This document shows, in pieces, positions 1 through 64,000 of a stretch of 64,000 nucleotides of DNA. Position 1 is the first letter of the stretch. The number at the start of each line of letters is the position of its first letter. The DNA is from Anaerolineae bacterium (lineage in GTDB: Bacteria > Chloroflexota > Anaerolineae > Aggregatilineales > Phototrophicaceae). Both the position numbers and the translations under genes were made by a program. The notes under the pieces are model-generated. The model did no database searches, was not told the DNA's origin, and saw only the letters and a list, made by a program, of their open reading frames with translations. The DNA lies in assembly GCA_013360465.1 (NCBI GenBank), contig JABWBO010000008.1:1-64000 (forward strand), read 5' to 3'.

Positions 1-746
1 TCGGCGGGCAGGGCGCGCCGCCGACCGCGCTGCCTACAGCACAGCCGACCACCGCCGCGCCGACGGAACAGCCCGCCGTTGCCGCGACCACCCCCATCGC
101 CGGCTTCAGCCAGGGGGTCAACGTCCGCCGGGGTCCCGGTCTGGAGTTCGACCCGCCTATCGGCGCGTATGCCGCCGGACAGACTGCCGAAATCCTCGCC
201 ATCAGCACGGGCGGCGATTGGTACAAGGTGCGCTACGGCGGCAGCGAAGGCTGGGTTTTCGCGCAGCTGGCGGCAGTCAGCGGCGACACCAGCGCGCTCC
301 CGCGCGAATCCGGTCCGCCGCGTCCGACGCCGCGCCCGGCGACAGCGACGCCCGTCCTGCCGACCGGCATGCCCGCTTCCGGCGCGAACCTGGTCGCCGG
401 CATCGTCGTGCTCAACCCCGCCGCGCCGGTGTGCGCCCAGACGTTCGTCGTCGGGCTGGATGTGGCGAACCTGGGCACAGAGCCGACGAGCGCCAGCGGC
501 ACGGTCACGCTGAACGACGTGCGCGCCGCCGACGGCTCGCAACAGGACAGCACCATCGGCGGTTTTCCGGTCCTTCAACCGGGGCAGACCGTTCGCGTCG
601 ATATGCCGCTGACCATCAGCACGTGGTACAACGAGATGCACCGCATCACCCTGACCATCGATCAGGAGAACCTGATCGCGGAAAGCAACCCCAACGACAA
701 CGCCGTCAGCCTGGAATACTTCCTGGACAAGGGCGGCTGCCCGTAA
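1..746 (+). CDS. Secreted SH3-domain / CARDB-like protein, 5' end missing
   Basis: The frame is open from the window edge (first full codon at base 3), so the N-terminus lies outside. The visible part begins with a Thr/Pro/Ala-rich linker. A bacterial SH3 type 3 domain follows, marked by GVNVRRGPG, GDWYKVRYGG and EGWVFAQL. After a second Pro-rich linker (PRPTPRPATATP) comes a domain resembling CARDB, an Ig-like adhesion fold, recognisable from TFVVGLDVANLGTE and the closing LIAESNPNDNAVSLEY. SH3_3 domains usually bind peptidoglycan or peptides, and CARDB occurs in extracellular bacterial proteins. The protein is therefore probably surface-exposed or secreted; its exact role is unknown. A 12-bp perfect stem-loop follows the stop codon. 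Confidence 0.75.
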   Translation, partial: GGQGAPPTALPTAQPTTAAPTEQPAVAATTPIAGFSQGVNVRRGPGLEFDPPIGAYAAGQTAEILAISTGGDWYKVRYGGSEGWVFAQLAAVSGDTSALPRESGPPRPTPRPATATPVLPTGMPASGANLVAGIVVLNPAAPVCAQTFVVGLDVANLGTEPTSASGTVTLNDVRAADGSQQDSTIGGFPVLQPGQTVRVDMPLTISTWYNEMHRITLTIDQENLIAESNPNDNAVSLEYFLDKGGCP

Positions 747-759
747 CGGAAACCCTTCC

Positions 760-793
760 CCCCGCCGTTCACCTCCGAAGATGAACGGCGGGG
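760..793 (+). terminator. Stem-loop after the SH3/CARDB gene
   Basis: Perfect 12-bp inverted repeat (CCCCGCCGTTCA at 760-771, its complement at 782-793) with a 10-nt loop. There is no T-run afterwards, so it may end transcription only weakly or mainly protect the 3' end of the mRNA. Confidence 0.45.
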
Positions 794-861
794 TCGCTCA
801 CCGTTCCACACGCCCCCTGAAGACTTCCGAAACCGTTTTCTGAAACGGGCGATGAAGCTTG

Positions 862-890
862 TTGACACGCCTCAATTTGCTGGCTATACT
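862..890 (+). promoter_or_regulatory. Sigma-70-type promoter of the cluster 1 lacI gene
   Basis: Consensus TTGACA at 862-867 and TATACT at 885-890, separated by exactly 17 bp. Transcription would start near 897, which lies inside the operator-like sequence at 896-907. The promoter faces the LacI gene at 950. Confidence 0.75.
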
Positions 891-895
891 GATCA

Positions 896-907
896 TAAAT
901 CGGTTTA
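896..907 (+). promoter_or_regulatory. LacI-family operator-like site
   Basis: TAAATCGGTTTA is a pseudo-palindrome with arms TAAA/TTTA around a central CG. That central CG flanked by A and T runs is typical of LacI-family operators. It begins 6 bp after the -10 box and covers the expected start of transcription, so binding there should block the promoter. Autoregulation by the gene at 950 is inferred. Confidence 0.55.
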
Positions 908-949
908 CTATGCTTTGGTATAAAGTTTAGTTCGAAAGCGGTCGCCATC

Positions 950-1993
950 TTGCCGCCCAAAGACAAAGCCTCTCCATCCAGCGCATCCGTCACCATCCGC
1001 GATGTCGCGCGCCTCGCCGGGGTGTCGCCCGCCACCGTCTCCAAGGTGATGAACAACGCGCCGTACGTCAGTGAAGAAACCCGCCAGACCGTCCGCGCCG
1101 CCGCCGACAAACTCAATTTCCGCCCCAACAGCATCGCCCGCAGCCTGAAGATGAGCCGCACCGCCACGCTGGGGCTGATCACCGACGATCTGGAAGGCGT
1201 GTTCACCATGTCGATGATGCGCGGCGTCGAAGAAGTGGCCAGCGCCCAGGGGTTCAGCGTCTTTTTGTGCAACAGCTATGGCGATGTCGCCCGCGAACGC
1301 GCCCATCTGGAGGTGTTGATCGACAAGAAAGTGGACGGCGTCATCCTGCTCAGCGGCTACCGTGTGCGCCAGCGGGGCGCGCCCGCCCTGCCGCTCGGCG
1401 GTATCCCGGTGGTCTACCTCTACCAGTACACCGACGAAGCCGCCGTGCGCTGCGTCGTGCCGGACGATTTCGGCGGCGCGGTGCTGGGCGCGGCGCATCT
1501 GGCGGGATTGGGGCGGCGGCGCATCGCCGTCATCAACGGACCCGCACACTACGAAGCCACCCGCCGCCGGCTCGAAGGCGTGCAGGATGCGCTCGCCCGC
1601 GCCGGCGTGTCCTTCGATGCAGCGCTGGTGCGCGCCGGCAAGTGGTATGAAAGCAGCGGTTACGCCGCCGCTCGCGATCTGATGAGCCTGCCCGCCCCGC
1701 CCGATGCCCTCTTCTGCATGAGCGACAGCATCGCCGTCGGGGCGCTGGGCGCGCTGCATGACCTGGGCGTGCGCGTGCCGCAGGATGTCGCGCTGATCGG
1801 TTTCGACAACCGCAGCTTCGCCGTCCATCAGCGCCCGCCTTTGACCACCGTCGCCCTGCCTCTGGTGCAGATGGGACGGTTGGCGGGCGACCTGCTGCTG
1901 CGCGACATCCGCGAGGGGGGATCGGCAGCGGAACTCCACCGCGTCCCCTGTGAACTCGTCGTCAGACAGTCCTGCGGCGCAAGCCGCGCCTGA
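950..1993 (+). CDS. LacI-family transcriptional regulator (cluster 1)
   Basis: 347 residues. The N-terminal LacI helix-turn-helix is clear (VTIRDVARLAGVSPATVSKV, residues about 13-32), followed by the hinge region and a periplasmic-binding-protein-like effector domain (LGLITDDLEGVF, GVILLSGYRV, VALIGFDNRS). The start is a TTG; an upstream ATG at 910 is out of frame. The gene lies downstream of a consensus promoter and an operator-like palindrome, so it is probably autoregulated. It heads a same-strand cluster with a hydrolase-like enzyme and a CUT1 sugar importer, and most likely senses the sugar those genes handle. The ligand cannot be read from the sequence. Confidence 0.9.
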   Translation: MPPKDKASPSSASVTIRDVARLAGVSPATVSKVMNNAPYVSEETRQTVRAAADKLNFRPNSIARSLKMSRTATLGLITDDLEGVFTMSMMRGVEEVASAQGFSVFLCNSYGDVARERAHLEVLIDKKVDGVILLSGYRVRQRGAPALPLGGIPVVYLYQYTDEAAVRCVVPDDFGGAVLGAAHLAGLGRRRIAVINGPAHYEATRRRLEGVQDALARAGVSFDAALVRAGKWYESSGYAAARDLMSLPAPPDALFCMSDSIAVGALGALHDLGVRVPQDVALIGFDNRSFAVHQRPPLTTVALPLVQMGRLAGDLLLRDIREGGSAAELHRVPCELVVRQSCGASRA

Positions 1994-2017
1994 ACGCCAG
2001 CGAAGGAGCGAAGACAC

Positions 2018-3646
2018 TTGGAAATCTACGATTTGAGCTATGACCCGCGCGACCCGTTATACGACCTGCCGGATATGCCCGGCGTCCGCTGGGGGGTGCA
2101 GGTCTTCACCACCCGCAACCTGTATCAGCTGGACCCGGCGCAGGTTTCGCTGACGGACGGCGGCATGACCCTGGCGGCGGGCGGTCTGAGCTGGGCAGGG
2201 CAGCAGCAGCGCAGCCCCGGCGAGGTGATCGTCCACATTAGCCGCGACGGCGACGCCTATCTGTGGCGGATTCAGGCGCGCCACGCCGAACCGATCAAGG
2301 CGGTCAAGCTGATGCTGTGGGGGCTGCCGATCAGCGCCTTCGAACAGGGCTGGTGGCAGCCGACCAGCACCGCCGCGCGGACCGCCATCCCTACGCTGAC
2401 CACGCCCGTGCGCTGGAACTATCCCTGGCGCGAATGGCTGACGCCCTGGGCGTGCGCCGGCGAGCAGGACGGGTCGCCGCTGATCTGCGTGAGCTTCCGC
2501 GACCGTGAGGTGCGCGCCAAACGGCTGTATACCCATCTGCCGCCCTATGCCGACGGTCAGCCGGTGCTGGAACTGATCTTCGAGGAGGACGCCCGCCGCT
2601 GGGACGGCAGCATCGCCACCTGCGAGATGCGTCTGCGCGTCACCGACCGTCTGGCGGATGTCGATGCCGATTTCGCGGCTCACCTCGCCTTCGTGCAAGA
2701 TGCCTACGGCTTGCAGCCCTGGGAAACACGCCCGGATGTGCCCGATTGGATGCGCGACATCAGGCTGGTGCTGAATCTGCACGGGCAGCACTGGACCGGC
2801 TACGTCTTCAACACCTTCGACCAGATGGCGCAGACGCTGCGGACCCTCACGCAGCACGTGCCCGGTCGGAACATCCTCGCTTACCTGCCGGGCTTCGAAG
2901 GGCGCTACTACTACGCCTACCCGCACTATCGTCCGGGCGAGGCGCTCGGCGGAGACGCCGCCTTCCGCCGTCTGGTCGCCGAAGCCGACCGCCTGGAAGT
3001 GAAGCTGATGCCAATGTTCGGTATGCACGGCGCGAACGTTCAGGTCTATCCCGATTACGAGCGTTCGGCGTTCCGCAGCCGCACCAACAGCTATCTGACG
3101 CTGGTCAACTTCCCGGACTGGGATACCGACCGCTTCGGCGAGGATGATCAGGTCTTCCTGAACCCCGGCGAACCGACCTTTCGCCAGCATTTAATGGAAC
3201 AGGTCAGCGGCATCGTCCGCGATTACGGCGTCAGCGGCGTCTTCCTGGACACCTCGGCGTGTTGGTTCAACGACCCCCGGCATAACCTGTACGAGGGCTA
3301 TCAGAAGCTGATCGCCGCCCTGCACGAGCGCCATCCGGGGCTGCTGGTCGCCGGCGAAGGCTGGTTCGACGCGCTGCTGGCGGTGCTGCCGGTCAATCAG
3401 AGCTGGTTGGGGGTAGACCGGCACTTCAAGTATCCGCAGATTCTCGCCCGTTATGGGCGGGCGCTGGGGCATCTGGCGGAAGGCGCGCCGGGTCCCGTCA
3501 GCACCGGCGTTCACGAGCGTGGTTTCACCTACCGGGTCGCCGGACCGGTCACGCCAGGGCATATCGCCTCGGTGGGTATCGCCGACGATACGATGACGCG
3601 CTACGTCGACGAGGTGATCGCCGCCTGCAGGGCGGCGGTTGGGTAA
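2018..3646 (+). CDS. TIM-barrel glycoside hydrolase-like protein
   Basis: 542 residues starting at TTG with an AGGAG box about 10 bp upstream. It has no signal peptide, so it is probably cytoplasmic. Residues about 245-500 look like a (beta/alpha)8 barrel of the alpha-amylase/alpha-galactosidase-like type: LVLNLHGQHWTGYVFNTFD, KLMPMFGMHG, DYGVSGVFLDTSACWFND and LLVAGEGWFD. The Asp in GVFLDTS and the Glu in AGEGW sit at ends of predicted strands and are candidate catalytic residues. The N-terminal half is beta-rich. It resembles proteins annotated as DUF6259-type domains; I do not recognise a characterised family. Its place between a LacI gene and an ABC sugar importer suggests intracellular processing of the imported sugar. 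Confidence 0.55.
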   Translation: MEIYDLSYDPRDPLYDLPDMPGVRWGVQVFTTRNLYQLDPAQVSLTDGGMTLAAGGLSWAGQQQRSPGEVIVHISRDGDAYLWRIQARHAEPIKAVKLMLWGLPISAFEQGWWQPTSTAARTAIPTLTTPVRWNYPWREWLTPWACAGEQDGSPLICVSFRDREVRAKRLYTHLPPYADGQPVLELIFEEDARRWDGSIATCEMRLRVTDRLADVDADFAAHLAFVQDAYGLQPWETRPDVPDWMRDIRLVLNLHGQHWTGYVFNTFDQMAQTLRTLTQHVPGRNILAYLPGFEGRYYYAYPHYRPGEALGGDAAFRRLVAEADRLEVKLMPMFGMHGANVQVYPDYERSAFRSRTNSYLTLVNFPDWDTDRFGEDDQVFLNPGEPTFRQHLMEQVSGIVRDYGVSGVFLDTSACWFNDPRHNLYEGYQKLIAALHERHPGLLVAGEGWFDALLAVLPVNQSWLGVDRHFKYPQILARYGRALGHLAEGAPGPVSTGVHERGFTYRVAGPVTPGHIASVGIADDTMTRYVDEVIAACRAAVG

Positions 3647-3730
3647 TCTGGTCATCCCGGTGTCGGGCAGTTTTCGCGCTGCTCCGCCGCTGACGATAGA
3701 CTCGCGGTTTTACAATAGGAGTTGTTCACG

Positions 3731-4978
3731 ATGAAAAAAGGTGCGGTTCTGTTCGTCGTCCTGCTGATGCTGGTCGTCAGCGGGGTCTCGGTCATGACGG
3801 CGCAGGATGCGGTAACCCTGCAAATGTGGTCGCGCGACAGCAACCAGGACTTCCTGCGCGAGCTGGTGGACATGTGGAATGCCGATCACCCCAACCAGAT
3901 CGAACTGACGATCATCCCGGCGGCAGATTTCGTCACCCGCGTCGGCGTCGCCTCGGCGGGCGGTGAAGCGCCCGATCTGCTGCCCATCGACCTGATCTAC
4001 GTGCCGCAGTTCGCCCAGGCGGGCAACCTGGTCGAGATCGGCTCCTTCATCGACGCGCTGCCCTTCGCCGACCAGCTCAGCGCCTCGCACGTTCACCTCG
4101 GCGAATATGACGGCGGACGCTATGCCGTCCCCTTCGCCGCCGAAGGCTCGGTGCTGCTGTACAACAAGGGGCTGTTCGAAGCGGCGGGACTCGATCCCGA
4201 AGCGCCTCCGACGACCTGGGAAGAGATTTACGAAGCCGCCAAAGCCATCACCGCCCTGGGCGATGACAACTACGGCTTCTACTTCAGCGGGGCGTGCGCG
4301 GGCTGCAACGCCTTCACCTTCCTGCCGCTGATCTGGGCGAGCGGCGGCGACGTGCTGACCGAGGACGGCTTGAGCGCCACCGTCGATACCCCCGAAGTGC
4401 GCGCGGCGCTGGAATTCTACAAGCGCATGTGGGACGAGGGTCTCATCCCTCCGAGCGCGCAGGCGGACACCGGCACCGACTTCTTCGGCGCTTTCACCAC
4501 GGGCAAGATCGGCATGGTGGGTTCCGGAGCCTTCTCGATTGCCATTCTCAAGAATGATCACCCCGAAATCGACTTCGGGCTGACCTTCCTGCCCGGTCAG
4601 GAAGGCGGCATCTCGTCGTTCGCCGGCGGCGACTCTATCGCCATCACCTCCAGTTCGCAGCACGCGGCGGAAGCCTTCGAGTTCATCTCCTGGGTGCTTT
4701 CCGACGAAATCCAGCTTCAGATGTTCGCCGCGCGGGGACAGCTCCCTCTGCGCGCCGACCTGGTCGATAACGAGTTCTCGCGCGAGGACCCGCGCCTGAT
4801 CACCAACGCCGAAGCCATGAACCTGGGCAGGACGCCGTACAGCTTCGTCTACAACCAGCTGTTCAACGATGCTAATGGTCCCTGGTTGGCGATGATTCAG
4901 ACCGCCATCTTCCAGGGCGATGTCGACGGCGCGATTGCCAACGGTCAGGCGGGATTCGCCGCCATCCTGGGCGGGTAG
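3731..4978 (+). CDS. ABC sugar transporter, solute-binding protein (CUT1, cluster 1)
   Basis: 415 residues from ATG 3731, preceded by AGGAG at 3717-3721; an upstream in-frame TTG at 3722 overlaps this box and was rejected. The N-terminal signal peptide (MKKGAVLFVVLLMLVVSGVS) is followed by family 1 solute-binding features: VTLQMWSRDSNQ, EAPDLLPIDLIYVPQFA, VPFAAEGSVLLYNKGLFEAAG and TGKIGMVGSG. It would capture a carbohydrate outside the membrane and pass it to the two permeases encoded downstream. No lipobox cysteine is evident near the signal peptide. The ligand is unknown. Confidence 0.88.
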   Translation: MKKGAVLFVVLLMLVVSGVSVMTAQDAVTLQMWSRDSNQDFLRELVDMWNADHPNQIELTIIPAADFVTRVGVASAGGEAPDLLPIDLIYVPQFAQAGNLVEIGSFIDALPFADQLSASHVHLGEYDGGRYAVPFAAEGSVLLYNKGLFEAAGLDPEAPPTTWEEIYEAAKAITALGDDNYGFYFSGACAGCNAFTFLPLIWASGGDVLTEDGLSATVDTPEVRAALEFYKRMWDEGLIPPSAQADTGTDFFGAFTTGKIGMVGSGAFSIAILKNDHPEIDFGLTFLPGQEGGISSFAGGDSIAITSSSQHAAEAFEFISWVLSDEIQLQMFAARGQLPLRADLVDNEFSREDPRLITNAEAMNLGRTPYSFVYNQLFNDANGPWLAMIQTAIFQGDVDGAIANGQAGFAAILGG

Positions 4979-5015
4979 CCGCAGCGCGTCCGTACGACGG
5001 TATCCTTTTCTCGCG

Positions 5016-5043
5016 CCCTTCTCCCGCATCAGCGGGAGAAGGG
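5016..5043. repeat. Palindromic intergenic repeat (12-bp stem)
   Basis: CCCTTCTCCCGC at 5016-5027, ATCA loop, and the exact complement at 5032-5043, followed by GTCCGGGGTGAGG. A near-identical element in the opposite orientation lies at 17262-17293. It sits between the binding-protein and permease genes, where such hairpins often protect the upstream mRNA segment. Confidence 0.7.
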
Positions 5044-5095
5044 TCCGGGGTGAGGATCAAAAACGTCTTCCTTCAAGTCAGAAAGTGATGCTGAC

Positions 5096-6016
5096 GTGAG
5101 TACGGTCAATCTTCAAATCAGCGAACGCCGCACTGAACGCGGCGGCAGCATCGGCAGACGCAGCGCCGGGCTGTTCTTCGTCCTGCCGGCGGTCTCCTTC
5201 ACCGTCGTCTTCTTCATCCTCCCGCTGATCTTCACCGTCTACATGTCGCTGCACGACTGGCCCCTGCTGGGCGATCACGAGTTCATCGGGCTGGATAACT
5301 ACAGCGCTCTGCTCAGCGACCGGCAGTTCTGGAACAGCCTGTGGTTCACCACCCGCTACACCCTGCTGATCACGCCGGTGATCTTCATCCTGGCGTTCGT
5401 GCTGGCGCTGCTGGTCTCGCTGCCGCTGCCCGGCGTCGGCATCTACCGCACCGTCTACTTCCTGCCGGTGGTCATCGGGCTGGGGTCCAGCAGCCTGCTC
5501 TGGGTCTGGTTACTGCATGACCGGGTCGGCGTGATCAACGCCATCCTGACCGGCTTGGGCTTGATGGACCGCCCGATCATCTGGCTCGCCGATTCCAGCT
5601 ATGCCATGACGGCGATCATCATGTCGGTGGTCTGGAAGACGGTCGGTTTCACCATGATCCTGCTCATGACCGGTATGCAGGCGATCCCCGCCGAACTGTA
5701 CGAAGCCGCCAAGGTCGATGGCGCCAACTACTGGGGGCGTCTGCGCTACATCATGATGCCGCTGCTGCGCCGCACCTTCGCCCTGGCGCTGATCCTATCG
5801 GTGATCGGCTCCTACCTCGGTTTCGACCAGTTCTTCATCATGACCGCCGGCGGTCCGCAGAATTCGACGATCTCGGTGGTCTACTGGATCTACAAGAACT
5901 CCTTCACCAACTTCAAGCTCGGCTACGGCGCGTCGCTCTCCATCGTGCTGCTGGTCATCCTGGTCATCCTGAGCATCATTCAGCTGCGCCTGCTGCGCGA
6001 CGAGACGAGTTATTGA
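5096..6016 (+). CDS. ABC sugar transporter permease, MalF type (cluster 1)
   Basis: 306 residues, GTG start. Six predicted membrane helices begin with GLFFVLPAVSFTVVFFILPL. The cytoplasmic EAA loop that contacts the ATPase is present (ELYEAAKVDGANYWGRLRYI, residues about 200-219). It pairs with the MalG-type permease 11 bp downstream. No ATPase gene is in the cluster, so the importer must use one encoded elsewhere. Confidence 0.9.
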   Translation: MSTVNLQISERRTERGGSIGRRSAGLFFVLPAVSFTVVFFILPLIFTVYMSLHDWPLLGDHEFIGLDNYSALLSDRQFWNSLWFTTRYTLLITPVIFILAFVLALLVSLPLPGVGIYRTVYFLPVVIGLGSSSLLWVWLLHDRVGVINAILTGLGLMDRPIIWLADSSYAMTAIIMSVVWKTVGFTMILLMTGMQAIPAELYEAAKVDGANYWGRLRYIMMPLLRRTFALALILSVIGSYLGFDQFFIMTAGGPQNSTISVVYWIYKNSFTNFKLGYGASLSIVLLVILVILSIIQLRLLRDETSY

Positions 6017-6027
6017 AGGAGCATGGC

Positions 6028-6915
6028 ATGACGACCTCTGTTTCCGCAGTTTCAGCACCTTCCACCGCGCACAGCCGGGGCAGGAACCGCCCAGGGCGGA
6101 TCGCCTTTTACGTCGTCTGCACCGCACTGGCGGCGCTGTTCCTCTTCCCCATCGTCTGGACGGCGATCAGCTCCGTCAAGCCGCCGCCGGAAGCTTCGGC
6201 AGTGCCGCCCACTTTCCTGCCGTCGCGCCTGGACCTGGGCAACTTCGTCAAGCTCAACGAATATGGGCGCGGCGTTTGGAACTATGTCGGCAACAGCGCC
6301 GGCACGGCGGTCATGACGGTGATCGGCGCGACCCTCCTCAGCACTCTGGCGGGCTATGGCTTCTCGCGCTTCCAGTTCCGGGGCAAGGGACTCCTCTTCG
6401 TCATGATCCTGATGACGCTGATGATCCCGTTTCAGTCGATCCTCATCCCGCTCTTTCTGATCCTGACCGGGCTGAAGCTGCAAAATACGCTGTTCGGGCT
6501 GGCGCTGGTCTACATCACCTTCCAGCTGCCCTTCGGCGTCTTCATCATGCGTAATTCGTTCGATGCCGTCCCGCGCGAGATCGAAGAGGCGGCGCTCCTC
6601 GACGGGTGCAGCTCGCTCAGTATGCTCTACCGCGTCATGCTCAACATCGTGCGACCGGGGATCATCACCGTCGGCATTTACGCCTTCCTCAATTCCTGGA
6701 ACGAGTTCCTCGCCGCGCTGATCTTCATGACCAAAGAGACCAGCTTCACCCTGCCCATCCTGCTGACCAGTGTGCGCAGCGGCTACTACGGCTCCATCGA
6801 CTGGGGCGCGCTGCAAGCCGGGCTGATCGTGACGATTGCGCCCTGTATCTTCATCTTCCTGCTGCTGCAGCGCTACTACATCAGCGGGCTGACCGGCGGG
6901 GCGACCAAAGGCTGA
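6028..6915 (+). CDS. ABC sugar transporter permease, MalG type (cluster 1)
   Basis: 295 residues from ATG 6028, with AAGGAG at 6016-6021; an in-frame TTG at 6013 overlaps the previous stop and lacks this spacing. Six membrane helices are predicted. The EAA loop is IEEAALLDGCSSLSMLYRVM. The C-terminus (LLLQRYYISGLTGGATKG) is the usual MalG-type ending. It forms the membrane channel with the preceding permease. Confidence 0.9.
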   Translation: MTTSVSAVSAPSTAHSRGRNRPGRIAFYVVCTALAALFLFPIVWTAISSVKPPPEASAVPPTFLPSRLDLGNFVKLNEYGRGVWNYVGNSAGTAVMTVIGATLLSTLAGYGFSRFQFRGKGLLFVMILMTLMIPFQSILIPLFLILTGLKLQNTLFGLALVYITFQLPFGVFIMRNSFDAVPREIEEAALLDGCSSLSMLYRVMLNIVRPGIITVGIYAFLNSWNEFLAALIFMTKETSFTLPILLTSVRSGYYGSIDWGALQAGLIVTIAPCIFIFLLLQRYYISGLTGGATKG

Positions 6916-7029
6916 TCAATTCGCCCACCGGCGGTTTGTCACGCGCCGATTTCTTGTCCCTACATGCGGCGGCAGTCGTCCACTATACTTTCGCGCATTG
7001 TGACCGTTATCTGACAGGCATGGGCGCGT

Positions 7030-8103
7030 ATGAAACTCGGCATCATCGGCTTACCCAACAGCGGCAAAACCACCATCTTCAACGCTCTGACGCGGGGCAG
7101 CCTGCCCACCGGCGCGGCGACCAGCGGACAGTTCGAAGTTCACACCGCCGTCGTCAACGTGCCGGATGTCCGCGTGGACAAGCTCAAGGCGATGTACAAA
7201 CCCAAGAAGACCACCTACACCCAGGTGACCTACGTGGACATCGGCGGGCTGGACAAGGGCATCGGCGAGGGCGGCTTGGGCGGTCAGTTCCGCAACCAGC
7301 TCGCTCAGCTCGACGGCTTCCTGCACGTCGTGCGCACCTTCAAGGATGAAGGCGTACCGCATCCCTATGACAGCGTCGATGCGGCGCGCGATGTCGCCAT
7401 CCTGGACAGCGAGTTCATCCTCACCGACCTGGTCGCCATCGAGGGACGGCTGGAACGCCTGGATGTCGATCTCAAGCGCAAGGGCAAAGCCGGCGACCCG
7501 GTGCTGAGCGCCGAAAAAGACCTGCTGGAACGGATGAAGGCGCATCTTGAAGCCGACCGTCCGCTGCGCGACCTGGACCTGACCGAAGAAGAGATCAAGC
7601 CTCTGCGCGGCTTCGGCTTCCTGACGCTGAAGCCCGCGCTGATCGTGCTGAACGCCGATGAGGCTTCCGGCGATGCGGCGCTGAGCTATGACCACCGCCT
7701 GAGCCGGATCGTCACCCTTCAGGGGCGCATCGAGGCGGAACTCAGCCAGCTGGAGCCGGAAGACGCGGAGATCTTCATGGCGGAGTACGGCATCACCGAA
7801 CTGAGCGCCGCCAAAGTCATCCGCCTGTCCTACGAGCTGCTCAACATCCAGTCGTTCTTCACCGTCGGCGAAGACGAGGTGCGCGCCTGGGATGTGCGCA
7901 TCGGGGCGACCGCGCCGGAAGCCGCCGGGGTCATCCACAGCGACCTGCAAAAAGGCTTCATCCGCGCCGAAGTCATGGCGTACAGCGACCTGATCGCCGC
8001 CGGCAGCGAAGTCGCGCTCAAGACGGCGGGCAAATTCCGCCTGGAGGGCAAGGACTACATCGTCAAAGACGGCGACATCGTGCATATCCGCTTCAATCTC
8101 TGA
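7030..8103 (+). CDS. ychF: Ribosome-binding ATPase YchF (Obg-like)
   Basis: 357 residues, the usual length for YchF. The P-loop is GLPNSGKTT (residues 7-15). The base-recognition motif is LNADE instead of NKxD, as expected for the ATP-preferring OLA1/YchF branch of Obg-type proteins. A coiled-coil insertion (LERLDVDLKRKGKAGDPVLS) and a C-terminal TGS domain (ending GKDYIVKDGDIVHIRFNL) complete the architecture. The family binds ribosomes and affects translation and stress responses. It is a single-gene unit between the sugar cluster and a glycosyltransferase. Confidence 0.96.
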   Translation: MKLGIIGLPNSGKTTIFNALTRGSLPTGAATSGQFEVHTAVVNVPDVRVDKLKAMYKPKKTTYTQVTYVDIGGLDKGIGEGGLGGQFRNQLAQLDGFLHVVRTFKDEGVPHPYDSVDAARDVAILDSEFILTDLVAIEGRLERLDVDLKRKGKAGDPVLSAEKDLLERMKAHLEADRPLRDLDLTEEEIKPLRGFGFLTLKPALIVLNADEASGDAALSYDHRLSRIVTLQGRIEAELSQLEPEDAEIFMAEYGITELSAAKVIRLSYELLNIQSFFTVGEDEVRAWDVRIGATAPEAAGVIHSDLQKGFIRAEVMAYSDLIAAGSEVALKTAGKFRLEGKDYIVKDGDIVHIRFNL

Positions 8104-8124
8104 CGCGGCGGACCGGCTGACGCC

Positions 8125-9273
8125 ATGCGCGACGCCCTGCGTCTCTTCATCGCCAGCGGCATCATCCACCCGGAACCGGGCGGACCGGCGACCTATCTGC
8201 ACCGCCTGCTGCCGGAACTTCAGGCGCGCGACTGGCAGGTCTCGGTCGTCAGCTACAGCGATGACCGCCCGGTCGAAGCGTACCCGTACCCCATCCAGCG
8301 CATCCCGCGCCGGGCGCTGCCGCTGCGCTGGTTCGACTATGCCCGCGCCGCCCGCCCGCTGCTGAAGTGGGCGGATGTCGTGTATCTGCACACGCTGGGG
8401 CTGCCGCTGCTCGGCGACCGCCGCGCGCCGCGCGTGGTCAAGATCGTCGGCGACCAGGGTTGGGAGCGCGCCATCCGCAAGGGCTGGGTCGCGGCGGCGC
8501 TGGACGTAGACGAATACCAGCGGGCGGCGCTGCCCGCTGCGGCAGCAGCCGACCGGGCGGCGCGAGCGCGTGAGGCGTCGGCACTCGACGGGGTGATCGT
8601 GCCCAGCGAGTACCTGAAGCGGATGGTCGTCGGCTGGGGCGTGGACCCGGCGAAAATCCAGGTGATCTACAACGCCCTGCCGCCGGAAGACCGCCGCGCC
8701 CCGTCTAGCAGCCCGCGCGACGCCCGCGCCGCCTTCGAACTGCCGCTGGATGCACCGATCTTCCTGACCGTCGGGCGGCTGGTGGCGTGGAAGGGGGTCG
8801 ATCATCTGATCACGGCGCTGCGACGGGTGAAAGACGCCCATCTGGTGGTCGCCGGGGAGGGTCCTCTGCTGGACTCCCTCAAAGTCGCAGCAGCAGATCT
8901 CGTCGAGCGGGTCCATTTCCTGGGGCGGGTCAACCGCGAGCGTATGCCCCTGCTGATGCGCGCCGCCGACTACCTCGTGCTGTATTCCGGCTACGAAGGG
9001 CTGTCGCACACCCTGCTGGAAAGCCTCGCCGTCGGCACGCCGGTGATCGCCAGCGACAAGGGCGGCAACCCCGAAGTCGTCCAGCACGGCGTCAATGGTT
9101 TGCTCGCGCCCTACGTCGATGTCGAGGCGCTGGCGGCAGCGCTGACCGAAGCGCTTCAGCCGGGAAAGCGCGAGTCGCTGACGGCGAACGCCTCAATCGG
9201 CATGGAGCGCTTCGACTTCGCCGCCATGATCGCGGCGACCGACCGCGCGCTGCGCACTTATGCCGCGCGCTGA
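8125..9273 (+). CDS. GT4-family glycosyltransferase
   Basis: 382 residues, GT-B fold. The N-terminal half carries the glycine-rich start of an acceptor domain (PEPGGPATYLHRLLPEL). The C-terminal half has the nucleotide-sugar domain: FLTVGRLVAWKGVDHLI, VVAGEGPLL, VHFLGRVNRERMP and the E-x7-E motif in GYEGLSHTLLESLAVGTPVI. Such enzymes add sugars to lipids, surface polysaccharides or small molecules. No other polysaccharide genes adjoin it except the GT39-like gene at 11224. The acceptor is unknown. Confidence 0.88.
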   Translation: MRDALRLFIASGIIHPEPGGPATYLHRLLPELQARDWQVSVVSYSDDRPVEAYPYPIQRIPRRALPLRWFDYARAARPLLKWADVVYLHTLGLPLLGDRRAPRVVKIVGDQGWERAIRKGWVAAALDVDEYQRAALPAAAAADRAARAREASALDGVIVPSEYLKRMVVGWGVDPAKIQVIYNALPPEDRRAPSSSPRDARAAFELPLDAPIFLTVGRLVAWKGVDHLITALRRVKDAHLVVAGEGPLLDSLKVAAADLVERVHFLGRVNRERMPLLMRAADYLVLYSGYEGLSHTLLESLAVGTPVIASDKGGNPEVVQHGVNGLLAPYVDVEALAAALTEALQPGKRESLTANASIGMERFDFAAMIAATDRALRTYAAR

Positions 9274-9357
9274 TCTGCCGCACCCCCGATCCGGCGCCGA
9301 GCGGATACACTCAAGACGTGTATAGGATTCCACCATAAACTGGAGGTGAACAAGTTC

Positions 9358-9714
9358 ATGTCCTCATCTGCCGCATCACCCTATCTGCTCTTCCCCGATC
9401 TGCTCGATCTGACCGTCGAGCCGCCTCAGGAAAGCATCATCAGCCGCACCCTGACCAAAGACGATCAGCTCAACGTCACGCTGTTCTCATTCGCCGCCGG
9501 GCAGGCGCTCACCGATCACAGCGCCGCATCGACGGCGATCATCCACATCCTCGACGGTGAGGCGGTGATCGGGCTGGGTGACGAGAAGTTCGACCTGAAG
9601 GCGGGCGCGTGGATTCGCATGGAGCCGCGCCTGACTCACAGCGTATTCGCCACGACATCCCTGAAGATGCTGCTGATCCTGCTGCCGAAGACCGCCGCCC
9701 TGAAAGAATCCTAG
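9358..9714 (+). CDS. Small cupin-domain protein
   Basis: 118 residues. GGAGGTGA at 9342-9349 is a near-perfect ribosome binding site 8 bp before ATG 9358; the GTG inside it (9346) was rejected. The single cupin barrel shows FAAGQALTDHSAASTAIIHILDGEAVIGLGDEKFDLKAGAWIRMEPRLTHSV in outline. The metal-ligand pattern is incomplete: there is one His in the first motif (TDHSA) and one in the last (RLTHSV). It may bind a metal or small ligand, but the function is unknown. It is 12 bp upstream of a polytopic membrane protein and probably cotranscribed with it. Confidence 0.8.
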   Translation: MSSSAASPYLLFPDLLDLTVEPPQESIISRTLTKDDQLNVTLFSFAAGQALTDHSAASTAIIHILDGEAVIGLGDEKFDLKAGAWIRMEPRLTHSVFATTSLKMLLILLPKTAALKES

Positions 9715-9726
9715 GAGACCGTCCCC

Positions 9727-10830
9727 ATGCGCGTTTCGATGCTGCGCTATCCGCTGTTTGCCGGGGTCTTGCTCATGCTGGCGGCTGCCGGATGGGCGGC
9801 GCTTCAGCGCGCCGGGTGGGCGCTGCCGGAAATCCGTCCGACGCTGGTCGGTATGCACGGTCCGCTGATGATCGGCGGCGTGTTTGGCGCGCTGATCTCC
9901 TTGGAGCGCGCCGTCGCCATCGCGGCGCTGATGCGTTCGCCGCGCCACTGGGCATTCCTCGCGCCGTTCTTCTCGGCAGCGGGCGGCGTCGTCCTGCTGC
10001 TGGTCGGCGCGGAACCGGCGGCGAAGCTGCTGCTGCTGGCGGGGAGCGCCTGCCTGGGGGCGGTCTACCTGCGTACCATCACCGTGCGCCGCTACTGGTC
10101 GCTCTATACCGTCATGATGGGACTGGGAGCCGTCCTGTGGCTGGTGGGCAACCTCGCCTGGGCAGCGGGACAGCCGATCTACGTCGCCATTCATCCCTGG
10201 CTGGGCTTCATCGTCCTGACTATCGTAGGCGAGCGAATCGAACTGTCGCGCGTGCTGCGCCACAGCCGGCGCACCGAGCAGCTGCTCATGGCGGCGGCAG
10301 CGGTCTACATCGGCGGCGTCCTGCTGGCGCTGATCGATCTGGGACTCGGCGTGCGGCTTTCCGGGTTGGGCGCGCTGCTCCTGGCGCTCTGGCTGATCCG
10401 CTTCGACCTTGCTCGAAGAAACGCCCGACAGACCGGGCTGGCGCGCTACATCGCCCTGTGCCTGCTGATCGGCTACGTCTGGCTCGGCGTAAGCGGCATC
10501 CTGGCGATAGCCTTCGGCGCGGTCTACGCCGGGCTTCAGTACGACGCCTTCCTGCACGCCGTCGCCGCCGGGTTCGTCCTGTCGATGGTCTTCGGGCACG
10601 CCCCGCTGATCTTCCCGGCGCTGACCGGGCGGCATATCGCCTACAGCAGCCTGTTCTACCTGCCGCTGATCCTGCTGCACGCCGCCGTCCTGCTGCGCGA
10701 GATCAGCGATCTCGCCGGCGCATTCGACGGCAGGATGTGGGCGTCGCTGCTGAACGCCGCAGCCGTCGTGATCTTCTTCGGGGTGGTCGCCGCCGGCGCG
10801 CTGCGCTCGATGCGCGGCGAACCGGGATAA
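9727..10830 (+). CDS. Polytopic membrane protein of unknown function (NnrS-like character)
   Basis: 367 residues with about ten predicted membrane helices. Conserved-looking histidines lie in or near helices: LVGMHGPLMIGGVFGALISLERA, YVAIHPWLGF, FLHAVAAGFVLSMVFGHAPLIFPALTGRHIAY. The spacing of these histidines recalls NnrS-type and oxidase-like haem proteins, but I cannot assign it to that family with confidence. The cupin gene immediately upstream suggests a joint, possibly redox or metal-related, role. Confidence 0.6.
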   Translation: MRVSMLRYPLFAGVLLMLAAAGWAALQRAGWALPEIRPTLVGMHGPLMIGGVFGALISLERAVAIAALMRSPRHWAFLAPFFSAAGGVVLLLVGAEPAAKLLLLAGSACLGAVYLRTITVRRYWSLYTVMMGLGAVLWLVGNLAWAAGQPIYVAIHPWLGFIVLTIVGERIELSRVLRHSRRTEQLLMAAAAVYIGGVLLALIDLGLGVRLSGLGALLLALWLIRFDLARRNARQTGLARYIALCLLIGYVWLGVSGILAIAFGAVYAGLQYDAFLHAVAAGFVLSMVFGHAPLIFPALTGRHIAYSSLFYLPLILLHAAVLLREISDLAGAFDGRMWASLLNAAAVVIFFGVVAAGALRSMRGEPG

Positions 10831-10900
10831 TCGATCATTGGCGCGGCGCGGGCGGCATGGTTTAATTGCCGCACCATCGTCCGGCGAGTGATGAAGCCTC

Positions 10901-11224
10901 ATGAGCGAGACCCGCGAAACTGTTGAGCCGATCTCCGGCGAACAAGCCCGCGCCATCCTGGAAGCGGCGATTGCCGAACGCCTGGGTGGGCACTGGCGCG
11001 ACGAGGACAGCGGTTGGCAGCTCGTCACCGGGCATGACTTCATGGCGCGGCTGACGCGCGGGCGGGTCAATGTCGATTTCTACGTCGATCTGCTCGGTCA
11101 GGTGACAGTACAGCAGAGCGAGATCACCGGTGCGCAGGACAGCGGGCGGCTGATCGCCTGGGTGTTCCTGCTCCTGTCGCTGGGAATCGCCTTCCTGATG
11201 GCGCGCATCGTCGGGTGGCTGTGA
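10901..11224 (+). CDS. Small tail-anchored protein of unknown function
   Basis: 107 residues. About 80 soluble residues are followed by one C-terminal membrane helix (LIAWVFLLLSLGIAFLMARI). No recognised domain. Its stop codon overlaps the next start (TGATG), so its translation is probably coupled to the glycosyltransferase-like gene downstream. Confidence 0.65.
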   Translation: MSETRETVEPISGEQARAILEAAIAERLGGHWRDEDSGWQLVTGHDFMARLTRGRVNVDFYVDLLGQVTVQQSEITGAQDSGRLIAWVFLLLSLGIAFLMARIVGWL

Positions 11225-12816
11225 TGGCTGCCGCCAGCCAATCCGCAGAGGTCCGTAGGGGCGATCCGGTGGCTCGCCCCTACGGGATGCTGGTTATCGT
11301 TGTGGCGGCGGTGCTGCTGGCAGCCCTGCCGGTGATCACCTATCCCCTGGGGCGCGATCAGGGCGAATTCGCCACCATCGGGCGCGGCATCCTGGACGGC
11401 AGAATCCCCTACGTCGATCTGTGGAATCCCAAACCGCCGGCGGTCTTCTACGTCTTCGCCGGGGCGATGGCGGTCTTCGGACGCAGCAGCGAGGCGCTCC
11501 GCCTGATCGACCTGCTGCTCTACCCGCCTATCGCGCTCGCCCTCTTCCTGATCGGGCGGCGCGCGGCGAGCGCCGGCGTCGGGCTGTGGGCAGCGCTGTT
11601 GTTCGGCGTGTTCTACTTCACCGAAACCTTCTGGACGCTCACCCAGAACGACGGGATCGCCCTGCTGCCCATGACCTGGGCGGCGGTCTGCGCCTTCGCC
11701 GCCGGCGATGCGCCGTCGAACCGGTCGGCGCCCTGGGCATTCGCCGCCGGCGCGCTGACCGCCGGTGCGGTGTGGTTCAAGTACCCGTTCGCCCTGTTCC
11801 TCCTGCCGGTCATCGCCGCCTACTGGGCAACTGCCAAGCGGGTTCGTCCGCGCGATGGCGCAGCTTTCGCCCTGGGCGGGCTGCTGATCGGCGGCGGCGG
11901 CATCCTGGTCATGGCGTCTATCGGCGCATGGGACGCCCTGTGGGAAAGCGCGGTCGTCACCAGCCGCTACACCGCGCTGGGCGCGGCGGAAAACGGCAAC
12001 CTGCTGCTGGTCGGCATCGGCTCGCGGCTGATCCACTGGTCGGGACTGTGGCTGCTGGCGGGAATCGCGGCGGCGAGCTATCTGCGGCGGCGGCGGGCGG
12101 GCGGGCGGCGGCGCGACCCCTGGACGGCGCTGCTGATCTGGCTGGTCGCCGGGTTCGCCATCATGATCGTTCAGCTCAAGGGCTATGATTATCACTGGCT
12201 GCCGATGTTCCCGCCGCTGGTCCTCTTCGCGGCGTTCGTCTTCGACTGGTTTCTGGGGCTGCTCTCCGCTGTCGTCCAGCGCCGCAAAGCCCTGCTGACT
12301 GCCGCCGTCGGGCTGGTCCTGCTGCTCGTGCCGACGCTCGAAGTCTGGGGCAAAGCGCTGCCCTATCTGACCGGGCAGATCGACCGCATCGCCTATGATG
12401 AAGGGTTCGTCGCCGGCGACGTTTACGCCCATGAATCGACGCTGATGGCGCAGTTCCTGCGCGAACGGGTCGCCCCCGGCGATTCACTGTTCATCTGGGG
12501 CTTCCGCCCGGAAATCTATTTCCTGAGCGGGCTGAACCCCGCCGTCCGGTTCATCTTCCAGTTCCCGCTGATCGCCGACTGGTATCCGCCGGAATGGCGC
12601 GACCAGACCGTCGAAATCCTGTGGGCAGCCCTGCCGCCTTACGCGCTCGTATTAGAGGCTGATTACATGCCTTGGGTCACAGGGAGCCAGGAGGATTCAC
12701 ATACGCTGCTTCTGGGGTATACTGAACTGCGTAACTGGCTGGAATTCAACTATGTGCGCGACTCGCAGATTGGTCCCTTCCTGATATGGCGACGCTTATC
12801 CACCCCGACATCCTGA
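11224..12816 (+). CDS. GT39/ArnT-like membrane glycosyltransferase
   Basis: 530 residues from ATG 11224, which overlaps the previous stop as TGATG; GTG at 11215 and ATG 11287 are alternatives. Many membrane helices are predicted. The first extracytoplasmic loop has the Asp/Glu-bearing motif typical of the PMT/ArnT superfamily (PLGRDQGEFATIGRGILDG) and the DLWNPKPPAVFY motif. These enzymes transfer sugars from polyprenyl-phosphate donors. Oddly, the first 21 codons include a 33-bp palindromic repeat (11253-11285) of the type found between genes elsewhere in the window, so the true start may be ATG 11287. The 3' end overlaps the next start as TGATG. Confidence 0.78.
   Translation: MAAASQSAEVRRGDPVARPYGMLVIVVAAVLLAALPVITYPLGRDQGEFATIGRGILDGRIPYVDLWNPKPPAVFYVFAGAMAVFGRSSEALRLIDLLLYPPIALALFLIGRRAASAGVGLWAALLFGVFYFTETFWTLTQNDGIALLPMTWAAVCAFAAGDAPSNRSAPWAFAAGALTAGAVWFKYPFALFLLPVIAAYWATAKRVRPRDGAAFALGGLLIGGGGILVMASIGAWDALWESAVVTSRYTALGAAENGNLLLVGIGSRLIHWSGLWLLAGIAAASYLRRRRAGGRRRDPWTALLIWLVAGFAIMIVQLKGYDYHWLPMFPPLVLFAAFVFDWFLGLLSAVVQRRKALLTAAVGLVLLLVPTLEVWGKALPYLTGQIDRIAYDEGFVAGDVYAHESTLMAQFLRERVAPGDSLFIWGFRPEIYFLSGLNPAVRFIFQFPLIADWYPPEWRDQTVEILWAALPPYALVLEADYMPWVTGSQEDSHTLLLGYTELRNWLEFNYVRDSQIGPFLIWRRLSTPTS
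11253..11285. repeat. Palindromic repeat inside the 5' end of a coding region
   Basis: CCGTAGGGGCGA at 11253-11264 and its exact complement at 11274-11285, 9-nt loop. It is the same TAGGGGCGA...TCGCCCCTA type seen at 28228-28250 and 17421-17477. It falls in frame within the N-terminus of the GT39-like gene. Confidence 0.75.
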
Positions 12817-13271
12817 TGAGCAAAAAACACGAGAAAATCCCCAAACCCCATATCACCGTGCGCGGCGCCGTCGAGGCGGACATCCCGGCGATGGTCGAGC
12901 TGATCCGCCATTACGTCGATGAGGGCATCCTGCTGGCGCGCACGCTCGACGAGATGATCGAACTGCTGCCCGGCTTCTTCGTCGCCGTCACCGACGAAGG
13001 CAGGCTGGTCGGCTGCGCGGCGCTGGAAATCTACTCGCCCAAGCTGGCGGAACTGCGCAGCGTCGCCGTCGCGCCGGAAGCCCAGGGCTTGGGCGTCGGC
13101 AGCATGCTGGTCGAAGCCTGCGTCGCCCGCGCCCACGAACACCACATCTTCGAAGTGATGGCGATCACCTCTCAGGATGCTTTTTTCAAGCGCTGCGGCT
13201 TCGATTACACGCTTTCCGGCGTGAAGCGCGCGCTGTTCCTGCAAACCCGCGACCACTACACCGACCGCTAA
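12816..13271 (+). CDS. GNAT N-acetyltransferase, ArgA-like
   Basis: 151 residues from ATG 12816, which overlaps the preceding stop (TGATG); an in-frame ATG at 12786 would overlap that gene by 30 bp. The acetyl-CoA pyrophosphate loop is APEAQGLGVGSMLV, preceded by the beta-strand LAELRSVAV. The sequence ITVRGAVEADIPAMVELI at the start and FEVMAITSQDAFFKRCGF near the end resemble the acetyltransferase domain of amino-acid N-acetyltransferases (glutamate to N-acetylglutamate, arginine synthesis). No arginine genes are adjacent, so the substrate is uncertain. Confidence 0.82.
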   Translation: MSKKHEKIPKPHITVRGAVEADIPAMVELIRHYVDEGILLARTLDEMIELLPGFFVAVTDEGRLVGCAALEIYSPKLAELRSVAVAPEAQGLGVGSMLVEACVARAHEHHIFEVMAITSQDAFFKRCGFDYTLSGVKRALFLQTRDHYTDR

Positions 13272-13292
13272 TCTGTAAACAGGTCCCCTCTG

Positions 13293-14087
13293 ATGCGCTA
13301 TTTCGGATTCCTCGCCCGCTTCGTGATCATCCCGCTGGCGGCGCTGACCTTCATCCTGTGGCGTGGGGCGCGGCGCGGCAAAAAAATGCCGGAAGCGCTC
13401 CAGGGCATCCCGCCGCTGGCGGCGCTGGCGGGGCACGTCGCCGTCGCCGTCGCCTACACCACCCCCTGGGACAACTACCTGGTGGCGTCCAAAGTGTGGT
13501 GGTACGACCGCAAACTGGTCACCGGGCTGGTACTCGGCTATGTGCCGATCGAAGAATACACCTTCTTCGTGCTGCAAACGCTGCTGACCGGGGCGTGGAT
13601 GCTGTTCCTGGCGAACCACCTGCCGCACGACGAGCGCCCGCCGGTCAACCCGCTGCGCTTCCGCCTGGGCATGGCGGCGGCGCTAGGGGCGATCTGGCTC
13701 GGCGCGGTGTGGAACCTGTTCCGGGGTCCCAAGTCGCGGACGTACCTGAGCCTGGTGCTGTCCTGGGCGCTGCTGCCGATCATCTTCCAGGTCGCCTTCG
13801 GCGGCGACATCCTGTGGCAGCACCGCCGTCTGGTGGCGCTCGGCATCATCCCCTCGACGCTCTACCTGGGCATCTCGGACTCGCTGGCGATTGACTCCGG
13901 GACCTGGACGATCAACCCGGAAAAGACGGTCAACGTCGATCTGGGCGGCAAGCTGCCCCTGGAAGAAGGGCTGTTCTTCCTGCTGACCAACACGCTGATC
14001 AGCCTGGGCATGACGCTGGTGCTGTCTAAAGAAAGCCAGAAGCGCGTGCCGGGTCCGCTGCGCCGTCTGCTGAAGATCGAGAAATAG
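13293..14087 (+). CDS. Lycopene cyclase domain protein (carotenoid synthesis)
   Basis: 264 residues with six to seven membrane helices. It contains two lycopene-cyclase-domain repeats. The first has TTPWDNYLV, VWWYDRKLVTGLVLGYVPIE and EYTFFVLQTLL. The second has SLAIDSGTWTI and LGGKLPLEEGLFFLLTN. This matches the fused CrtYc-CrtYd-type cyclase of Gram-positive bacteria, archaea and some Chloroflexota, which closes the ends of lycopene or related carotenoids. No other carotenoid gene is in the window. Confidence 0.88.
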   Translation: MRYFGFLARFVIIPLAALTFILWRGARRGKKMPEALQGIPPLAALAGHVAVAVAYTTPWDNYLVASKVWWYDRKLVTGLVLGYVPIEEYTFFVLQTLLTGAWMLFLANHLPHDERPPVNPLRFRLGMAAALGAIWLGAVWNLFRGPKSRTYLSLVLSWALLPIIFQVAFGGDILWQHRRLVALGIIPSTLYLGISDSLAIDSGTWTINPEKTVNVDLGGKLPLEEGLFFLLTNTLISLGMTLVLSKESQKRVPGPLRRLLKIEK

Positions 14088-14132
14088 AAGCACCGGCAGC
14101 GCGCTCACTTCGGCGCGCGGCGGACCCCTCCG

Positions 14133-15752
14133 CTACATCCTGAACACGCCGTACTGGCTCGGCGGAATCGGCGCATTCAGGCAGGCGCTCAGCGCCAGCG
14201 CCAGGACGCGGCGCGTCTCGATGGGGTCCAGAATACCATCATCCCACAGCCGCCCGGTCGAATAGTAAGGGCTGCCCTCGCGCTCATACTTCTCCAGGAT
14301 CGGCGCTTTGAACGCCGTCTGCTCCTCCGACGGCAGGTCCGGCTTGCCCTGGCGCGCCAATTGATCGCGCTTGATGGTCAGCAGCACGTTCGCCGCCTGT
14401 TCCCCGCCCATGACGCTGATGCGCGCGTTGGGCCACATCCATAAGAAGCGCGGCGCATAGGCGCGCCCACACATGCCGTAATTGCCCGCGCCGAAGCTTC
14501 CGCCGACGATCAGCGTCAGCTTGGGGACGCGGGCGTTGGCGACAGCGTGGACCATCTTCGCGCCGTCTTTGGCGATGCCGCTCGTCTCGTAGGCTTTGCC
14601 GACCATGAAGCCGGTGATGTTCTGCAAAAACAACAGCGGAATGCCCCGCGCCGTGCAGAGTTCGACGAAGTGCGCCCCTTTCAGCGCCGATTCGCTGAAG
14701 AGGACGCCGTTGTTGCCGATGATCCCCACCGGCATCCCGGCGATGCGGGCGAAGCCGGTCACCAGCGTGACGCCGTAATCGGCTTTGAATTCGCGCAGCC
14801 GGCTGCCATCGACCAGGCGGGCGATCACCTCGCGCACGTCGTAGGACTCGCGGAAAGTGGTCGGCAGGATGCCGTAGAGTTCTTCGGCGGGGTAGAGCGG
14901 CTCCTCTGGCGCAGCGAGATCGAGCGTCACTAGCTTGCGGTGGTTGAGGGTGGCGGCGATCTGCCGGACGATGCCCAGAGCGTGATCGTCATCCTCGGCG
15001 AAGTGATCCGCCACGCCGGAGCGGTGCGTATGCACAAACGCCCCGCCCAGCTCTTCCGCCGTCACCTCTTCGCCGGTAGCCGCCTTCACCAGCGGTGGAC
15101 CGCCCAGGAAGATGGTCCCCGTCTTGCTGACGATCACCGTCTCGTCGGACATCGCCGGGACGTAAGCGCCGCCCGCCGTGCAGCTTCCCATCACGGCGCT
15201 GATCTGCGGGATGCCGGCGGCGCTCATCTGCGCCTGGTTGTAGAAGATGCGCCCGAAGTCGTCGGCGTCCGGGAAGACTTCGTCCTGCATGGGCAGGAAC
15301 GCCCCGCCGCTGTCCACCAGGTAGATGCAGGGCAGGCGGTTTTCCAGCGCGATCTGCTGCGCGCGCAGGTGTTTCTTGACCGTCAGCGGGAAATACGTGC
15401 CGCCCTTGACTGTCGCGTCGTTGGCGACGATCAGGCATTCGACGCCGCTCACCCGCCCGATTCCGGCGACGATGCCGGCGGCGGGCGCTTCGCCGTCGTA
15501 CAGGTCCCAGGCGGCGAGCGGGGCGATCTCCAGAAAAGGCGAGCCGGAGTCGATCAGCCGGTCGATGCGGTCGCGGACGAACAGCTTGCCCTGTTCCCGG
15601 TGGCGCTGCTGATACTGTTCCCCGCCGCCCGCCCGGACGAGCGCCAGCCGCGCGCGCAGTTCCGCCGCCAGCGCCCGATGATGCGCGGCGTTCGTCTGAA
15701 AGCGCTCGTCCTGCGGATCAATCTGCGACTCGATGACATCCATGGGCGACAT
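14133..15752 (-). CDS. mccB: Methylcrotonyl-CoA carboxylase beta (carboxyltransferase) subunit
   Basis: 539 residues, full length. The two crotonase-like halves of a biotin-dependent carboxyltransferase are visible: [20 protein letters not shown] and the MCC-type signature [16 protein letters not shown] in the first, and [23 protein letters not shown] with [15 protein letters not shown] in the second (each quoted only in part). It transfers CO2 from biotin to 3-methylcrotonyl-CoA in leucine breakdown; geranyl-CoA or another acyl-CoA remains possible. The biotin-bearing alpha subunit is not in the window. The start may instead be the in-frame ATG at 15743. It is divergent from the gene at 15899. 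Confidence 0.9.
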
Positions 15753-15818
15753 CCCGTCAGTCTTTTCTCAACGGTGCAGCGCCGATTTTACTCCAAATCG
15801 CCGCGACGCATCATCGGC

Positions 15819-15847
15819 TTAACATCCCGTCTCTTTTGCAGTATGAT
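15819..15847 (+). promoter_or_regulatory. Sigma-70-type promoter upstream of the anchored protein
   Basis: TTAACA at 15819-15824 and TATGAT at 15842-15847 with a 17-bp spacer. The predicted start near 15854 gives a leader of about 45 nt before ATG 15899. Confidence 0.6.
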
Positions 15848-15898
15848 CTGCCGAGTTTTGCCCGGTACAGCTTTTTTCATTCTCGGAGCTTCCTCAAT

Positions 15899-17248
15899 AT
15901 GACCAGTAACAGCGCCAGACGCGCGAGCATCGCCCTCGGCATCTTCATGGCTATCGTGCTGATCGCCGGCGCGATTATCCCGATCTTCACGCAGAATCAG
16001 ACCACCACCACCGAGACCACCCCCCCGACCGAAGCACCGATCCCGACGTTTCCACCGCCCCCCTCCAACCTGACGGAGATCACCTTCGATAAGGTGTATC
16101 TGCACCCGACCGGCATCTTCAGCATCGGACAGCCGGACGGCTGGGAGGCGAGCGAGCCGAACAAGGGGGCGACCATCGCCCAGGTCAACCTGGTCAACAA
16201 CGAAGCGCTGGCGGTCGTGGACAGCTACGTCGAGGATGCCGGCGGAGCGATCCAGCCGGAAGAACTGTCGGGGCGCTTCACCCGCGAGGTGATCAACGCC
16301 AGCTGGGCGCGCTTCAATCAGTGGGAAGAAGCCAACCGCGTCTTTGACCCGGCGACGCAGCGCCTGCAGATTGACTTCAACATCACCCTCACCCGCCAGC
16401 AGTACGTCGCCCGTCAGTACGTCTGGACGGATGGACGCTGGATTTACGTGGTGCGCGTACTCGCCCCGGAAAACGCCACCGAGATGCTGCGCTACCTGCT
16501 GGATGGCTTCGCCGCATCGTTCACGCCCAATACCTTCTTCCAGGGGACGCCGCTGGACTGGACGGCGCATTACGACAGCGCCGCCAACACCGTCATCCGC
16601 TATCCTTCAGAATGGCAGGTCACCGACAGCGCCCTGGGCGGTCCGACCAGCATCGCCAGCAGCAACGGCGTTCAGCTGCGTCTGACGAATGCCGCCGGCA
16701 CAACGGTCAATGATGAAGACGCCGCCCGCGCTTTCGCCGAGTCGCTGCGCGCCGGGCTGACCGTCTCCAGCGTGAACGCGGTCGAACACGGCGGCGTCCC
16801 CGGTTTCGCTGTCGCCTACACCTTCAGCACCGTCGATGGTGAAGGGCAGAGCGGTCTGGCGGTCCTGCTGAATGGAACGGACGGCGCGCTGCACGTCGCC
16901 GATCTGCGCTTCCCGGCGGCGAACATCGACCTGAACGCCATCGCCCCCGACGCGGCAGCCGAGACGGCGGCGGAAGCGACCGCCGAAGCGCCGGCGCTGG
17001 ACGTTACCGACGCCGCGCAGATCGACATCTACCGCGATCTGGCGCGGGTGATGAACACCTTCGTGACCGTCCAGCCGATCCCGCTGGCGAACGTTGAGGT
17101 GACTCCGACGGTCGTGCCGACCGTCGCCGCGCCGGTCGAAGCGACGGCGGAAGCCACCGTCGAGGCGGCAGCAGAAGCCACTGCGGAGTCGGCGGCTGAA
17201 GCGGAGGCAACCCCGGAAGCGACACCAGAGGCGACCGAAGCGAGCTAG
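15899..17248 (+). CDS. Membrane-anchored secreted protein with PsbP/Mog1-like repeats and Ala/Glu/Thr tail
   Basis: 449 residues from ATG 15899 with GGAG at 15885-15888; an in-frame TTG 63 bp upstream lies within the promoter region. One N-terminal membrane helix (IALGIFMAIVLIAGAIIPIF) is followed by a Thr/Pro linker. Two similar domains then each open with a short motif, HPTGIFSIGQPDGW and NTVIRYPSEWQVT, which resembles the start of PsbP/DUF1795-type folds. The last 60 residues are a low-complexity AEATAEA / ATPEATPEA tail. It is probably anchored to the outer face of the membrane. No enzymatic motif is seen. Confidence 0.6.
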   Translation: MTSNSARRASIALGIFMAIVLIAGAIIPIFTQNQTTTTETTPPTEAPIPTFPPPPSNLTEITFDKVYLHPTGIFSIGQPDGWEASEPNKGATIAQVNLVNNEALAVVDSYVEDAGGAIQPEELSGRFTREVINASWARFNQWEEANRVFDPATQRLQIDFNITLTRQQYVARQYVWTDGRWIYVVRVLAPENATEMLRYLLDGFAASFTPNTFFQGTPLDWTAHYDSAANTVIRYPSEWQVTDSALGGPTSIASSNGVQLRLTNAAGTTVNDEDAARAFAESLRAGLTVSSVNAVEHGGVPGFAVAYTFSTVDGEGQSGLAVLLNGTDGALHVADLRFPAANIDLNAIAPDAAAETAAEATAEAPALDVTDAAQIDIYRDLARVMNTFVTVQPIPLANVEVTPTVVPTVAAPVEATAEATVEAAAEATAESAAEAEATPEATPEATEAS

Positions 17249-17261
17249 GCCCTCACCCCTG

Positions 17262-17293
17262 CCCCTCTCCCGCGCTCACGCGCGGGAGAGGGG
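17262..17293. repeat. Palindromic intergenic repeat (14-bp stem)
   Basis: CCCCTCTCCCGCGC at 17262-17275, TCAC loop, complement at 17280-17293, flanked by CCTCACCCCTG. It is the inverted counterpart of the element at 5016-5043. Confidence 0.7.
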
Positions 17294-17350
17294 TGGAGTA
17301 ACTTGTCGGATACGCCGCTGAAGTAGAAGCTCGAAAGAAATCCACGAGCA

Positions 17351-17369
17351 GGAGACCCGGCGGGTCTCC
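17351..17369. repeat. Short palindrome in a repeat-rich intergenic gap
   Basis: GGAGACCCG and its complement CGGGTCTCC around one G, followed by CCTAC as in the other repeats. The 276-bp gap 17249-17524 between convergent genes holds this and the two neighbouring repeats and no gene. Confidence 0.6.
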
Positions 17370-17420
17370 CCTACACCTGCCTACCAAACAAGGCTGTTCC
17401 AAGAGAATAATCGAGCAGTT

Positions 17421-17477
17421 GTAGGGGCGGAGTTGTGTCTCCGCCCGCCGTTCACGGGCGAACACGGGCGTTCGCCC
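17421..17477. repeat. Double-hairpin TAGGGGCG repeat
   Basis: GTAGGGGCGGAG opens the element. Hairpin 1 pairs GGGCGGAG (17425-17432) with CTCCGCCC (17439-17446). Hairpin 2 pairs GGGCGAAC (17456-17463) with GTTCGCCC (17470-17477). It ends CCTGCAAC. Confidence 0.65.
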
Positions 17478-17524
17478 CTGCAACCGCTGGCGCGTCTTTT
17501 GTCTGGAAAAGCCTAAGTCCGCAG

Positions 17525-18565
17525 TCAATCCCCACCGATGCCGCTGAAGAATTCCCAGATCACGCGCGACCCGTCGAATTCGCCGCTGACCACCCCAGAG
17601 TCGATGCCGATCGGGTTCGGTCTGCCGGGCCAGGTGTGCCCGCCGAAGAGGATGCCGTACAGCAGCACCGCCGTCTCATCGGCGCAGGCGGTGTGCCGGT
17701 TCAGAATGACCAGCGTGCCGTCTTCCGGGGCGGCGTCCGGCTGCGCTTCTGGCGGGGCGTCGTCGGTGCAGGCGTTGTGTTCTCCCCAGTAGATCAGGCT
17801 TTCAGCGGCGCTCAGATAGCCGTCGCCCTGCCGCGATAAGCCGGACCAGGGGATCGCCCGGTCGTCGGTGCCGATCATGAACAGCACCGAAAGCGGCGCG
17901 CTGTCCTGACAGAACGGGGTCGCATACTGCGGCATGGTCGAAGCGACGGAGGCGACGCCGGCGATCATCCCGTTTAGCTCACAGCCCGCCCGCAGCGCCA
18001 TCATGCCGCCCATCGAATAGCCGGCGGCGAAGACTCGCGCCCGGTCGATGCTGAGCCGGCTGGACAGAAAGGTGATCACCCCGGCGATGTATGCTGAATC
18101 GGAGATATCGAGGTTGACACGCGAATCGAGCGGGCGTCCGTCGTTCCAGAAGCCGTTGATTCCATCCGGGTAGGCGACGACGAAGCCGAATTCGTCCGCC
18201 AGATCGGTGAACCCGGTGTGCGCCTCAGCCAGCACGCCAGAGCCGTTGGCGGCATGCAGCACGATCAGCAGCGGAACAGGCGCGGCGGCGTCAGCATAGC
18301 CTTCCGGGATATAGACGCCGTAGTTCCGTTCGACTTCTCCCTGCATCACCGTCACCGTGAAGGTTCCGGGACCGGGAAAATCGCGCATTGCGCCGGGCGG
18401 CGGCGGCGCTTCGGTCGCCTCTGGCGTCGCTTCCGATACGGCGCCGGTCGTCTCTGGCGCTGCTTCTGGGGTCGCCTCGGAGGTCGCTTCCTGCCCCAGG
18501 GTCGCCGATGCCCCACCGATGATCAGCAGGACCGCCAATCCCAGACCGATCTTTCGCAAAGTCAT
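17525..18565 (-). CDS. Secreted PHB-depolymerase/LpqC-type esterase
   Basis: 346 residues with a signal peptide (KIGLGLAVLLIIGGASA) and an Ala/Thr/Glu/Pro linker (residues about 25-58). The alpha/beta-hydrolase core has the nucleophile Ser184 in GYSMGG, an acidic residue at Asp234/235 (IGTDDRAIPW) and His310 in GGHTWPG. This order and the motif VPLLIVLHAANGSG fit the esterase family of poly(3-hydroxybutyrate) depolymerases, feruloyl esterases and LpqC. It probably hydrolyses an ester outside the cell; the substrate is unknown. AAGGA precedes the start. Confidence 0.85.
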   Translation of the reverse strand: MTLRKIGLGLAVLLIIGGASATLGQEATSEATPEAAPETTGAVSEATPEATEAPPPPGAMRDFPGPGTFTVTVMQGEVERNYGVYIPEGYADAAAPVPLLIVLHAANGSGVLAEAHTGFTDLADEFGFVVAYPDGINGFWNDGRPLDSRVNLDISDSAYIAGVITFLSSRLSIDRARVFAAGYSMGGMMALRAGCELNGMIAGVASVASTMPQYATPFCQDSAPLSVLFMIGTDDRAIPWSGLSRQGDGYLSAAESLIYWGEHNACTDDAPPEAQPDAAPEDGTLVILNRHTACADETAVLLYGILFGGHTWPGRPNPIGIDSGVVSGEFDGSRVIWEFFSGIGGD

Positions 18566-18745
18566 GATCTTCTTCCTTCAATACGCTGATGGGCTTGCTG
18601 CGCACATGTTTGCGGACCGCACTACTTCTACTGGTCTGCGCGGGCAGATGTTCATCTGAACAGGTTGGCGGCGCGCGGTGCCGACCGTAAATGAAGACGC
18701 CCCGGCACAGGTCCGGGGCGTCAGCGTGCGGCATCGAAAGAGCGC

Positions 18746-20206
18746 TCAGCCGGGGGCGAGCGTCGGCGCGAGCGTCGGGTTGACCGGCGCAGCGACCGGC
18801 GGCTGCGGCGGCAGGGTGGGCGCGCTGCCCTGGAATTCCTCATCGACGGCGGTCGCGCCCGGCGTCTGAGGCAGCAGCAGATCGCTCTGGCTGAAGGTCT
18901 GCGCCGCCGCCAGCGGGCTGGAGCCGGCATTGGCAGCCGTCCCGAGATCCTCGACGCAGCGGAAGCCGATCCATGCCGTCGGCTGAAGCGGGTCGCGATC
19001 CTGGCGGTGGACGGTGCGCGCGAAGAACGGCACGCTGTCCCACGAGCCGCCGCGCACCACCTTGGTCGTGCCGGAAAGCGGTCCGGTCGTGTCGGGGCTG
19101 GTCGCCTCCGCCCGCCCATAGAAGCGCGCGTCGTACCAGTCGCTCACCCACTCCGCGACGTTGCCCGCCATGTTGAGTACGCCGTAGGGGCTGGCTCCGG
19201 CGGTGAAGTCGAAGACCGGCTTCTTTTCCGCCTCGCCAGACGCAGGGCGTCGGGTGCTGGCGAGCAGCGAATCCCAGGTGTTGCCCCATGGGAAAATGCG
19301 TCCGTCGCCGCCGCGCGCCGCGCGTTCCCATTCGGCTTCGGTCGGCAGACGGCGTCCGATTGCCTGGCAGTAAGCGTTCGCGCCATACCAGGTCACATTG
19401 GTCACCGGGTAATCGTTGATGGCGAACAGGACGCTGTAGGTCTGGCTGTCGAACTGAATATTGCTGGTCTCGGAGTCGTTGCGCGTCTGCAAGCAGGCGA
19501 AGCCGCCGCAGCCGTTGCGATGCGACCCCGGACCCAGGGTGTTGAGGAAGGCGAGATACTGCGCGTAGCTCACCTCGGTACGATCCATGCGGAAGGCGCT
19601 CACCGTCACCTGATGTTCCGGCGCGGAATCCTCGCCATATTCCGGCTGGCAGTTGCCCGCCTCGCCGCCGTAACCAGCCAGACATTCGCGGACTGCCTGC
19701 GCCACTTCCGTGACGTTGGTGCCCATCGTGAACGTGCCGCCTTCGATCAGCACCGTTTCACTGGCAGTCGCCCGCACGGCATCCATGCTGCCGGCTGCCG
19801 GGAGCGCGCCGCCCTGCGAATTTGCCCCGGTGGTGTTGGCTCCGGTCACGCCCAGCGGCGTCGGCGGAATCGTCGCTTGAAGGGTGAGGAAAGTGGGATC
19901 GATGGTCGGCGTCGCCGTCGGCGGCTGCACTTCCAGGATGATCTGTGTGGTGGGGGTTGCCGGCGCGGCTTCAGCCGTCGGCGAAGGAGTCACCGGCGCG
20001 GGCGTCGCAGTGATGATGACGATCTGCGGCGTCGGCGAAGGCAGGTTGGCGAGGGCATTGCTGTCTACGTTCAGGAATCCCAGCGCCAGCGCGCCGAGGA
20101 CCAGAATCACCGAGCAGCCGAAACCCAGCACCAGCCCGATGATCACCCACTGCCAGGCAGCGCCGCCGGATCGCCTTCCGACATAGCCGTAACTACTGCG
20201 TGACAT
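18746..20206 (-). CDS. Membrane-anchored SUMF1/formylglycine-generating-enzyme-like protein
   Basis: 486 residues. One N-terminal membrane helix (WVIIGLVLGFGCSVILVLGA) and a Pro/Thr linker precede a SUMF1 (FGE-sulfatase) domain at about 145-430: GGTFTMGTNV, MDRTEVSYAQYLAFLN, GRRLPTEAEWERAARGG, PYGVLNMAGNVAEWVSDWY, VVRGGSWDSV and AWIGFRCVED. The cysteine pair that binds copper in true formylglycine-generating enzymes is not apparent, so this is likely a structural or binding version. The C-terminus is a Pro/Ala-rich tail. It is downstream of, and codirectional with, the Flp pilin gene, but a terminator separates them. Confidence 0.85.
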   Translation of the reverse strand: MSRSSYGYVGRRSGGAAWQWVIIGLVLGFGCSVILVLGALALGFLNVDSNALANLPSPTPQIVIITATPAPVTPSPTAEAAPATPTTQIILEVQPPTATPTIDPTFLTLQATIPPTPLGVTGANTTGANSQGGALPAAGSMDAVRATASETVLIEGGTFTMGTNVTEVAQAVRECLAGYGGEAGNCQPEYGEDSAPEHQVTVSAFRMDRTEVSYAQYLAFLNTLGPGSHRNGCGGFACLQTRNDSETSNIQFDSQTYSVLFAINDYPVTNVTWYGANAYCQAIGRRLPTEAEWERAARGGDGRIFPWGNTWDSLLASTRRPASGEAEKKPVFDFTAGASPYGVLNMAGNVAEWVSDWYDARFYGRAEATSPDTTGPLSGTTKVVRGGSWDSVPFFARTVHRQDRDPLQPTAWIGFRCVEDLGTAANAGSSPLAAAQTFSQSDLLLPQTPGATAVDEEFQGSAPTLPPQPPVAAPVNPTLAPTLAPG

Positions 20207-20280
20207 ACTGTCTCTCTCTCCTGGACGAATCAGGAGGCACTGACCGTCGCGTGTGTATCCAGAAAGCCAAGTCTAAACGA

Positions 20281-20313
20281 AAGACCCTACCGCTGACAAC
20301 GGTAGGGTCTTTC
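20281..20313 (-). terminator. Rho-independent terminator of the flp gene
   Basis: AAAGACCCTACCG at 20281-20293 and its exact complement at 20301-20313, with a 7-nt loop. The stem ends in A/T pairs on both sides and could work in both directions. On the minus strand it lies 24 bp after the pilin stop. Confidence 0.8.
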
Positions 20314-20336
20314 TTGTGTTGTACGTCGTAGGGAAC

Positions 20337-20537
20337 TCAAAGGTTATTGACGACGTTGGAAAAGACGTTGCCCACCCAGGGTCCCAACCAGAATATCACG
20401 ACGAACGCCACGAGGACTACAAGGCTGAGGATCAGTGCATATTCGACCAATCCCTGACCTTCGAGCTCCTGACGCACCGCCGTGGTGACGCGCGCCAAGG
20501 AGCGTCGAAGCTGATCACGAAGCTTCGACGGAACCAT
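20337..20537 (-). CDS. flp: Flp-type pilin (Tad pilus subunit)
   Basis: 66 residues from ATG 20537, with GGAGG a few bases upstream; longer in-frame versions have no ribosome site. The type IVb prepilin motif EGQGLVEYALILSL is present: cleavage is expected after the Gly before QGLVEYA, with Glu at +5 of the mature protein. One hydrophobic helix follows (VVLVAFVVIFWLGPWVG). Flp pilins assemble Tad pili for surface attachment. No other tad/cpa gene is in the window, so assembly genes must lie elsewhere. Confidence 0.9.
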   Translation of the reverse strand: MVPSKLRDQLRRSLARVTTAVRQELEGQGLVEYALILSLVVLVAFVVIFWLGPWVGNVFSNVVNNL

Positions 20538-20691
20538 AAGCCCTCCAAATAAGACCGACTGTGAATGACCATGTGGAAAAACCTGAATAATGACCGCACA
20601 CGGACATGACCATTGTACTATACGTTTTGGCACACAAATCAAAAGCTTTTCGGAATTCTTCACGAATGGCTCTGCGGCAATCATCGTGAGC

Positions 20692-20697
20692 TATAAT
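20692..20697 (+). promoter_or_regulatory. Candidate -10 box upstream of the double GNAT gene
   Basis: A perfect TATAAT in the flp/GNAT divergent gap. No convincing -35 hexamer lies 16-18 bp upstream, so the promoter assignment is tentative. Confidence 0.35.
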
Positions 20698-20786
20698 CGA
20701 AATGAAACATTTCTACATCATGATGACAGGCAGGGTGCTGCGCGTTCCTGAAAAACCGGGACGGGCTTGGACGACGGCAGGCGATA

Positions 20787-21821
20787 GTGATCAGTCTCAG
20801 TGTGAACGACAAGGCGGCATCGGGACGGAGGTCAGGACCACGCCCGGTCAATCTGCGAACCGATCTGGGGGCGCTTGCCGATCTGATCGAGCTGGCGTTT
20901 GCCGATACGATGGACAGCAGCGGGCGCGCCGCCATCCGCGAAATGCGCGCCCTCGGCAGCATGGGCATCGCCCGCAGCCTGGTCATGGGCTTGAACGAGA
21001 TGGCAGAAGGCATCGGCTTGGGCTACGTCTGGGTCGAAGATGGGCAGATCGTCGGCAATGCCTCGATCTATCCCGCCCACCTGCCGCGGGGCGCGCCCCG
21101 CACCTGGATCATCGCCAACGTCGCCGTCCACCCTGAATTTCGCGGACGCAGGATCGCCCGTGCCCTGATGGAATCGTGCCTGGGGGCGATTCGCGCCCGC
21201 AGTCAGACCCCACACCCCACCGCTATCCTTCAGGTAGTCGATCCAAATCCGGTCGCCCTGCACCTCTATGAGCGCCTGGGGTTCATCGCCGACGGACGCT
21301 TCACGCACTGGCGGCGCAGCGCCGCTGCGCGCGCTATGCCGTACGGGGATGAGTCTCCGCCTGTCACCATCACCCGGCGGCGCGCCGGGGAATGGCGCGC
21401 TGAATATGCGCTGGCGCTGCGAGCGCGCCCCGATGCTGCCGGCGGCGTTGGCTGGCTGCGCCCCACCCTGCCGAGCCTGTTCCGGCAAAGCCTGCTCAGC
21501 CGGATCAGCGACCTCTTCAGTCTGCGCTCCCTGGAACGGCTGATCATCCGGGGCGAGGGGCAGGACTCCGGGCAGATTCGCGCTTCGCTGTGGATCGAAA
21601 GCGGCTTCACCAGCAGCAGCACCCAACTGACCCTGCTGTGCGATCCCGATACCAGCGCCCTTTATGGGGAAGCGCTGCTGCGGTTGGCGACTGCGCGCTA
21701 TCGACTGCGGGCCAACCTGACCCTGGAACATCCCGCCGACGATGATGTCATCAATGCCCTGCTGAAGCAGTATGGGTTCACGCCGCAGCGCACCCTGATG
21801 CATATGCACTGGCATCCCTGA
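20787..21821 (+). CDS. GNAT N-acetyltransferase, probably two-domain
   Basis: 344 residues, GTG start. The first domain (about 15-185) has the GNAT acetyl-CoA loop region in WIIANVAVHPEFRGRRIARALM and the closing NPVALHLYERLGFIADG. The second half (about 190-344) ends ALLKQYGFTPQRTLMHMHW, which has the form of a second, weaker GNAT domain. Two-domain GNATs often use one domain for catalysis and the other for structure. Nothing around it indicates the substrate; the two-component genes start 50 bp downstream. Confidence 0.8.
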   Translation: MISLSVNDKAASGRRSGPRPVNLRTDLGALADLIELAFADTMDSSGRAAIREMRALGSMGIARSLVMGLNEMAEGIGLGYVWVEDGQIVGNASIYPAHLPRGAPRTWIIANVAVHPEFRGRRIARALMESCLGAIRARSQTPHPTAILQVVDPNPVALHLYERLGFIADGRFTHWRRSAAARAMPYGDESPPVTITRRRAGEWRAEYALALRARPDAAGGVGWLRPTLPSLFRQSLLSRISDLFSLRSLERLIIRGEGQDSGQIRASLWIESGFTSSSTQLTLLCDPDTSALYGEALLRLATARYRLRANLTLEHPADDDVINALLKQYGFTPQRTLMHMHWHP

Positions 21822-21871
21822 CCCGTCACAACGGCTTGACCGATGAATCGAACCAGTAAGGACTCCTCTCC

Positions 21872-22555
21872 ATGACCGACACAATCATGATCGTCGATGA
21901 CGAACAACACATCATCGATCTGGCGCGCCTCTATCTGGAACAGGAGGGCTACGCCGTCACCAGCGCCACCGATGGCAGGACGGCGCTGCGTCGCATCCTC
22001 GACGAGACGCCCAGCCTGGTCGTACTCGATCTGATGCTGCCCGAAATGGACGGTTGGGAAGTCTGCCGCCGGGTGCGCGCTGAATCGGAAGTGCCGATCA
22101 TCATGCTGACGGCGCGCAGCGAAGATATCGACCGCATCGTCGGGTTGGAACTTGGCGCCGATGATTACCTGACCAAACCCTTCAACCCGCGCGAGCTGGT
22201 CGCCCGCGTCCGGGCGATCCTACGGCGCGCCAACCGCCCGCCTGCCGCCGTCAGCAGCGAGAACAGCGTCAGCCTGCACAACCTGACCATCTACCCGGAA
22301 CGACGCATCGTCCTGGTGGATGACAGGCAGATCGACCTGCGCATGAAGGAATTCGACCTGCTCTACACCCTCGCCAGCAACAAGGGCATCGTCTTCACCC
22401 GCGAGAAGCTGCTGGATGTGGTCTGGGGCTACGATTTCGCCGGCGAGACGCGCACCGTCGATGTCCACATCGCCCACCTGCGCAACAAGCTCAAGGGGAT
22501 GCGCCCCATGATAGAGACGGTCTGGGGGGTCGGCTACCGCCTGGACGCCGAATAA
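21872..22555 (+). CDS. OmpR/PhoB-family response regulator
   Basis: 227 residues. The receiver domain has the acidic pair in IMIVDDE, the phosphoacceptor Asp53 in LVVLDLMLPEMDGWE and the conserved Lys in ADDYLTKPFNPRE. The winged-helix DNA-binding domain ends with FTREKLLDVVWGYDF, RTVDVHIAHLRNKL and TVWGVGYRL. It is the partner of the kinase 6 bp downstream. Confidence 0.95.
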   Translation: MTDTIMIVDDEQHIIDLARLYLEQEGYAVTSATDGRTALRRILDETPSLVVLDLMLPEMDGWEVCRRVRAESEVPIIMLTARSEDIDRIVGLELGADDYLTKPFNPRELVARVRAILRRANRPPAAVSSENSVSLHNLTIYPERRIVLVDDRQIDLRMKEFDLLYTLASNKGIVFTREKLLDVVWGYDFAGETRTVDVHIAHLRNKLKGMRPMIETVWGVGYRLDAE

Positions 22556-22561
22556 GAATTG

Positions 22562-24079
22562 ATGATCATGTTTCAGCGCCTGCGAGCGCGCCTGTTCCTT
22601 TCCTACCTGCTCGTCCTGTTCGTCACGCTGGCGGTGATCAGCTTCGCGCTGCTCTTCATCTTCAACACCCGCGCCGCACCGACCGAGCCGACGCTTCAAC
22701 GGCTGGCGACGGTCGCGGTCAGCGTCAACCTGCGGGAGGTGATCGTACAGTCTGGCTTCGACCTGATCCGCCCCACCCAGGAGGATTTCAACCGCCTCTC
22801 CCAGACGCTCAGCCAGGTGGCGGCGGCGCGCGGGGTGCGCCTGCTGCTGGTCAATATGAACGAGCGCACCGTCCGCTATGACAGTGCTGCCGGTTTTGCC
22901 CTCGGCGCAAGTTTCGTCAGCGAGATGAGTTCCTACCGCTTCCCGGCAGCCCTGACCCGCTACCTGTTCACCAACATCGACGCCATCACCGGCAACTTTA
23001 CCGACCCGCAGGATGGTCAGCAGTGGGTGTTCGTCGGAGTCGAAGGGCTGCGCGAACAGGCAATCTTCAGCGCCGATACCTTCGCCCTGGTCTTCGCCGA
23101 CCTTCGCCCCCAGCAGACGCTCCAGGACGCGCTCACCGAGTTCGGCGCAGAGCTGTTCCCGCTGCTGGCGCAGGGCGCGCTGGTGGGCGTGGTCATCGCC
23201 GTCGTCGTCGCCGGCTTCATCGCCCGCAGCATCGCCCAGCCCTTGCAGACGGTCGCCACCGCCGCCAGCGAGGTCGCACAGGGGCGCTTCGCTCAGCATG
23301 TGCCGGTGAAGGGACCGCGCGAGGTACAGGCAGTCGCCGAGGCGTTCAACCAGATGAGCGCCAACGTCCAGAGCGCCCAGCAGGCGCAGAAGGACTTCCT
23401 GGCGAACGTCTCGCACGATCTCAAGACGCCGCTAACCTCGATTCAGGGGTATTCTCAGGCGATCATCGACGGCGCGGCGCTTGACCCGGTGAAGGCGGCG
23501 AAGATCATCCACGACGAAGCCGAGCGGCTCAACCGCATGGTCGTCGAACTGACCGATCTGGCGCGCATCCAAGCCGGGCGGCTGTCGATGAAGTGGACGG
23601 CTATCGATCTGGGACAGCTCACCGACGGCGTGGCGCAGCGGCTGGCGGTTGTCGCCCGCGAAAAGAAAGTCACCCTGAGCGTGAACTGCCCGCCCATGCC
23701 GGAGGTCGCCGGGGATGGCGACCGGCTGGTGCAGGTGGTGACCAATCTGATCGGCAATGCCATCAAGTACACACCGGCGGGGGGGCATGTCTGGGTCGGC
23801 ACGCGCGTTGAGAAGAGCGGCGTGCTGCTGACGATCAAGGATGACGGTCAGGGTATCCCGGCGACCGAACTCTCGCGCATCTTCGAGCGTTTTTATCAGG
23901 TGGATAAGGCGCGCGGACCCCAGCGCGGCACCGGTTTGGGTCTCGCTATCGTGCAGGAGATCGTCACCGCGCACGGCGGGACGCTCAGCGCCTACAGCGA
24001 TGGCGAAAACGCCGGATCAACCTTCACCGTCTGGCTGCCTTCGCCGCAGATGACGACCATCATCCGCCGGCGATCCTGA
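22562..24079 (+). CDS. Membrane sensor histidine kinase
   Basis: 505 residues from ATG 22562 (ATG 22568 is also possible). There are two membrane helices (about 11-35 and 203-223) flanking an extracytoplasmic sensor of about 165 residues, a HAMP linker (AQPLQTVATAASEVAQGRF), HisKA with His285 in NVSHDLKTPLTS, and an HATPase domain (NLIGNAIKYTP, DDGQGIP, RGTGLGLAIV). It forms a two-gene operon with the OmpR-type regulator. The sensor domain has no recognised ligand motif. Confidence 0.95.
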   Translation: MIMFQRLRARLFLSYLLVLFVTLAVISFALLFIFNTRAAPTEPTLQRLATVAVSVNLREVIVQSGFDLIRPTQEDFNRLSQTLSQVAAARGVRLLLVNMNERTVRYDSAAGFALGASFVSEMSSYRFPAALTRYLFTNIDAITGNFTDPQDGQQWVFVGVEGLREQAIFSADTFALVFADLRPQQTLQDALTEFGAELFPLLAQGALVGVVIAVVVAGFIARSIAQPLQTVATAASEVAQGRFAQHVPVKGPREVQAVAEAFNQMSANVQSAQQAQKDFLANVSHDLKTPLTSIQGYSQAIIDGAALDPVKAAKIIHDEAERLNRMVVELTDLARIQAGRLSMKWTAIDLGQLTDGVAQRLAVVAREKKVTLSVNCPPMPEVAGDGDRLVQVVTNLIGNAIKYTPAGGHVWVGTRVEKSGVLLTIKDDGQGIPATELSRIFERFYQVDKARGPQRGTGLGLAIVQEIVTAHGGTLSAYSDGENAGSTFTVWLPSPQMTTIIRRRS

Positions 24080-24097
24080 ATCGCGCATCCGCAGCGC

Positions 24098-24772
24098 TCA
24101 CGCGCCGGGATCATCCTCTTTCTTGCGCCGCTTGTGCGGTCGCGCCGAGGTCGTGGGGTAGAAGAACAGCACCATGCCGTAGTTGCTGGCGCGCGGGTCG
24201 TCTTCCAGTTCAGGGTCGTCGCTGTCACAGTCGATGAATTCATTCATCAGAGCGCTGAGTCGTTCGTAGAACTCGTCGGCGCGTTCCGGGAGCATACGCC
24301 ACGCCGACCGGGCGATCTTCAGCCGCCGGTTCTGCTCCGGCGCTTCCGCCAGATCGATCAAACCGGAGGCGATGCTCTTACTCAGATCGGCGCGCATCGG
24401 ATCGATCAGGGCGTCGATCACCGTATCCAACCCGCCGTCCTCTTCCCCCTGTCCGGGGGCGAGCAGCGAGCGCTTGATGCGAAAACCGGCGGCGGCGGCG
24501 TCATACTGCTTTTCGATGATCCCGGAGACGATACGCGTATCGACCACGCGGATCAAGCCGTGTTCCTCCATCAGATTGATGTGGTAGTACAGCTTGGTTG
24601 GGGCGATGTCGAGTTCAGCGGCGATCTGCTTGACGGTCCTGGCGCTTTCAAAGAGCGTCTCCAGGATGCGCTGGCGCAGCGGGTCGGAAAAGACCTTCAG
24701 CGCTTCCAGCGTCTCGATTTCATGTGCGTCGGGAAGTTCACGGATGATCTGCTTGGCGTCGGGTAGAGTCAT
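24098..24772 (-). CDS. ArsR-like winged-helix transcriptional regulator
   Basis: 224 residues. The N-terminal winged helix (about 20-95) has LKVFSDPLRQRILETL, ARTVKQIAAELDIAPTKLYY and HINLMEEHGLIRVVDTR. The C-terminal half (about 100-224) resembles the long effector region of regulators with a helix_turn_helix plus a ligand- or dimer-forming domain. There are no metal-binding cysteines of the classical ArsR type. It is convergent with the histidine kinase gene. A TTGAA-N5-TTCAA repeat lies 70 bp upstream. Confidence 0.85.
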   Translation of the reverse strand: MTLPDAKQIIRELPDAHEIETLEALKVFSDPLRQRILETLFESARTVKQIAAELDIAPTKLYYHINLMEEHGLIRVVDTRIVSGIIEKQYDAAAAGFRIKRSLLAPGQGEEDGGLDTVIDALIDPMRADLSKSIASGLIDLAEAPEQNRRLKIARSAWRMLPERADEFYERLSALMNEFIDCDSDDPELEDDPRASNYGMVLFFYPTTSARPHKRRKKEDDPGA

Positions 24773-24841
24773 AAGATTGGCTGCCGGTCTTGGGTCAGAT
24801 GAGATTTGCGCCGCGTCAGGTCCAGGCGCGTTTTACAATGC

Positions 24842-24856
24842 TTGAATCAATTTCAA
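24842..24856 (-). promoter_or_regulatory. Inverted repeat upstream of the winged-helix gene
   Basis: TTGAA-N5-TTCAA, 70 bp before the start codon at 24772. It could be an autoregulatory operator; this rests on symmetry and position only. Confidence 0.35.
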
Positions 24857-24912
24857 TATTCTAGTCCACTCGACCCGGCAGCGCAAGCGAAGCCGCAAAA
24901 TACAAAATAAAA

Positions 24913-24940
24913 GCCCGCCGGGCGGCGAAACCCGGCGGGC
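24913..24940 (-). terminator. Rho-independent terminator of the small orphan gene
   Basis: GCCCGCCGGG at 24913-24922 pairs with CCCGGCGGGC at 24931-24940. On the minus strand it is followed by TTTTATTTTG, a classical T-rich tail. Confidence 0.85.
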
Positions 24941-25014
24941 ATGAACAGCAGGCGGCGTCGGCGCGAAGGCGTTCGACCAGGGTAGGACAGGTCAACGCTC
25001 ACACGTTCGCCAGC

Positions 25015-25251
25015 CTAACGGGCGCATTCGGCAAGGAGGTAGTCGCCGCCGTCGGTCTGCATCGACGCGCGTGCGGAGGCGGTCAGGCGTTCGCCGACCT
25101 GAATGAGGCGTTCGCCCACCCAGGCAGCGACAGCGTGCGGCAGACCCCCCGATGGTTCGGGGGAGACGCTGCTGGCGATCCGCTCGGTCTGCGCACGGCG
25201 GAGCATTTCTTCCTGGTAAAGCTTGTTGCTGGCAAAGGACCACTGGTTCAT
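25015..25251 (-). CDS. Small soluble protein of unknown function
   Basis: 78 residues from ATG 25251, with AGGAG 10 bp upstream; two further in-frame ATGs lie 18 and 36 bp upstream. Charged helical start (MNQWSFASNKLYQEEMLRRA), a Pro/Gly turn in the middle, and a second helix (AVAAWVGERLIQVGERLTAS). No signal peptide and no recognised domain. The presence of a good ribosome site, a strong terminator and a 235-bp upstream region with tandem 18-bp repeats supports a real, separately controlled gene. Confidence 0.6.
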   Translation of the reverse strand: MNQWSFASNKLYQEEMLRRAQTERIASSVSPEPSGGLPHAVAAWVGERLIQVGERLTASARASMQTDGGDYLLAECAR

Positions 25252-25284
25252 CGCGCCGATACTCCTCATGCTGCTATTTGAGCG

Positions 25285-25320
25285 CATCCGAACTTTTCAT
25301 TCCATCCGAACATTTCAATT
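25285..25320. repeat. Two tandem 18-bp repeats upstream of the small gene
   Basis: Two adjacent copies begin with the identical CATCCGAAC at 25285 and 25303, and the rest of the unit also matches closely. They lie 34 bp upstream of the small gene's start, where a regulator could bind. The rest of 25321-25486 shows no gene. Confidence 0.55.
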
Positions 25321-25486
25321 AGTTCAAATGGTTGACTGAATTTTATGACGACTTCAGTCTGGTGTCAAGCCCCCTGCTTGAAGGGTCTCAAATGGGGCGG
25401 GCTGCGCTGTTTTGTGCTGATGATCTGCTATACGTTGAACGGGTCAAAAAGTGTTCAAAAGTGAGATGTGAATCGACAAGTGGGGT

Positions 25487-26523
<1,037 letters not shown>

Positions 26524-26527
<4 letters not shown>

Positions 26528-28188
26528 AGTCGGTCGGCGGTCTGTCTCTCTTGCCAGAGCATGACCATCAATGATAACGCCGCCACCACCACCAGGAACA
26601 GGGCAGGCGCGGCAATCTGGGCGAAGCGCGCCTCGCTGGTCGCCGTCCAAATGTCGGCAGGCAGCGTCTCGAAGCCGGTTGGAGCCAGGAGCAGGGTGGT
26701 CGGCAGCTCCTTCATGGCGCTCAGGAAGACCAGCGCCGCGCCGCTGGTGATGCCGGCGCGCGCCAGCGGCGCGGTGATGCGCAGGATCACCTGCCAGCGC
26801 CGCAGCCCCAGCCCGCGCCCGGCGTCTTCCAGCCGGGGGTTAATCTGAGTCAGGGCGCTGCGCGTCGCGCCGATACTCAGCGGCAGGAAGCGGGTGCAGT
26901 AGCCGAGGATGAGGATCGGCATAGTCTGGTACAGGCTGGGCAGGAAATTGGAGGCGAAAAAGACGAACGCCAGCGCCACCACCAGCCCCGGCAGCGCGTT
27001 GCCGAGATAGGCGGCAGAGCCGAGCCACTGGCGGAAGCGCGACCGCGACCGGAGCGCCAGATATGCCGGCGGAATCGCCAACAGCGCCGACGCCAGCGCC
27101 GAAAGCAGGCTGGCGCTGAGCGAATTGAGGGTCGGGGTGACCACCGGCGACAGCTCCGCGCCCACCGCCGCGCCGCGCAGCAGCCAGCTCCCCAGCAGCC
27201 CCACCGGGAGCGCCACGCCGACGCCCACCAGCAGAACGCAGAAGAGCAGCGCAGGGATCGCCCAGACGCCCAACCGGATCGGCACAGATCGACGGGCGCA
27301 GCCGGTCCCGGCGCGATAATTGCCGCCGCCCCGCCGGCTGACGCGCCGCTCCAGCACCAGGATAGCGACCGTGACCGCCACCAGCATCAGCGCCAGCACC
27401 GCCGCCCGCTCGCGGTCGAACGAGCTGGTGTACTGCGTGTAGATGACGCGGGTGAAGGCGTCGAAGCGCATCAGCGCCACCGCGCCAAAGTCGCTCAGAG
27501 CGTAGAGGGCGCTGAGCAGCATCCCCGCCGCCAGCGCCGGGCGAAGCTGCGGCAGCGTCACCTGCCAGAAGACCGCTCGCCGTCGAAGCCCCAGGCTGCG
27601 GGCGGCTTCTTCCTGCGCCGGGTCGGTGTTGAGGAGCGCTGCGCGCACCGGCAGAGCGACGAAGGGATAGGTGAAGAGCGTGATCGACAGCCACGCGCCG
27701 ACGAAACCGTAGATCGGCGGCAGTTTTTCGACGCCCAGCGGAGCCAGCAGGTCCGCCGCCAAGCCGCGCGGACCGAACGCCGCGATGAAGATCATCGCGC
27801 CGATGTAGGACGGGATGACCATCGGCAGCGACCCCGCCACCAGCCAGAAGCGGCGCAGCGGCAGCGTCGTGCGGGTGGTCAGCCAGGCAAAGGGGACGCC
27901 GACCAGCGCGGCGCTGATCGCCACCGCCGCCGCCAGGGCGATGCTGTTACCGACGACCGCCAGAGTGCGCGGGCTGAGGGCGTATGCCAGCCCTTCGCTG
28001 CCGCTGCCGAGCGCCCGCACCGCCAGATAAGCAATCGGCAGCAGGGTCACGGCGACGGTGAGCGCGGCGATGAGCGTCAGGATGCTCATCGTGCGTGACC
28101 GCCGCCGGACACGGCGCATCGGCGCGCGGAGCGCCGTCAGCCACCGTGCGTCGCTGCCGGACCCGAAAATGCTGCGCGTGAGCTGCAT
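26524..28188 (-). CDS. fbpB: Ferric iron ABC transporter permease (fused two-domain)
   Basis: 554 residues from ATG 28188 (GAAGG 8 bp upstream); in-frame starts up to 28227 are possible. Two binding-protein-dependent permease halves are fused, each with about six helices and an EAA-type loop: DPAQEEAARSLGLRRRAVFW and NPRLEDAGRGLGLRRWQVIL. This fused layout is characteristic of FbpB-type iron permeases. The stop overlaps the ATPase start. Confidence 0.9.
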
Positions 28189-28227
28189 GGGTTCCGCCTT
28201 CATCCTGATCATCATCCTGAACGACAA

Positions 28228-28250
28228 GGGGCGAGCCGGCGGCTCGCCCC
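28228..28250. repeat. Palindromic repeat between fbpA and fbpB
   Basis: GGGGCGAGCCG (28228-28238), one G, then CGGCTCGCCCC (28240-28250), continuing TACAG. It lies in the gap between the binding protein and permease genes, and may stabilise the fbpA mRNA. Confidence 0.7.
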
Positions 28251-28273
28251 TACAGACATGCGGGCATAAGCTC

Positions 28274-29284
28274 TTACGGCAGCGCGCCTGTCTCCGAGAG
28301 GAGTTCGAGCGTCGCTTCCAGGTCGCTCAGGTCGGTCAGATCGATCTCCGGCGACTGAATCTCGTCGAGCGGGGTCAGCCGCGCGTCTATCGCCACGCCG
28401 TCGATCATCGGATATTCGTAGGTCTGTTCGGCGAAATAGGTCTGCGCCGACTCGCCCAGCAGCCAGACGATCAGCGACTCGGCGGCGTCTGCCTGATCGC
28501 TGGTCGCCAGCACACCCGCCCCGGCGATATTGATCAGCGATCCGACATCGCCATCGGGGAAGAAGTAGTTGGCAGCGGGCACATCCGGGTCTTCCGCCAG
28601 GAAGCCGAACAGGTAGTAATGATTGACCAGCCCGACCTCGATCTCGCCGTCGATGACCGCCTGGACGACAGCGCGGTTGTTGTCATAGCTCTGCGTCCCG
28701 TTGGCGACCATCGCCTCCAGCCAGGCGCGGGCGGCGTCTTCGCCCAGCAGGACCCGCAGCGCCGTCACGTGCGCTTGCAGCGAGGCATTGGTCGGTGCCC
28801 AACCGACGCGCCTCGCCCAAGCCGGATCGACAAGGTCGGTGATCGACGCCGGGAGCTGATCTTCGCCGAGGACCTCGGTGTTGTAAACCAGCACGCGGGC
28901 GCGCCCGGACAGCCCTACCCAGACGTTATCGGGCGAAGCGAATGCCGCCGGGACCAGCGCGACGGTCTCCGGCTTGAGCGAAGCCAGCAGCCCCGCCTGC
29001 GCCAGGGCGCCGAGCGCCCCGGCGTCCTGAGCGATGAAGACATCGGCAGGGCTGTTCGCCCCTTCTTCCAAAAGCGTCGCCGCCATTTCGGCGGTTCCGC
29101 CATAGCGCACTTCGACCGGGATTCCCGTCTCGGCGCTGAACTGTTCAAGGATTGGAGCGATCAAGCCTTCGCTGCGCCCGCTGTAGACGACGAGCGGCGA
29201 GGCATCTTGCGCGGCGGCGAGTAAGGAAGCGGCGATTGAGCCGAAAAATACCAGTAGGGTGAACAGGCGGAAGGTCTTCCGCAT
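28274..29284 (-). CDS. fbpA: Ferric iron ABC transporter, substrate-binding protein
   Basis: 336 residues from ATG 29284, preceded by AGGAG; a longer start at 29326 was rejected. Signal peptide (LFTLLVFFGSIAASLLAAA) and then LVVYSGRSEGLIAPILEQF, as in FbpA/FutA proteins. The paired iron-binding tyrosines are Tyr223-Tyr224 in GLVNHYYLFGFL. It binds Fe(III) outside the membrane for import by FbpB/FbpC. It is the first gene of the three-gene operon. Confidence 0.9.
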   Translation of the reverse strand: MRKTFRLFTLLVFFGSIAASLLAAAQDASPLVVYSGRSEGLIAPILEQFSAETGIPVEVRYGGTAEMAATLLEEGANSPADVFIAQDAGALGALAQAGLLASLKPETVALVPAAFASPDNVWVGLSGRARVLVYNTEVLGEDQLPASITDLVDPAWARRVGWAPTNASLQAHVTALRVLLGEDAARAWLEAMVANGTQSYDNNRAVVQAVIDGEIEVGLVNHYYLFGFLAEDPDVPAANYFFPDGDVGSLINIAGAGVLATSDQADAAESLIVWLLGESAQTYFAEQTYEYPMIDGVAIDARLTPLDEIQSPEIDLTDLSDLEATLELLSETGALP

Positions 29285-29324
29285 CGGTATCTCCTGAAGA
29301 TGAGCTAGGGACGATGATCGGCGC

Positions 29325-29338
29325 ATTCAGCGCTGAAT
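29325..29338. promoter_or_regulatory. 14-bp perfect palindrome upstream of fbpA
   Basis: ATTCAGCGCTGAAT, 40 bp before the fbpA start. It may be an operator for a regulator of iron uptake. It does not look like a standard Fur box. Confidence 0.4.
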
Positions 29339-29554
29339 AGATGCTATTGTGAAATGAAACGCCGGTCCATTTCTACGCTTGTGGTAAATATCGGGATTTC
29401 GCAGTCGGGCGGGGACCGATTAAAACAGGGAAACACTCAGTATCTGCGTGAGGTCAAACTAAATTGCACGGGGTTAAATTCAGTTTTCATGCGGACTGAG
29501 TGCAACTTCGGCTCGCTCGCTGCGTATACAGCCATGAAGCATACAGCCCATGTT

Positions 29555-29580
29555 ACAATATCGACGACGAGCGATATTGT
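29555..29580 (+). promoter_or_regulatory. 9-bp inverted repeat upstream of the ubiquitin-like operon
   Basis: ACAATATCG (29555-29563) and its exact complement CGATATTGT (29572-29580), 8 bp apart. The left arm overlaps TACAAT (29554-29559), a possible -10 box. The ribosome site AAGGA (29585-29589) begins right after. It could be an operator, or an RNA hairpin near the start codon. Confidence 0.5.
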
Positions 29581-29598
29581 GATGAAGGACAAGACTCC

Positions 29599-30099
29599 AT
29601 GCCTCCCTGGTGGGGAACACGTTCCAACGTCTCGAAGCGACTGCGACTCGAATACGAGGCGATGCGCGCCGCTTTCGGCAGCACCTTTCGGCTTCAAGTG
29701 CCCGACGATCCCAGGGAACCGCTGTTTTGGGTGGGCGAAGTGACGCTCAATCTGGTGAACGTCAAATGGAAGAAGTACCGCCCGGAACATGCGCTGAAAA
29801 TCCTTTACCCCGACGATTATCCCAATCGTCCCGCCGAAGCCTACGTACTCCAGCCGAAGATTTACAGCGAAAAGCACCAGTATGAAGACGGTCAGCTGTG
29901 CCTCTTCAACCCCAAGGATGGCGAGCGCTACGGCTGGAATCCGAGCGGATCGACGGCGGTGACGGTCTGCGCATGGGCGGTCCAGTGGTTGTATGCCTAC
30001 TACACCTGGAGAGATACGGGCGGGTGGCCCGGCATCGAGGAGCGGGTTGATCCTAATACGCCGCTCCCGCCGCGCCGCCGCCCCGCCAGTGATGAGTGA
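29599..30099 (+). CDS. E2 (ubiquitin-conjugating enzyme)-like protein
   Basis: 166 residues from ATG 29599 with AAGGA 9 bp upstream; an in-frame start 99 bp upstream has no ribosome site. The fold reads as an E2/UBC domain. An N-terminal helix (VSKRLRLEYEAMRAAF) leads into the meander strands. The E2 proline turn is LYPDDYPNRPAEAYV, and the active-site segment HQYEDGQLCLFNPKDGERYG places Cys101 as the thioester cysteine. The downstream helices STAVTVCAWAVQWLYAYYTW and the ending TGGWPG are typical of bacterial E2-like proteins encoded beside E1 and JAB genes. It should carry an activated small protein as a thioester. It is the first gene of a tightly packed operon. Confidence 0.85.
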   Translation: MPPWWGTRSNVSKRLRLEYEAMRAAFGSTFRLQVPDDPREPLFWVGEVTLNLVNVKWKKYRPEHALKILYPDDYPNRPAEAYVLQPKIYSEKHQYEDGQLCLFNPKDGERYGWNPSGSTAVTVCAWAVQWLYAYYTWRDTGGWPGIEERVDPNTPLPPRRRPASDE

Positions 30100-30108
30100 G
30101 GCGCAGAC

Positions 30109-31254
30109 ATGAAACTCAAACTGCTGGGACGCCGCAGCGACGCCGTCGTCCCTAATCTGGTCGTAGCCCGGCGGGTGATCGCGCGGATGATCGCCGCCGC
30201 GCAGAGTCACCTGGAAGACGAGACCGGCGAGGCGCTGGTCGGATTGATCATCCCCGACGAAGAGAGCGGCGGCGCGACGACGATCTACGTCCTCGACACC
30301 ATCGCGCCGGACGACAGCGCACTGCGTCTTTACCACACCTTCCAGCAGGGCGACGAGCTTCAGGACGAGCTGATCTGGTGGCTGCAAGAGAACTGGCGTA
30401 CCCACCGCCTGAGCCTGACGGGAGATCGCAAGCAGTTCGATGCGCCGCTGCGCTACCTGGGCGACTGGCACAAACAGCCGGGCTTTATGATCCAGCCGAG
30501 CGAAGGCGATCTGTTCACCGCCCTGGACTGGATCGATGATGAGAGCAACGGTATGAACTTCCTGCTCGCCCCTATCGTCACGCTGGGGCATCCTTCCAGC
30601 GCCGCCGCCGGGGGGAACTACCTGACCGCGCCGCTCAGCGAAGGCGCCGCGCTGCGCGTCGATTTTTGGTATATCGATGCGCAGAGTCAGGTCTTCCTGC
30701 CCATCGCGCCGGTTGAGTCTCCAAATGATCAGATCCCGTCGCTGGCGCCCTATCCCTGGCATCTGCTCGACGAAAAACGCTTCGCTTCCGAGGTGCGCAA
30801 GATCGAGGATGCGGGCTATTTCGTATCGCTCACGCTCTGGGATACGGACGGGGCGCTGCCGCTGGAGGTCTGCCTGCTGACGGCGCGCCTCGGCTCCGAC
30901 AACCTGCTGATCCTGGTCACCCCCTATGATTATCCGGCGCACCCGCCGACCGTGCGCATCGCTCCCTTCATCCACATGGGCGAGGATGACGATCTTTACG
31001 ATGTCTTCGCGGAAGCCTGGGAGCAGTCGGTCCCACCCCAGGAAGCCGCCCTCTTCAACCCGGAGGAAGGCTTGATCAGCCTGATCCACGCAGTCGATCC
31101 CCAACCAGAGCCGCCGAACCCGCCGTCGGAGCCATCGACACAGGATGCGCCAGCGCCCAACGCCGAACCGCCGAAGGCTGCGCCAGCACCTGCTTCATCG
31201 GACGCCGGTACAGCGCCGTCCGGCGAAATCTCGCAGCAGGAGGCGGCGTCATGA
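30109..31254 (+). CDS. JAB-domain protein with a second E2/RWD-like half
   Basis: 381 residues. The N-terminal JAB/MPN+ domain (about 15-150) has Glu41 in ETGEALVGLI and the motif YLGDWHKQPGFMIQPSEGD. The JAMM spacing H-x-H-x7-S-x2-D is kept exactly, with His121, Ser131 and Asp134, but the second His is Gln123. Residues about 222-330 look like an E2/RWD fold: FASEVRKIEDAGYFVSL, then TPYDYPAHPPTVRI, with no cysteine after the proline turn, so this half is probably non-catalytic. The last 50 residues are a Pro/Ala/Ser/Glu disordered tail. JAB proteins in such operons normally trim or remove ubiquitin-like tags. The 3' end overlaps the E1 start as ATGA. Confidence 0.8.
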   Translation: MKLKLLGRRSDAVVPNLVVARRVIARMIAAAQSHLEDETGEALVGLIIPDEESGGATTIYVLDTIAPDDSALRLYHTFQQGDELQDELIWWLQENWRTHRLSLTGDRKQFDAPLRYLGDWHKQPGFMIQPSEGDLFTALDWIDDESNGMNFLLAPIVTLGHPSSAAAGGNYLTAPLSEGAALRVDFWYIDAQSQVFLPIAPVESPNDQIPSLAPYPWHLLDEKRFASEVRKIEDAGYFVSLTLWDTDGALPLEVCLLTARLGSDNLLILVTPYDYPAHPPTVRIAPFIHMGEDDDLYDVFAEAWEQSVPPQEAALFNPEEGLISLIHAVDPQPEPPNPPSEPSTQDAPAPNAEPPKAAPAPASSDAGTAPSGEISQQEAAS

Positions 31255-32129
31255 CCTGGGATCGCGTGGAACGCCTGATCGGATCGGAGAATCTGGCGCG
31301 CTTGGCGACGCGGCGCGTCGGCGTGATCGGCTTGGGTTCCGGGGGCAGCTTCGTCGCCGTCAGCCTGGCGATGAGCGGCGTCAAACACTTCGCCCTGATC
31401 GACCCGGACGTGCTGGAAGAAACCAACATCCCGCGTCACGCCGCCGACCGGCGCTACCTCGGTTGGAATAAGGCGGAGGCGGTTGCCGATCTGATCCGGG
31501 CGCGCGTCGTAGACACCGACATCGCCGTCTTCCCCGGCAAATTCGAAGATCATCCGGAAGCCTTCGCCGGGCTGGACCTGCTGATCGTCGCCGTCGATAA
31601 CGAAAACGCCAAATATCGCATCAACCAGCGCTGCCTGGAATCGCGGCTGACCGCCGTCTACGCCGGAGTCTATGAGCGCGGCGAAGGCGGCGATGTCGTC
31701 ATCATCCATCCCTACGATGGACCGTGCTATGCCTGCTGGGCGGAAGAACTGCGCGCCGGGGCTGCGCCGGGAGACGATGACGCCGAACTCGATTATGGTA
31801 TGATCGGAAAAGCGGGCACGCTGGAAGCGGAGCCGGGGTTGTGGCTTCATGTCGTGCGCGTCGCTTCTGCCCAGGCGGATATGGCGCTGAACGAACTGCT
31901 GCGCGGGACCGCCGTTCATCGCCCCCTGCCAGGCAACACAGTGGTGATGGCGAACACGGCGATGGAGATCGTGCCCGGCGAACTAACGCTCCCTTATGCG
32001 GCGGAATGGTTCGCCATCGACCGCAGCCCGGGCTGTATGGTCTGCGGACTCGAAGAAGCAGACGCCGATCTTTCCCTTGATGAGCTGCTGTCGGCGCAGG
32101 GTGGAACCGGCGCTGTTCAGGAATCCTAG
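31251..32129 (+). CDS. E1-like (ThiF/MoeB family) adenylating enzyme
   Basis: 292 residues. Rossmann nucleotide loop GLGSGG (27-32), ATP-site Asp51 and Asp53 in LIDPDVLEETNIPRHA with Arg62, Lys74 in GWNKAEAV, and Asp116 in IVAVDNENAKYRINQ. Zinc cysteines are Cys159/Cys162 (PCYACW) and Cys262/Cys265 (GCMVC). The enzyme should adenylate the C-terminal carboxylate of a small protein. No cysteine is seen in the loop between about 166 and 258 where canonical E1s carry the thioester residue, and Cys128 occupies a position common in non-catalytic versions. Translationally coupled to the JAB gene. Confidence 0.88.
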   Translation: MTWDRVERLIGSENLARLATRRVGVIGLGSGGSFVAVSLAMSGVKHFALIDPDVLEETNIPRHAADRRYLGWNKAEAVADLIRARVVDTDIAVFPGKFEDHPEAFAGLDLLIVAVDNENAKYRINQRCLESRLTAVYAGVYERGEGGDVVIIHPYDGPCYACWAEELRAGAAPGDDDAELDYGMIGKAGTLEAEPGLWLHVVRVASAQADMALNELLRGTAVHRPLPGNTVVMANTAMEIVPGELTLPYAAEWFAIDRSPGCMVCGLEEADADLSLDELLSAQGGTGAVQES

Positions 32130-32142
32130 AGGTCAGATAACG

Positions 32143-32484
32143 ATGAGCGATCAATCCCCAACGACGCCCGTATCCGAGGAACCCGAAGCGCCCCAGACGA
32201 CGCCGAAGGCGTCTGTGCCGGCAGCGTCCGCACCTGCGGCATCGACACCCCCATCCGGGGCGCTTGACGACCAGGACGGACCGGACGAGCGCTACGGCGA
32301 GCGGCTGGAGCGGCTTGGCGGCGAACCTGCGCCGGTGATCACGCCGGACGAATTCGCCCGTTTGCAGCGCGCCGGACAGGTCCATATCGATGCGCGCGGG
32401 CGCGTACGCACCACCCGCCGAAGCGACGCCGAAGCAGGCGTTTCGCTCAAGAAGCGCCGAGCCTGGTACAAACCTCATGGGTGA
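32143..32484 (+). CDS. Small, mostly disordered protein ending in glycine (candidate modifier)
   Basis: 113 residues from ATG 32143 with AGAGG upstream; a longer in-frame version overlaps the E1 gene. Residues 1-48 are Pro/Thr/Ala/Ser/Glu-rich and low complexity. Residues 49-113 are charged: RYGERLERLGGEP, PVITPDEFARLQRAGQV, HIDARGRVRTTRRSD, ending KKRRAWYKPHG. It does not look like a beta-grasp ubiquitin fold. It is the only small protein in the operon, sits directly after the E1, and has a C-terminal Gly, which is what an E1 would adenylate. It could be the conjugated tag, a target-binding adaptor or a substrate. The function is inferred from position. Confidence 0.6.
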   Translation: MSDQSPTTPVSEEPEAPQTTPKASVPAASAPAASTPPSGALDDQDGPDERYGERLERLGGEPAPVITPDEFARLQRAGQVHIDARGRVRTTRRSDAEAGVSLKKRRAWYKPHG

Positions 32485-32491
32485 GTGAACA

Positions 32492-33709
32492 ATGAACGAC
32501 TCCGCGACCCCGACCATGCCCCGACCTTCCTCGCCGCCTACTCCGGAGCGGCTCGTGCAGTCGGTGAAAGCGCGGCTGGGTCGCATCGATCCTGAGGTCG
32601 AGGCGGCGCTGCTGAGCGTGCCGCGCGCCCATTTTCTGCCGGACCTATCGCCAGAGATGGTCTACAGTGACTCCGCCTTCCCCCTCAAACGAGCGATGGA
32701 TGGCACGGTGACCAGTTCCGCCAGCCAGCCCACCTGCGTCGCCATGATGCTGCAGCAGCTGCAGCTTCGCTCTGGCGACAACGTGCTGGAGATCGGCGCA
32801 GGAAGCGGGTACAGCGCCGCCATCATACAGCACATCGTGGGCGACCAGGGGCACGTGACCAGCGTCGAGGTCGATCCAGAGGTGGCGGAGATCGCTCAGG
32901 CGAATTTACAGCGCGCCGCTATGACATCGGTCAATATCGTGCAGGGCGATGGCTTACAAGGCTACGCGCCCCGCGCCGCCTATGATCGCATCCTGGCGAC
33001 CGCCGCCGTCTGGGATATCCCCCGCACCTGGCTGCGCCAGCTTCGTCCAGGAGGCAGGCTGGTCGCGCCGGTGTTCGTCGAGGGCTTCCAGTTGAGCGGG
33101 GCGTTCGTGGCACAGCGCGACGGCACGCTGCTCAGCGATGAAAACCGGGTCTGCCTGTTCGTCTGGATGCAGCGTCAGCGAGTCCCACATCAATCAAGCG
33201 CCGGCTTGGCTCAGGCGCTTTCGCTCCCGGTCCCCGGCGGACTGTTCCTGGAAACCGACGCCGCGATGGACTCCGCCGCCGCCGCCCACCTGTTGAGCCA
33301 TGACGCGGAAGAGGGCTACATTGACACACCGCCGCAGTGGACCGAGCTGTGGCGGAATTTTCTGCCCTGGCTGGCGCTGCATCGCCCGATGGATATTCAT
33401 CTCACCGGCTATCGCAGCGAAGGCAGCGCTTACGGACTCGAAGGCAGCGGATTCGCGCTGCTGGCTCCGGGGAGCGCCTGCTTCGTCCAGTTAAGCGATC
33501 CGCCGCGCGTGCGTTACTTCGGCGCTGCCGATACCTATCTGACGCTGCATGACATGCTTGACGCCTGGCGTACCGCCGGTCGTCCAGGACAGGACAGCAT
33601 CCGCCTGCGTCTCATCCCCATCGACGCGCAGCCCGCCGGAACCGGCGATCTCGGCGGACGAACGCTGCGCCGCACCGATCACCTGCTGCACATCTGGATG
33701 GAAGTGTAG
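32492..33709 (+). CDS. pcm: Protein-L-isoaspartate O-methyltransferase with C-terminal extension
   Basis: 405 residues, starting 7 bp after the small-protein stop. The AdoMet site is NVLEIGAGSGYSAAI, preceded by PRAHFLP and the substrate-loop motif MVYSDSAFPL / TSSASQPTCVAMML, as in PIMT enzymes that methylate damaged aspartyl residues to start repair. Usual PIMTs are about 210-220 residues; here about 180 residues follow (PPQWTELWRNFLPWLALHRP, YGLEGSGFALLAPG), a region seen in actinobacterial/Chloroflexi-type long PIMTs. Its place as last gene of the ubiquitin-like operon suggests a link between damaged-protein recognition and tagging. Confidence 0.88.
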   Translation: MNDSATPTMPRPSSPPTPERLVQSVKARLGRIDPEVEAALLSVPRAHFLPDLSPEMVYSDSAFPLKRAMDGTVTSSASQPTCVAMMLQQLQLRSGDNVLEIGAGSGYSAAIIQHIVGDQGHVTSVEVDPEVAEIAQANLQRAAMTSVNIVQGDGLQGYAPRAAYDRILATAAVWDIPRTWLRQLRPGGRLVAPVFVEGFQLSGAFVAQRDGTLLSDENRVCLFVWMQRQRVPHQSSAGLAQALSLPVPGGLFLETDAAMDSAAAAHLLSHDAEEGYIDTPPQWTELWRNFLPWLALHRPMDIHLTGYRSEGSAYGLEGSGFALLAPGSACFVQLSDPPRVRYFGAADTYLTLHDMLDAWRTAGRPGQDSIRLRLIPIDAQPAGTGDLGGRTLRRTDHLLHIWMEV

Positions 33710-33718
33710 CCGACGGTA

Positions 33719-33737
33719 GGCGAGCCGGCGGCTCGCC
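33719..33737. repeat. Palindromic repeat after the ubiquitin-like operon
   Basis: GGCGAGCCG, one G, CGGCTCGCC, then CCGAC. Same core as the repeat at 28228-28250. It lies between convergent genes and follows the last operon gene by 9 bp. Confidence 0.65.
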
Positions 33738-33777
33738 CCGACAATTCATGTTGGATCTGCAAGACGAAAGCGGTGAC

Positions 33778-34158
33778 TTATTTTGCTTTCTTGCGAGGGC
33801 GTGACAGCTTTGCCGGCTGCACGATGGCGAACTCGATGGCGAGCTGCATCCAGTAGCCGCACTTCTCCGGGTCGGCGATGATGTCGTGCGGCATGATCAT
33901 GTAGGTGTTCATCGTCATCGACTTGCCTTTGTCATCGTACACCCAATGCACACCGCCTTCCCGTACAGCGTCCTCGACCTGATCCGGCGGCAGCTTGAAC
34001 GCCACGTCCTCGCCCAGCAGGGCGGCGAACATCCTGCCCCTGGCGAACGCGCCCATGCCGCCGAACATGAATTTGAAGTTGAGGTCGATCTCGTGGGGCG
34101 GCATCGGCAGCGCCGCCTCTAACTGCGCCTTCGTCTTCAACAGGACTTCCTTCGCCAT
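33778..34158 (-). CDS. TfoX N-terminal domain-like protein
   Basis: 126 residues from ATG 34158, with a GGAGGAG ribosome site just upstream. The sequence KFMFGGMGAFARGRMFAALL and later VAFKLPPDQV match the TfoX-N/YjhX-like fold (a small alpha/beta domain first seen in competence regulators). Stand-alone copies are common and of unknown function. Basic tail RPRKKAK. It is 14 bp downstream of, and codirectional with, the AlkA-type gene. Confidence 0.7.
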   Translation of the reverse strand: MAKEVLLKTKAQLEAALPMPPHEIDLNFKFMFGGMGAFARGRMFAALLGEDVAFKLPPDQVEDAVREGGVHWVYDDKGKSMTMNTYMIMPHDIIADPEKCGYWMQLAIEFAIVQPAKLSRPRKKAK

Positions 34159-34172
34159 TTTTCTCCTCCCGC

Positions 34173-35084
34173 CTACAGGCTCGTGGAATACCGCTCGAAT
34201 GCCCAGCGCATCAACACGTAAAATGCCGCCAGCCCGCCGTACTCGCCATAACGCGCGAAGATGGCGTCCATCCTGTCGCGGTCGATGCGCCCCGGCAACC
34301 CGAAATAGTAGTGATTCACCGCCGCCCGCAGCGCGACATCGGCGTTCCCCAAATAGGCATAGTGCCCGATCCCCCGGATCATCGCCCACGCCGCCGTCCA
34401 GTGACCAACCCCGCCGATCACCCGCAGGCGGGGGTAGAGCGTCTCGGCATCCTCCTGGCGCAGCGCCTCGAACGATCCACCCGCCGTCGTGATCTGCTGC
34501 GCCAGGGCGATCAGGCGTCTCATCCGCACCCGCGTGATCTTCATCGGCGCAAGGTCGTCCACCGTCGCGTTCGCCAACCGCTCCGGGGTTGGAAAGGTGT
34601 AGTAGCGCTCTCCCTCATAGTCCAGCCAGCCTCCCGCCCAGGACATCAGCCAGCGCTCTGCCGTCTGCGCCATCTTCAGGGTGATCTGCTGCTCGATCAT
34701 GGTCAGCGCCAGCGCCTCGAAGAGCGTATCAGCGCCGAGCGCGCGCAGTCCGCGCAGCCGAACGGTGGTCTGCCGCAGCGGCGGGTCGTCATGAGCCTGG
34801 TAGAAGGCGTGTAGATCGACACGGGCGTTGATCACCGCCCGCGCTTTCTCCTCCAGCAGCGCCGGGTCGATTTCACCCTCCGCCGCCAGCACCCGCGCCG
34901 CGATGATCGGCGACTCGATCTGCCCGATGTCGCGGCATTCCAGCAGCGCCAGCCTCTCGCCGACCCGCACCAGCCGCCGCAGCGTTCCATCCGGCATGTG
35001 CCGCGCAGCGGCGTAGAGAAATCGTGCTGCCGCCGTCGAATGGGTAAAGTCGTAAGGTGGCGGTGGGGTGAGGCGAAGCTGCAT
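34173..35084 (-). CDS. alkA: DNA-3-methyladenine glycosylase II (AlkA-type)
   Basis: 303 residues. An N-terminal domain is followed by the HhH-GPD fold: FEALALTMIEQQITLKMA, hairpin LRVIGGVGHWTAAWAMI and catalytic Asp249 in LGNADVALR. These enzymes remove alkylated bases from DNA in base excision repair. There is no iron-sulphur cysteine cluster, as in AlkA. The TfoX-N gene follows in the same transcription unit. Confidence 0.88.
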   Translation of the reverse strand: MQLRLTPPPPYDFTHSTAAARFLYAAARHMPDGTLRRLVRVGERLALLECRDIGQIESPIIAARVLAAEGEIDPALLEEKARAVINARVDLHAFYQAHDDPPLRQTTVRLRGLRALGADTLFEALALTMIEQQITLKMAQTAERWLMSWAGGWLDYEGERYYTFPTPERLANATVDDLAPMKITRVRMRRLIALAQQITTAGGSFEALRQEDAETLYPRLRVIGGVGHWTAAWAMIRGIGHYAYLGNADVALRAAVNHYYFGLPGRIDRDRMDAIFARYGEYGGLAAFYVLMRWAFERYSTSL

Positions 35085-35188
35085 TTCGGGATCATCCTGG
35101 TCGTGACGCGCGCACGGCTGGAGCAGAAGGGCGCTCCGATGCTACAATTATACTGCGTTTTGCACTTTTGTTCTAGAGATCGACGCCT

Positions 35189-35716
35189 ATGGGCTTTCTC
35201 ATCGATGGTCATAATCTGATCGGGCAGCTTCCCGACCTGCGCCTGGACGATCCCAACGACGAGGCGAAGCTGGTGCAGAAGCTGATGGGCTTCTGCGCGC
35301 GGACCCGCAAGAAATGCGTGGTCGTCTTCGACGCCGGTCTGCCCGGCGGCTGGTCCAAGCTTTCGACCGCGCCGGTGGAAGTCATCTTCGCCTCGCCGGG
35401 GACCAACGCCGACCGCATCATGCGCGAGCGCATCCAGGCGCTGCGCGATCCGCGACAGTGGACGGTCGTGTCGAATGACCGCGAGGTGCTGGCAGCGGCG
35501 CAAGCGCGCAAGGTGCGCACGCTGCGCAGCGTCGAATTTGCCCCGCTGCTGCACGGCACGGCGGTAGGCGCGAAGACGCCGCCGCCCGCTCCCGGCAAGA
35601 CGCCTGAAGTGGAGGACGCGGGCAGCGCCGCCAATCCGCGTGTGTCGCCGGCGGAGGTCGAACAGTGGCTCAACGTCTTCAAGACGCCGGAGCCGCCGCC
35701 CCGGCGCAGGAAGTAG
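35189..35716 (+). CDS. NYN-domain (YacP-like) predicted ribonuclease
   Basis: 175 residues. PIN-like NYN nuclease fold with metal-binding aspartates in FLIDGHNLIG (Asp6), VVVFDAGLPGG and TVVSNDREVLAAAQ. It resembles YacP/Rae1-type RNases that cut RNA, in some cases on the ribosome. The C-terminal 40 residues are a Pro-rich tail. It starts a plus-strand unit just before three tRNA genes. Confidence 0.85.
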   Translation: MGFLIDGHNLIGQLPDLRLDDPNDEAKLVQKLMGFCARTRKKCVVVFDAGLPGGWSKLSTAPVEVIFASPGTNADRIMRERIQALRDPRQWTVVSNDREVLAAAQARKVRTLRSVEFAPLLHGTAVGAKTPPPAPGKTPEVEDAGSAANPRVSPAEVEQWLNVFKTPEPPPRRRK

Positions 35717-35720
35717 CGGT

Positions 35721-35749
35721 TTACGGGCGCGCGAGGGTGCTGCTATAAT
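35721..35749 (+). promoter_or_regulatory. Promoter of the tRNA genes
   Basis: TTACGG at 35721-35726, a 17-bp spacer and perfect TATAAT at 35744-35749. The start near 35756 falls 6 bp before tRNA-Pro. The -35 box begins just after the nuclease stop codon. Confidence 0.7.
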
Positions 35750-35761
35750 GGCTGATGAACG

Positions 35762-35834
35762 CGGGGTGTGGCGCAGCTGGCAGCGCGCTTCGTTTGGGAC
35801 GAAGAGGTCGCCGGTTCAAATCCGGCCACCCCGA
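35762..35834 (+). tRNA. tRNA-Pro (TGG)
   Basis: Cloverleaf is complete: acceptor CGGGGTG/CACCCCG, D-arm GCGC...GCGC, anticodon stem CTTCG/CGAAG with loop TTTGGGA (anticodon TGG), T-arm GCCGG TTCAAAT CCGGC. CCA is not encoded. Confidence 0.95.
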
Positions 35835-35868
35835 CTGTGCCAGAGTCATGGTACAATCAATGCCGTCT

Positions 35869-35939
35869 GCGGGTATGGTGTAGCGGCAGCACACGACCCT
35901 TCCAAGGTCTTAGCATCGGTTCAAATCCGATTACCCGCT
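35869..35939 (+). tRNA. tRNA-Gly (TCC)
   Basis: Acceptor GCGGGTA/TACCCGC, discriminator T. The anticodon loop is CTTCCAA, giving anticodon TCC. The T-loop is TTCAAAT. 71 nt; CCA is not encoded. Confidence 0.95.
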
Positions 35940-35964
35940 CCTTCCTCATCTGTTTCCCTCATCC

Positions 35965-36036
35965 GGGCGCATAGCTCAACGGCAGAGCAGCCGGCTCATA
36001 ACTGGTAGGTTCTAGGTTCGAATCCTAGTGCGCCCA
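35965..36036 (+). tRNA. tRNA-Met (CAT)
   Basis: Acceptor GGGCGCA/TGCGCCC, discriminator A. The anticodon loop is CTCATAA (anticodon CAT), and the T-arm is CTAGG TTCGAAT CCTAG. It lacks the initiator hallmarks (paired 1-72, no GGG/CCC anticodon stem), so it is elongator Met. A lysidine-modified Ile tRNA with the same anticodon cannot be excluded. Confidence 0.9.
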
Positions 36037-36051
36037 TCCCGATAGGATTTT

Positions 36052-36080
36052 TTGCGCGACTCAAAAACTGTCACTATAAT
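36052..36080 (+). promoter_or_regulatory. Candidate promoter upstream of a short leader/small RNA
   Basis: TTGCGC at 36052-36057, a 17-bp spacer and perfect TATAAT at 36075-36080. Predicted start near 36087, about 65 nt before the terminator at 36131-36152. Confidence 0.5.
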
Positions 36081-36130
36081 CCTCTTCATCGAATAGATGA
36101 CCAAAAGCCAGGTCAAAGAAGTAACGGTGC

Positions 36131-36152
36131 GGCGGATGTGTCCGCCTTTTTT
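36131..36152 (+). terminator. Rho-independent terminator upstream of a LacI gene
   Basis: GGCGGA, TGTG loop, TCCGCC, then six Ts. It could end the tRNA transcript, or a short transcript from the promoter at 36052, or act as an attenuator ahead of the lacI gene at 36183. Confidence 0.85.
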
Positions 36153-36161
36153 GGGCAGTGA

Positions 36162-36179
36162 ATTGAAAGCGTTTACAAT
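36162..36179 (+). promoter_or_regulatory. LacI-family operator (cre-like) at the lacI start
   Basis: The site matches every position of the cre consensus WWTGNAARCGNWWWCAWW. It overlaps TACAAT (36174-36179), which together with TTGGGC (36151-36156) and a 17-bp spacer could be a promoter for a nearly leaderless mRNA. Most likely an autoregulatory operator. Confidence 0.7.
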
Positions 36180-36182
36180 TTG

Positions 36183-37286
36183 ATGCGCAGCGCGAACAGT
36201 GACTCAAAAAAGAAACATCGTGCCACGATCAAAGATGTAGCCCGCGCTTCAGGTCTGTCGAGCGCTACCGTATCGCGCGTATTGAGTGGGTACGAGTTCG
36301 TAAAAGACGGCACGCGCAGCCGCGTGATGGAAGCGGTAGAGCAGCTCGGCTATGTTGCCAGCCTGCCCGCGCGCAGTCTTGCCGGTGGGCGGTCTCGAAT
36401 CATCGGGCTTCTCGTGCCAAACCTTGACAATGGCTATGTAGGCACGATCACCCAGGGCATCGATAAGGCGCTGTCGAGCGCAAACTGTGACCTGGTTCTG
36501 TATACAAGCCACCGTCAGCCGAGCAAGGAAACGTACTACGTAAACGCCATTACGAACGGAATAACAGAAGGTCTATTGCTGATTGCGCCGCAGTTCACAT
36601 CGACCTATCTCGCTGCTTTGCGCGAGCGTGATTTCCCGTATGTACTCATTGATCAGGCGGATCCCACCGGAAACAGCGGTGTTGTCGAGGCAACGAACTA
36701 TCAAGGGGCTTACGAAGCGACTCGCTACCTCTGCAAGTTGGGGCACACCCGGATAGCTTTTATTGCGGGCGCGCTCAAAGTGCATAGTGCAGCAGAACGG
36801 TTGCGAGGCTACAAAGCAGCTTTGGCAGAGTGCGGCATTCCCAGCAGCAAAAAACTGATCCTTGATGGCGATTACCAGCAGCAAGGCGGCTACGAAGCGA
36901 CCAAGCATGTCTTGTCCAACGTCGATCCTCCACCAACGGCTGTCTTTGCATCAAACGATATCTCGGCATTTGGCGCGATGGATGCTGCACGTGAACACGG
37001 CTTCAGTATTCCTGACGACATCTCGATTGTTGGTTTTGATGATGTCCCTCAGACATCTCTCGTCTACCCCAAACTAACCACGGTTCGTCAGCCGCTCGAA
37101 CAGATGGGGCAAGCCGCCGCAGAGATGCTCTTGGAGCGCATCGAGGATCGCAGCCGTCCGCCGCAGCGCATTACCCTGGCGACGCACCTCGTTGTACGCG
37201 ATTCGTGCACACCACCCAAATTGCAGCGTGGTGAACGCAGAAGCCCATTCACGGAGACAGGAGGCAGCGTATTGCCAACGAATTAA
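36183..37286 (+). CDS. LacI-family transcriptional regulator (Dpp-type cluster)
   Basis: 367 residues from ATG 36183; the in-frame TTG directly before it is an alternative. No ribosome site is visible, consistent with a leaderless message. The N-terminal helix-turn-helix reads ATIKDVARASGLSSATVSRV and is followed by the hinge and ligand domain (IIGLLVPNLDNGYVG, AVFASNDISAFGAMDAAREH, ISIVGFDDVP). The codon use here looks less G+C-rich than in the neighbouring regions. It precedes the five-gene Dpp/Opp-type importer cluster and probably controls it. Confidence 0.92.
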   Translation: MRSANSDSKKKHRATIKDVARASGLSSATVSRVLSGYEFVKDGTRSRVMEAVEQLGYVASLPARSLAGGRSRIIGLLVPNLDNGYVGTITQGIDKALSSANCDLVLYTSHRQPSKETYYVNAITNGITEGLLLIAPQFTSTYLAALRERDFPYVLIDQADPTGNSGVVEATNYQGAYEATRYLCKLGHTRIAFIAGALKVHSAAERLRGYKAALAECGIPSSKKLILDGDYQQQGGYEATKHVLSNVDPPPTAVFASNDISAFGAMDAAREHGFSIPDDISIVGFDDVPQTSLVYPKLTTVRQPLEQMGQAAAEMLLERIEDRSRPPQRITLATHLVVRDSCTPPKLQRGERRSPFTETGGSVLPTN

Positions 37287-37353
37287 GACCTTTCACGCTG
37301 AAGCACGATTAGCTGGTCCGTTATGTAACCTTCCAGAATACACGGAGGATAAG

Positions 37354-39288
37354 ATGGCACACGAATTCAGTCGCCGCGATTTTATGAAGTTCCTTGCTGT
37401 CGGCACAGGCACGTTCGTGCTTGGACCCACAGGTATGCTCCTCGCGGCAGATTTCACCGCCGCGCAGGATACGGCTCTACCAGGCACTTTCCCCCGCAGC
37501 GAAACGCTGATCGCCAGAATTCTCACCGGACGAGTCGGAACTCCCGATAACTTCAACCACTGGGTTGGCTGGAAATGGCAGGATCGCGGCATTCAGAACC
37601 TTGCCGACGAGCCGCTCTGGACGGTCGACTTTGCCACCGGCAACATCGTCAACGGCAGTGCGGACGCGGAACCAACCTATAACGACGACTTCACGAGCCT
37701 CACGGTCACGCTGCGTCAGGGCGTAACCTGGTCGGACGGCGAACCGTTCACCGCTGCTGATGTGGTCTACACGGTGGAAACGATCATGCAGTGGGACAAC
37801 TTCAATGCCCACAACTTCTTTGTCGATAATGTCGAAACGGTGACGGCGGTCGACGAATACACCGTCCAGTTTGATTTGAAGCAGGCAAACTCGCGATTCC
37901 ACACCACCTTCCTTGATCGCTGGGGCTGCACCCGCATTTTCCCGAAGCACATCTTCGAGCAGCAGGAAGACCCGACGCTGTTCACCTTCAATCCCTATGT
38001 TGGCTGTGGACCCTATAAGCTGCACAGCTTCGATCCTCAGGGTAGCTGGACAGCATGGGAAAAACGCGCGGACTGGGACAAAAGCCCGACGGGCATCCTG
38101 TATGGCGAGCCTCAGCCCCGATACATCATCTTCCAGTATTTTGCGGATGAAGGCGCGCAGATCCTGGCGCAGCTCACGCACCAGTTGGATGTCGCCGAAC
38201 TCTCTGCGGATGGACTCAAGGCGCTGCTGGCGCAGTCGACTTCCTCCCGCGCCTACCAGCCCACCTTCCCGTTCGTGGTCAACAACGACCCCGCCATTAC
38301 GGGCATCCTCTTCAATACCGCCAAAGCGCCGTTCGACAACGTCGATGTCCGCTGGGCGCTCACCCTGGCGATCGATATCGCGGAGTACACCAGCATCGCG
38401 GTCGATTCTTCGGGGACGTTAAGCCCGGTGCATATCCCACACCTCGGACCGTATCCTGCCGACTACATCGAGCCGATGCAGGACTGGCTGAAAGCCTTCA
38501 CGATCGAGGTCGGCGATGGCGAAACGTTTGCTCCATATGATCCGACAGCACCACAGCGGGTTGCAGACACAGCCCGCAGCCGCGGCTATGCCTTCCCAGA
38601 GGACGAATCGTTCATTGCGCAGTCATTTGGCTTGGGATGGTACAAGTATGCCCCTGAAATCGCCGAGAAGCTGCTCCTGAAGAACGGCTTCACCCGCGAC
38701 GGGAACAATATGTGGCTGCTGCCCGATGGCACGCCCTGGACGATCAGCTTCCTTGCCGGGACAGTTCTGTCGAACCACGATGCCCGTAACGCCGCCGCCG
38801 CTGTACAGCAGTGGAAGAAGTTCGGCATCGATGCGTCGGTGTACAACACCGAGAACATGGACGGTCTGGGCGCGGTCGGTGACTTCGACGTGAGCGGCGC
38901 GTGGCCGGCTCAGGAACCCTGGGGCGCGGGACCCGACCTGTACCGCACGCTCGACCGATGGAACTCGGAATACATCCGCCCGGTTGGCGAGCGCACACAA
39001 GGCATCTACTCGCGCTGGTCCAGCCCGGAGATGGACGACATCATCAAGCGTCTGCGTGAGACGAATCCGTTTGACACCGAACAGGTTATCGCCATCGGCA
39101 TCGAAGGTCTGCAAGAAGCGGTCAAGAACATGCCCGGCATCCCCACTTACGGCTACATTGGCTTTGTTGGCTGGGACGAAACCTACTGGACCAATTGGCC
39201 CGGCAGCGAAAATCCCTACAACGCGCCATACACCCATTGGCCGAACTTCAAGTACATGACGCCATTCCTGAGGCCCACCGGCGCCTAG
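37354..39288 (+). CDS. Dpp/Opp-type ABC transporter, Tat-exported substrate-binding protein
   Basis: 644 residues from ATG 37354 with GGAGG at 37344-37348; in-frame codons up to 37192 overlap the regulator and were rejected. The signal carries a twin-arginine motif (SRRDFMKFLAVG) and a hydrophobic core, so it is exported folded by Tat. The family 5 binding-protein body shows DGEPFTAADVVYTVETI, CGPYKLHSF and DVRWALTLAIDIAEY. Although the family is named for peptides, many members next to LacI regulators bind oligosaccharides. The regulator suggests a sugar. Confidence 0.9.
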   Translation: MAHEFSRRDFMKFLAVGTGTFVLGPTGMLLAADFTAAQDTALPGTFPRSETLIARILTGRVGTPDNFNHWVGWKWQDRGIQNLADEPLWTVDFATGNIVNGSADAEPTYNDDFTSLTVTLRQGVTWSDGEPFTAADVVYTVETIMQWDNFNAHNFFVDNVETVTAVDEYTVQFDLKQANSRFHTTFLDRWGCTRIFPKHIFEQQEDPTLFTFNPYVGCGPYKLHSFDPQGSWTAWEKRADWDKSPTGILYGEPQPRYIIFQYFADEGAQILAQLTHQLDVAELSADGLKALLAQSTSSRAYQPTFPFVVNNDPAITGILFNTAKAPFDNVDVRWALTLAIDIAEYTSIAVDSSGTLSPVHIPHLGPYPADYIEPMQDWLKAFTIEVGDGETFAPYDPTAPQRVADTARSRGYAFPEDESFIAQSFGLGWYKYAPEIAEKLLLKNGFTRDGNNMWLLPDGTPWTISFLAGTVLSNHDARNAAAAVQQWKKFGIDASVYNTENMDGLGAVGDFDVSGAWPAQEPWGAGPDLYRTLDRWNSEYIRPVGERTQGIYSRWSSPEMDDIIKRLRETNPFDTEQVIAIGIEGLQEAVKNMPGIPTYGYIGFVGWDETYWTNWPGSENPYNAPYTHWPNFKYMTPFLRPTGA

Positions 39289-39317
39289 GGAACAGGTCTG
39301 CCTCGAACTGTCATATG

Positions 39318-39350
39318 GCTCCCTGGGCGGGTTTTTTCCGCCCAGGGAGC
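39318..39350 (+). terminator. Strong stem-loop between binding-protein and permease genes
   Basis: GCTCCCTGGGCGG (39318-39330), a T-rich 7-nt loop, and the complement at 39338-39350, then ATTTTCTG. It should stop or slow many transcripts after the binding-protein gene, giving more binding protein than permease. Confidence 0.8.
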
Positions 39351-39410
39351 ATTTTCTGACCGCGTTCGTGGTATCTTTTGACAAACATCTAGATTTACTG
39401 GGGCAAAGCC

Positions 39411-40418
39411 GTGATATTCGTGAAGCGATACCTCATTCCCCGTTTGATCGCCTACTTTCTGGTCATATGGGTCGGCATCACTGTTGTCTTTTTCATCCCC
39501 AGACTCACCCCAAATGATCCCGTCATGAGGATGATCGGTGAGATGAGGGCGCGCGGAGCCAACCTGGAACCCGGCGCTATGGACGGCATCATCAGCGATC
39601 TGACCGAGATGTATGGTCTGGAAGGCTCGTGGCTTGATCAGTATGGTGCTTTCTGGAGCAGGCTGGTCAATGGTGATTTCGGCGTCTCGTTCTTCCAGTT
39701 TCCAGCGCCGGTAAACCAGCTCATCGGCAACGCGCTGCCCTGGACACTGGGACTTCTTCTGAGTACAACCGCCATCACCTGGATTATCGGAAATATGGTT
39801 GGTGGGATAGCAGGTTACTACACGCGCAGGCGTTGGTCACGGGCTATGGATGCGGTCGCCATGGTGATTCGCCCGCTGCCCTACTACATCTTCGCATTTG
39901 CCCTGCTGCTGATTTTTGCATACCTCGTGCGCTGGTTCCCGATCACAGGGGGTGCATCGCTGGGAGCGCTTCCCAGTTTCACCTGGGACTACATCAGGAA
40001 TGTCCTCTGGCATTCATTCCTGCCCGCCGCCTCGCTGATCGTCCTGGGAGGAACCGTCACATTCCAGACGATGAAACTGCTGGTCCAGAACGTCAATGCC
40101 GAAAGTTTCGTTCAATACGCCAAGCTCGGCGGTGTCACCGAAGACCGCATCGTGCGTAAGTACATCATTCGCAACGCCATGCTGCCGCAAATCACAGGGC
40201 TGGCGCTTTCGTTTGGGCAAATCTTCAGCGGCGCACTGATCACAGAGATTGTTTTTGGCTATCCAGGGCTAGGGATGCTGCTCTATCGAGCTATCCTCAA
40301 TGGGGATTACAACCTGATCATGGGAATCACCATTCTGTCGATTGTCGGCATCACGACGGCGATCCTGATCGTCGATCTGGCATATCCCTTGTTTGACCCA
40401 CGGGTTCGGTACGTTTAG
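39411..40418 (+). CDS. Dpp/Opp-type ABC transporter permease (DppB-like)
   Basis: 335 residues, GTG start (GTG 39420 also possible). First helix LIAYFLVIWVGITVVFFIPRL, then the characteristic FIPRLTPNDPV and GVSFFQFPAPV, and the late EAA-type segment YAKLGGVTEDRIVRKYIIRN. Six helices. Forms the membrane channel with the next gene. Confidence 0.92.
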   Translation: MIFVKRYLIPRLIAYFLVIWVGITVVFFIPRLTPNDPVMRMIGEMRARGANLEPGAMDGIISDLTEMYGLEGSWLDQYGAFWSRLVNGDFGVSFFQFPAPVNQLIGNALPWTLGLLLSTTAITWIIGNMVGGIAGYYTRRRWSRAMDAVAMVIRPLPYYIFAFALLLIFAYLVRWFPITGGASLGALPSFTWDYIRNVLWHSFLPAASLIVLGGTVTFQTMKLLVQNVNAESFVQYAKLGGVTEDRIVRKYIIRNAMLPQITGLALSFGQIFSGALITEIVFGYPGLGMLLYRAILNGDYNLIMGITILSIVGITTAILIVDLAYPLFDPRVRYV

Positions 40419-40431
40419 GGAAACCAGTTTC

Positions 40432-41283
40432 ATGAGACTCCTCAGAGATCTATTCAAGGATTTTCGTTTCACCTTCAGCTTTGTCGTCCTGACGATCATC
40501 CTGATGATGGCTTTGTTGTCCTTCTTCTCGCCCTATGACCCGACGCTGTGGAACGTTGTCCCGCGTGATATGAGACCTTCTGGAACTTATCTCCTGGGAA
40601 CCGATTCGAATGGGCAGGACATCTTCTGGCAAGCCACCTTCGCCGTGCGCAATTCCCTGGTCATTTCCCTCATCTCGGGGCTGGTTTCCAGGGCAATCGC
40701 CATCCTGGTGGGTATGGTTGCCGGATACAAGGGCGGATCGGTCGATCGAGTCCTGATGTTTGTGGGTGACAGTCTGTTGGTCATCCCACTCTTCCTGATA
40801 TTTGTCATGCTGGCTCTCCTGGTTCGGCAAAACATGACATTGGTGACGCTTGGTCTGATGCTGGCGGCATTCGGGTGGGCGTGGGACGCGCGGCTGATTC
40901 GATCTATGGTCTTAAGCTTGCGGGAGCGAGAATTCACCAAAACAGCGATTCTCTCCGGTACGGGGACAATAAAACTGGTGTTAAAAGAATATATGCCCTT
41001 CACCACGCCCCTGGTCTTCTCGACATTGATCAACAATATGTCGTGGGCGATTGGGCTGGAAATAACGCTGGCAATCCTCGGACTGGTCAACCTCAACATT
41101 CCCACCCTTGGAACCATGCTGAACTGGGCGCTCTTCTACCAGTCAATTCTGTTGGGGCGCTGGTGGTGGATCCTGACGCCAGTCCTCCTATCCCTGTTCG
41201 TGTTCATTGCGCTCTACTGGATGTCGGTGAGCGTCAGCGAATACCTCGATCCTCGTACCCGCATCCAACGAGTTGGAACGTAA
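40432..41283 (+). CDS. Dpp/Opp-type ABC transporter permease (DppC-like)
   Basis: 283 residues from ATG 40432. The N-terminal cytoplasmic segment and first helix are followed by the DppC hallmark YLLGTDSNGQDIFWQATFAV. The ATPase-contact loop is EREFTKTAILSGTGTIKLVL, in which the usual EAA/G consensus is poorly kept. Six helices. It starts 13 bp after the DppB-like gene. Confidence 0.9.
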   Translation: MRLLRDLFKDFRFTFSFVVLTIILMMALLSFFSPYDPTLWNVVPRDMRPSGTYLLGTDSNGQDIFWQATFAVRNSLVISLISGLVSRAIAILVGMVAGYKGGSVDRVLMFVGDSLLVIPLFLIFVMLALLVRQNMTLVTLGLMLAAFGWAWDARLIRSMVLSLREREFTKTAILSGTGTIKLVLKEYMPFTTPLVFSTLINNMSWAIGLEITLAILGLVNLNIPTLGTMLNWALFYQSILLGRWWWILTPVLLSLFVFIALYWMSVSVSEYLDPRTRIQRVGT

Positions 41284-41294
41284 GAGTGGCAGTC

Positions 41295-42299
41295 ATGGCA
41301 GAGAAACAGCAAACCATACTACGCACACAGAACCTGCAGGCGTTCTACGTCCTGGAAATGCAGGGCGCTCAGAAGATCGTCAAAGCCGTCAACGAAGTGA
41401 ACCTGCAGGTCTACGAAAACGAAATCTATGGCATTGCAGGTGAAAGCGGCTGTGGGAAAACGACGCTGTTGAAAACGCTTTTCAACGAAATCGCCCCCCC
41501 TCTGCGCCTCATTGAGGGCAAGCTCTACTATCGCATCAACGATGCCGAAGTGGATGTCACCGGAATGAGCGCGGACGAAAAGCGCAGGCTGCGCATGGAG
41601 TACATCTCCTATATTCCGCAAGGTTCGATGAGCGTGTTCAACCCGGTGCAAAGGATCAGAGGGACATTTCAAGACTTCATCGGAAGCCACGTCAGCGGAA
41701 AGAATCGTGAACAGGTCTTTGAACTCGCTCACAGGCGAGTTTTGGAACTGGGTTTACCGAGAAATGTCCTGGATACCTATCCACACCAGCTCTCCGGAGG
41801 GATGCGTCAGCGCGTGACCATCGCGCTGGCTTCTGTGCTTAACCCACGCATCATGATCGGCGATGAGCCAACCACGGCGCTGGATGTGGTGGTGCAGCGC
41901 GGCGTGATACAGATGTTGAAAGAAATCCAGAGGTCACTAAAAAACACGATCATCATGGTCACCCATGATATGGGTGTCCATGCCAACATCGCCGATCGAA
42001 TTGGCATCATGTACGCGGGAAAGATCGTTGAGGAAGGGACGACGGAGCAAATCTTTGCCAATCCGTCCCATCCATACACGCAATTCTTGATCAATTCGCT
42101 GCCAAAGTTCGGCGACAAGAGTATGCGCGACAGTGTTCCCGGCAGCCCTCCTTCCTTGGCAGATGTGCCCAAGGGATGCCCTTTCCATCCCCGCTGCCCA
42201 CATGCCAGGGACATCTGCCGCCAGCAGATGCCGGACCTCACTCGTCTGAATGATGACCATAAAGTCGCATGCTGGCTGGTTGGAGGACAAGATGGTTAG
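41295..42299 (+). CDS. Dpp/Opp-type ABC transporter ATPase (DppD-like)
   Basis: 334 residues from ATG 41295 (GTG 41286 possible); in-frame codons far upstream belong to the permease region. Walker A GESGCGKTT, signature LSGGMRQRVTIALA, Walker B IMIGDEPTTALD. The C-terminal oligopeptide/dipeptide cysteine region reads CPFHPRCPHARDICRQQMP, which in relatives binds an iron-sulphur cluster. Overlaps the next gene by 8 bp. Confidence 0.93.
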   Translation: MAEKQQTILRTQNLQAFYVLEMQGAQKIVKAVNEVNLQVYENEIYGIAGESGCGKTTLLKTLFNEIAPPLRLIEGKLYYRINDAEVDVTGMSADEKRRLRMEYISYIPQGSMSVFNPVQRIRGTFQDFIGSHVSGKNREQVFELAHRRVLELGLPRNVLDTYPHQLSGGMRQRVTIALASVLNPRIMIGDEPTTALDVVVQRGVIQMLKEIQRSLKNTIIMVTHDMGVHANIADRIGIMYAGKIVEEGTTEQIFANPSHPYTQFLINSLPKFGDKSMRDSVPGSPPSLADVPKGCPFHPRCPHARDICRQQMPDLTRLNDDHKVACWLVGGQDG

Positions 42300-43293
42300 G
42301 CTGCTCGAGGTTTCAAAACTCACCAAACGCTACTCCCAGGGCAATATCATCGACAGAACCGTGTTCACGGCAGTGGACCATATCAGCTTCGACATCAATG
42401 AGGCGGAAGTCTTCACACTGGCGGGGGAAAGCGGCTGCGGGAAAACGACCACTGCAAAGTTGATCCTGGGGTTCGAAGAAGCGACATCCGGCGAAATCCG
42501 TCATAACGGTAAAGTGCAGACTCGTAACGAAAAACCCTGGCTTACCGAGAGCGTTCAGGCGATTTTCCAGGACCCGTTCAGCACATTCAACCCGATGCGG
42601 CGAGTCGACTCGTATTTCCACGAAACGGTGCAGAACTTCCGATTGGCGCAATCAAAGCAGGAAGCCACCGCCCGGATCGATAAAAAGCTGCGGTTGGTCG
42701 GTCTGACCTATCAGGAAATCGCCGGACGTTATCCGAGTGAATTCTCCGGTGGGCAGCTCCAGCGCATTTCTATCGCCAGGGCGCTTGTCACGGATCCCAA
42801 GGTGATTATCGCGGATGAGCCGGTATCAATGGTCGATGCTTCTCTGCGTATGTCGATTGTCAACCTGTTCAAGCAGCTCAGAGATGAGTTGGGGGTAAGC
42901 ATCCTCTATATCACCCATGACCTGGCTACCGCCTACTACGTCAGCGACCGGATCGCCATCATGTTCCGTGGCAAAATCGTCGAAATGGGCAGCGTGGATC
43001 AGGTGCTGATGAAGCCTAAGCACCCGTACTCGAAGCTTCTGCGCGATTCCATCCCTCAGGCTGACCCAAGACAGCGGTGGACCACAACCGTCACCCTCGC
43101 TGAGCTGGAGCAGGAAGAGTATTTGCGACAAGGGTGTCGCTTTGCAGGTCGATGCCCTGATGTCATGGACATCTGTAAGAGCGTCGCGCCTGCGGATATT
43201 CGTGTAGACGAGGCACTCGTTCAGTGCCATTTATACGCAGACCAGAACGACCGGCAGACGGCTGCTTCGTATTCGATGAAAACGCAGCCCTGA
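42292..43293 (+). CDS. Dpp/Opp-type ABC transporter ATPase (DppF-like)
   Basis: 333 residues from ATG 42292, with GGAGG at 42282-42286. Walker A GESGCGKTT, signature FSGGQLQRISIARAL, Walker B VIIADEPVSMVDASL. C-terminal cysteine region CRFAGRCPDVMDICKSV. It makes the heterodimeric ATPase pair with the preceding gene and completes the importer. The following gap to 43417 holds no gene. Confidence 0.93.
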   Translation: MVRLLEVSKLTKRYSQGNIIDRTVFTAVDHISFDINEAEVFTLAGESGCGKTTTAKLILGFEEATSGEIRHNGKVQTRNEKPWLTESVQAIFQDPFSTFNPMRRVDSYFHETVQNFRLAQSKQEATARIDKKLRLVGLTYQEIAGRYPSEFSGGQLQRISIARALVTDPKVIIADEPVSMVDASLRMSIVNLFKQLRDELGVSILYITHDLATAYYVSDRIAIMFRGKIVEMGSVDQVLMKPKHPYSKLLRDSIPQADPRQRWTTTVTLAELEQEEYLRQGCRFAGRCPDVMDICKSVAPADIRVDEALVQCHLYADQNDRQTAASYSMKTQP

Positions 43294-43417
43294 GCTGTCG
43301 AACGTCGAACTGCATCCGACTCAGCATGGGTGACCGCCTGCTCGGAGATACTGATGTACCGCATCTGCTCAGAGGGCAAGCGCGGCGGCTGGGGACTCAG
43401 CGCTGCCACGCAGCGAT

Positions 43418-45445
43418 CTAGAACTGCAATCGAACAAGCCGCACGCCATACGGTTCGAGCAGCAGCCGGTCGCCGATTTGCGTCTGCGTGATCAGGTCGA
43501 TCCCCCGCTTGCCGAGCAGATCCACCGACTGGGTGGTCTGCAGGTGGTTGATGATGAACAGATACCGCTCGCCATCCCCGACCCGCAGCGATGCTTCTAC
43601 GCCGGGCGCTGCCCCAAGCAGCCGATGAATTCCGTTATCCACGCAGATCCCCACCAGCAGGTCGCGTAGATAAGCCGCTTCCGGGCGCGTCCCCACATAG
43701 AAAGCATGTCCCGCTCCAAAGCGATGGCGCGTAATGGCGGGGCGTCCGTCGATGAACCCGCCCTGATAATGGGCGAGCAACTCAGCGCCGTCCAGGTGCA
43801 GCAGATCGACCCAGTGGAGGGCGTCTGCCAGCCGACCGCCGCAGTCCTGAAACCGCGCCGTTTGACCAGGAAGCAGCGGCTGCCACTCATCGACCCGCAG
43901 TCCCAGGACCTCCCGTAAAAACGCCGGGTAACCGCCCTGGCACAGGTGATCGCGTTCATCGGCAATGCCGCTGAAGTAGCTCATCACCAGCGTGCCGCCG
44001 CTCTGTACGAACCGGCGCAGACGATCAGCCTGATCTGCCGTCAGCTGGTACAGCAGAGGCGCGATCAGCACGCGATAGCCGGAAAAGTCCATATCCGGGT
44101 GGACAATATCAACCGGCAGGCTGGCGGTCACCAGCGCATCGTGCCACGGCAGGATCGCCTCTTGTGCCTCAATGTGCGCGGGCTTGGAATCGATCTCCAG
44201 TGCCCACACGTTCTCAAAGCTGTATAACAGACCGACCTCCGCCGGAACACGGGTGTCCAGCAGCGCGCTCAAGCGCTTGATCTCAGCCCCAAGCTGCGAT
44301 ACTTCGGCGAAGATACGGCTGCCGTCGGCACCGCCGTGCGGAACCATTGCCGAATGGAACTTCTCCGCGCCGGCTTTTGACTGACGCCACTGGAAGAACA
44401 TCACGCTGTCCGCGCCGCGAGCCAACGCCTGATAGCTCAGTGTGCGCATCATGCCGGGCGGCTTCAGTTGGTTGATCGTCCGCCAGTTGACCTGGGTGGT
44501 TGCCTGTTCCAGCAGCAGGAACGGCTTGCCGCGCTTGGCTGAACGCATGACATCATAAGCGAAGGCAACAGTCTGCCACGCCTGCTCGCCCAGCGACGGA
44601 TCGGGGTAGCTGTCGAGAGCAGTGTAATCGGCGTACCGCGCCCATTCGAACTGGTCCAGCCAGCGGATGCCATAGACCATGTTGGTGAACAGCGGCTGAA
44701 CCGCACCTGCCCCGCGAATTGCCTCGATCTCGCCGCGAAACAAGGCGAGGATCGAGGCGTTCATGAAGCGGCGGTAGTCGAGCATCTGGCTGGGATTGAC
44801 GAATGTCAGGGTGCGGTTCGGCAGCGCGATCTCTGCCCACTGCCCATAACGCTGGCTCCAGAAGTCCGTGCCCCAGGCGTCGTTGAGCGCGTCAAGCGTG
44901 GTGTAGCGCGCTTGCAGCCAGCCGCGGAAAGTATCACGGCAGCGGTCACAGTAGCATTCATAGACATGACAGGCATACTCGTTGTTGACGTGCCACATCA
45001 GCACGGCGGGATGGCTGCCGTAGCGCTGCGCCATCCTCCCAGCCAGCCGTGCCGCCCCTTCACGGTAGGACTCACTGTTCGGGCAGTAGTGCTGGCGTGA
45101 GCCTTGCTTGTAGCGCAAGCCGTTCCCGTCGACGGGCAGGCTTTCCGGGTACTGGCGTGAGAACCAGGGCGGCGGCGATGCGGTCGCGGTTGCCAGGAAG
45201 ATGCGAATGCCATGCGCGTGAAGCAGATCGATCACCCGATCCAGCCATCCAAAATCGTACTGCCCCGGCTGCGGTTCGAGCTTCGCCCAGCTGAAGATCG
45301 CCAGCGATACGCAGTTGACGCCGGCAGCCTGCATCAGCCGGACATCTTCCAGCCAGACTTCCTCCGCCCACTGATCGGGGTTGTAGTCCCCACCATACAG
45401 AAGTCCCGGCAGTATGAATTCCGCCGGATCATCGTTTTGCGTCAT
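43418..45445 (-). CDS. GH42 beta-galactosidase
   Basis: 675 residues, full length for GH42. Opening motif LYGGDYNPDQW. The acid/base is Glu156 in WHVNNEY and the nucleophile is Glu313 in FLLLEQA. Four cysteines that bind the structural zinc in many GH42 enzymes are present (Cys121, Cys164, Cys166, Cys169; Cys159 nearby). No signal peptide, so it acts in the cytoplasm, removing beta-linked galactose from imported oligomers. Last gene of the minus-strand cluster starting at 50013. Confidence 0.93.
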   Translation of the reverse strand: MTQNDDPAEFILPGLLYGGDYNPDQWAEEVWLEDVRLMQAAGVNCVSLAIFSWAKLEPQPGQYDFGWLDRVIDLLHAHGIRIFLATATASPPPWFSRQYPESLPVDGNGLRYKQGSRQHYCPNSESYREGAARLAGRMAQRYGSHPAVLMWHVNNEYACHVYECYCDRCRDTFRGWLQARYTTLDALNDAWGTDFWSQRYGQWAEIALPNRTLTFVNPSQMLDYRRFMNASILALFRGEIEAIRGAGAVQPLFTNMVYGIRWLDQFEWARYADYTALDSYPDPSLGEQAWQTVAFAYDVMRSAKRGKPFLLLEQATTQVNWRTINQLKPPGMMRTLSYQALARGADSVMFFQWRQSKAGAEKFHSAMVPHGGADGSRIFAEVSQLGAEIKRLSALLDTRVPAEVGLLYSFENVWALEIDSKPAHIEAQEAILPWHDALVTASLPVDIVHPDMDFSGYRVLIAPLLYQLTADQADRLRRFVQSGGTLVMSYFSGIADERDHLCQGGYPAFLREVLGLRVDEWQPLLPGQTARFQDCGGRLADALHWVDLLHLDGAELLAHYQGGFIDGRPAITRHRFGAGHAFYVGTRPEAAYLRDLLVGICVDNGIHRLLGAAPGVEASLRVGDGERYLFIINHLQTTQSVDLLGKRGIDLITQTQIGDRLLLEPYGVRLVRLQF

Positions 45446-45457
45446 CGACTTCTATCC

Positions 45458-46315
45458 CTACTTGATAGAGGCGCTGCCCCCGGAAAGATTCGCTTCAAAC
45501 ACGTATTTCTGACCGAAGAAGAACACCAGCAGCATCGGGACCGTCAGCAGCATGGAAGCGACCATCACCAGATTCCACATGGGCGTCGCGCCGGCGCTGG
45601 TTGTCGCGCTCAGCGTGCGCGCGGCGACCGCCAGCGGCATCAGCTCGGCATCTTGCAGATACAGCAGCGGTTCAAGGAACCACGACCAGTTGAACTGGAA
45701 GGTCAGGATCGCTACGGCGACGGCGATGGGACGAATCAGCGGGAAAATGATGTACCAGAAGATTCCCACAGGACCAACACCATCGATCTTGGCCGCTTCG
45801 TCCAGCTCGGTAGGCAGACGCACGATGAACTGGCGAATGAGAAAGATGTTGAACGCCCCGCCGAAGAAGTTGGGGACGATCAGCGGCGCGAACGTCCCCA
45901 GCCAGCCCAACGCCCGGTACAGCGCGAACTGTGGGATCAGCGTGACCGCGCCAGGGATCATCATCGTTCCGAGCAGAATCAGGAACAGCGCATTCTTGCC
46001 CGGAGCATTGAATCGGGCGAAACCAAAAGCCACGAACGAACTCACCAGCACCTGCCCGGTGATCGACCCCACGACGATAATCAGGCTGTTCAGAATATGC
46101 CGTCCCAGGTCGATGTTTGGCGTGGTGAACACGCGAACATAGTTGTCGAACTGAAATTCCTGCGGAATGAGATGAAAATCCATCTGCACCGTCGACGTAT
46201 CACTGGTCAGCGAGATGGACAGCATCAGCAGGAACGGCGCGATCATGGCAATCGAGAGGAACGCCAGGATCAGGTAGGTCGAGAATTTTTCGGCAGTTCC
46301 GATGCGGCGGTTCAT
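45458..46315 (-). CDS. ABC sugar transporter permease, MalG type (galactoside cluster)
   Basis: 285 residues, six helices. EAA loop ELDEAAKIDGVGPVGIFWYI. Overlaps the preceding permease gene by 4 bp (ATGA), indicating coupled translation. The GH42 gene follows after 12 bp. Confidence 0.92.
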   Translation of the reverse strand: MNRRIGTAEKFSTYLILAFLSIAMIAPFLLMLSISLTSDTSTVQMDFHLIPQEFQFDNYVRVFTTPNIDLGRHILNSLIIVVGSITGQVLVSSFVAFGFARFNAPGKNALFLILLGTMMIPGAVTLIPQFALYRALGWLGTFAPLIVPNFFGGAFNIFLIRQFIVRLPTELDEAAKIDGVGPVGIFWYIIFPLIRPIAVAVAILTFQFNWSWFLEPLLYLQDAELMPLAVAARTLSATTSAGATPMWNLVMVASMLLTVPMLLVFFFGQKYVFEANLSGGSASIK

Positions 46316-47268
46316 CGTTTCATCTCGTTCTCGTAGAATACCCAGGCGGAGGACGAACGGATGACCAGCAGCGTAAAGGCGAAGATGATCACGAACAGCA
46401 CCCAGGCAATCGCCGAGGCATAACCCATCTTGTTGAAGCGGAAGGCATTATCGAACAGGTAGGGGATGATCATCACAATGGCATTGCCGGGCGTGTTCGG
46501 CTCGGCATTCAGGATGTAGACCTGGGTGAAGGTCTGCAAGCTGGCGATGATGCTCATGATCATGTTGAAGAAGATGACCGGGCTGAGCATGGGCAGCGTG
46601 ATGCCAAAGAAGTGCTGCCGCTCCGATGCGCCGTCGATAGCCGCCGCTTCATAGAGTTCGGCAGGAATGCCCTGCATCCCCGCCAGCAGGAACACGACGC
46701 TGCTGCCGACCCCCCACAGCGACATGATCACCAGCGCAATCTTGACCCACTCCGGAGTGAGCAGCCATGCCGGACCGTCAATGCCCAACAGCGCAAGGAA
46801 GCTGTTCAGCAAGCCGTTATCCGGCGCGAAGACCCAGCGAAACACCATCGTCGTCGCCACCACCGGAACCACATAAGGCAGGTAGATGACGGTACGAAAA
46901 AGGCGAATCCCTGGAAGTCGCTTGTTCAGCAGATAGGCGATGCCGAGCGACAGCACGATATTGAGCGGCACGTACAAAAAAGTGTAATAGAAGGTGTTGC
47001 CGAGCGCATAGCCAAAGGTGCGATCGCGCGTGAACAGGCGGATGTAGTTGTCAAAGCCCACCCATTCCGGCGCGTTGAACAGATTCCAGTCGGTGAAACT
47101 CAGATAGATCGAATACAGCATTGGTCCGGCTAGCAGAAGGAGCAAGCCCACTAACCACGGCGAGATGATCAGATAGAACCACAGCGCCTCGCGCCGGCTC
47201 GCATTGAGCCGTCCCCTGGTCCGGGTGACGAGGCGCGCCTGCTTCAACCCTGCCTGAGAAACAGCCAT
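46312..47268 (-). CDS. ABC sugar transporter permease, MalF type (galactoside cluster)
   Basis: 318 residues, six helices after a basic N-terminus (first helix FYLIISPWLVGLLLLLAGPM). EAA loop ELYEAAAIDGASERQHFFGI. Starts 4 bp after the GH30 stop. The cluster lacks an ATPase gene. Confidence 0.92.
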   Translation of the reverse strand: MAVSQAGLKQARLVTRTRGRLNASRREALWFYLIISPWLVGLLLLLAGPMLYSIYLSFTDWNLFNAPEWVGFDNYIRLFTRDRTFGYALGNTFYYTFLYVPLNIVLSLGIAYLLNKRLPGIRLFRTVIYLPYVVPVVATTMVFRWVFAPDNGLLNSFLALLGIDGPAWLLTPEWVKIALVIMSLWGVGSSVVFLLAGMQGIPAELYEAAAIDGASERQHFFGITLPMLSPVIFFNMIMSIIASLQTFTQVYILNAEPNTPGNAIVMIIPYLFDNAFRFNKMGYASAIAWVLFVIIFAFTLLVIRSSSAWVFYENEMKR

Positions 47269-47272
47269 AGAG

Positions 47273-48676
47273 TCATGCTCCCGACTCGCTTTCGAACACG
47301 ATAGTGGTCACGCTGGAGGCTTCCAAGATGTAGGTCTGCCGGGCTGCGCCGCTGTACACGCGCGCCAGATCGTTCTCCTCGGAAGTGCTGTAGAGGCTGA
47401 TCGTTTGCCCGTCGGCAGTGATACCCTCCAGGGCAATGGTCTGAGGATCACGGCTGTTGTTGATCACCACCAGCGTCATCGCCTCCGTGCCGGGAATCTG
47501 AAAGGCAGTCGCCCGCACCGCATCGTGATCGCTAGCCGCCGCCAGGCGCACGGCGCCGGGACGCACGAAACGGCTGTAATTCCCCATCGCCCACAGGCGC
47601 TTGGTGGGTTCAATGCGCTCACCGTATTCGCGGGTGTAGATCAGCCCGTCGCGAAAATTGTACTTCGAGACGGCGATCCAGTACTGCCATGATGTCACCT
47701 CGCCCATGGTCAGATCATCATGGATGACGTTCGCCATGACCAGCGCCGAATCCATGCCGTAATCCCGCCCTTCCTGCATCTCCGTCCATTCCGACATCCA
47801 CAGCGGAACATGCGGATAGTGCCGCGCCATGAACCTGGCAAAGGTCTGCTTTTCAGATACGGAGGACCAGTAGGAATGCACGGCAAAATGATCGAGCGTC
47901 TGCGCCAGCTGCGGTTCCTCAAACAGGACGCGCGCATACATCGAGGCGCTGCTCCACTCACCCGCTTCTATCGCCGAGATGCGAACGTCGAGGTCGGACT
48001 CATCGATGGCGCTCTGGAGCGCCAGCAGCACGCCTTTGATCTCATCGGTGGTGTAGTGTGCTCCCTCCTGTCCTTTCGAAGGCTGCCAATCCCACTGCGG
48101 CTCATTGATCGGGCTGATCCAGCGCACCGGGATATGCTCGTCTTCGATCAGATGGCGGGTGATGTCCACGAGATACTGTGCGAAGTCATCGAAGTTGTCC
48201 GGCGTCAAATTCGAGCTGCCGCCGGGGTTCCCGGCGGCGCGTCCGCTGATCGTCAGGCGTCCGGGCGGGCTGTTGGCGAAGACGACGACCTCGGTCACGC
48301 CGGCGTCGCGCGCCGCACGAAGAACCCGCATGGCATTGGCGTCGCGCGACCAGTCATACTGCCTCGGTCCGATCTCGAACGTCTCCGTCATTCGCCAGGG
48401 ATCGACAAGATTCTGCTCTCCGCCGCCAATATTGTAGCGAAATATCGTAAGACCAATTCCGGTCGTCGGGTTGAACAGCAGGTCGACGATTCGCTGGCGG
48501 TTCTCATCGCTCCAGCTCCCCACCGCCTGCGCCCACCACGCCCCGGATGCGCCGAATCCATCGAGGGTCTGGCGGCTGTCCGCCGTATCCACGCTGATGG
48601 TGATCACGTTTTGTGCCTGTCCGTTGCCTGAAAAAGCCAGAAGAGGGATCAGCAAGAACCACATCAATAGTTTCAT
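47273..48676 (-). CDS. Secreted GH30-family glycoside hydrolase
   Basis: 467 residues with signal peptide (LLMWFLLIPLLAFSGNGQA). The GH30 (beta/alpha)8 barrel plus side beta-domain shows LDGFGASGAWW, the acid/base Glu192 in WISPINEPQWDW and the nucleophile Glu296 in LWMSEWTEM. The C-terminal beta-structure (MTLVVINNSRDPQTI) completes the GH30 form. Members include endo-beta-1,6-galactanases, glucosylceramidases and xylanases. Together with the GH42 enzyme, a beta-1,6-galactan or arabinogalactan is the likely target (inference). It acts outside the cell and feeds the importer. Confidence 0.85.
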   Translation of the reverse strand: MKLLMWFLLIPLLAFSGNGQAQNVITISVDTADSRQTLDGFGASGAWWAQAVGSWSDENRQRIVDLLFNPTTGIGLTIFRYNIGGGEQNLVDPWRMTETFEIGPRQYDWSRDANAMRVLRAARDAGVTEVVVFANSPPGRLTISGRAAGNPGGSSNLTPDNFDDFAQYLVDITRHLIEDEHIPVRWISPINEPQWDWQPSKGQEGAHYTTDEIKGVLLALQSAIDESDLDVRISAIEAGEWSSASMYARVLFEEPQLAQTLDHFAVHSYWSSVSEKQTFARFMARHYPHVPLWMSEWTEMQEGRDYGMDSALVMANVIHDDLTMGEVTSWQYWIAVSKYNFRDGLIYTREYGERIEPTKRLWAMGNYSRFVRPGAVRLAAASDHDAVRATAFQIPGTEAMTLVVINNSRDPQTIALEGITADGQTISLYSTSEENDLARVYSGAARQTYILEASSVTTIVFESESGA

Positions 48677-48756
48677 CTTCTCGTGCTTCTGCTATCGGGA
48701 GAGAGCGGTCGCCCACCCTCTCCCGGTCGAACGGTCGAACGAAGAGTCCGAGGAAA

Positions 48757-50013
48757 CTACTGGAGCAGGTCCTCCAGATCAGCCTGAAGCTGCTCGACGG
48801 CTGTCTGGGTGTCGATGGCATTGAGGAAATATTCGTCAAGCGTCGCGCTCATCACCGACTGCATTTCGTTCCACTGTGGGATCAGCGGAAGGGCGATGAT
48901 CGCATCAGCCGATTCGCCAAAAGCTTCCATGTAGATGTCGCGGTTGGCGAAGGTTTCGCCGCTCAGGAACAGGGCGCTGTTCAGCACTGCCACATTCGCC
49001 GGCGCATCCTGACCGCGCTCCACGATCACCGTCTGCGCCGCCTCATCGGTGAGGAAACCGATGATTTGGAAGGCTTCCTCAGGGTGAGCGCTCGAACTGG
49101 TGATCGCCAAGCCGCTGCCGAACGCGACCGTGCCGCGCGCGGCATTGCCCCACACCGGCGCGATGTCCCAATTCAGGTCGGGCACGTCGCGCAGCGACGC
49201 GATATTCCAGAAGCCCGTCATAATCATCGCCACTTTGCCCTGGGCAAACAGGGGATCGGGGCTGTTGGTGCCCAGATTGGCGTAGTCTTCCGGCGATGGC
49301 GCAACCTCGTAGGTATAGACCAGATCGTTGTAGAACTGGAGCGCCTCGGCAGCTTCCGCGCTGTTGAAAGCCGGCGCGCCGCTCTCATCAAGCACCGCGC
49401 CGCCGTTCTGATAGATGAAGCTCATCCACCAGGGCCACCAGCCGCCTGCTGCGAAGCCATACTGCGTCACCGCGTCACCCTCGCGTACTGTTAGCGCTTG
49501 AGCCGCCGCGAGGAAATTCTCCCATGTCCAGCCGGCGTTCGGATATTCCAGTCCGGCGGAGTCGAACATATCCGTGTTGTAGTAGACGATCATTGCGCCG
49601 CCGCGATCCGGCAGGGCATACTGGCTGCCCTCATACTGGTACTGAAGGTGATTGGTGCCGAAGCGCGCTGCCATATCCAGCCCGGCGGATGCAATCATCT
49701 CGTCGAGCGGAAGCAGCTGCCCGCGGCTCGAATAGCCGTGAATCGCCTCCGCAAGCTGTACGATGTCCGGGGCATCGCCGCCAGCCATCATCGTCTGAAT
49801 GCGCTGGTCGTAGTCATCGGGAGTGTAGAGCAGCTCGACCGTGATATCAGGGAACTGCTGCTCCGCCAGATCGATGCGCGCCTGATAGGCTTCCTGATCG
49901 CTGAGGCTGCCCCATACGCTCAGGCGCAGCGTCACCGGTTCCTGAGCCGCGACCATGCCGATGGAAAAAAGGAGAAGACCGATCGTCAAAAGTGCCAACA
50001 TTCGTAAACGCAT
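48757..50013 (-). CDS. ABC sugar transporter, solute-binding protein (galactoside cluster)
   Basis: 418 residues from ATG 50013 with AGAGGA 8 bp upstream; a longer in-frame version would begin inside the operator. Signal peptide MRLRMLALLTIGLLLFSIGM, then LRLSVWGSLSDQEAYQARID, GGDAPDIVQLAEAIHGY and YALPDRGGAMIVYYNTDMFD, all of the CUT1 family 1 type. First gene of the cluster with GH30, two permeases and GH42. Confidence 0.92.
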   Translation of the reverse strand: MRLRMLALLTIGLLLFSIGMVAAQEPVTLRLSVWGSLSDQEAYQARIDLAEQQFPDITVELLYTPDDYDQRIQTMMAGGDAPDIVQLAEAIHGYSSRGQLLPLDEMIASAGLDMAARFGTNHLQYQYEGSQYALPDRGGAMIVYYNTDMFDSAGLEYPNAGWTWENFLAAAQALTVREGDAVTQYGFAAGGWWPWWMSFIYQNGGAVLDESGAPAFNSAEAAEALQFYNDLVYTYEVAPSPEDYANLGTNSPDPLFAQGKVAMIMTGFWNIASLRDVPDLNWDIAPVWGNAARGTVAFGSGLAITSSSAHPEEAFQIIGFLTDEAAQTVIVERGQDAPANVAVLNSALFLSGETFANRDIYMEAFGESADAIIALPLIPQWNEMQSVMSATLDEYFLNAIDTQTAVEQLQADLEDLLQ

Positions 50014-50048
50014 TGTATTTTCCTCTCGCCTGAACGAGTATCCGGTTC

Positions 50049-50074
50049 TGAAAGCGGTTTCGAAACCGCTTTCA
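50049..50074 (-). promoter_or_regulatory. 26-bp perfect palindrome: two abutting LacI-type operators
   Basis: Two copies of GAAA-x-CG-x-TTTC (50050-50061 and 50062-50073) meet head to head, giving a 26-bp perfect palindrome with flanking T/A. The same 12-bp site recurs at 51345-51356 next to the LacI gene. It covers about -4 to +22 of the promoter at 50077-50105. Confidence 0.8.
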
Positions 50075-50076
50075 TG

Positions 50077-50105
50077 AGAGTAGCATGAATCGGATTTCAC
50101 GTCAA
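50077..50105 (-). promoter_or_regulatory. Promoter of the galactoside cluster
   Basis: On the minus strand: TTGACG (50105-50100), a 17-bp spacer ending TGC, then TACTCT (50082-50077). The TGn before the -10 box makes it an extended -10 promoter. The predicted start near 50070 lies in the double operator. Confidence 0.65.
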
Positions 50106-50276
50106 TGACTCGGATTGCCGACCGACGCCGGCAGTTCGCTGTTTCTGGGGAGATGGCTGAAGCAGGGTCTCGTATCTTTTCAACGGGCAGGGTTAGCCGA
50201 CGGTAAGCCCCTGCCTCTGACGCCGTACGGGGCAGCCCACCGGGTCATCCGCTGGTGGAATTGCTGCCCAAAAAGG

Positions 50277-51311
50277 CTATCGGGACTCTGGCGGCTGACA
50301 GGAGTCGCGTATCACGAGCTGCATATCGAGCAGGATGGAACTCGGCGTGTCACCGCCTTTAATCCGACTGATGATTGTCTCGACGATGGTACGCCCGAAG
50401 TACTCGTAGTTGTGGCTGACACTGGTCAGTTCCGGAGTCGAAACAGAAGCTAGATATATGTCGTCAAAGCCGACCAGGGAGAGCTGACGAGGGATATCGA
50501 TATGATGCCGCCGCGCCGCTTTCAGGATGCCGAGTGCGACCAGATCGTTGATAGCGATGATCGCGGTCGGCAGTTTCTCCAACCGGAGCAGCATCTCCAG
50601 AGTCTTTTCGCCGCTTTCAATCGAAAAACCGTCGGTGATCAACCACTGCTCCTCGACCGGCAGCGCCAGGCGCGACATCGCCGCGCAAAACGACTGCTGT
50701 CGATTGCGCGTCACCGTGATGTGACTGCTGCCGCCGAGGAAACCGATCCGTGTGTGCCCCAACCCTGACAGGTAATCGACGACCTGAGCGATTCCCGACT
50801 GCTCGCTGGTAGAAACGATGACCGCGTCGACGCCTGGCATTTCGCCGTTGACGATGATCGTCGGCACCCTGGCGGAGATTTCGGCGATCTCCATCTGATA
50901 CGCGGGAGACGGTTCGACTTCATTGACCCGTCCTCCCATGAAGATCAGCCCATCCACCTGATGGCGCGCGAGATAAGCCAGCCCCTCGGATTCCAGCGCG
51001 AGGCTGTTCATGGCGTTGAACAGCAGCAGTGAGTAGTCCTTGGCGATGGCGTGGCGCTGCATTTCGGCGAACAATGTCGAGAAAAACGGGTTGGTGATGT
51101 CGGGCAGGATGACGCCAATCATCGTCGAACGCTGGTAGGAGAGGTTGCGCGCCGCCCGGTTCGGTCGGAAGTTATACTTTTGCAGGACAGCATCCACCTT
51201 CTGCTTGGTTTCCGGATTGACCGGCGCACTGCCTGTGAGGATGCGCGACACCGTCGAGACGGAGACCTCAGCCTCCCGTGCAATATCGTAAATCGTAACC
51301 TTGTCGCCCAT
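50277..51311 (-). CDS. LacI-family transcriptional regulator (galactoside cluster)
   Basis: 344 residues. Helix-turn-helix VTIYDIAREAEVSVSTVSRI, hinge (NFRPNRAARNLSYQ), ligand domain (IGVILPDITNPFFSTLF, GFDDIYLASVSTPELTSVSH). It lies 263 bp upstream of the binding-protein gene on the same strand. Copies of its presumed operator occur before that gene and before its own start, so it most likely represses both. Confidence 0.93.
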   Translation of the reverse strand: MGDKVTIYDIAREAEVSVSTVSRILTGSAPVNPETKQKVDAVLQKYNFRPNRAARNLSYQRSTMIGVILPDITNPFFSTLFAEMQRHAIAKDYSLLLFNAMNSLALESEGLAYLARHQVDGLIFMGGRVNEVEPSPAYQMEIAEISARVPTIIVNGEMPGVDAVIVSTSEQSGIAQVVDYLSGLGHTRIGFLGGSSHITVTRNRQQSFCAAMSRLALPVEEQWLITDGFSIESGEKTLEMLLRLEKLPTAIIAINDLVALGILKAARRHHIDIPRQLSLVGFDDIYLASVSTPELTSVSHNYEYFGRTIVETIISRIKGGDTPSSILLDMQLVIRDSCQPPESR

Positions 51312-51344
51312 AGCCTTCCTGAGAGTACCAGCGTTGCGTGGGTA

Positions 51345-51356
51345 GAAAGCGGTTTC
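51345..51356 (-). promoter_or_regulatory. LacI-type operator upstream of the galactoside-cluster regulator
   Basis: GAAAGCGGTTTC, identical to the half-site of the double operator at 50049-50074. On the minus strand a TAGAAT box (51364-51369) lies just upstream, so the site would cover the transcription start. Confidence 0.7.
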
Positions 51357-51429
51357 ACATCCTATTCTACAACACAGCGTTGGTTCGCGCGGCTGACGAG
51401 AAGCGCCGACAATTCAAGCAAGCAGCCCA

Positions 51430-54400
51430 TCATCCGCCGAGCCGAACACGCACCGTCAGGCGGCTGATCTGTCCGTCACGCGCAAAGATGTGCCTGCTGA
51501 GCGCCCCATCCAACACATGCCCATCAAGCTGCTGCACACGCCCGTCTGCGAAGTACACCGCAACACCTTCTGCGTTCGATACCTCGATCACGACGGGCGT
51601 CTGGCAGATGGTGTAGGCTAGACAACCCGGTGCCAGGTCGAGGTCCTGTCTCCGACCGGCGATATCCAGACAGCTCAATACCGAAGGCTCATCGAGTAAC
51701 TCCTGCCGGTCAATCAGCAGCGGGTCGAACACCAGTGCACCATCCTGGATAAACCAGCCGACTTCGCCAAATCGAGTCAGGATTTCCTCTTTGACCAGAC
51801 CGGTCATGCCAGGCTGCTTTGCCCCGCGCCCTTTGGGCGTATGGGAGTATGGATCTGTAGGAAACGCTCCAAATGAATCGGGCTGCTTGTTGAACCCCAG
51901 CCCCTGCCTTATGTCGGCATATCGTTCCAGGAGCCGCGTGACAATTCCATCGTCCTTGAGCCTGAGAGCCGTTTCCTGCACCGCAAGCAGGAGTTTTGCC
52001 ACCATATGCCAGTAGATGCTGCCCAAGCCCTCGTAGGCGAAGAAAGTCCCTGACCGCCCCGTGAATTCGGCGTGATGAAACGTCGACTCAAACAGGGCGC
52101 GGATTTTCTCGGTTTCCTGGGCGACGAGTCCGGCATACTGGGGGTGTGCGCTGAGCGCGTCCAGCGCCCGCTGAACATCCCGAAAATTGTGAAGTTGCCC
52201 GCTGAAGTGATAGACGCCGTTGAAGTCACGGGTGATGATCGTGGGTTCTTGCGCTTCAACCAGCATTTCAAGAATCCGCACACCGGCGATTTGCTCCCGG
52301 CTGAGGCGGTTCTTCTCCAGGAAGCCGGGCAGATTCCGTTCCGGATAGAGGATGTAGCTGTGCTGCTCCGGTTGGTAGAGCGCGCTTTCTCGCAGGCTCT
52401 CCAGCAGGTTCACCGACTCCTCGCCGGTGAGCAGTCCTGATGAGAGGATGGCAACCTGCCCCTCAAGCATCTCGTACAGATGACCGACAGAGGCGCTCTC
52501 GTCGCCGATATGCAGGACATTGTAGGCGTGGTACAGGTTGTCGCTGCGCCTGTTGGCGCGCAGGGTGTGTTCCACGTAGCGCCGAGTCAGGTCCAGGAAG
52601 GCGACCATGTCCATGACAGGGGCGTTCTCGACCTCTCCGGCGAAGCCCGTATGGTACACGTTCCAGCGATAGGCGCTGCCGGCTTCGCCCAGCGCATCCA
52701 TGATGCGCCGGCGCTGATGATCGTCAATAGGGCTGTCAAGCGCGCCCTGGAAGCTGCGCAGAACTTCCGCAACCGCCCGGAAATATCCCTGAACTTCCCG
52801 ACTGAGCGGCACGGCGTCGAGTCCGCTGGCGCTGAGCAGATGCCGGTAGAACAGGATATAACGCCGGAGGTAGCACAGGGTCACGACCGATAATCCCTTG
52901 CCGACCAGCGCATTGTTCGCATCGTTCCACTCCGGGCGCTGCGTATTCATCCAGATGCCGCCTTCGGGCACGAAATTAGCCAGCTTGGCGAGCAGCAGGG
53001 TCAGCAGCTTCTCCGCGAGGGATACGACAAGGACCTGACCCGAAGGGGCGAAAAGCAGCTTGGCGTCGCTGCCAAGCCTCCTCTGATGATCAGCGATCTG
53101 GCGTTCCAGATCCCAGTCAAACACGATGGTGTTGTAAGGATCGCGTAGAAGATCGCTGTACGGCTTGATCCGATAAGGGACATTGGCATAGCTGAACCGG
53201 CGCTCGGTCAAATAGCCTTGCAGTCTGCCGGGGTGTACCCTGGCGCTGATTTCCATCAGCTTCTGCAGGTAGATGATCTGGTGGTCGCTCCAGTAACCGA
53301 TGTTCGCCCAGGGGTTATCGGGTTCGGGAGTCTCCCAGTCGATTCCGCGATAGGTGATCCGGTAGGGGTTGTAGCCATCGGCGGTCGTCGCGTTCAGGAA
53401 CGTGGCGATCATGCTCTCAACAAATTCGGGATAGGAATACGCGAGAACTTCCCAGTTCTGGAAGATGTCGCGCCAGTTGCCTTCGTAGCCCAGCTTTGCC
53501 GTGCCATCCGCTTTCTTGATGTCTATCGAAAAGCGGTTCCAGGGACGGCTGGGATCGCCATGCCGTCGGCTGAAGATCAGCGGCAGGAAGCTGAAGCTCA
53601 GGCGTACAAGATCGGCTGAACCAGAAGCTCCCGCCCGCGTCTGAAGCTCAGAGACATCCATTTGATCTGGCAGCGCACTGAAGAATGCTGAGTGGGCTTG
53701 CAGCACCGCCCGGTTGCGAGACGAAACGAAATCCACAAAATCGGCAGCACGAATCGAGTACTGGTCGGCGAATACGCCGCCGCGCATCACGTTGAACAGC
53801 ACGTTGGCGAAGTGATGCGCAGGATACAGCGCGCCATTTGAACTCTGCACGCCATCGGCGCTCGCGACAATCGCCCACAGGGCGGACGCATTGGCGGCGA
53901 TATCCTCTTCAATCGCCTTCGCCAGCGCAGCGTGGTCGCCCTGAAGCCGGCGCAGTTTCTCGGCGACGGCGGCGCTGTCCTGGTCCACATCGGCGATCAG
54001 ATGCCAGCCGCGCTCTTCTACCGGCGCGAGATCGAGCGGGACGTGAACGAAATAGGCGCCGCGCCGCCCGCGCACCTCCGTCTCGGTGACGACGCTGCAT
54101 CCAGCGCGGAACCGGTCGAGCTGCGTCGATGAGAGCAGAACGCCGCTCGGCTCCAGTCCTATCTGCGCGACGGTGGTCGCCAGAAGCGACTCTTTGGGTT
54201 CGGCGAGATCGGTGAGTATCGCGTTCAGGGCGAAGATGCCCAGCCCGGATGCCGGTTCCAGCTCACTGCGCTTGTAGGCGTCGAGAAGGCAGCTCAATGC
54301 GCCTTGAGTCTCGGTCGCGACATTGGCAGGCAGGAGGTTCTGCAAGCCATCGACCAGCACCACTTGGCAGGAGGAGTCTGCAAGATTCCTGAGCCAGGTC

Positions 54401-54906
54401 GTCTTGATGAACCCGAAGCGCGCACTGGTTCGCCAGGCATAGCGATAGGCGAGTCCCAGGTCCAGGTTCGCCTCTTCAAAGACGAGCGCTGTGCCGGTCA
54501 CATTCTTGTAGAGACTGCGCCGGATCGAATAGACGCCGCGCTGCTGGTTGGAGAACGGTTCCCACAGATGTGTGCGGTTCGAACGTGTGACCCACAGGAC
54601 CGCCTTGCTGCCCGTGTTTTCGCTGTTCTCTGTCAGCTTATCTTCGGTGTAGTAGGGGAAAAGGGCATGGTCGGCGCTGCCCCTCCCCGCCGAGAGACCT
54701 CCCGTGGAGGCGATGAAAAGCCAGTGATCGGAACTGCTGACCAAACTCATGAAGAATGGTTCCAGCCGGTCATAGTTCTCAATCCTGTAGAATGGCTCGC
54801 CCATCAGCGTGACGAAGCTGCCACGAACTGAGTCCTCATTTCGCTTCAGAGGTGTATCCCCTAGGAAGAGGGTCTGGATGACGCCATCTCTATTTCGGTT
54901 CTCCAT
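51430..54906 (-). CDS. Giant cytoplasmic glycoside phosphorylase-like protein (GH149/GH161-like)
   Basis: 1158 residues from ATG 54906; earlier in-frame codons overlap the GH16 gene. There is no signal peptide. The N-terminal half is a beta-sandwich-like region, followed by a long helical (six-hairpin type) core with KLGYEGNWRDIFQNWEVLAYSY (475-490, quoted only in part), YEGNWRDIFQNWE being its most conserved-looking stretch. Length and this motif recall the beta-1,3-oligoglucan phosphorylases of GH149 or GH161, relatives of GH94 cellobiose phosphorylase, which release glucose 1-phosphate. The neighbouring laminarinase supports that. Family membership is my inference and was not confirmed. 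Confidence 0.5.
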   Translation of the reverse strand: MENRNRDGVIQTLFLGDTPLKRNEDSVRGSFVTLMGEPFYRIENYDRLEPFFMSLVSSSDHWLFIASTGGLSAGRGSADHALFPYYTEDKLTENSENTGSKAVLWVTRSNRTHLWEPFSNQQRGVYSIRRSLYKNVTGTALVFEEANLDLGLAYRYAWRTSARFGFIKTTWLRNLADSSCQVVLVDGLQNLLPANVATETQGALSCLLDAYKRSELEPASGLGIFALNAILTDLAEPKESLLATTVAQIGLEPSGVLLSSTQLDRFRAGCSVVTETEVRGRRGAYFVHVPLDLAPVEERGWHLIADVDQDSAAVAEKLRRLQGDHAALAKAIEEDIAANASALWAIVASADGVQSSNGALYPAHHFANVLFNVMRGGVFADQYSIRAADFVDFVSSRNRAVLQAHSAFFSALPDQMDVSELQTRAGASGSADLVRLSFSFLPLIFSRRHGDPSRPWNRFSIDIKKADGTAKLGYEGNWRDIFQNWEVLAYSYPEFVESMIATFLNATTADGYNPYRITYRGIDWETPEPDNPWANIGYWSDHQIIYLQKLMEISARVHPGRLQGYLTERRFSYANVPYRIKPYSDLLRDPYNTIVFDWDLERQIADHQRRLGSDAKLLFAPSGQVLVVSLAEKLLTLLLAKLANFVPEGGIWMNTQRPEWNDANNALVGKGLSVVTLCYLRRYILFYRHLLSASGLDAVPLSREVQGYFRAVAEVLRSFQGALDSPIDDHQRRRIMDALGEAGSAYRWNVYHTGFAGEVENAPVMDMVAFLDLTRRYVEHTLRANRRSDNLYHAYNVLHIGDESASVGHLYEMLEGQVAILSSGLLTGEESVNLLESLRESALYQPEQHSYILYPERNLPGFLEKNRLSREQIAGVRILEMLVEAQEPTIITRDFNGVYHFSGQLHNFRDVQRALDALSAHPQYAGLVAQETEKIRALFESTFHHAEFTGRSGTFFAYEGLGSIYWHMVAKLLLAVQETALRLKDDGIVTRLLERYADIRQGLGFNKQPDSFGAFPTDPYSHTPKGRGAKQPGMTGLVKEEILTRFGEVGWFIQDGALVFDPLLIDRQELLDEPSVLSCLDIAGRRQDLDLAPGCLAYTICQTPVVIEVSNAEGVAVYFADGRVQQLDGHVLDGALSRHIFARDGQISRLTVRVRLGG

Positions 54907-54931
54907 GAGGTCCGTCTCCGTGATGCGCTGG

Positions 54932-55789
54932 TCAGGTTGATGCGGACTGGAACACACGCACGTAGTCCACCACATACTGCGTTGGAAAGACCACATCCAA
55001 TCCGATGGGACCTGGGAACTGTCCGCCAAGCGCCAGGTTCAGGATGATGAAAAAAGGCTGATCAAAGGGCCAGTCACGTTCGCCAACATCGGCGCGGGTA
55101 TACGTGCTGTACTCGTCTCCGTCGTAGAACCAGGTGATCTGATTTTCGTCCCACTCGATGGCGTAGGTGTGAAAATCGTCGGCAATATCGTACTCCTGCC
55201 GGTTCCACTTGCTGAGACCCAGCGCGCCGGAGTAGCCGGGACCATGAATCGTGCCCAGGATGAGGTCGGGTTCCCTGCCAATATACTCCATGATGTCGAT
55301 CTCGCCGCAGTCGGGCCAGCCCACTTCACGGATATTCGACCCCAGCATCCAGAAGGCGGGCCAAAGTCCACGTCCAGCGGGCACGCGGACGCGCGCTTCA
55401 ATGCGACCATACTGGAATTCGCGCAGCCCTTCTGTTTTCAGGCGAGCGGAGGTGTAATAGGACCCCATGTAGCGCTCCTGCCTCGCTTCGATCACCAGCA
55501 TACCGTCCTCGATGCGGGCATTTTCGGGGCGGTTGGTGTAGTGCTGTGCTTCCCCATTGCCCCACCCGCCGGCGCCCAGGTCATAGGTCCAGCTACTTTC
55601 ATCGATAGCATCGCCGTCAAATTCATCGTGCCAGACCAGCGACCAGCCTTCAGGCACATCAATCGCTGCGTCTGCCGCTTCAGGTGTCGCTTCCGCGCCA
55701 GACGGCTCCTGGGCAGCGGCGGGGAGGGTCATCGTCAAGCCAAGGGCGGCAAGCGCCAGCGTCATCAGCCGGGCAAATCTCATTCGCAT
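54932..55789 (-). CDS. Secreted GH16 laminarinase-like endo-beta-1,3-glucanase
   Basis: 285 residues with signal peptide (LMTLALAALGLTMTLPAAA) and a short Ala/Glu/Thr linker. GH16 beta-jelly roll: WSLVWHDEFDGD, catalytic motif GEIDIMEYIG with Glu163, Asp165 and Glu168, and WPAFWMLGSN. The EIDIME form is that of laminarinases (beta-1,3-glucanases). It would cut beta-1,3-glucan such as laminarin or fungal wall glucan outside the cell. It is 56 bp after the MalG-type permease and 25 bp before the giant enzyme. Confidence 0.93.
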   Translation of the reverse strand: MRMRFARLMTLALAALGLTMTLPAAAQEPSGAEATPEAADAAIDVPEGWSLVWHDEFDGDAIDESSWTYDLGAGGWGNGEAQHYTNRPENARIEDGMLVIEARQERYMGSYYTSARLKTEGLREFQYGRIEARVRVPAGRGLWPAFWMLGSNIREVGWPDCGEIDIMEYIGREPDLILGTIHGPGYSGALGLSKWNRQEYDIADDFHTYAIEWDENQITWFYDGDEYSTYTRADVGERDWPFDQPFFIILNLALGGQFPGPIGLDVVFPTQYVVDYVRVFQSAST

Positions 55790-55845
55790 CAGATTCCTCT
55801 CAAGTCATTTGTGATATTCAAGGCATGGCACGCCATTGCGCAGCG

Positions 55846-56694
55846 CTACCCCTTGACCGCACCAGCCGTCAAACCAGAGACGATATAGCGCTGCAAGACC
55901 AGGAACAGGATGACCATCGGCAGCGTGAGCATCAGCACCGCCGCTGCCAGCAGGGGCCAGTTGCTGCCGTAGACGCCCTGGAAGACGATCAACCCGCGCG
56001 TGATGGGGTAGTAATCCTTGTTGGTCAGGTAGATCGTCGGCAGGATGATCTCGTTCCAGATACCGATCGCGTGCAGGACAACGACGGTGGCGATGGCGGG
56101 ACGGATCAGCGGGATCACAATCGACCATACGAAGCGAAAATAGCCGCATCCGTCGAGCGCCGCCGCTTCATCCAGCTCCCTGGGAATCGTCTTCATGTAA
56201 TTCACCAGAATCACCATGCCGATGGGGTTCACGATGAACAACAGGATGTATCCGACAGGGTTATTGTACAGCCCCAGGCGCAGGATGAGCTGAAATTGAG
56301 GGATCAATGCTGGCGGTAGGAACAGCGCGATCACGTAGAGCGTGAACAATAATCCGGCGTAGCGCACGTAGCCCCGCGCGATGGGAAAGGCGACGAAGAT
56401 CGAGGTCACGACGAAGATCGCGGTCGCTGTAGTTGCGTACAACGCAGAATTCAAAAGATACTGGGGAAAATTCGCCTTCTCCCAGGCTTCGGCGAAGTTG
56501 CCGAAGTTCATCTCGACCGCCGGCGCTGTCGCGTTGCGGTTGAAGGTTCGCGTCGTCTTCAGGGAGGTGTTGACGAGCATCAGCAGAGGACCCAGGTAGA
56601 TCGCGGCAAGTACGAACAGGAACACATACGACCCGATCTTGCCCCAAACGACATTCCGGCGTGGGTGTAACGTGGAATTGGCGACCGTGCTCAT
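55846..56694 (-). CDS. ABC sugar transporter permease, MalG type (beta-glucan cluster)
   Basis: 282 residues from ATG 56694, overlapping the previous gene as ATGA; a longer frame would overlap by over 200 bp. Six helices. EAA loop ELDEAAALDGCGYFRFVWSI. C-terminus LQRYIVSGLTAGAVKG is standard for MalG-type permeases. Confidence 0.92.
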   Translation of the reverse strand: MSTVANSTLHPRRNVVWGKIGSYVFLFVLAAIYLGPLLMLVNTSLKTTRTFNRNATAPAVEMNFGNFAEAWEKANFPQYLLNSALYATTATAIFVVTSIFVAFPIARGYVRYAGLLFTLYVIALFLPPALIPQFQLILRLGLYNNPVGYILLFIVNPIGMVILVNYMKTIPRELDEAAALDGCGYFRFVWSIVIPLIRPAIATVVVLHAIGIWNEIILPTIYLTNKDYYPITRGLIVFQGVYGSNWPLLAAAVLMLTLPMVILFLVLQRYIVSGLTAGAVKG

Positions 56695-57614
56695 CCTACC
56701 AGCCTCTCTTCCCGCCGACGCAGGAAATACTGCACCGTCAGCCCGATGATCAGCACCATCACAAACATCACAATCGAGGCAGCAGCGGCGTAGCCCTGTC
56801 GGAAGCTGGAGGTCACGCTGCCGGAGGTCTGCCCGAAGCCCGTCGCGTAGATCAGATAGCCGAGTACCTGCGTCCCGTTGCGATAGCCGATCAAGACCAG
56901 GAACAACTGCCATGCCTGCAGGCTGCCGATGATATTCAGCAGCAGATTGGTGTTCACGCTCGGCGTCAGCAGGGGCCAGGTGACGTTGGCAAAGACCTGC
57001 CAGGCGTTTGCGCCATCGATGCGGGCGGCTTCGTAATATTCCTCAGAGATGGTCTGAAGCCCGGCGAGGAAGATGATCATCGTGACGCCCATGTTCGCCC
57101 AGATTTGCACGACGATGACCCAGGCGAACGCTTCCGTCGGCGGTCCCCCCAGGAACTCGGAGCGCAAGCCAAAGGTCCCAAGTATCTGCGCCAGCGGACC
57201 TCCCAGCGGGTACAGGAAGAGCGTCCAGATCAACCCCTGAATGACCGCGCCCAGGATGACCGGCATGAAGTAGAGCGTGCGGAAGAAGTTCCTGCCGCGC
57301 AGCTTCTGGTTGAGGATGATGGCGACGACCAAGCCAAGCACGAACTGAATCGTCGTGACGAAGAAGCTGAAGGCAAGGGTTCGCCCGACGGCGCTCAGAT
57401 TATCGCGCGCCGCCTGCCCCAGAAAGAGAAACTCATGGTAATTGTCTACTCCCACCCAGCTCACCGGAGCGTTGGGCAGCCCGGAGGCATCGGTAAACGA
57501 GAAGACGGTGGTAGCCAGGGACGGACCTACGCCGATGATGAAATAAGCGAGCAACCCGGGGAGCAGCAGCAAGTACGGCACCCAGCGAGTGCGACCGCGG
57601 CCAAAGTGATACAT
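56691..57614 (-). CDS. ABC sugar transporter permease, MalF type (beta-glucan cluster)
   Basis: 307 residues, six helices (first WVPYLLLLPGLLAYFIIGVG). EAA loop EEYYEAARIDGANAWQVFAN. It follows the binding-protein gene and overlaps the next permease by 4 bp. No ATPase gene is in this cluster either. Confidence 0.92.
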   Translation of the reverse strand: MYHFGRGRTRWVPYLLLLPGLLAYFIIGVGPSLATTVFSFTDASGLPNAPVSWVGVDNYHEFLFLGQAARDNLSAVGRTLAFSFFVTTIQFVLGLVVAIILNQKLRGRNFFRTLYFMPVILGAVIQGLIWTLFLYPLGGPLAQILGTFGLRSEFLGGPPTEAFAWVIVVQIWANMGVTMIIFLAGLQTISEEYYEAARIDGANAWQVFANVTWPLLTPSVNTNLLLNIIGSLQAWQLFLVLIGYRNGTQVLGYLIYATGFGQTSGSVTSSFRQGYAAAASIVMFVMVLIIGLTVQYFLRRREERLVG

Positions 57615-57650
57615 AATCAGCCCACCTCGCTATTCTAGTGTTCAAATGAA

Positions 57651-57683
57651 TGAACTTCCCTCGCAGGTCGCGAGGGAAGTTCA
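57651..57683 (-). terminator. 14-bp stem-loop after the beta-glucan binding-protein gene
   Basis: TGAACTTCCCTCGC (57651-57664), a 5-nt loop, complement at 57670-57683. There is little T-run on the minus strand, so it may act as a leaky attenuator or mRNA 3'-end stabiliser rather than a full stop. Confidence 0.6.
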
Positions 57684-57698
57684 GAACCAGCGGTATCA

Positions 57699-58997
57699 CT
57701 AGCCGCCGATGGCGTCGAGGCCGGACTGCAGATCTGCCTGAACCGTGTCGGCGAGAGTCTGCGGGTCATCGAAAGTGCCGAAAGGCTGGAAGAAGGACGC
57801 CCACGGGGCGGCGTACTGCCCGACGCCGCGAGGTGCGACCCAGTACTGCTCATAGCCGACACGGAAGTTCGCCAGGTAGGGAGCGACCTGCTCGCCGATG
57901 CGGGTGCTGAGCTGTGCGGTAGGCTGTGTGGGGATGAAACCGACCGCGTTGACGAACGCCTGATAGTTCTCCGGGTCAGAAAACTCTGCCAGATACAGCA
58001 GGGCTGCATCCGCATTCGGAGTATTGGCGGCGACTGCCCAACCCTGATCGTACTTGCCAAACAGGTACTGGTTGTCTTCAGCATTGTCGGAGCCGGGGAA
58101 CGGGATGTAGCCCCATTCGAAATCCGGTTCGGAGGCTTCGATGGCTGGAGCATACCAGGTTCCGCCGGGGAACATCGCCACCGCGCCGGAGGCAAAGCGT
58201 CCGGGGGCAGCATCGCCGGCGACGCCGCTCGCGCCCGATTCGATCATGTCGCGCGCGTAGACCTGCATCTTATGCCACATTTCCATCGACTTCTCGTCGT
58301 TCCACTTGATCGTGCCCGTCCACAAGCCCTCTACCAGCGCCGCCTGATCCGGGTAGATCGCGCCGGTCAAGCCGTAAGCGCCCACGAAGATCGGCCAGCC
58401 ATCTTTGCCGCCGGCGGTCATACAGGGGATTCCATTGGCGTTGAAGGTTTCGCACGCCGTGACCAACTCGCCCCAGGTGGTTGGGACGGCGAGGCTGAAT
58501 TCTTCGAACAGGTCCATGTTGTAGAAGATACCGCTGTAGGAGACGCGCCCCAGGTTGATGGCGTACACGCCGCCGTTATAGCTTCCGGCGTCGGCAATAG
58601 TCGCCGTGTCGTAGTTGTTGATGAAATCCTGATCGCTCAGGTCCATCAGCAGCCCGGCGTCGATCAACTGCTGCCAGTTGGGCGCATCGACATTCGCCAT
58701 ATACGGCTGAACAGCATTGGAGAAGCCGAAGATGTCGATGACATCAATGTCGTTGGCGCTCAGGCGGGTCTGGGTGACAGTGCTGAGATCATTGGCGTTC
58801 ACCACCGACATATCGATGACGATTTCGGGGTGCCTTTCCTGGAACTGCTGGTTGAACATCTCCATGAATGCCACCATAGGGGGATTCTGGTGGACCAGAA
58901 CCCGAAGGGTGGTGGTCTGTGCCGCAGCAGGCTGCATGAGCGCAGCGCTCAGCAGCAGCAGTGCGACCAATGGGGTCAAAACCGTCTTTCTCATCAT
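57699..58997 (-). CDS. ABC sugar transporter, solute-binding protein (beta-glucan cluster)
   Basis: 432 residues, with AAGGAG just upstream of the start. Signal peptide (VLTPLVALLLLSAALMQPAA), then LRVLVHQNPPMVAFMEMFN, SYSGIFYNMDLFEEFSLAVP and the late AMFPGGTWYAPAIEASEPDF, as in family 1 sugar-binding proteins. First gene of the cluster; likely binds beta-1,3-linked glucan oligomers, judging from the GH16 and phosphorylase-like genes. Confidence 0.9.
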   Translation of the reverse strand: MMRKTVLTPLVALLLLSAALMQPAAAQTTTLRVLVHQNPPMVAFMEMFNQQFQERHPEIVIDMSVVNANDLSTVTQTRLSANDIDVIDIFGFSNAVQPYMANVDAPNWQQLIDAGLLMDLSDQDFINNYDTATIADAGSYNGGVYAINLGRVSYSGIFYNMDLFEEFSLAVPTTWGELVTACETFNANGIPCMTAGGKDGWPIFVGAYGLTGAIYPDQAALVEGLWTGTIKWNDEKSMEMWHKMQVYARDMIESGASGVAGDAAPGRFASGAVAMFPGGTWYAPAIEASEPDFEWGYIPFPGSDNAEDNQYLFGKYDQGWAVAANTPNADAALLYLAEFSDPENYQAFVNAVGFIPTQPTAQLSTRIGEQVAPYLANFRVGYEQYWVAPRGVGQYAAPWASFFQPFGTFDDPQTLADTVQADLQSGLDAIGG

Positions 58998-59210
58998 CTT
59001 TTCTCCTTACGATGCTTCTTTTGGTACGCATTGGGAGGCGCTTCTAACCTCAATTCGAGTCTATCGACCGCGCCTGTACCCGACATGTACAAAAGCGTGC
59101 CGAATCTGGATGATTCATGGCGCGTGCGCAGTGCCGCAAGCGTCTGATCGCGGGCGAGGGTGGAAAGCAGCGGTGACAGGGATTGAGGGGATTGAGGGAT
59201 GAAGCAGCGT

Positions 59211-62200
59211 TCAGAGACGCCGGAACGTGTCGGGAGAAATGCCGGTCTCGCGGTGGAAGATGCGGCTGAAGTAGCTGCTATCCGAAAAACCGACATTCTG
59301 CGCGATATCGCTGACGGTCTGCTGGCTGTCTCTCAGGAGGTTTTTTGCCTGATTGATTCGATAGCGTTGAAGATAGGTTACGGGTGTAGTGCCCAGTTCT
59401 TTACGGAAACAGAAGGTCAGATGGTCTTCCGAGATGCCGACATGCCGCGCAATGTCGCCGCGCGACAGCGATTCTGTGAAGTTCTGATGGATGTACCCCA
59501 TCGCCATTCGGATGAGACGCCGCGATTCCTCACTCAGCTTGCGCTTGTGTTCAAGGGCAGACGTGATGTGAGAGATAGTTTCCTCAATGCTGAACAGCCC
59601 CTTGCCGAGGACCGCCGCAATCCCTTCGTTCAGGCGGCTCATGTCGTGTTCGGTCAGCACCTTGCCGGTCACTACAATGACCGGGATGCTGCTCACGCTT
59701 TCCATCTGGCGCATGGCTTCCAATACTTGAAAACCATCCATCTCCGGCATCTGCAAGTCAAGCAGAATCAGATCGACGATTTCACGATGCAGGATGTCCA
59801 GCGCCTCCCTGCCGTTGCGGGCTTTCAGGACCCGATTGGAAGACGCATGTGACTGGACAATCCGGGCGTGCATTTCCAGCGTACTCGGTTCGTCATCGAC
59901 CACGAGGACTGTCCGATTGCGGCGCTCGGTATCGGGAAGCAGCCATTGATTGTCAAGCGCCCTGGTCAGTTCGGATATCTCGATTGGCTTGGTGATGTAA
60001 TCCAGTTCCAGGAGCGCGCCGTCGCTGGACGAGGCGCCGAAGAAGAACACCGGAATGCCAGCCAGATTGCGGACCCCCTTCAGTTCTTTCAGAGTATTCC
60101 ATCCGAACGCCGTATCCACGCTGACATCCACGATAACTGCGTCGGGGTGTTGACGGACCACATCTGACCGCCAATCCGTGCCAGCCTCGACGATCACGGT
60201 GCGGACATCGTATGAAAGCTTCTGAAGCAGCGCGTACAGTTCTCCGCTGGCAGCGCTGTGACTGTTCAGCAGGACGATGCACGGCTTCGTGGGCAAAGAG
60301 TCGCTGTCGCCTGGTATCGGTTCGGCAGGACGTCGCGCCATCGGCAGCGCGAACGAGAAGGTGGAACCCGCGCCGTCTTCGCCCGTAGAATGGACCGCGA
60401 TGCTCCCTCCGTGCATCTCGACCAGCCGCTTACTGATAGCCAGCCCCAACCCCAGACCGCCATAGCCGCGCGCAACACTGCGGTTGGATTGCTGGAACTC
60501 GTCAAAGATGACCTGCTGTTCATTCAGGGAAATGCCCATGCCGGTGTCGCGCACCGATATGGTGACAACCTGATCATCGTGGTCCACTCGAAAGCTGATG
60601 CTCCCCTGCGAGGTGAACTTGATGGCATTGCTGATCAGATTAAGCGCCACCTGTCGCAGTCGGGTGGCATCGCCCCATACCCAGGGTCCGGTTTCCGACA
60701 GGTTCGTTTCCCATGCCAGCCCCTTGTCGGCAGCCATCTGACCGCCAGTCTCGGCGATGATCCGTAGAGCGCGCCCCAGATCGACGTATTCGTTGTTCAG
60801 GCGAAGCTGCCCGGCGCTGCTGGTAGCCAGATCAATCACATCGCCGATCAGCCCACCGAGGTGCTGCGAATAAGCATGTATCCGTTCGATATCCTTCAGG
60901 AGTGGATCGGGCAGCGTCAGATCACTTTCGTCGCTGTCACGGAGGACCATCTCGCTCAGTCCAACGATGAGGTTCAGGGGCGTCCTCAGTTCGTGGCTGA
61001 TGGTCGACAGGAAGCGATCCTTCATCTGATTCGCCTCTTCTGCCAGCCGCCGCCCCTCAGTCGCATCACGATACAGGCGTGCCGTGTTCAGCGCCCCGCC
61101 AACCTGCTGAACGACCGAACCGTAGAGATCGACGTGCTGGGCGTCAAACACCATGACGCCGATTTGCCCAGATTGGTCAGACAGAGGGATCAGAGTCAGG
61201 ATGAATGGTTCGTCAGGCGCGATAAGGCTGGGAGGTGGAAACTCCTGTCGCTGGAAGCGCACCCGCGAACGCTGCGGGTTGAGCAGATCGATCCCGACCA
61301 TCCACGTGTCGGGAGCATCGCTGCCGGCTTCAAACAGCCCAACGAGCGCGGTGTGAACATCCATATGGGGCAGGTGACTCGCCAATATCGCGAAGATTTC
61401 TGTCTCGTCAAGCGCGGTGAGCAGCCTCGCCGTCAGCAGGCTGAGGCGGCTCGATATGCGCCGCTCATCCACAACGTACTGACGGTGCTGCCGCCGCATC
61501 TGCGCGCTAATCCTCAGCCGCGCTTCGCTCAGGAAGTCACGCACCCGCAGCGCCGAGGTGGGATCAGTCGCAGTCCTGCTGCCGAATCCGTCACTCATGA
61601 GGGAAACAGCGTCCTGCCAGATATGCGAATCATCCTCCTGGGCTTCGGTGTGATCAAGGACTTCGGCGAGAGTTTCCCTGAATACTGCGCTGTCGCCGAT
61701 CCTGATGCACGCGGCGAACGTATCGACCAACCGCTGACAGAGCTTCAGCCCCTCTTCTTCGGTGATGCCGTGTGCCTGATCGAGAACCGCCGACGCCATC
61801 CTCCCCGCCAGCGTGGCAGTGTTGAGCGCGTCCTCGGCAAGTTCTGAGGCGCCACCCTGCTTTCTTCCGCCGCTGCAGCCGCAGGACTCACGAATCACGA
61901 GGTGGGCGTTGACCTGCATCAGGTTCGGCAGTCTGACCGTTCGCTCGATGGAATGCAGCAGCAGATCGACCGCGCGATAGCCGATGTCAAACAGCGGAAC
62001 ATGGACGCTGGTCAAACCGGGTTCGTATACGCTTCCCTCAAGGCGGTTGTCGAACCCGATCACCGCCACGTCGTCCGGGATGCGCCGCCCGGCATCCTGG
62101 AGCGCCCGCATTGCCCCAAGAGCCGACTCGTCATTGCTGGCGACCACCGCAGAGAGGTCAGCCCCCGAATCGAGAAGCTGCTGCATCGCCAGATACCCGC

Positions 62201-62780
62201 CGTCGTAGACGTGCCGACCGTATGCCACCCGATTCTGGCTGCGATCAAGGTTGAAGATTTCCAGACCATCCTGATACGCGCGCAGGCGTTCTCCGCTGTC
62301 TCCGCGCATATCCTCCATTGTGCCGGCGATGAAGGCGATTCGGCGGTGACCGTGTTCGACGAGGTGCTGGATCGCCTCAAGGACGCCGTGCCGGTTGTTC
62401 GCCGAGATCGTTGGACCTTCTTCCCCCGATCCCACAAACAGGACCGGATGCCCGGATGCGATAACTTCGCGGATATAGTCGGATCGTGACCGAGAATGCA
62501 GCGGGACGGCGACGATCAGCCCATCCGTGTTCCAGGGTCCGATGGGCACGAAATCTTGATCGGGAGCGAATCCGGGCCATGCGGGACGCAGGGGATCGGC
62601 AGGGCTGGCGGAAGGACCCATGCCACACCCCAGCATGACGCTGCATCGCAGACTTCTAGCTGCGTGGGCGATTCCACGAAAGATGGGCGCGAGGTAGCTC
62701 AGGTTCGTCGCCGTCCGATAGAACTGCCATCCTGCCAGAACACCAATGGTCGGCGCTGCGTTTCTGTAGGTCGAAGCCAT
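59211..62780 (-). CDS. LacI-type sensor / histidine kinase / double receiver / AraC fusion regulator
   Basis: 1189 residues with no membrane segment or signal, so cytoplasmic. Domains in order: a LacI-type periplasmic-binding-like sensor (about 10-300; IAFIAGTMEDM, SNDESALGAM, DVAVIGFDNRLEG) without its helix-turn-helix; helical and GAF-like region (about 310-570); HisKA with His596 in STISHELRTPLN; HATPase (about 700-812; NLISNAIKFTS, GGLGLGLAISK); a first receiver-like domain (833-945) lacking the acidic pair but with Asp885 and Lys931; a second receiver (956-1080) with Asp1008 in LILLDLQMPEMDG; and an AraC helix-turn-helix (about 1090-1189; FSDSSYFSRIFHRETG). It is upstream of the beta-glucan cluster and probably switches it on in response to an imported sugar. 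Confidence 0.92.
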   Translation of the reverse strand: MASTYRNAAPTIGVLAGWQFYRTATNLSYLAPIFRGIAHAARSLRCSVMLGCGMGPSASPADPLRPAWPGFAPDQDFVPIGPWNTDGLIVAVPLHSRSRSDYIREVIASGHPVLFVGSGEEGPTISANNRHGVLEAIQHLVEHGHRRIAFIAGTMEDMRGDSGERLRAYQDGLEIFNLDRSQNRVAYGRHVYDGGYLAMQQLLDSGADLSAVVASNDESALGAMRALQDAGRRIPDDVAVIGFDNRLEGSVYEPGLTSVHVPLFDIGYRAVDLLLHSIERTVRLPNLMQVNAHLVIRESCGCSGGRKQGGASELAEDALNTATLAGRMASAVLDQAHGITEEEGLKLCQRLVDTFAACIRIGDSAVFRETLAEVLDHTEAQEDDSHIWQDAVSLMSDGFGSRTATDPTSALRVRDFLSEARLRISAQMRRQHRQYVVDERRISSRLSLLTARLLTALDETEIFAILASHLPHMDVHTALVGLFEAGSDAPDTWMVGIDLLNPQRSRVRFQRQEFPPPSLIAPDEPFILTLIPLSDQSGQIGVMVFDAQHVDLYGSVVQQVGGALNTARLYRDATEGRRLAEEANQMKDRFLSTISHELRTPLNLIVGLSEMVLRDSDESDLTLPDPLLKDIERIHAYSQHLGGLIGDVIDLATSSAGQLRLNNEYVDLGRALRIIAETGGQMAADKGLAWETNLSETGPWVWGDATRLRQVALNLISNAIKFTSQGSISFRVDHDDQVVTISVRDTGMGISLNEQQVIFDEFQQSNRSVARGYGGLGLGLAISKRLVEMHGGSIAVHSTGEDGAGSTFSFALPMARRPAEPIPGDSDSLPTKPCIVLLNSHSAASGELYALLQKLSYDVRTVIVEAGTDWRSDVVRQHPDAVIVDVSVDTAFGWNTLKELKGVRNLAGIPVFFFGASSSDGALLELDYITKPIEISELTRALDNQWLLPDTERRNRTVLVVDDEPSTLEMHARIVQSHASSNRVLKARNGREALDILHREIVDLILLDLQMPEMDGFQVLEAMRQMESVSSIPVIVVTGKVLTEHDMSRLNEGIAAVLGKGLFSIEETISHITSALEHKRKLSEESRRLIRMAMGYIHQNFTESLSRGDIARHVGISEDHLTFCFRKELGTTPVTYLQRYRINQAKNLLRDSQQTVSDIAQNVGFSDSSYFSRIFHRETGISPDTFRRL

Positions 62781-62880
62781 TCGAAAAAACGCCCCACTTT
62801 TTCAAGCAGTATAACCCTGGGAGATAGGATTCGCTCCAGGTCGGCTTGGCGAAAGTCGATAAGCGATCAGGCACAGAGGA

Positions 62881-62901
62881 GACGCCCGCCGTTGGGGCGT
62901 C
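62881..62901. repeat. Palindromic intergenic repeat near the hybrid regulator
   Basis: GACGCCC and its complement GGGCGTC around a 7-nt loop, followed by CCTAC. A weaker member of the scattered repeat family, in the gap 62781-63006. Confidence 0.55.
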
Positions 62902-63006
62902 CCTACGATTCAGAACAGGGCTGTAGATGCGTGCGAATGCGCGTCCGGTGACTGGCTAAGCCGAGGACGTGTTCGCTGAGAATGCGCTGATCTAGCCAAC
63001 AGATCC

Positions 63007-64000
63007 TTACTCCCCGGACTGGCTGAAATTGCTCGCCAGCAGGGAGAAATCTGCGATGTTCACGATCCCATCCTGGTTGAAATCGGCGCCGGCGTTGAAG
63101 TTCGGGTGGGGCTGACTCAGCCCAAAGCTCGCCGCAAGGATGGAGAAGTCGCTGATGTTGATGATGTTGCTGTCGTTGGCATCACCCTCCAGCAATACCG
63201 CCGGCGAGATGTTGTTCCCTCCTGCGTTGAGGACCACCCCGTTGATTCGCCGGGACAGCGTGTGCGTCCCTTTGATCACAATGTCATAGATGCCGGTGGT
63301 CAGGTTTGGCACGGTGAACTGTCCGCTGCTGTCCGAGATGAAATCGTCCGCATAAACCGGCATCGGTTCGCCTGTCGGATACAGAGCGAAATGCACCGTC
63401 GTGACCCACCGGGCGTTAGGCGCGGCTGGGCGTCCCTGGAGACTCAACTGTACGGACAATTCGGCGTAATCGGTCTCGAACGCGCCCATATCGACCATGC
63501 CGCCCAGGATGCGAGGGAACCCCGTCCCACGCTGATCGGTGGTGACACCGACCGGGATAAGGCTGTTGTCTCCGGCGTTTATGGCGATACTGCCGGCTAA
63601 GAGGGCATGGGTGAGCGTGGGTCCTCCGTTGCTCGCCAGCAGCGCCAGATTCGGATCGCCGGTCACGTTTGCGGTGTTCGTTCCGTTGACGCACACCAAC
63701 CCGTCCTCGATGAGTGAGTTCTGCGCGTGAATGATCCCTGCTGAGCGGAAACATCCGCCGCTGTCGGCGAGGATGCTGTTCTTCAAATGCGTTGTCCCAC
63801 CGGTGTTGGCGACCGCCCCGCCCTGCGCCGCCGCATTCCCGCTGAGCGTGACGTGAGTGAGCGTGACCGAGCCGATTCCGGTGTTGCGCACACCCCCGCC
63901 AGACGCGCCGGCGCTGTTGGCGGTGATCGTGCTGTTGACGATCACCAGCACGGAGTCCACGTTGTTGATCGCGCCGCCGTTGTCGCTGGTCGCCGCGTTG
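63007..64000 (-). CDS. Beta-helix surface protein with dockerin-like tail, 5' end missing
   Basis: The frame is open to the window edge, so the N-terminus is missing. Residues near the edge show parallel beta-helix repeats (GGAINN, NSTITANSAGASGGGVRNTG, THVTLSGNAAAQGGAVANTG). A middle domain resembles carboxypeptidase-regulatory-like or CNA-B folds (SDSSGQFTVPNLTTGIYDIV). The C-terminus has two calcium-binding, dockerin-like repeats (GDANDSNIINISDFSILAAS and ADFNQDGIVNIADFSLLASN). Such tails anchor or organise large extracellular proteins. The visible part has no enzyme motif. Confidence 0.75.
   Translation of the reverse strand, partial: NAATSDNGGAINNVDSVLVIVNSTITANSAGASGGGVRNTGIGSVTLTHVTLSGNAAAQGGAVANTGGTTHLKNSILADSGGCFRSAGIIHAQNSLIEDGLVCVNGTNTANVTGDPNLALLASNGGPTLTHALLAGSIAINAGDNSLIPVGVTTDQRGTGFPRILGGMVDMGAFETDYAELSVQLSLQGRPAAPNARWVTTVHFALYPTGEPMPVYADDFISDSSGQFTVPNLTTGIYDIVIKGTHTLSRRINGVVLNAGGNNISPAVLLEGDANDSNIINISDFSILAASFGLSQPHPNFNAGADFNQDGIVNIADFSLLASNFSQSGE

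Follow-up and report, generated by a model that had tools for sequence, protein, structure and literature searches.

The window, a stretch of 64,000 nucleotides of Anaerolineae DNA, encoded E2-like, JAB-like and E1-like proteins, a small protein which we have designated SML, and a PIMT-like methyltransferase (Table 1). The original prediction of five genes on one strand, separated by gaps of 7–13 bp or an ATGA overlap, was confirmed; the intergenic spacing was 9 bp for E2/JAB, −4 bp for JAB/E1 (the ATGA overlap), 13 bp for E1/SML and 7 bp for SML/PIMT. A tblastn analysis of 40 relative loci, which had been chosen through E1 matches, revealed E2 in 38/40, JAB in 40/40, SML in 33/40 and PIMT in 25/40, and this co-occurrence indicates that the grouping of the genes is not due to chance. 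The predicted five-gene order was general for E2-JAB-E1-SML but not for PIMT, which was found in no families other than f1 and f4 and lies outside the general core of the system. A NUDIX gene was frequently located downstream of E2-JAB-E1-SML, and we propose PIMT and NUDIX to be accessories of the pathway. No paper describing the operon was among the matches listed from the open-licence literature on bacterial E1/E2/JAB or Ubl systems (preprints excluded).

Table 1. Coordinates of the genes and sequence features of the operon within the window.
Feature	Position	Strand	Remarks
E2 gene, E2/UBC-like conjugating enzyme	29599–30099	+	166 aa; motif H93-Q-x-x-D-G-Q-L-C101-L
Putative catalytic Cys101 codon of E2	29899–29901	+	H..DG.LC motif context
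JAB gene, JAB/JAMM (MPN) protein with probable RWD-like C-terminal domain	30109–31254	+	381 aa; PADLOC JAB 4.6e-8; AlphaFold pLDDT 83.3
JAMM-type motif W-H121-K-Q123-P ... P-S131-x-G-D134	30466–30510	+	second metal-binding His replaced by Gln
Probable RWD/E2-like domain without catalytic Cys	30736–31098	+	JAB residues ~210–330; D-YP-x-x-PP motif
E1 gene, E1/ThiF/MccB-like adenylating enzyme	31251–32129	+	292 aa; CxxC pairs C159/C162 and C262/C265; SLDELL C-terminal tail
SML gene, small protein, candidate modifier	32143–32484	+	113 aa; variable Pro/Ala/Glu/Asp-rich N-terminus, conserved C-terminal module
Conserved 57-residue SML module, ending KKRRAWY	32299–32469	+	alignment of 32 rows
Unconserved SML tail KPHG	32470–32481	+	directly after the conserved module
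PIMT gene, PIMT-like methyltransferase	32492–33709	+	405 aa; PCMT 1.6e-49 over residues 21–226; ~180-aa C-terminal extension

The E2 protein matched an E2 profile in PADLOC (E 1.5e-14) and solved E2s in the PDB (phmmer/hmmsearch), and matched none of the Prok-E2 Pfam families at E values up to 1. As C101, H93, D97, G98 and L100 were kept in 39/39 alignment rows, the context of the putative catalytic Cys, together with the profile similarity, assigns the gene product to the E2 (UBC) family. E1 matched Pfam ThiF (1.2e-29), the PADLOC E1-E2 profile (7.9e-24) and the PDB entries for MccB, ThiF and UBA5 (4.5e-18 to 9.6e-18), with MccB and ThiF tied as the top match. MccB, ThiF, MoeB and UBA5 were the nearest solved structures by sequence profile; unlike these, the E1 described here is paired with an E2 and a JAB protein. 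Its ThiF adenylation domain kept the nucleotide-site residues, and on these two features it is classed as an adenylating-type enzyme. Beyond the Cys of the two CxxC pairs, no further invariant Cys that could be catalytic was found in 41 rows; C128 was present in 29/41.

Comparison of the JAB model with BRCC36/Rpn11 (residues 14–208) gave Z scores of up to 15.8, the best match being 5cw3_C (rmsd 2.9, 151 aligned, 14% identity), and JAB is modelled as carrying the MPN/JAMM fold. The intact E...HxH...S..D metal site was absent from the JAB of the window (HKQP), as in most lineages; position 123 was Q in 37/40 and H in 3/40 non-gap rows, and the HKHP version was found at all 8 family f7 loci and one f1 locus. 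This replacement makes peptidase activity of JAB doubtful and, together with the lack of a conserved catalytic Cys in E1, counts against a simple canonical chemistry. The C-terminal domain of JAB is likely to be RWD-like, as its modelled secondary-structure order was alpha-beta4-alpha-alpha with a YPxxPP motif; alignment to an E2 profile by hhalign gave a weak match (E 0.002, probability 14%). Profile matches, invariant active-site residues and the JAB AlphaFold model thus agreed with the folds originally proposed for E2, JAB and E1.

PIMT scored 222 bits against the FxLD-system methyltransferase profile, under its cut-off of 320. It was found beside SML in none of the 21 f3, f7 and f8 genomes examined, and for this reason a role as an isoaspartate-damage receptor, suggested by likeness to human PCMTD1-Cul5, is left as speculation; the matches listed offered no direct backing for it. 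A separate PCMT-family protein of ordinary length was encoded on contig C158.

SML had been described as disordered. This applied to its N-terminal half, which was disordered-like, but not to the C-terminal 57 amino acids, which were the most conserved sequence compared, with a mean pairwise identity of 80% (32 rows) against 68% for E2, 60% for E1 and 44% for JAB. Conservation stopped abruptly at RKRRAWY, followed by 0–22 unconserved residues in 108 regex-selected sequences, and the best profile matches reached model position 102–103 of 104 in 134/135 cases, that of genome G381 being cut by the contig end. The residue following the Tyr was G or A in 61/108 sequences. A mature end at this G/A is not claimed, as the G, A, V, D or E found after the Tyr (86/108) were all encoded by GNN codons, which may stem from the ribosome site of the gene that follows. 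SML had no match in Pfam or PADLOC and matched only BimA (0.058) in NCBIfam; its top PDB profile match, CodY (E 0.018), was taken as chance. The predicted structure was a weak model (mean pLDDT 67.9) with only two 3-residue strands. One match per genome was found in 134/135 positive genomes. SML was retained apart from E2-JAB-E1 in 8 genomes and, where so separated, stayed beside PIMT and/or NUDIX.

Profile searches of 154 genomes of the order revealed SML in 135/154 and E2 in 135/154, with both in 130, only one of the two in 5 and 5 respectively, and neither in 14. Neither gene was found in any of the 12 genomes of families f2, f5 and f6, so that the co-occurrence mostly reflects a single clade pattern rather than many independent gains and losses. 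Within one Anaerolineae order, five families carried the system in almost every member sampled, and the E1 tree agreed with the families. A mobile or phage origin was rejected: no relative of either E2 or SML turned up when viral contigs were scanned by pattern, and the plasmid search, made with E1 only, returned 296 matching records that all had <60% identity, the best 8 of the 296 being annotated as ThiF or HesA/MoeB/ThiF family.

The expectation that such operons normally include a beta-grasp protein was not borne out. In the available part of Iyer et al. (2006), no Ubl is named for E1/E2/JAB operons 6a–6c (PMC1779556), and the protein conjugated in CBASS is cGAS, which is without a beta-grasp fold and attached by its C-terminus (PMC10097602). 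Operons 6a–6e (PMC1779556) and Bil (BilABCD, PMC11354881) are like the present operon in that E1-like, E2-like and JAB genes occur together, and class 6e contains RWD-like proteins. Unlike in the present operon, beta-grasp Ubls are present in 6d, 6e and Bil, and 6a–6e were reported as sporadic; SML, the putative JAB-RWD fusion, PIMT and the c12 pair (see below) are not mentioned for 6a–6e or Bil in the available parts of these sources (PMC1779556, PMC11354881). A further likeness was to type II CBASS Cap2-Cap3, which also combines E1, E2 and JAB and attaches a non-beta-grasp protein (cGAS/CD-NTase) by its C-terminus (PMC10097602), a precedent that supports a similar reading of SML. In contrast to CBASS, the present system has E1 and E2 as two separate proteins and no conserved catalytic Cys in E1; it is near-universal in its clade, and conservation in SML stops at an aromatic pair instead of the G/A of the cGAS C-terminus (PMC10097602). 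No CD-NTase/cyclase or effector was recognised by eye among the recurrent neighbours. Pup/UBact is a small, partly disordered modifier without a beta-grasp fold, and SML, as a candidate modifier, is alike in these respects. Pup works with PafA/Dop and a proteasome. A proteasome link was considered because the WY-x end of SML resembles the HbYX motif, and was rejected, as PF00227 was found in 0/61 genomes compared to 10/14 control genomes.

The original prediction offered two sources for a tag, a gene elsewhere or the small protein itself. E1, E2 and JAB genes occurred together, and searches with PF02597 and PF00240 across 61 genomes, which would miss a Ubl too divergent for those two families, gave, among the matches listed, no beta-grasp gene in the operon or closely linked to it, in agreement with the original prediction. 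PF00240 gave no match above the cut-off in the 61 genomes (a weak control, with 2/14 matched and none above the cut-off). The option of a tag elsewhere, a ThiS/MoaD beta-grasp protein or an unrecognised Ubl, with SML as an adaptor, E3-like factor or regulator, appears unlikely. It draws on the presence of at least one ThiS-family (PF02597) protein in 60/61 genomes, including two above the cut-off in that of the window, and on a ThiS-family gene ~9.7 kb from the operon in genome G019. SML also leaves E2-JAB-E1 in some lineages, and its basic RKRRAWY end could serve as a binding peptide. However, among the matches listed (to E 0.019), G019 was the only genome with such a gene this near on the operon contig, others being >50 kb away or on different contigs, and none recurred beside the operon. 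Additionally, one ThiS-family gene (C84) of the window's genome lay ~1 kb from a different E1-like match, ThiS-family proteins were present in 7/8 f2, f5 and f6 genomes without the operon, and SML was the most conserved component compared. The small-protein option gained support from co-occurrence, the conserved core and its abrupt end.

Attachment of SML to one dedicated partner, either a lipid or the membrane-anchored protein pair c12, by Atg8- or CBASS-like self-conjugation and not broad tagging, seems improbable. The c12 pair was found in 52/61 genomes, was missing from the 8 without E2/SML and adjoined E2 in most f3, f7 and f8 genomes; a C-terminal SLx[DE]L motif, picked after inspection of the sequences, was common to c12 (33/34) and E1 (47/67) and present in 4/924 other ORFs. 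Against this, c12 was beside E2 in 0/49 f1 genomes (where, besides c12, no gene was found at more than 4/10 c12 loci), it was not found in the operon-bearing genome G002, and an SML-c12 bond is putative. In a RiPP/MccB-like peptide modification, E1 would adenylate the SML end for a small group and PIMT would methylate SML, with E2 and JAB repurposed. The tie of MccB with ThiF, the lack of a conserved catalytic Cys in E1, the sub-threshold FxLD resemblance of PIMT and the PIMT and/or NUDIX neighbours of unlinked SML are consistent with such a scheme, which is quite improbable given that the E2 active-site residues are intact and PIMT is absent from beside SML in f3, f7 and f8. RiPP precursors are typically not near-invariant and single-copy, as SML is. 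An anti-phage system of Bil/CBASS type is highly improbable: although defence operons contain homologous enzymes (PADLOC matches), neighbours at loci L191–L194 were CBASS-like as judged by eye and plasmid relatives adjoin SAVED or TIR genes, the prevalence of SML and E2, the congruent E1 tree, the viral-contig scans and the neighbours, among which no effector was recognised by eye, argue against it.

We tentatively favour, with somewhat less than even confidence, a core pathway for ubiquitin-like conjugation, inherited vertically within one order of Anaerolineae, in which SML, despite not being a beta-grasp protein, is the most likely modifier. Ubiquitin is more conserved than its enzymes, and the same ranking of the SML core supports SML as the tag, as does its retention where unlinked from E2-JAB-E1. 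Ubiquitin ends in GG, and the aromatic SML end, followed by G/A in only 61/108 sequences, is unlike this or the end of cGAS and counts against SML as a modifier. The single clade pattern of the co-occurrence and the continued proximity of unlinked SML to PIMT/NUDIX also weigh against this reading, as does the presence of ThiS-family proteins elsewhere in 60/61 genomes. In the favoured pathway, JAB may trim the variable SML tail and/or remove SML from targets. E1 would adenylate SML at its C-terminus, on Tyr109 or the small residue after it, and SML would be handed to Cys101 of E2, perhaps straight from the adenylate, as the lack of a conserved catalytic Cys in E1 suggests; E2 would then couple SML to an amine of the targets. 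The c12 pair, with its E1-like SLx[DE]L tail, may site the reaction at the membrane. It is possible, though doubtful, that this amounts to a new non-ubiquitin modifier, a ~57-residue module ending -RRAWY(G/A) with JAMM-like maturation, an MccB-like E1 without a catalytic Cys and a canonical E2, acting as a core housekeeping signal at the membrane in nearly all sampled members of the five families. If so, a bacterial ubiquitin system would have re-invented its tag.

Bacterial E1/E2/JAB systems are described, in the available parts of the sources, as sporadic or anti-phage. A near-universal, vertically inherited system whose most conserved component is non-beta-grasp would uncouple the enzymes of ubiquitin conjugation from the ubiquitin fold itself, and would provide a housekeeping bacterial conjugation system to study.

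The five operon genes, encoding E2, JAB and E1 proteins, a small protein that is the candidate modifier (SML) and PIMT, are on the same strand of the window at the coordinates given in the original prediction. The intergenic gaps are 9, -4, 13 and 7 bp, in agreement with its description of five genes in one orientation with short gaps. The E2 start at the ATG at 29599 is supported by residues W4, W5 and G6, as these were present in 39/39 rows of relatives. At 40 relative loci chosen through their E1 matches, tblastn located JAB in 40, E2 in 38, SML in 33 and PIMT in 25; the grouping is therefore not due to chance. E1 and SML were both detected in 66 of 80 fetched loci (73 genomes) and were adjacent in 58 of these. 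The eight in which they were separated (G416, G029, G021, G024, G016, G030, G042 and G020) do not represent a rate, as their SML stretches were all fetched because profile searches showed the separation. PIMT and/or NUDIX adjoined SML in these eight genomes. Among families of the window's order (f1–f8), PIMT followed SML in 45/49 f1 and 3/3 f4 genomes and in 0/21 genomes of f3, f7 and f8, such that the predicted five-gene order is not general. A second PCMT-family protein, of ordinary length, was encoded on contig C158 of the window's genome. Divergent from E2 are ABC transporter genes that by eye are of the ferric type (Table), and several relatives had similar genes adjoining E2.

Coordinates of features in the window and in related or comparable sequences
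Feature	Sequence	Coordinates	Strand
ABC substrate-binding and permease genes	window	28274-29326 and 26524-28227	-
c12 pair of the window's genome	L213 (G000:C91)	5289-6934	
ThiS-family match	G019:C71	184-426	
JAB-E2 operon	L189	3950-8632	
JAB-E2 operon	L190	2680-9670	
Consecutive genes: Mov34/MPN, hypothetical, ThiF, hypothetical, dsDNA-nuclease domain, TIR	L225 (Bradyrhizobium plasmid)	4933-11303	

The folds predicted for the three enzymes were supported. E2 had a PADLOC match (1.5e-14) and PDB matches to eukaryotic and bacterial E2s, with H93 and C101 invariant in 39 rows; no Pfam E2 family was matched at E up to 1. E1 matched Pfam ThiF (1.2e-29), and its nearest PDB matches were MccB, ThiF and UBA5. 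GxGSGG, D51, N59, R62, K74, D116 and two CxxC pairs were invariant in E1, and beyond these pairs there was no invariant Cys in 41 rows. A fold search with the AlphaFold model of JAB (pLDDT 83.3) aligned residues 14-208 with BRCC36/Rpn11 (Z up to 15.8); the Pfam Prok-JAB match (0.048) was under the family cut-off. The C-terminal part of JAB may be an RWD/E2-like domain, judging from a YPxxPP motif and the modelled order of secondary structure. The second His of the JAMM site was replaced by Gln in 37/40 non-gap rows. HKQP was found in 43 f1, 8 f3, 2 f4 and 4 f8 loci and HKHP in 8/8 f7 loci and one f1 locus, with two loci having no readable motif.

SML is 113 aa long in the window. Across the variable N-terminal part, identity averages 33% and Pro makes up 18% of the residues; the accompanying 57-residue module has 80% mean pairwise identity over 32 rows including the window, compared to 68% for E2, 60% for E1 and 44% for JAB. 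The expression [RK]KR[RK][AS][WF][YF] retrieved 108 distinct SML sequences, with RKRRAWY in 97, KKRRAWY in 10 and RKRRAWF in one, followed by tails of 0 (5), 1 (27), 2 (24), 3 (36) or more residues, the longest reaching 22; these counts are conditional on the expression, as L030/L128 (TKRRAWY) and L103 (RRRRAWY, tail of 5) escaped it. Independently of it, the best SML profile matches in the order extended to model position 102-103 of 104 in 134/135, the exception, G381, being truncated by a contig end. The predicted structure (mean pLDDT 67.9; 86-90 over residues 61-90) contained three helices (47-57, 68-76 and 102-107) along with a hairpin of two strands, and no beta-grasp.

Consistent with the original prediction, searches with two beta-grasp families found no member beside the operon. 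PF00240 gave no match over cut-off in 61 genomes. ThiS-family matches occurred in 60/61; among the matches listed (to E 0.019, many contigs being short), the nearest on an operon contig was ~9.7 kb from E2 in G019, another was ~55 kb from the operon in G035, and the remainder were farther off or on other contigs. Apart from c12, NUDIX and PIMT, the genes recurring near the operon were assessed by eye.

SML and E2 were each present in 135/154 genomes of the order (both 130, SML only 5, E2 only 5, neither 14); the 14 lacking both included 12/12 of families f2, f5 and f6. E1 gave a long match (1.3e-79 or better) in 49/61 genomes, the window's own and 60 relatives, a short piece (50-82% identity) in four and solely weaker ThiF-type matches in eight, from f2, f5 and f6. 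A wider draw of 301 genomes from the phylum contained SML in two (the window's own and G029) and E2 in six. In an E1 tree of 68 rows including the window, f1, f3, f4 and f7 were each separated by one branch and f8 required two changes. SML relatives were encoded by 125 stretches in genome_contigs; the labels of the 80 retained, except L129 and L130, were Chloroflexi/Chloroflexota, Anaerolineae or a taxon within, one record (L122) being labelled Aggregatilineales. The order is presumably Aggregatilineales of GTDB. L184 is labelled Thermoflexus, a member of the Chloroflexota. L129 (labelled Bacteroidetes) and L130 (labelled Pleurocapsa minor) have the SML of this order, probably because the assemblies were wrongly labelled or contaminated. 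JAB-E2 operons (L189 and L190) were seen in two genomes from a different class of the phylum, accompanied by SPFH, TPR or RWD proteins, with ThiF observed in L190; the SML profile search of the phylum had no match in either genome.

A membrane-anchored pair of tandem proteins, c12, had a distribution close to that of E2 and SML, being present in 52/61 genomes; the nine without it were G002 and the eight without E2/SML. N-terminal hydrophobic stretches were recognised by eye, and one pair examined matched no Pfam family over cut-off. It preceded E2 in 8/9 f3, 6/8 f7, 3/4 f8, 1/3 f4 and 0/49 f1 genomes; that of the window's genome is on a different contig from the operon (Table). SLx[DE]L, a motif selected after inspecting the sequences, occurred within the last 60 residues of 33/34 c12 ORFs and 47/67 E1s (68 minus one motif-less non-orthologue), compared to 2/592 other clustered ORFs and 4/924 non-system ORFs, both backgrounds that include unverified frames. 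A looser motif was found in 33/34, 57/68 and 25/592 of the c12, E1 and other clustered ORFs, respectively. Among 237 stop-to-stop frames over ~100 codons in the window, only E1 had SLx[DE]L.

The statement in the original prediction that such operons normally include a beta-grasp protein was not supported. In the portions of the literature consulted, sporadic E1/E2/JAB operons, some without a named Ubl, are described (Iyer et al. 2006, PMC1779556), and in CBASS cGAS is conjugated through a C-terminal G/A, though it lacks a beta-grasp fold (PMC10097602); the absence of such a gene is thus not new in itself. Three features appear to be new against the portions of literature searched, PMC11354881 included: vertical inheritance that is nearly universal, an SML of such high conservation, and the tail motif shared by c12 and E1. 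Four short operons (L191, L192, L193 and L194), CBASS-like by eye, have E2 beside a nucleotidyltransferase-like protein terminating in HRYFG(G/R) or HRFYGD. The E1 of the Bradyrhizobium plasmid (Table) shared 31% identity with that of the window.

Two features chiefly stand in the way of reading the operon as a pathway: E1 lacks a conserved Cys beyond its CxxC pairs, and Gln mostly takes the place of the second His in the JAMM site. Such a pathway would include adenylation by E1, an SML~E2 intermediate, a trimming step and a target of conjugation. We tentatively give just short of an even chance to the operon encoding a core conjugation pathway of which SML would be the most likely modifier.
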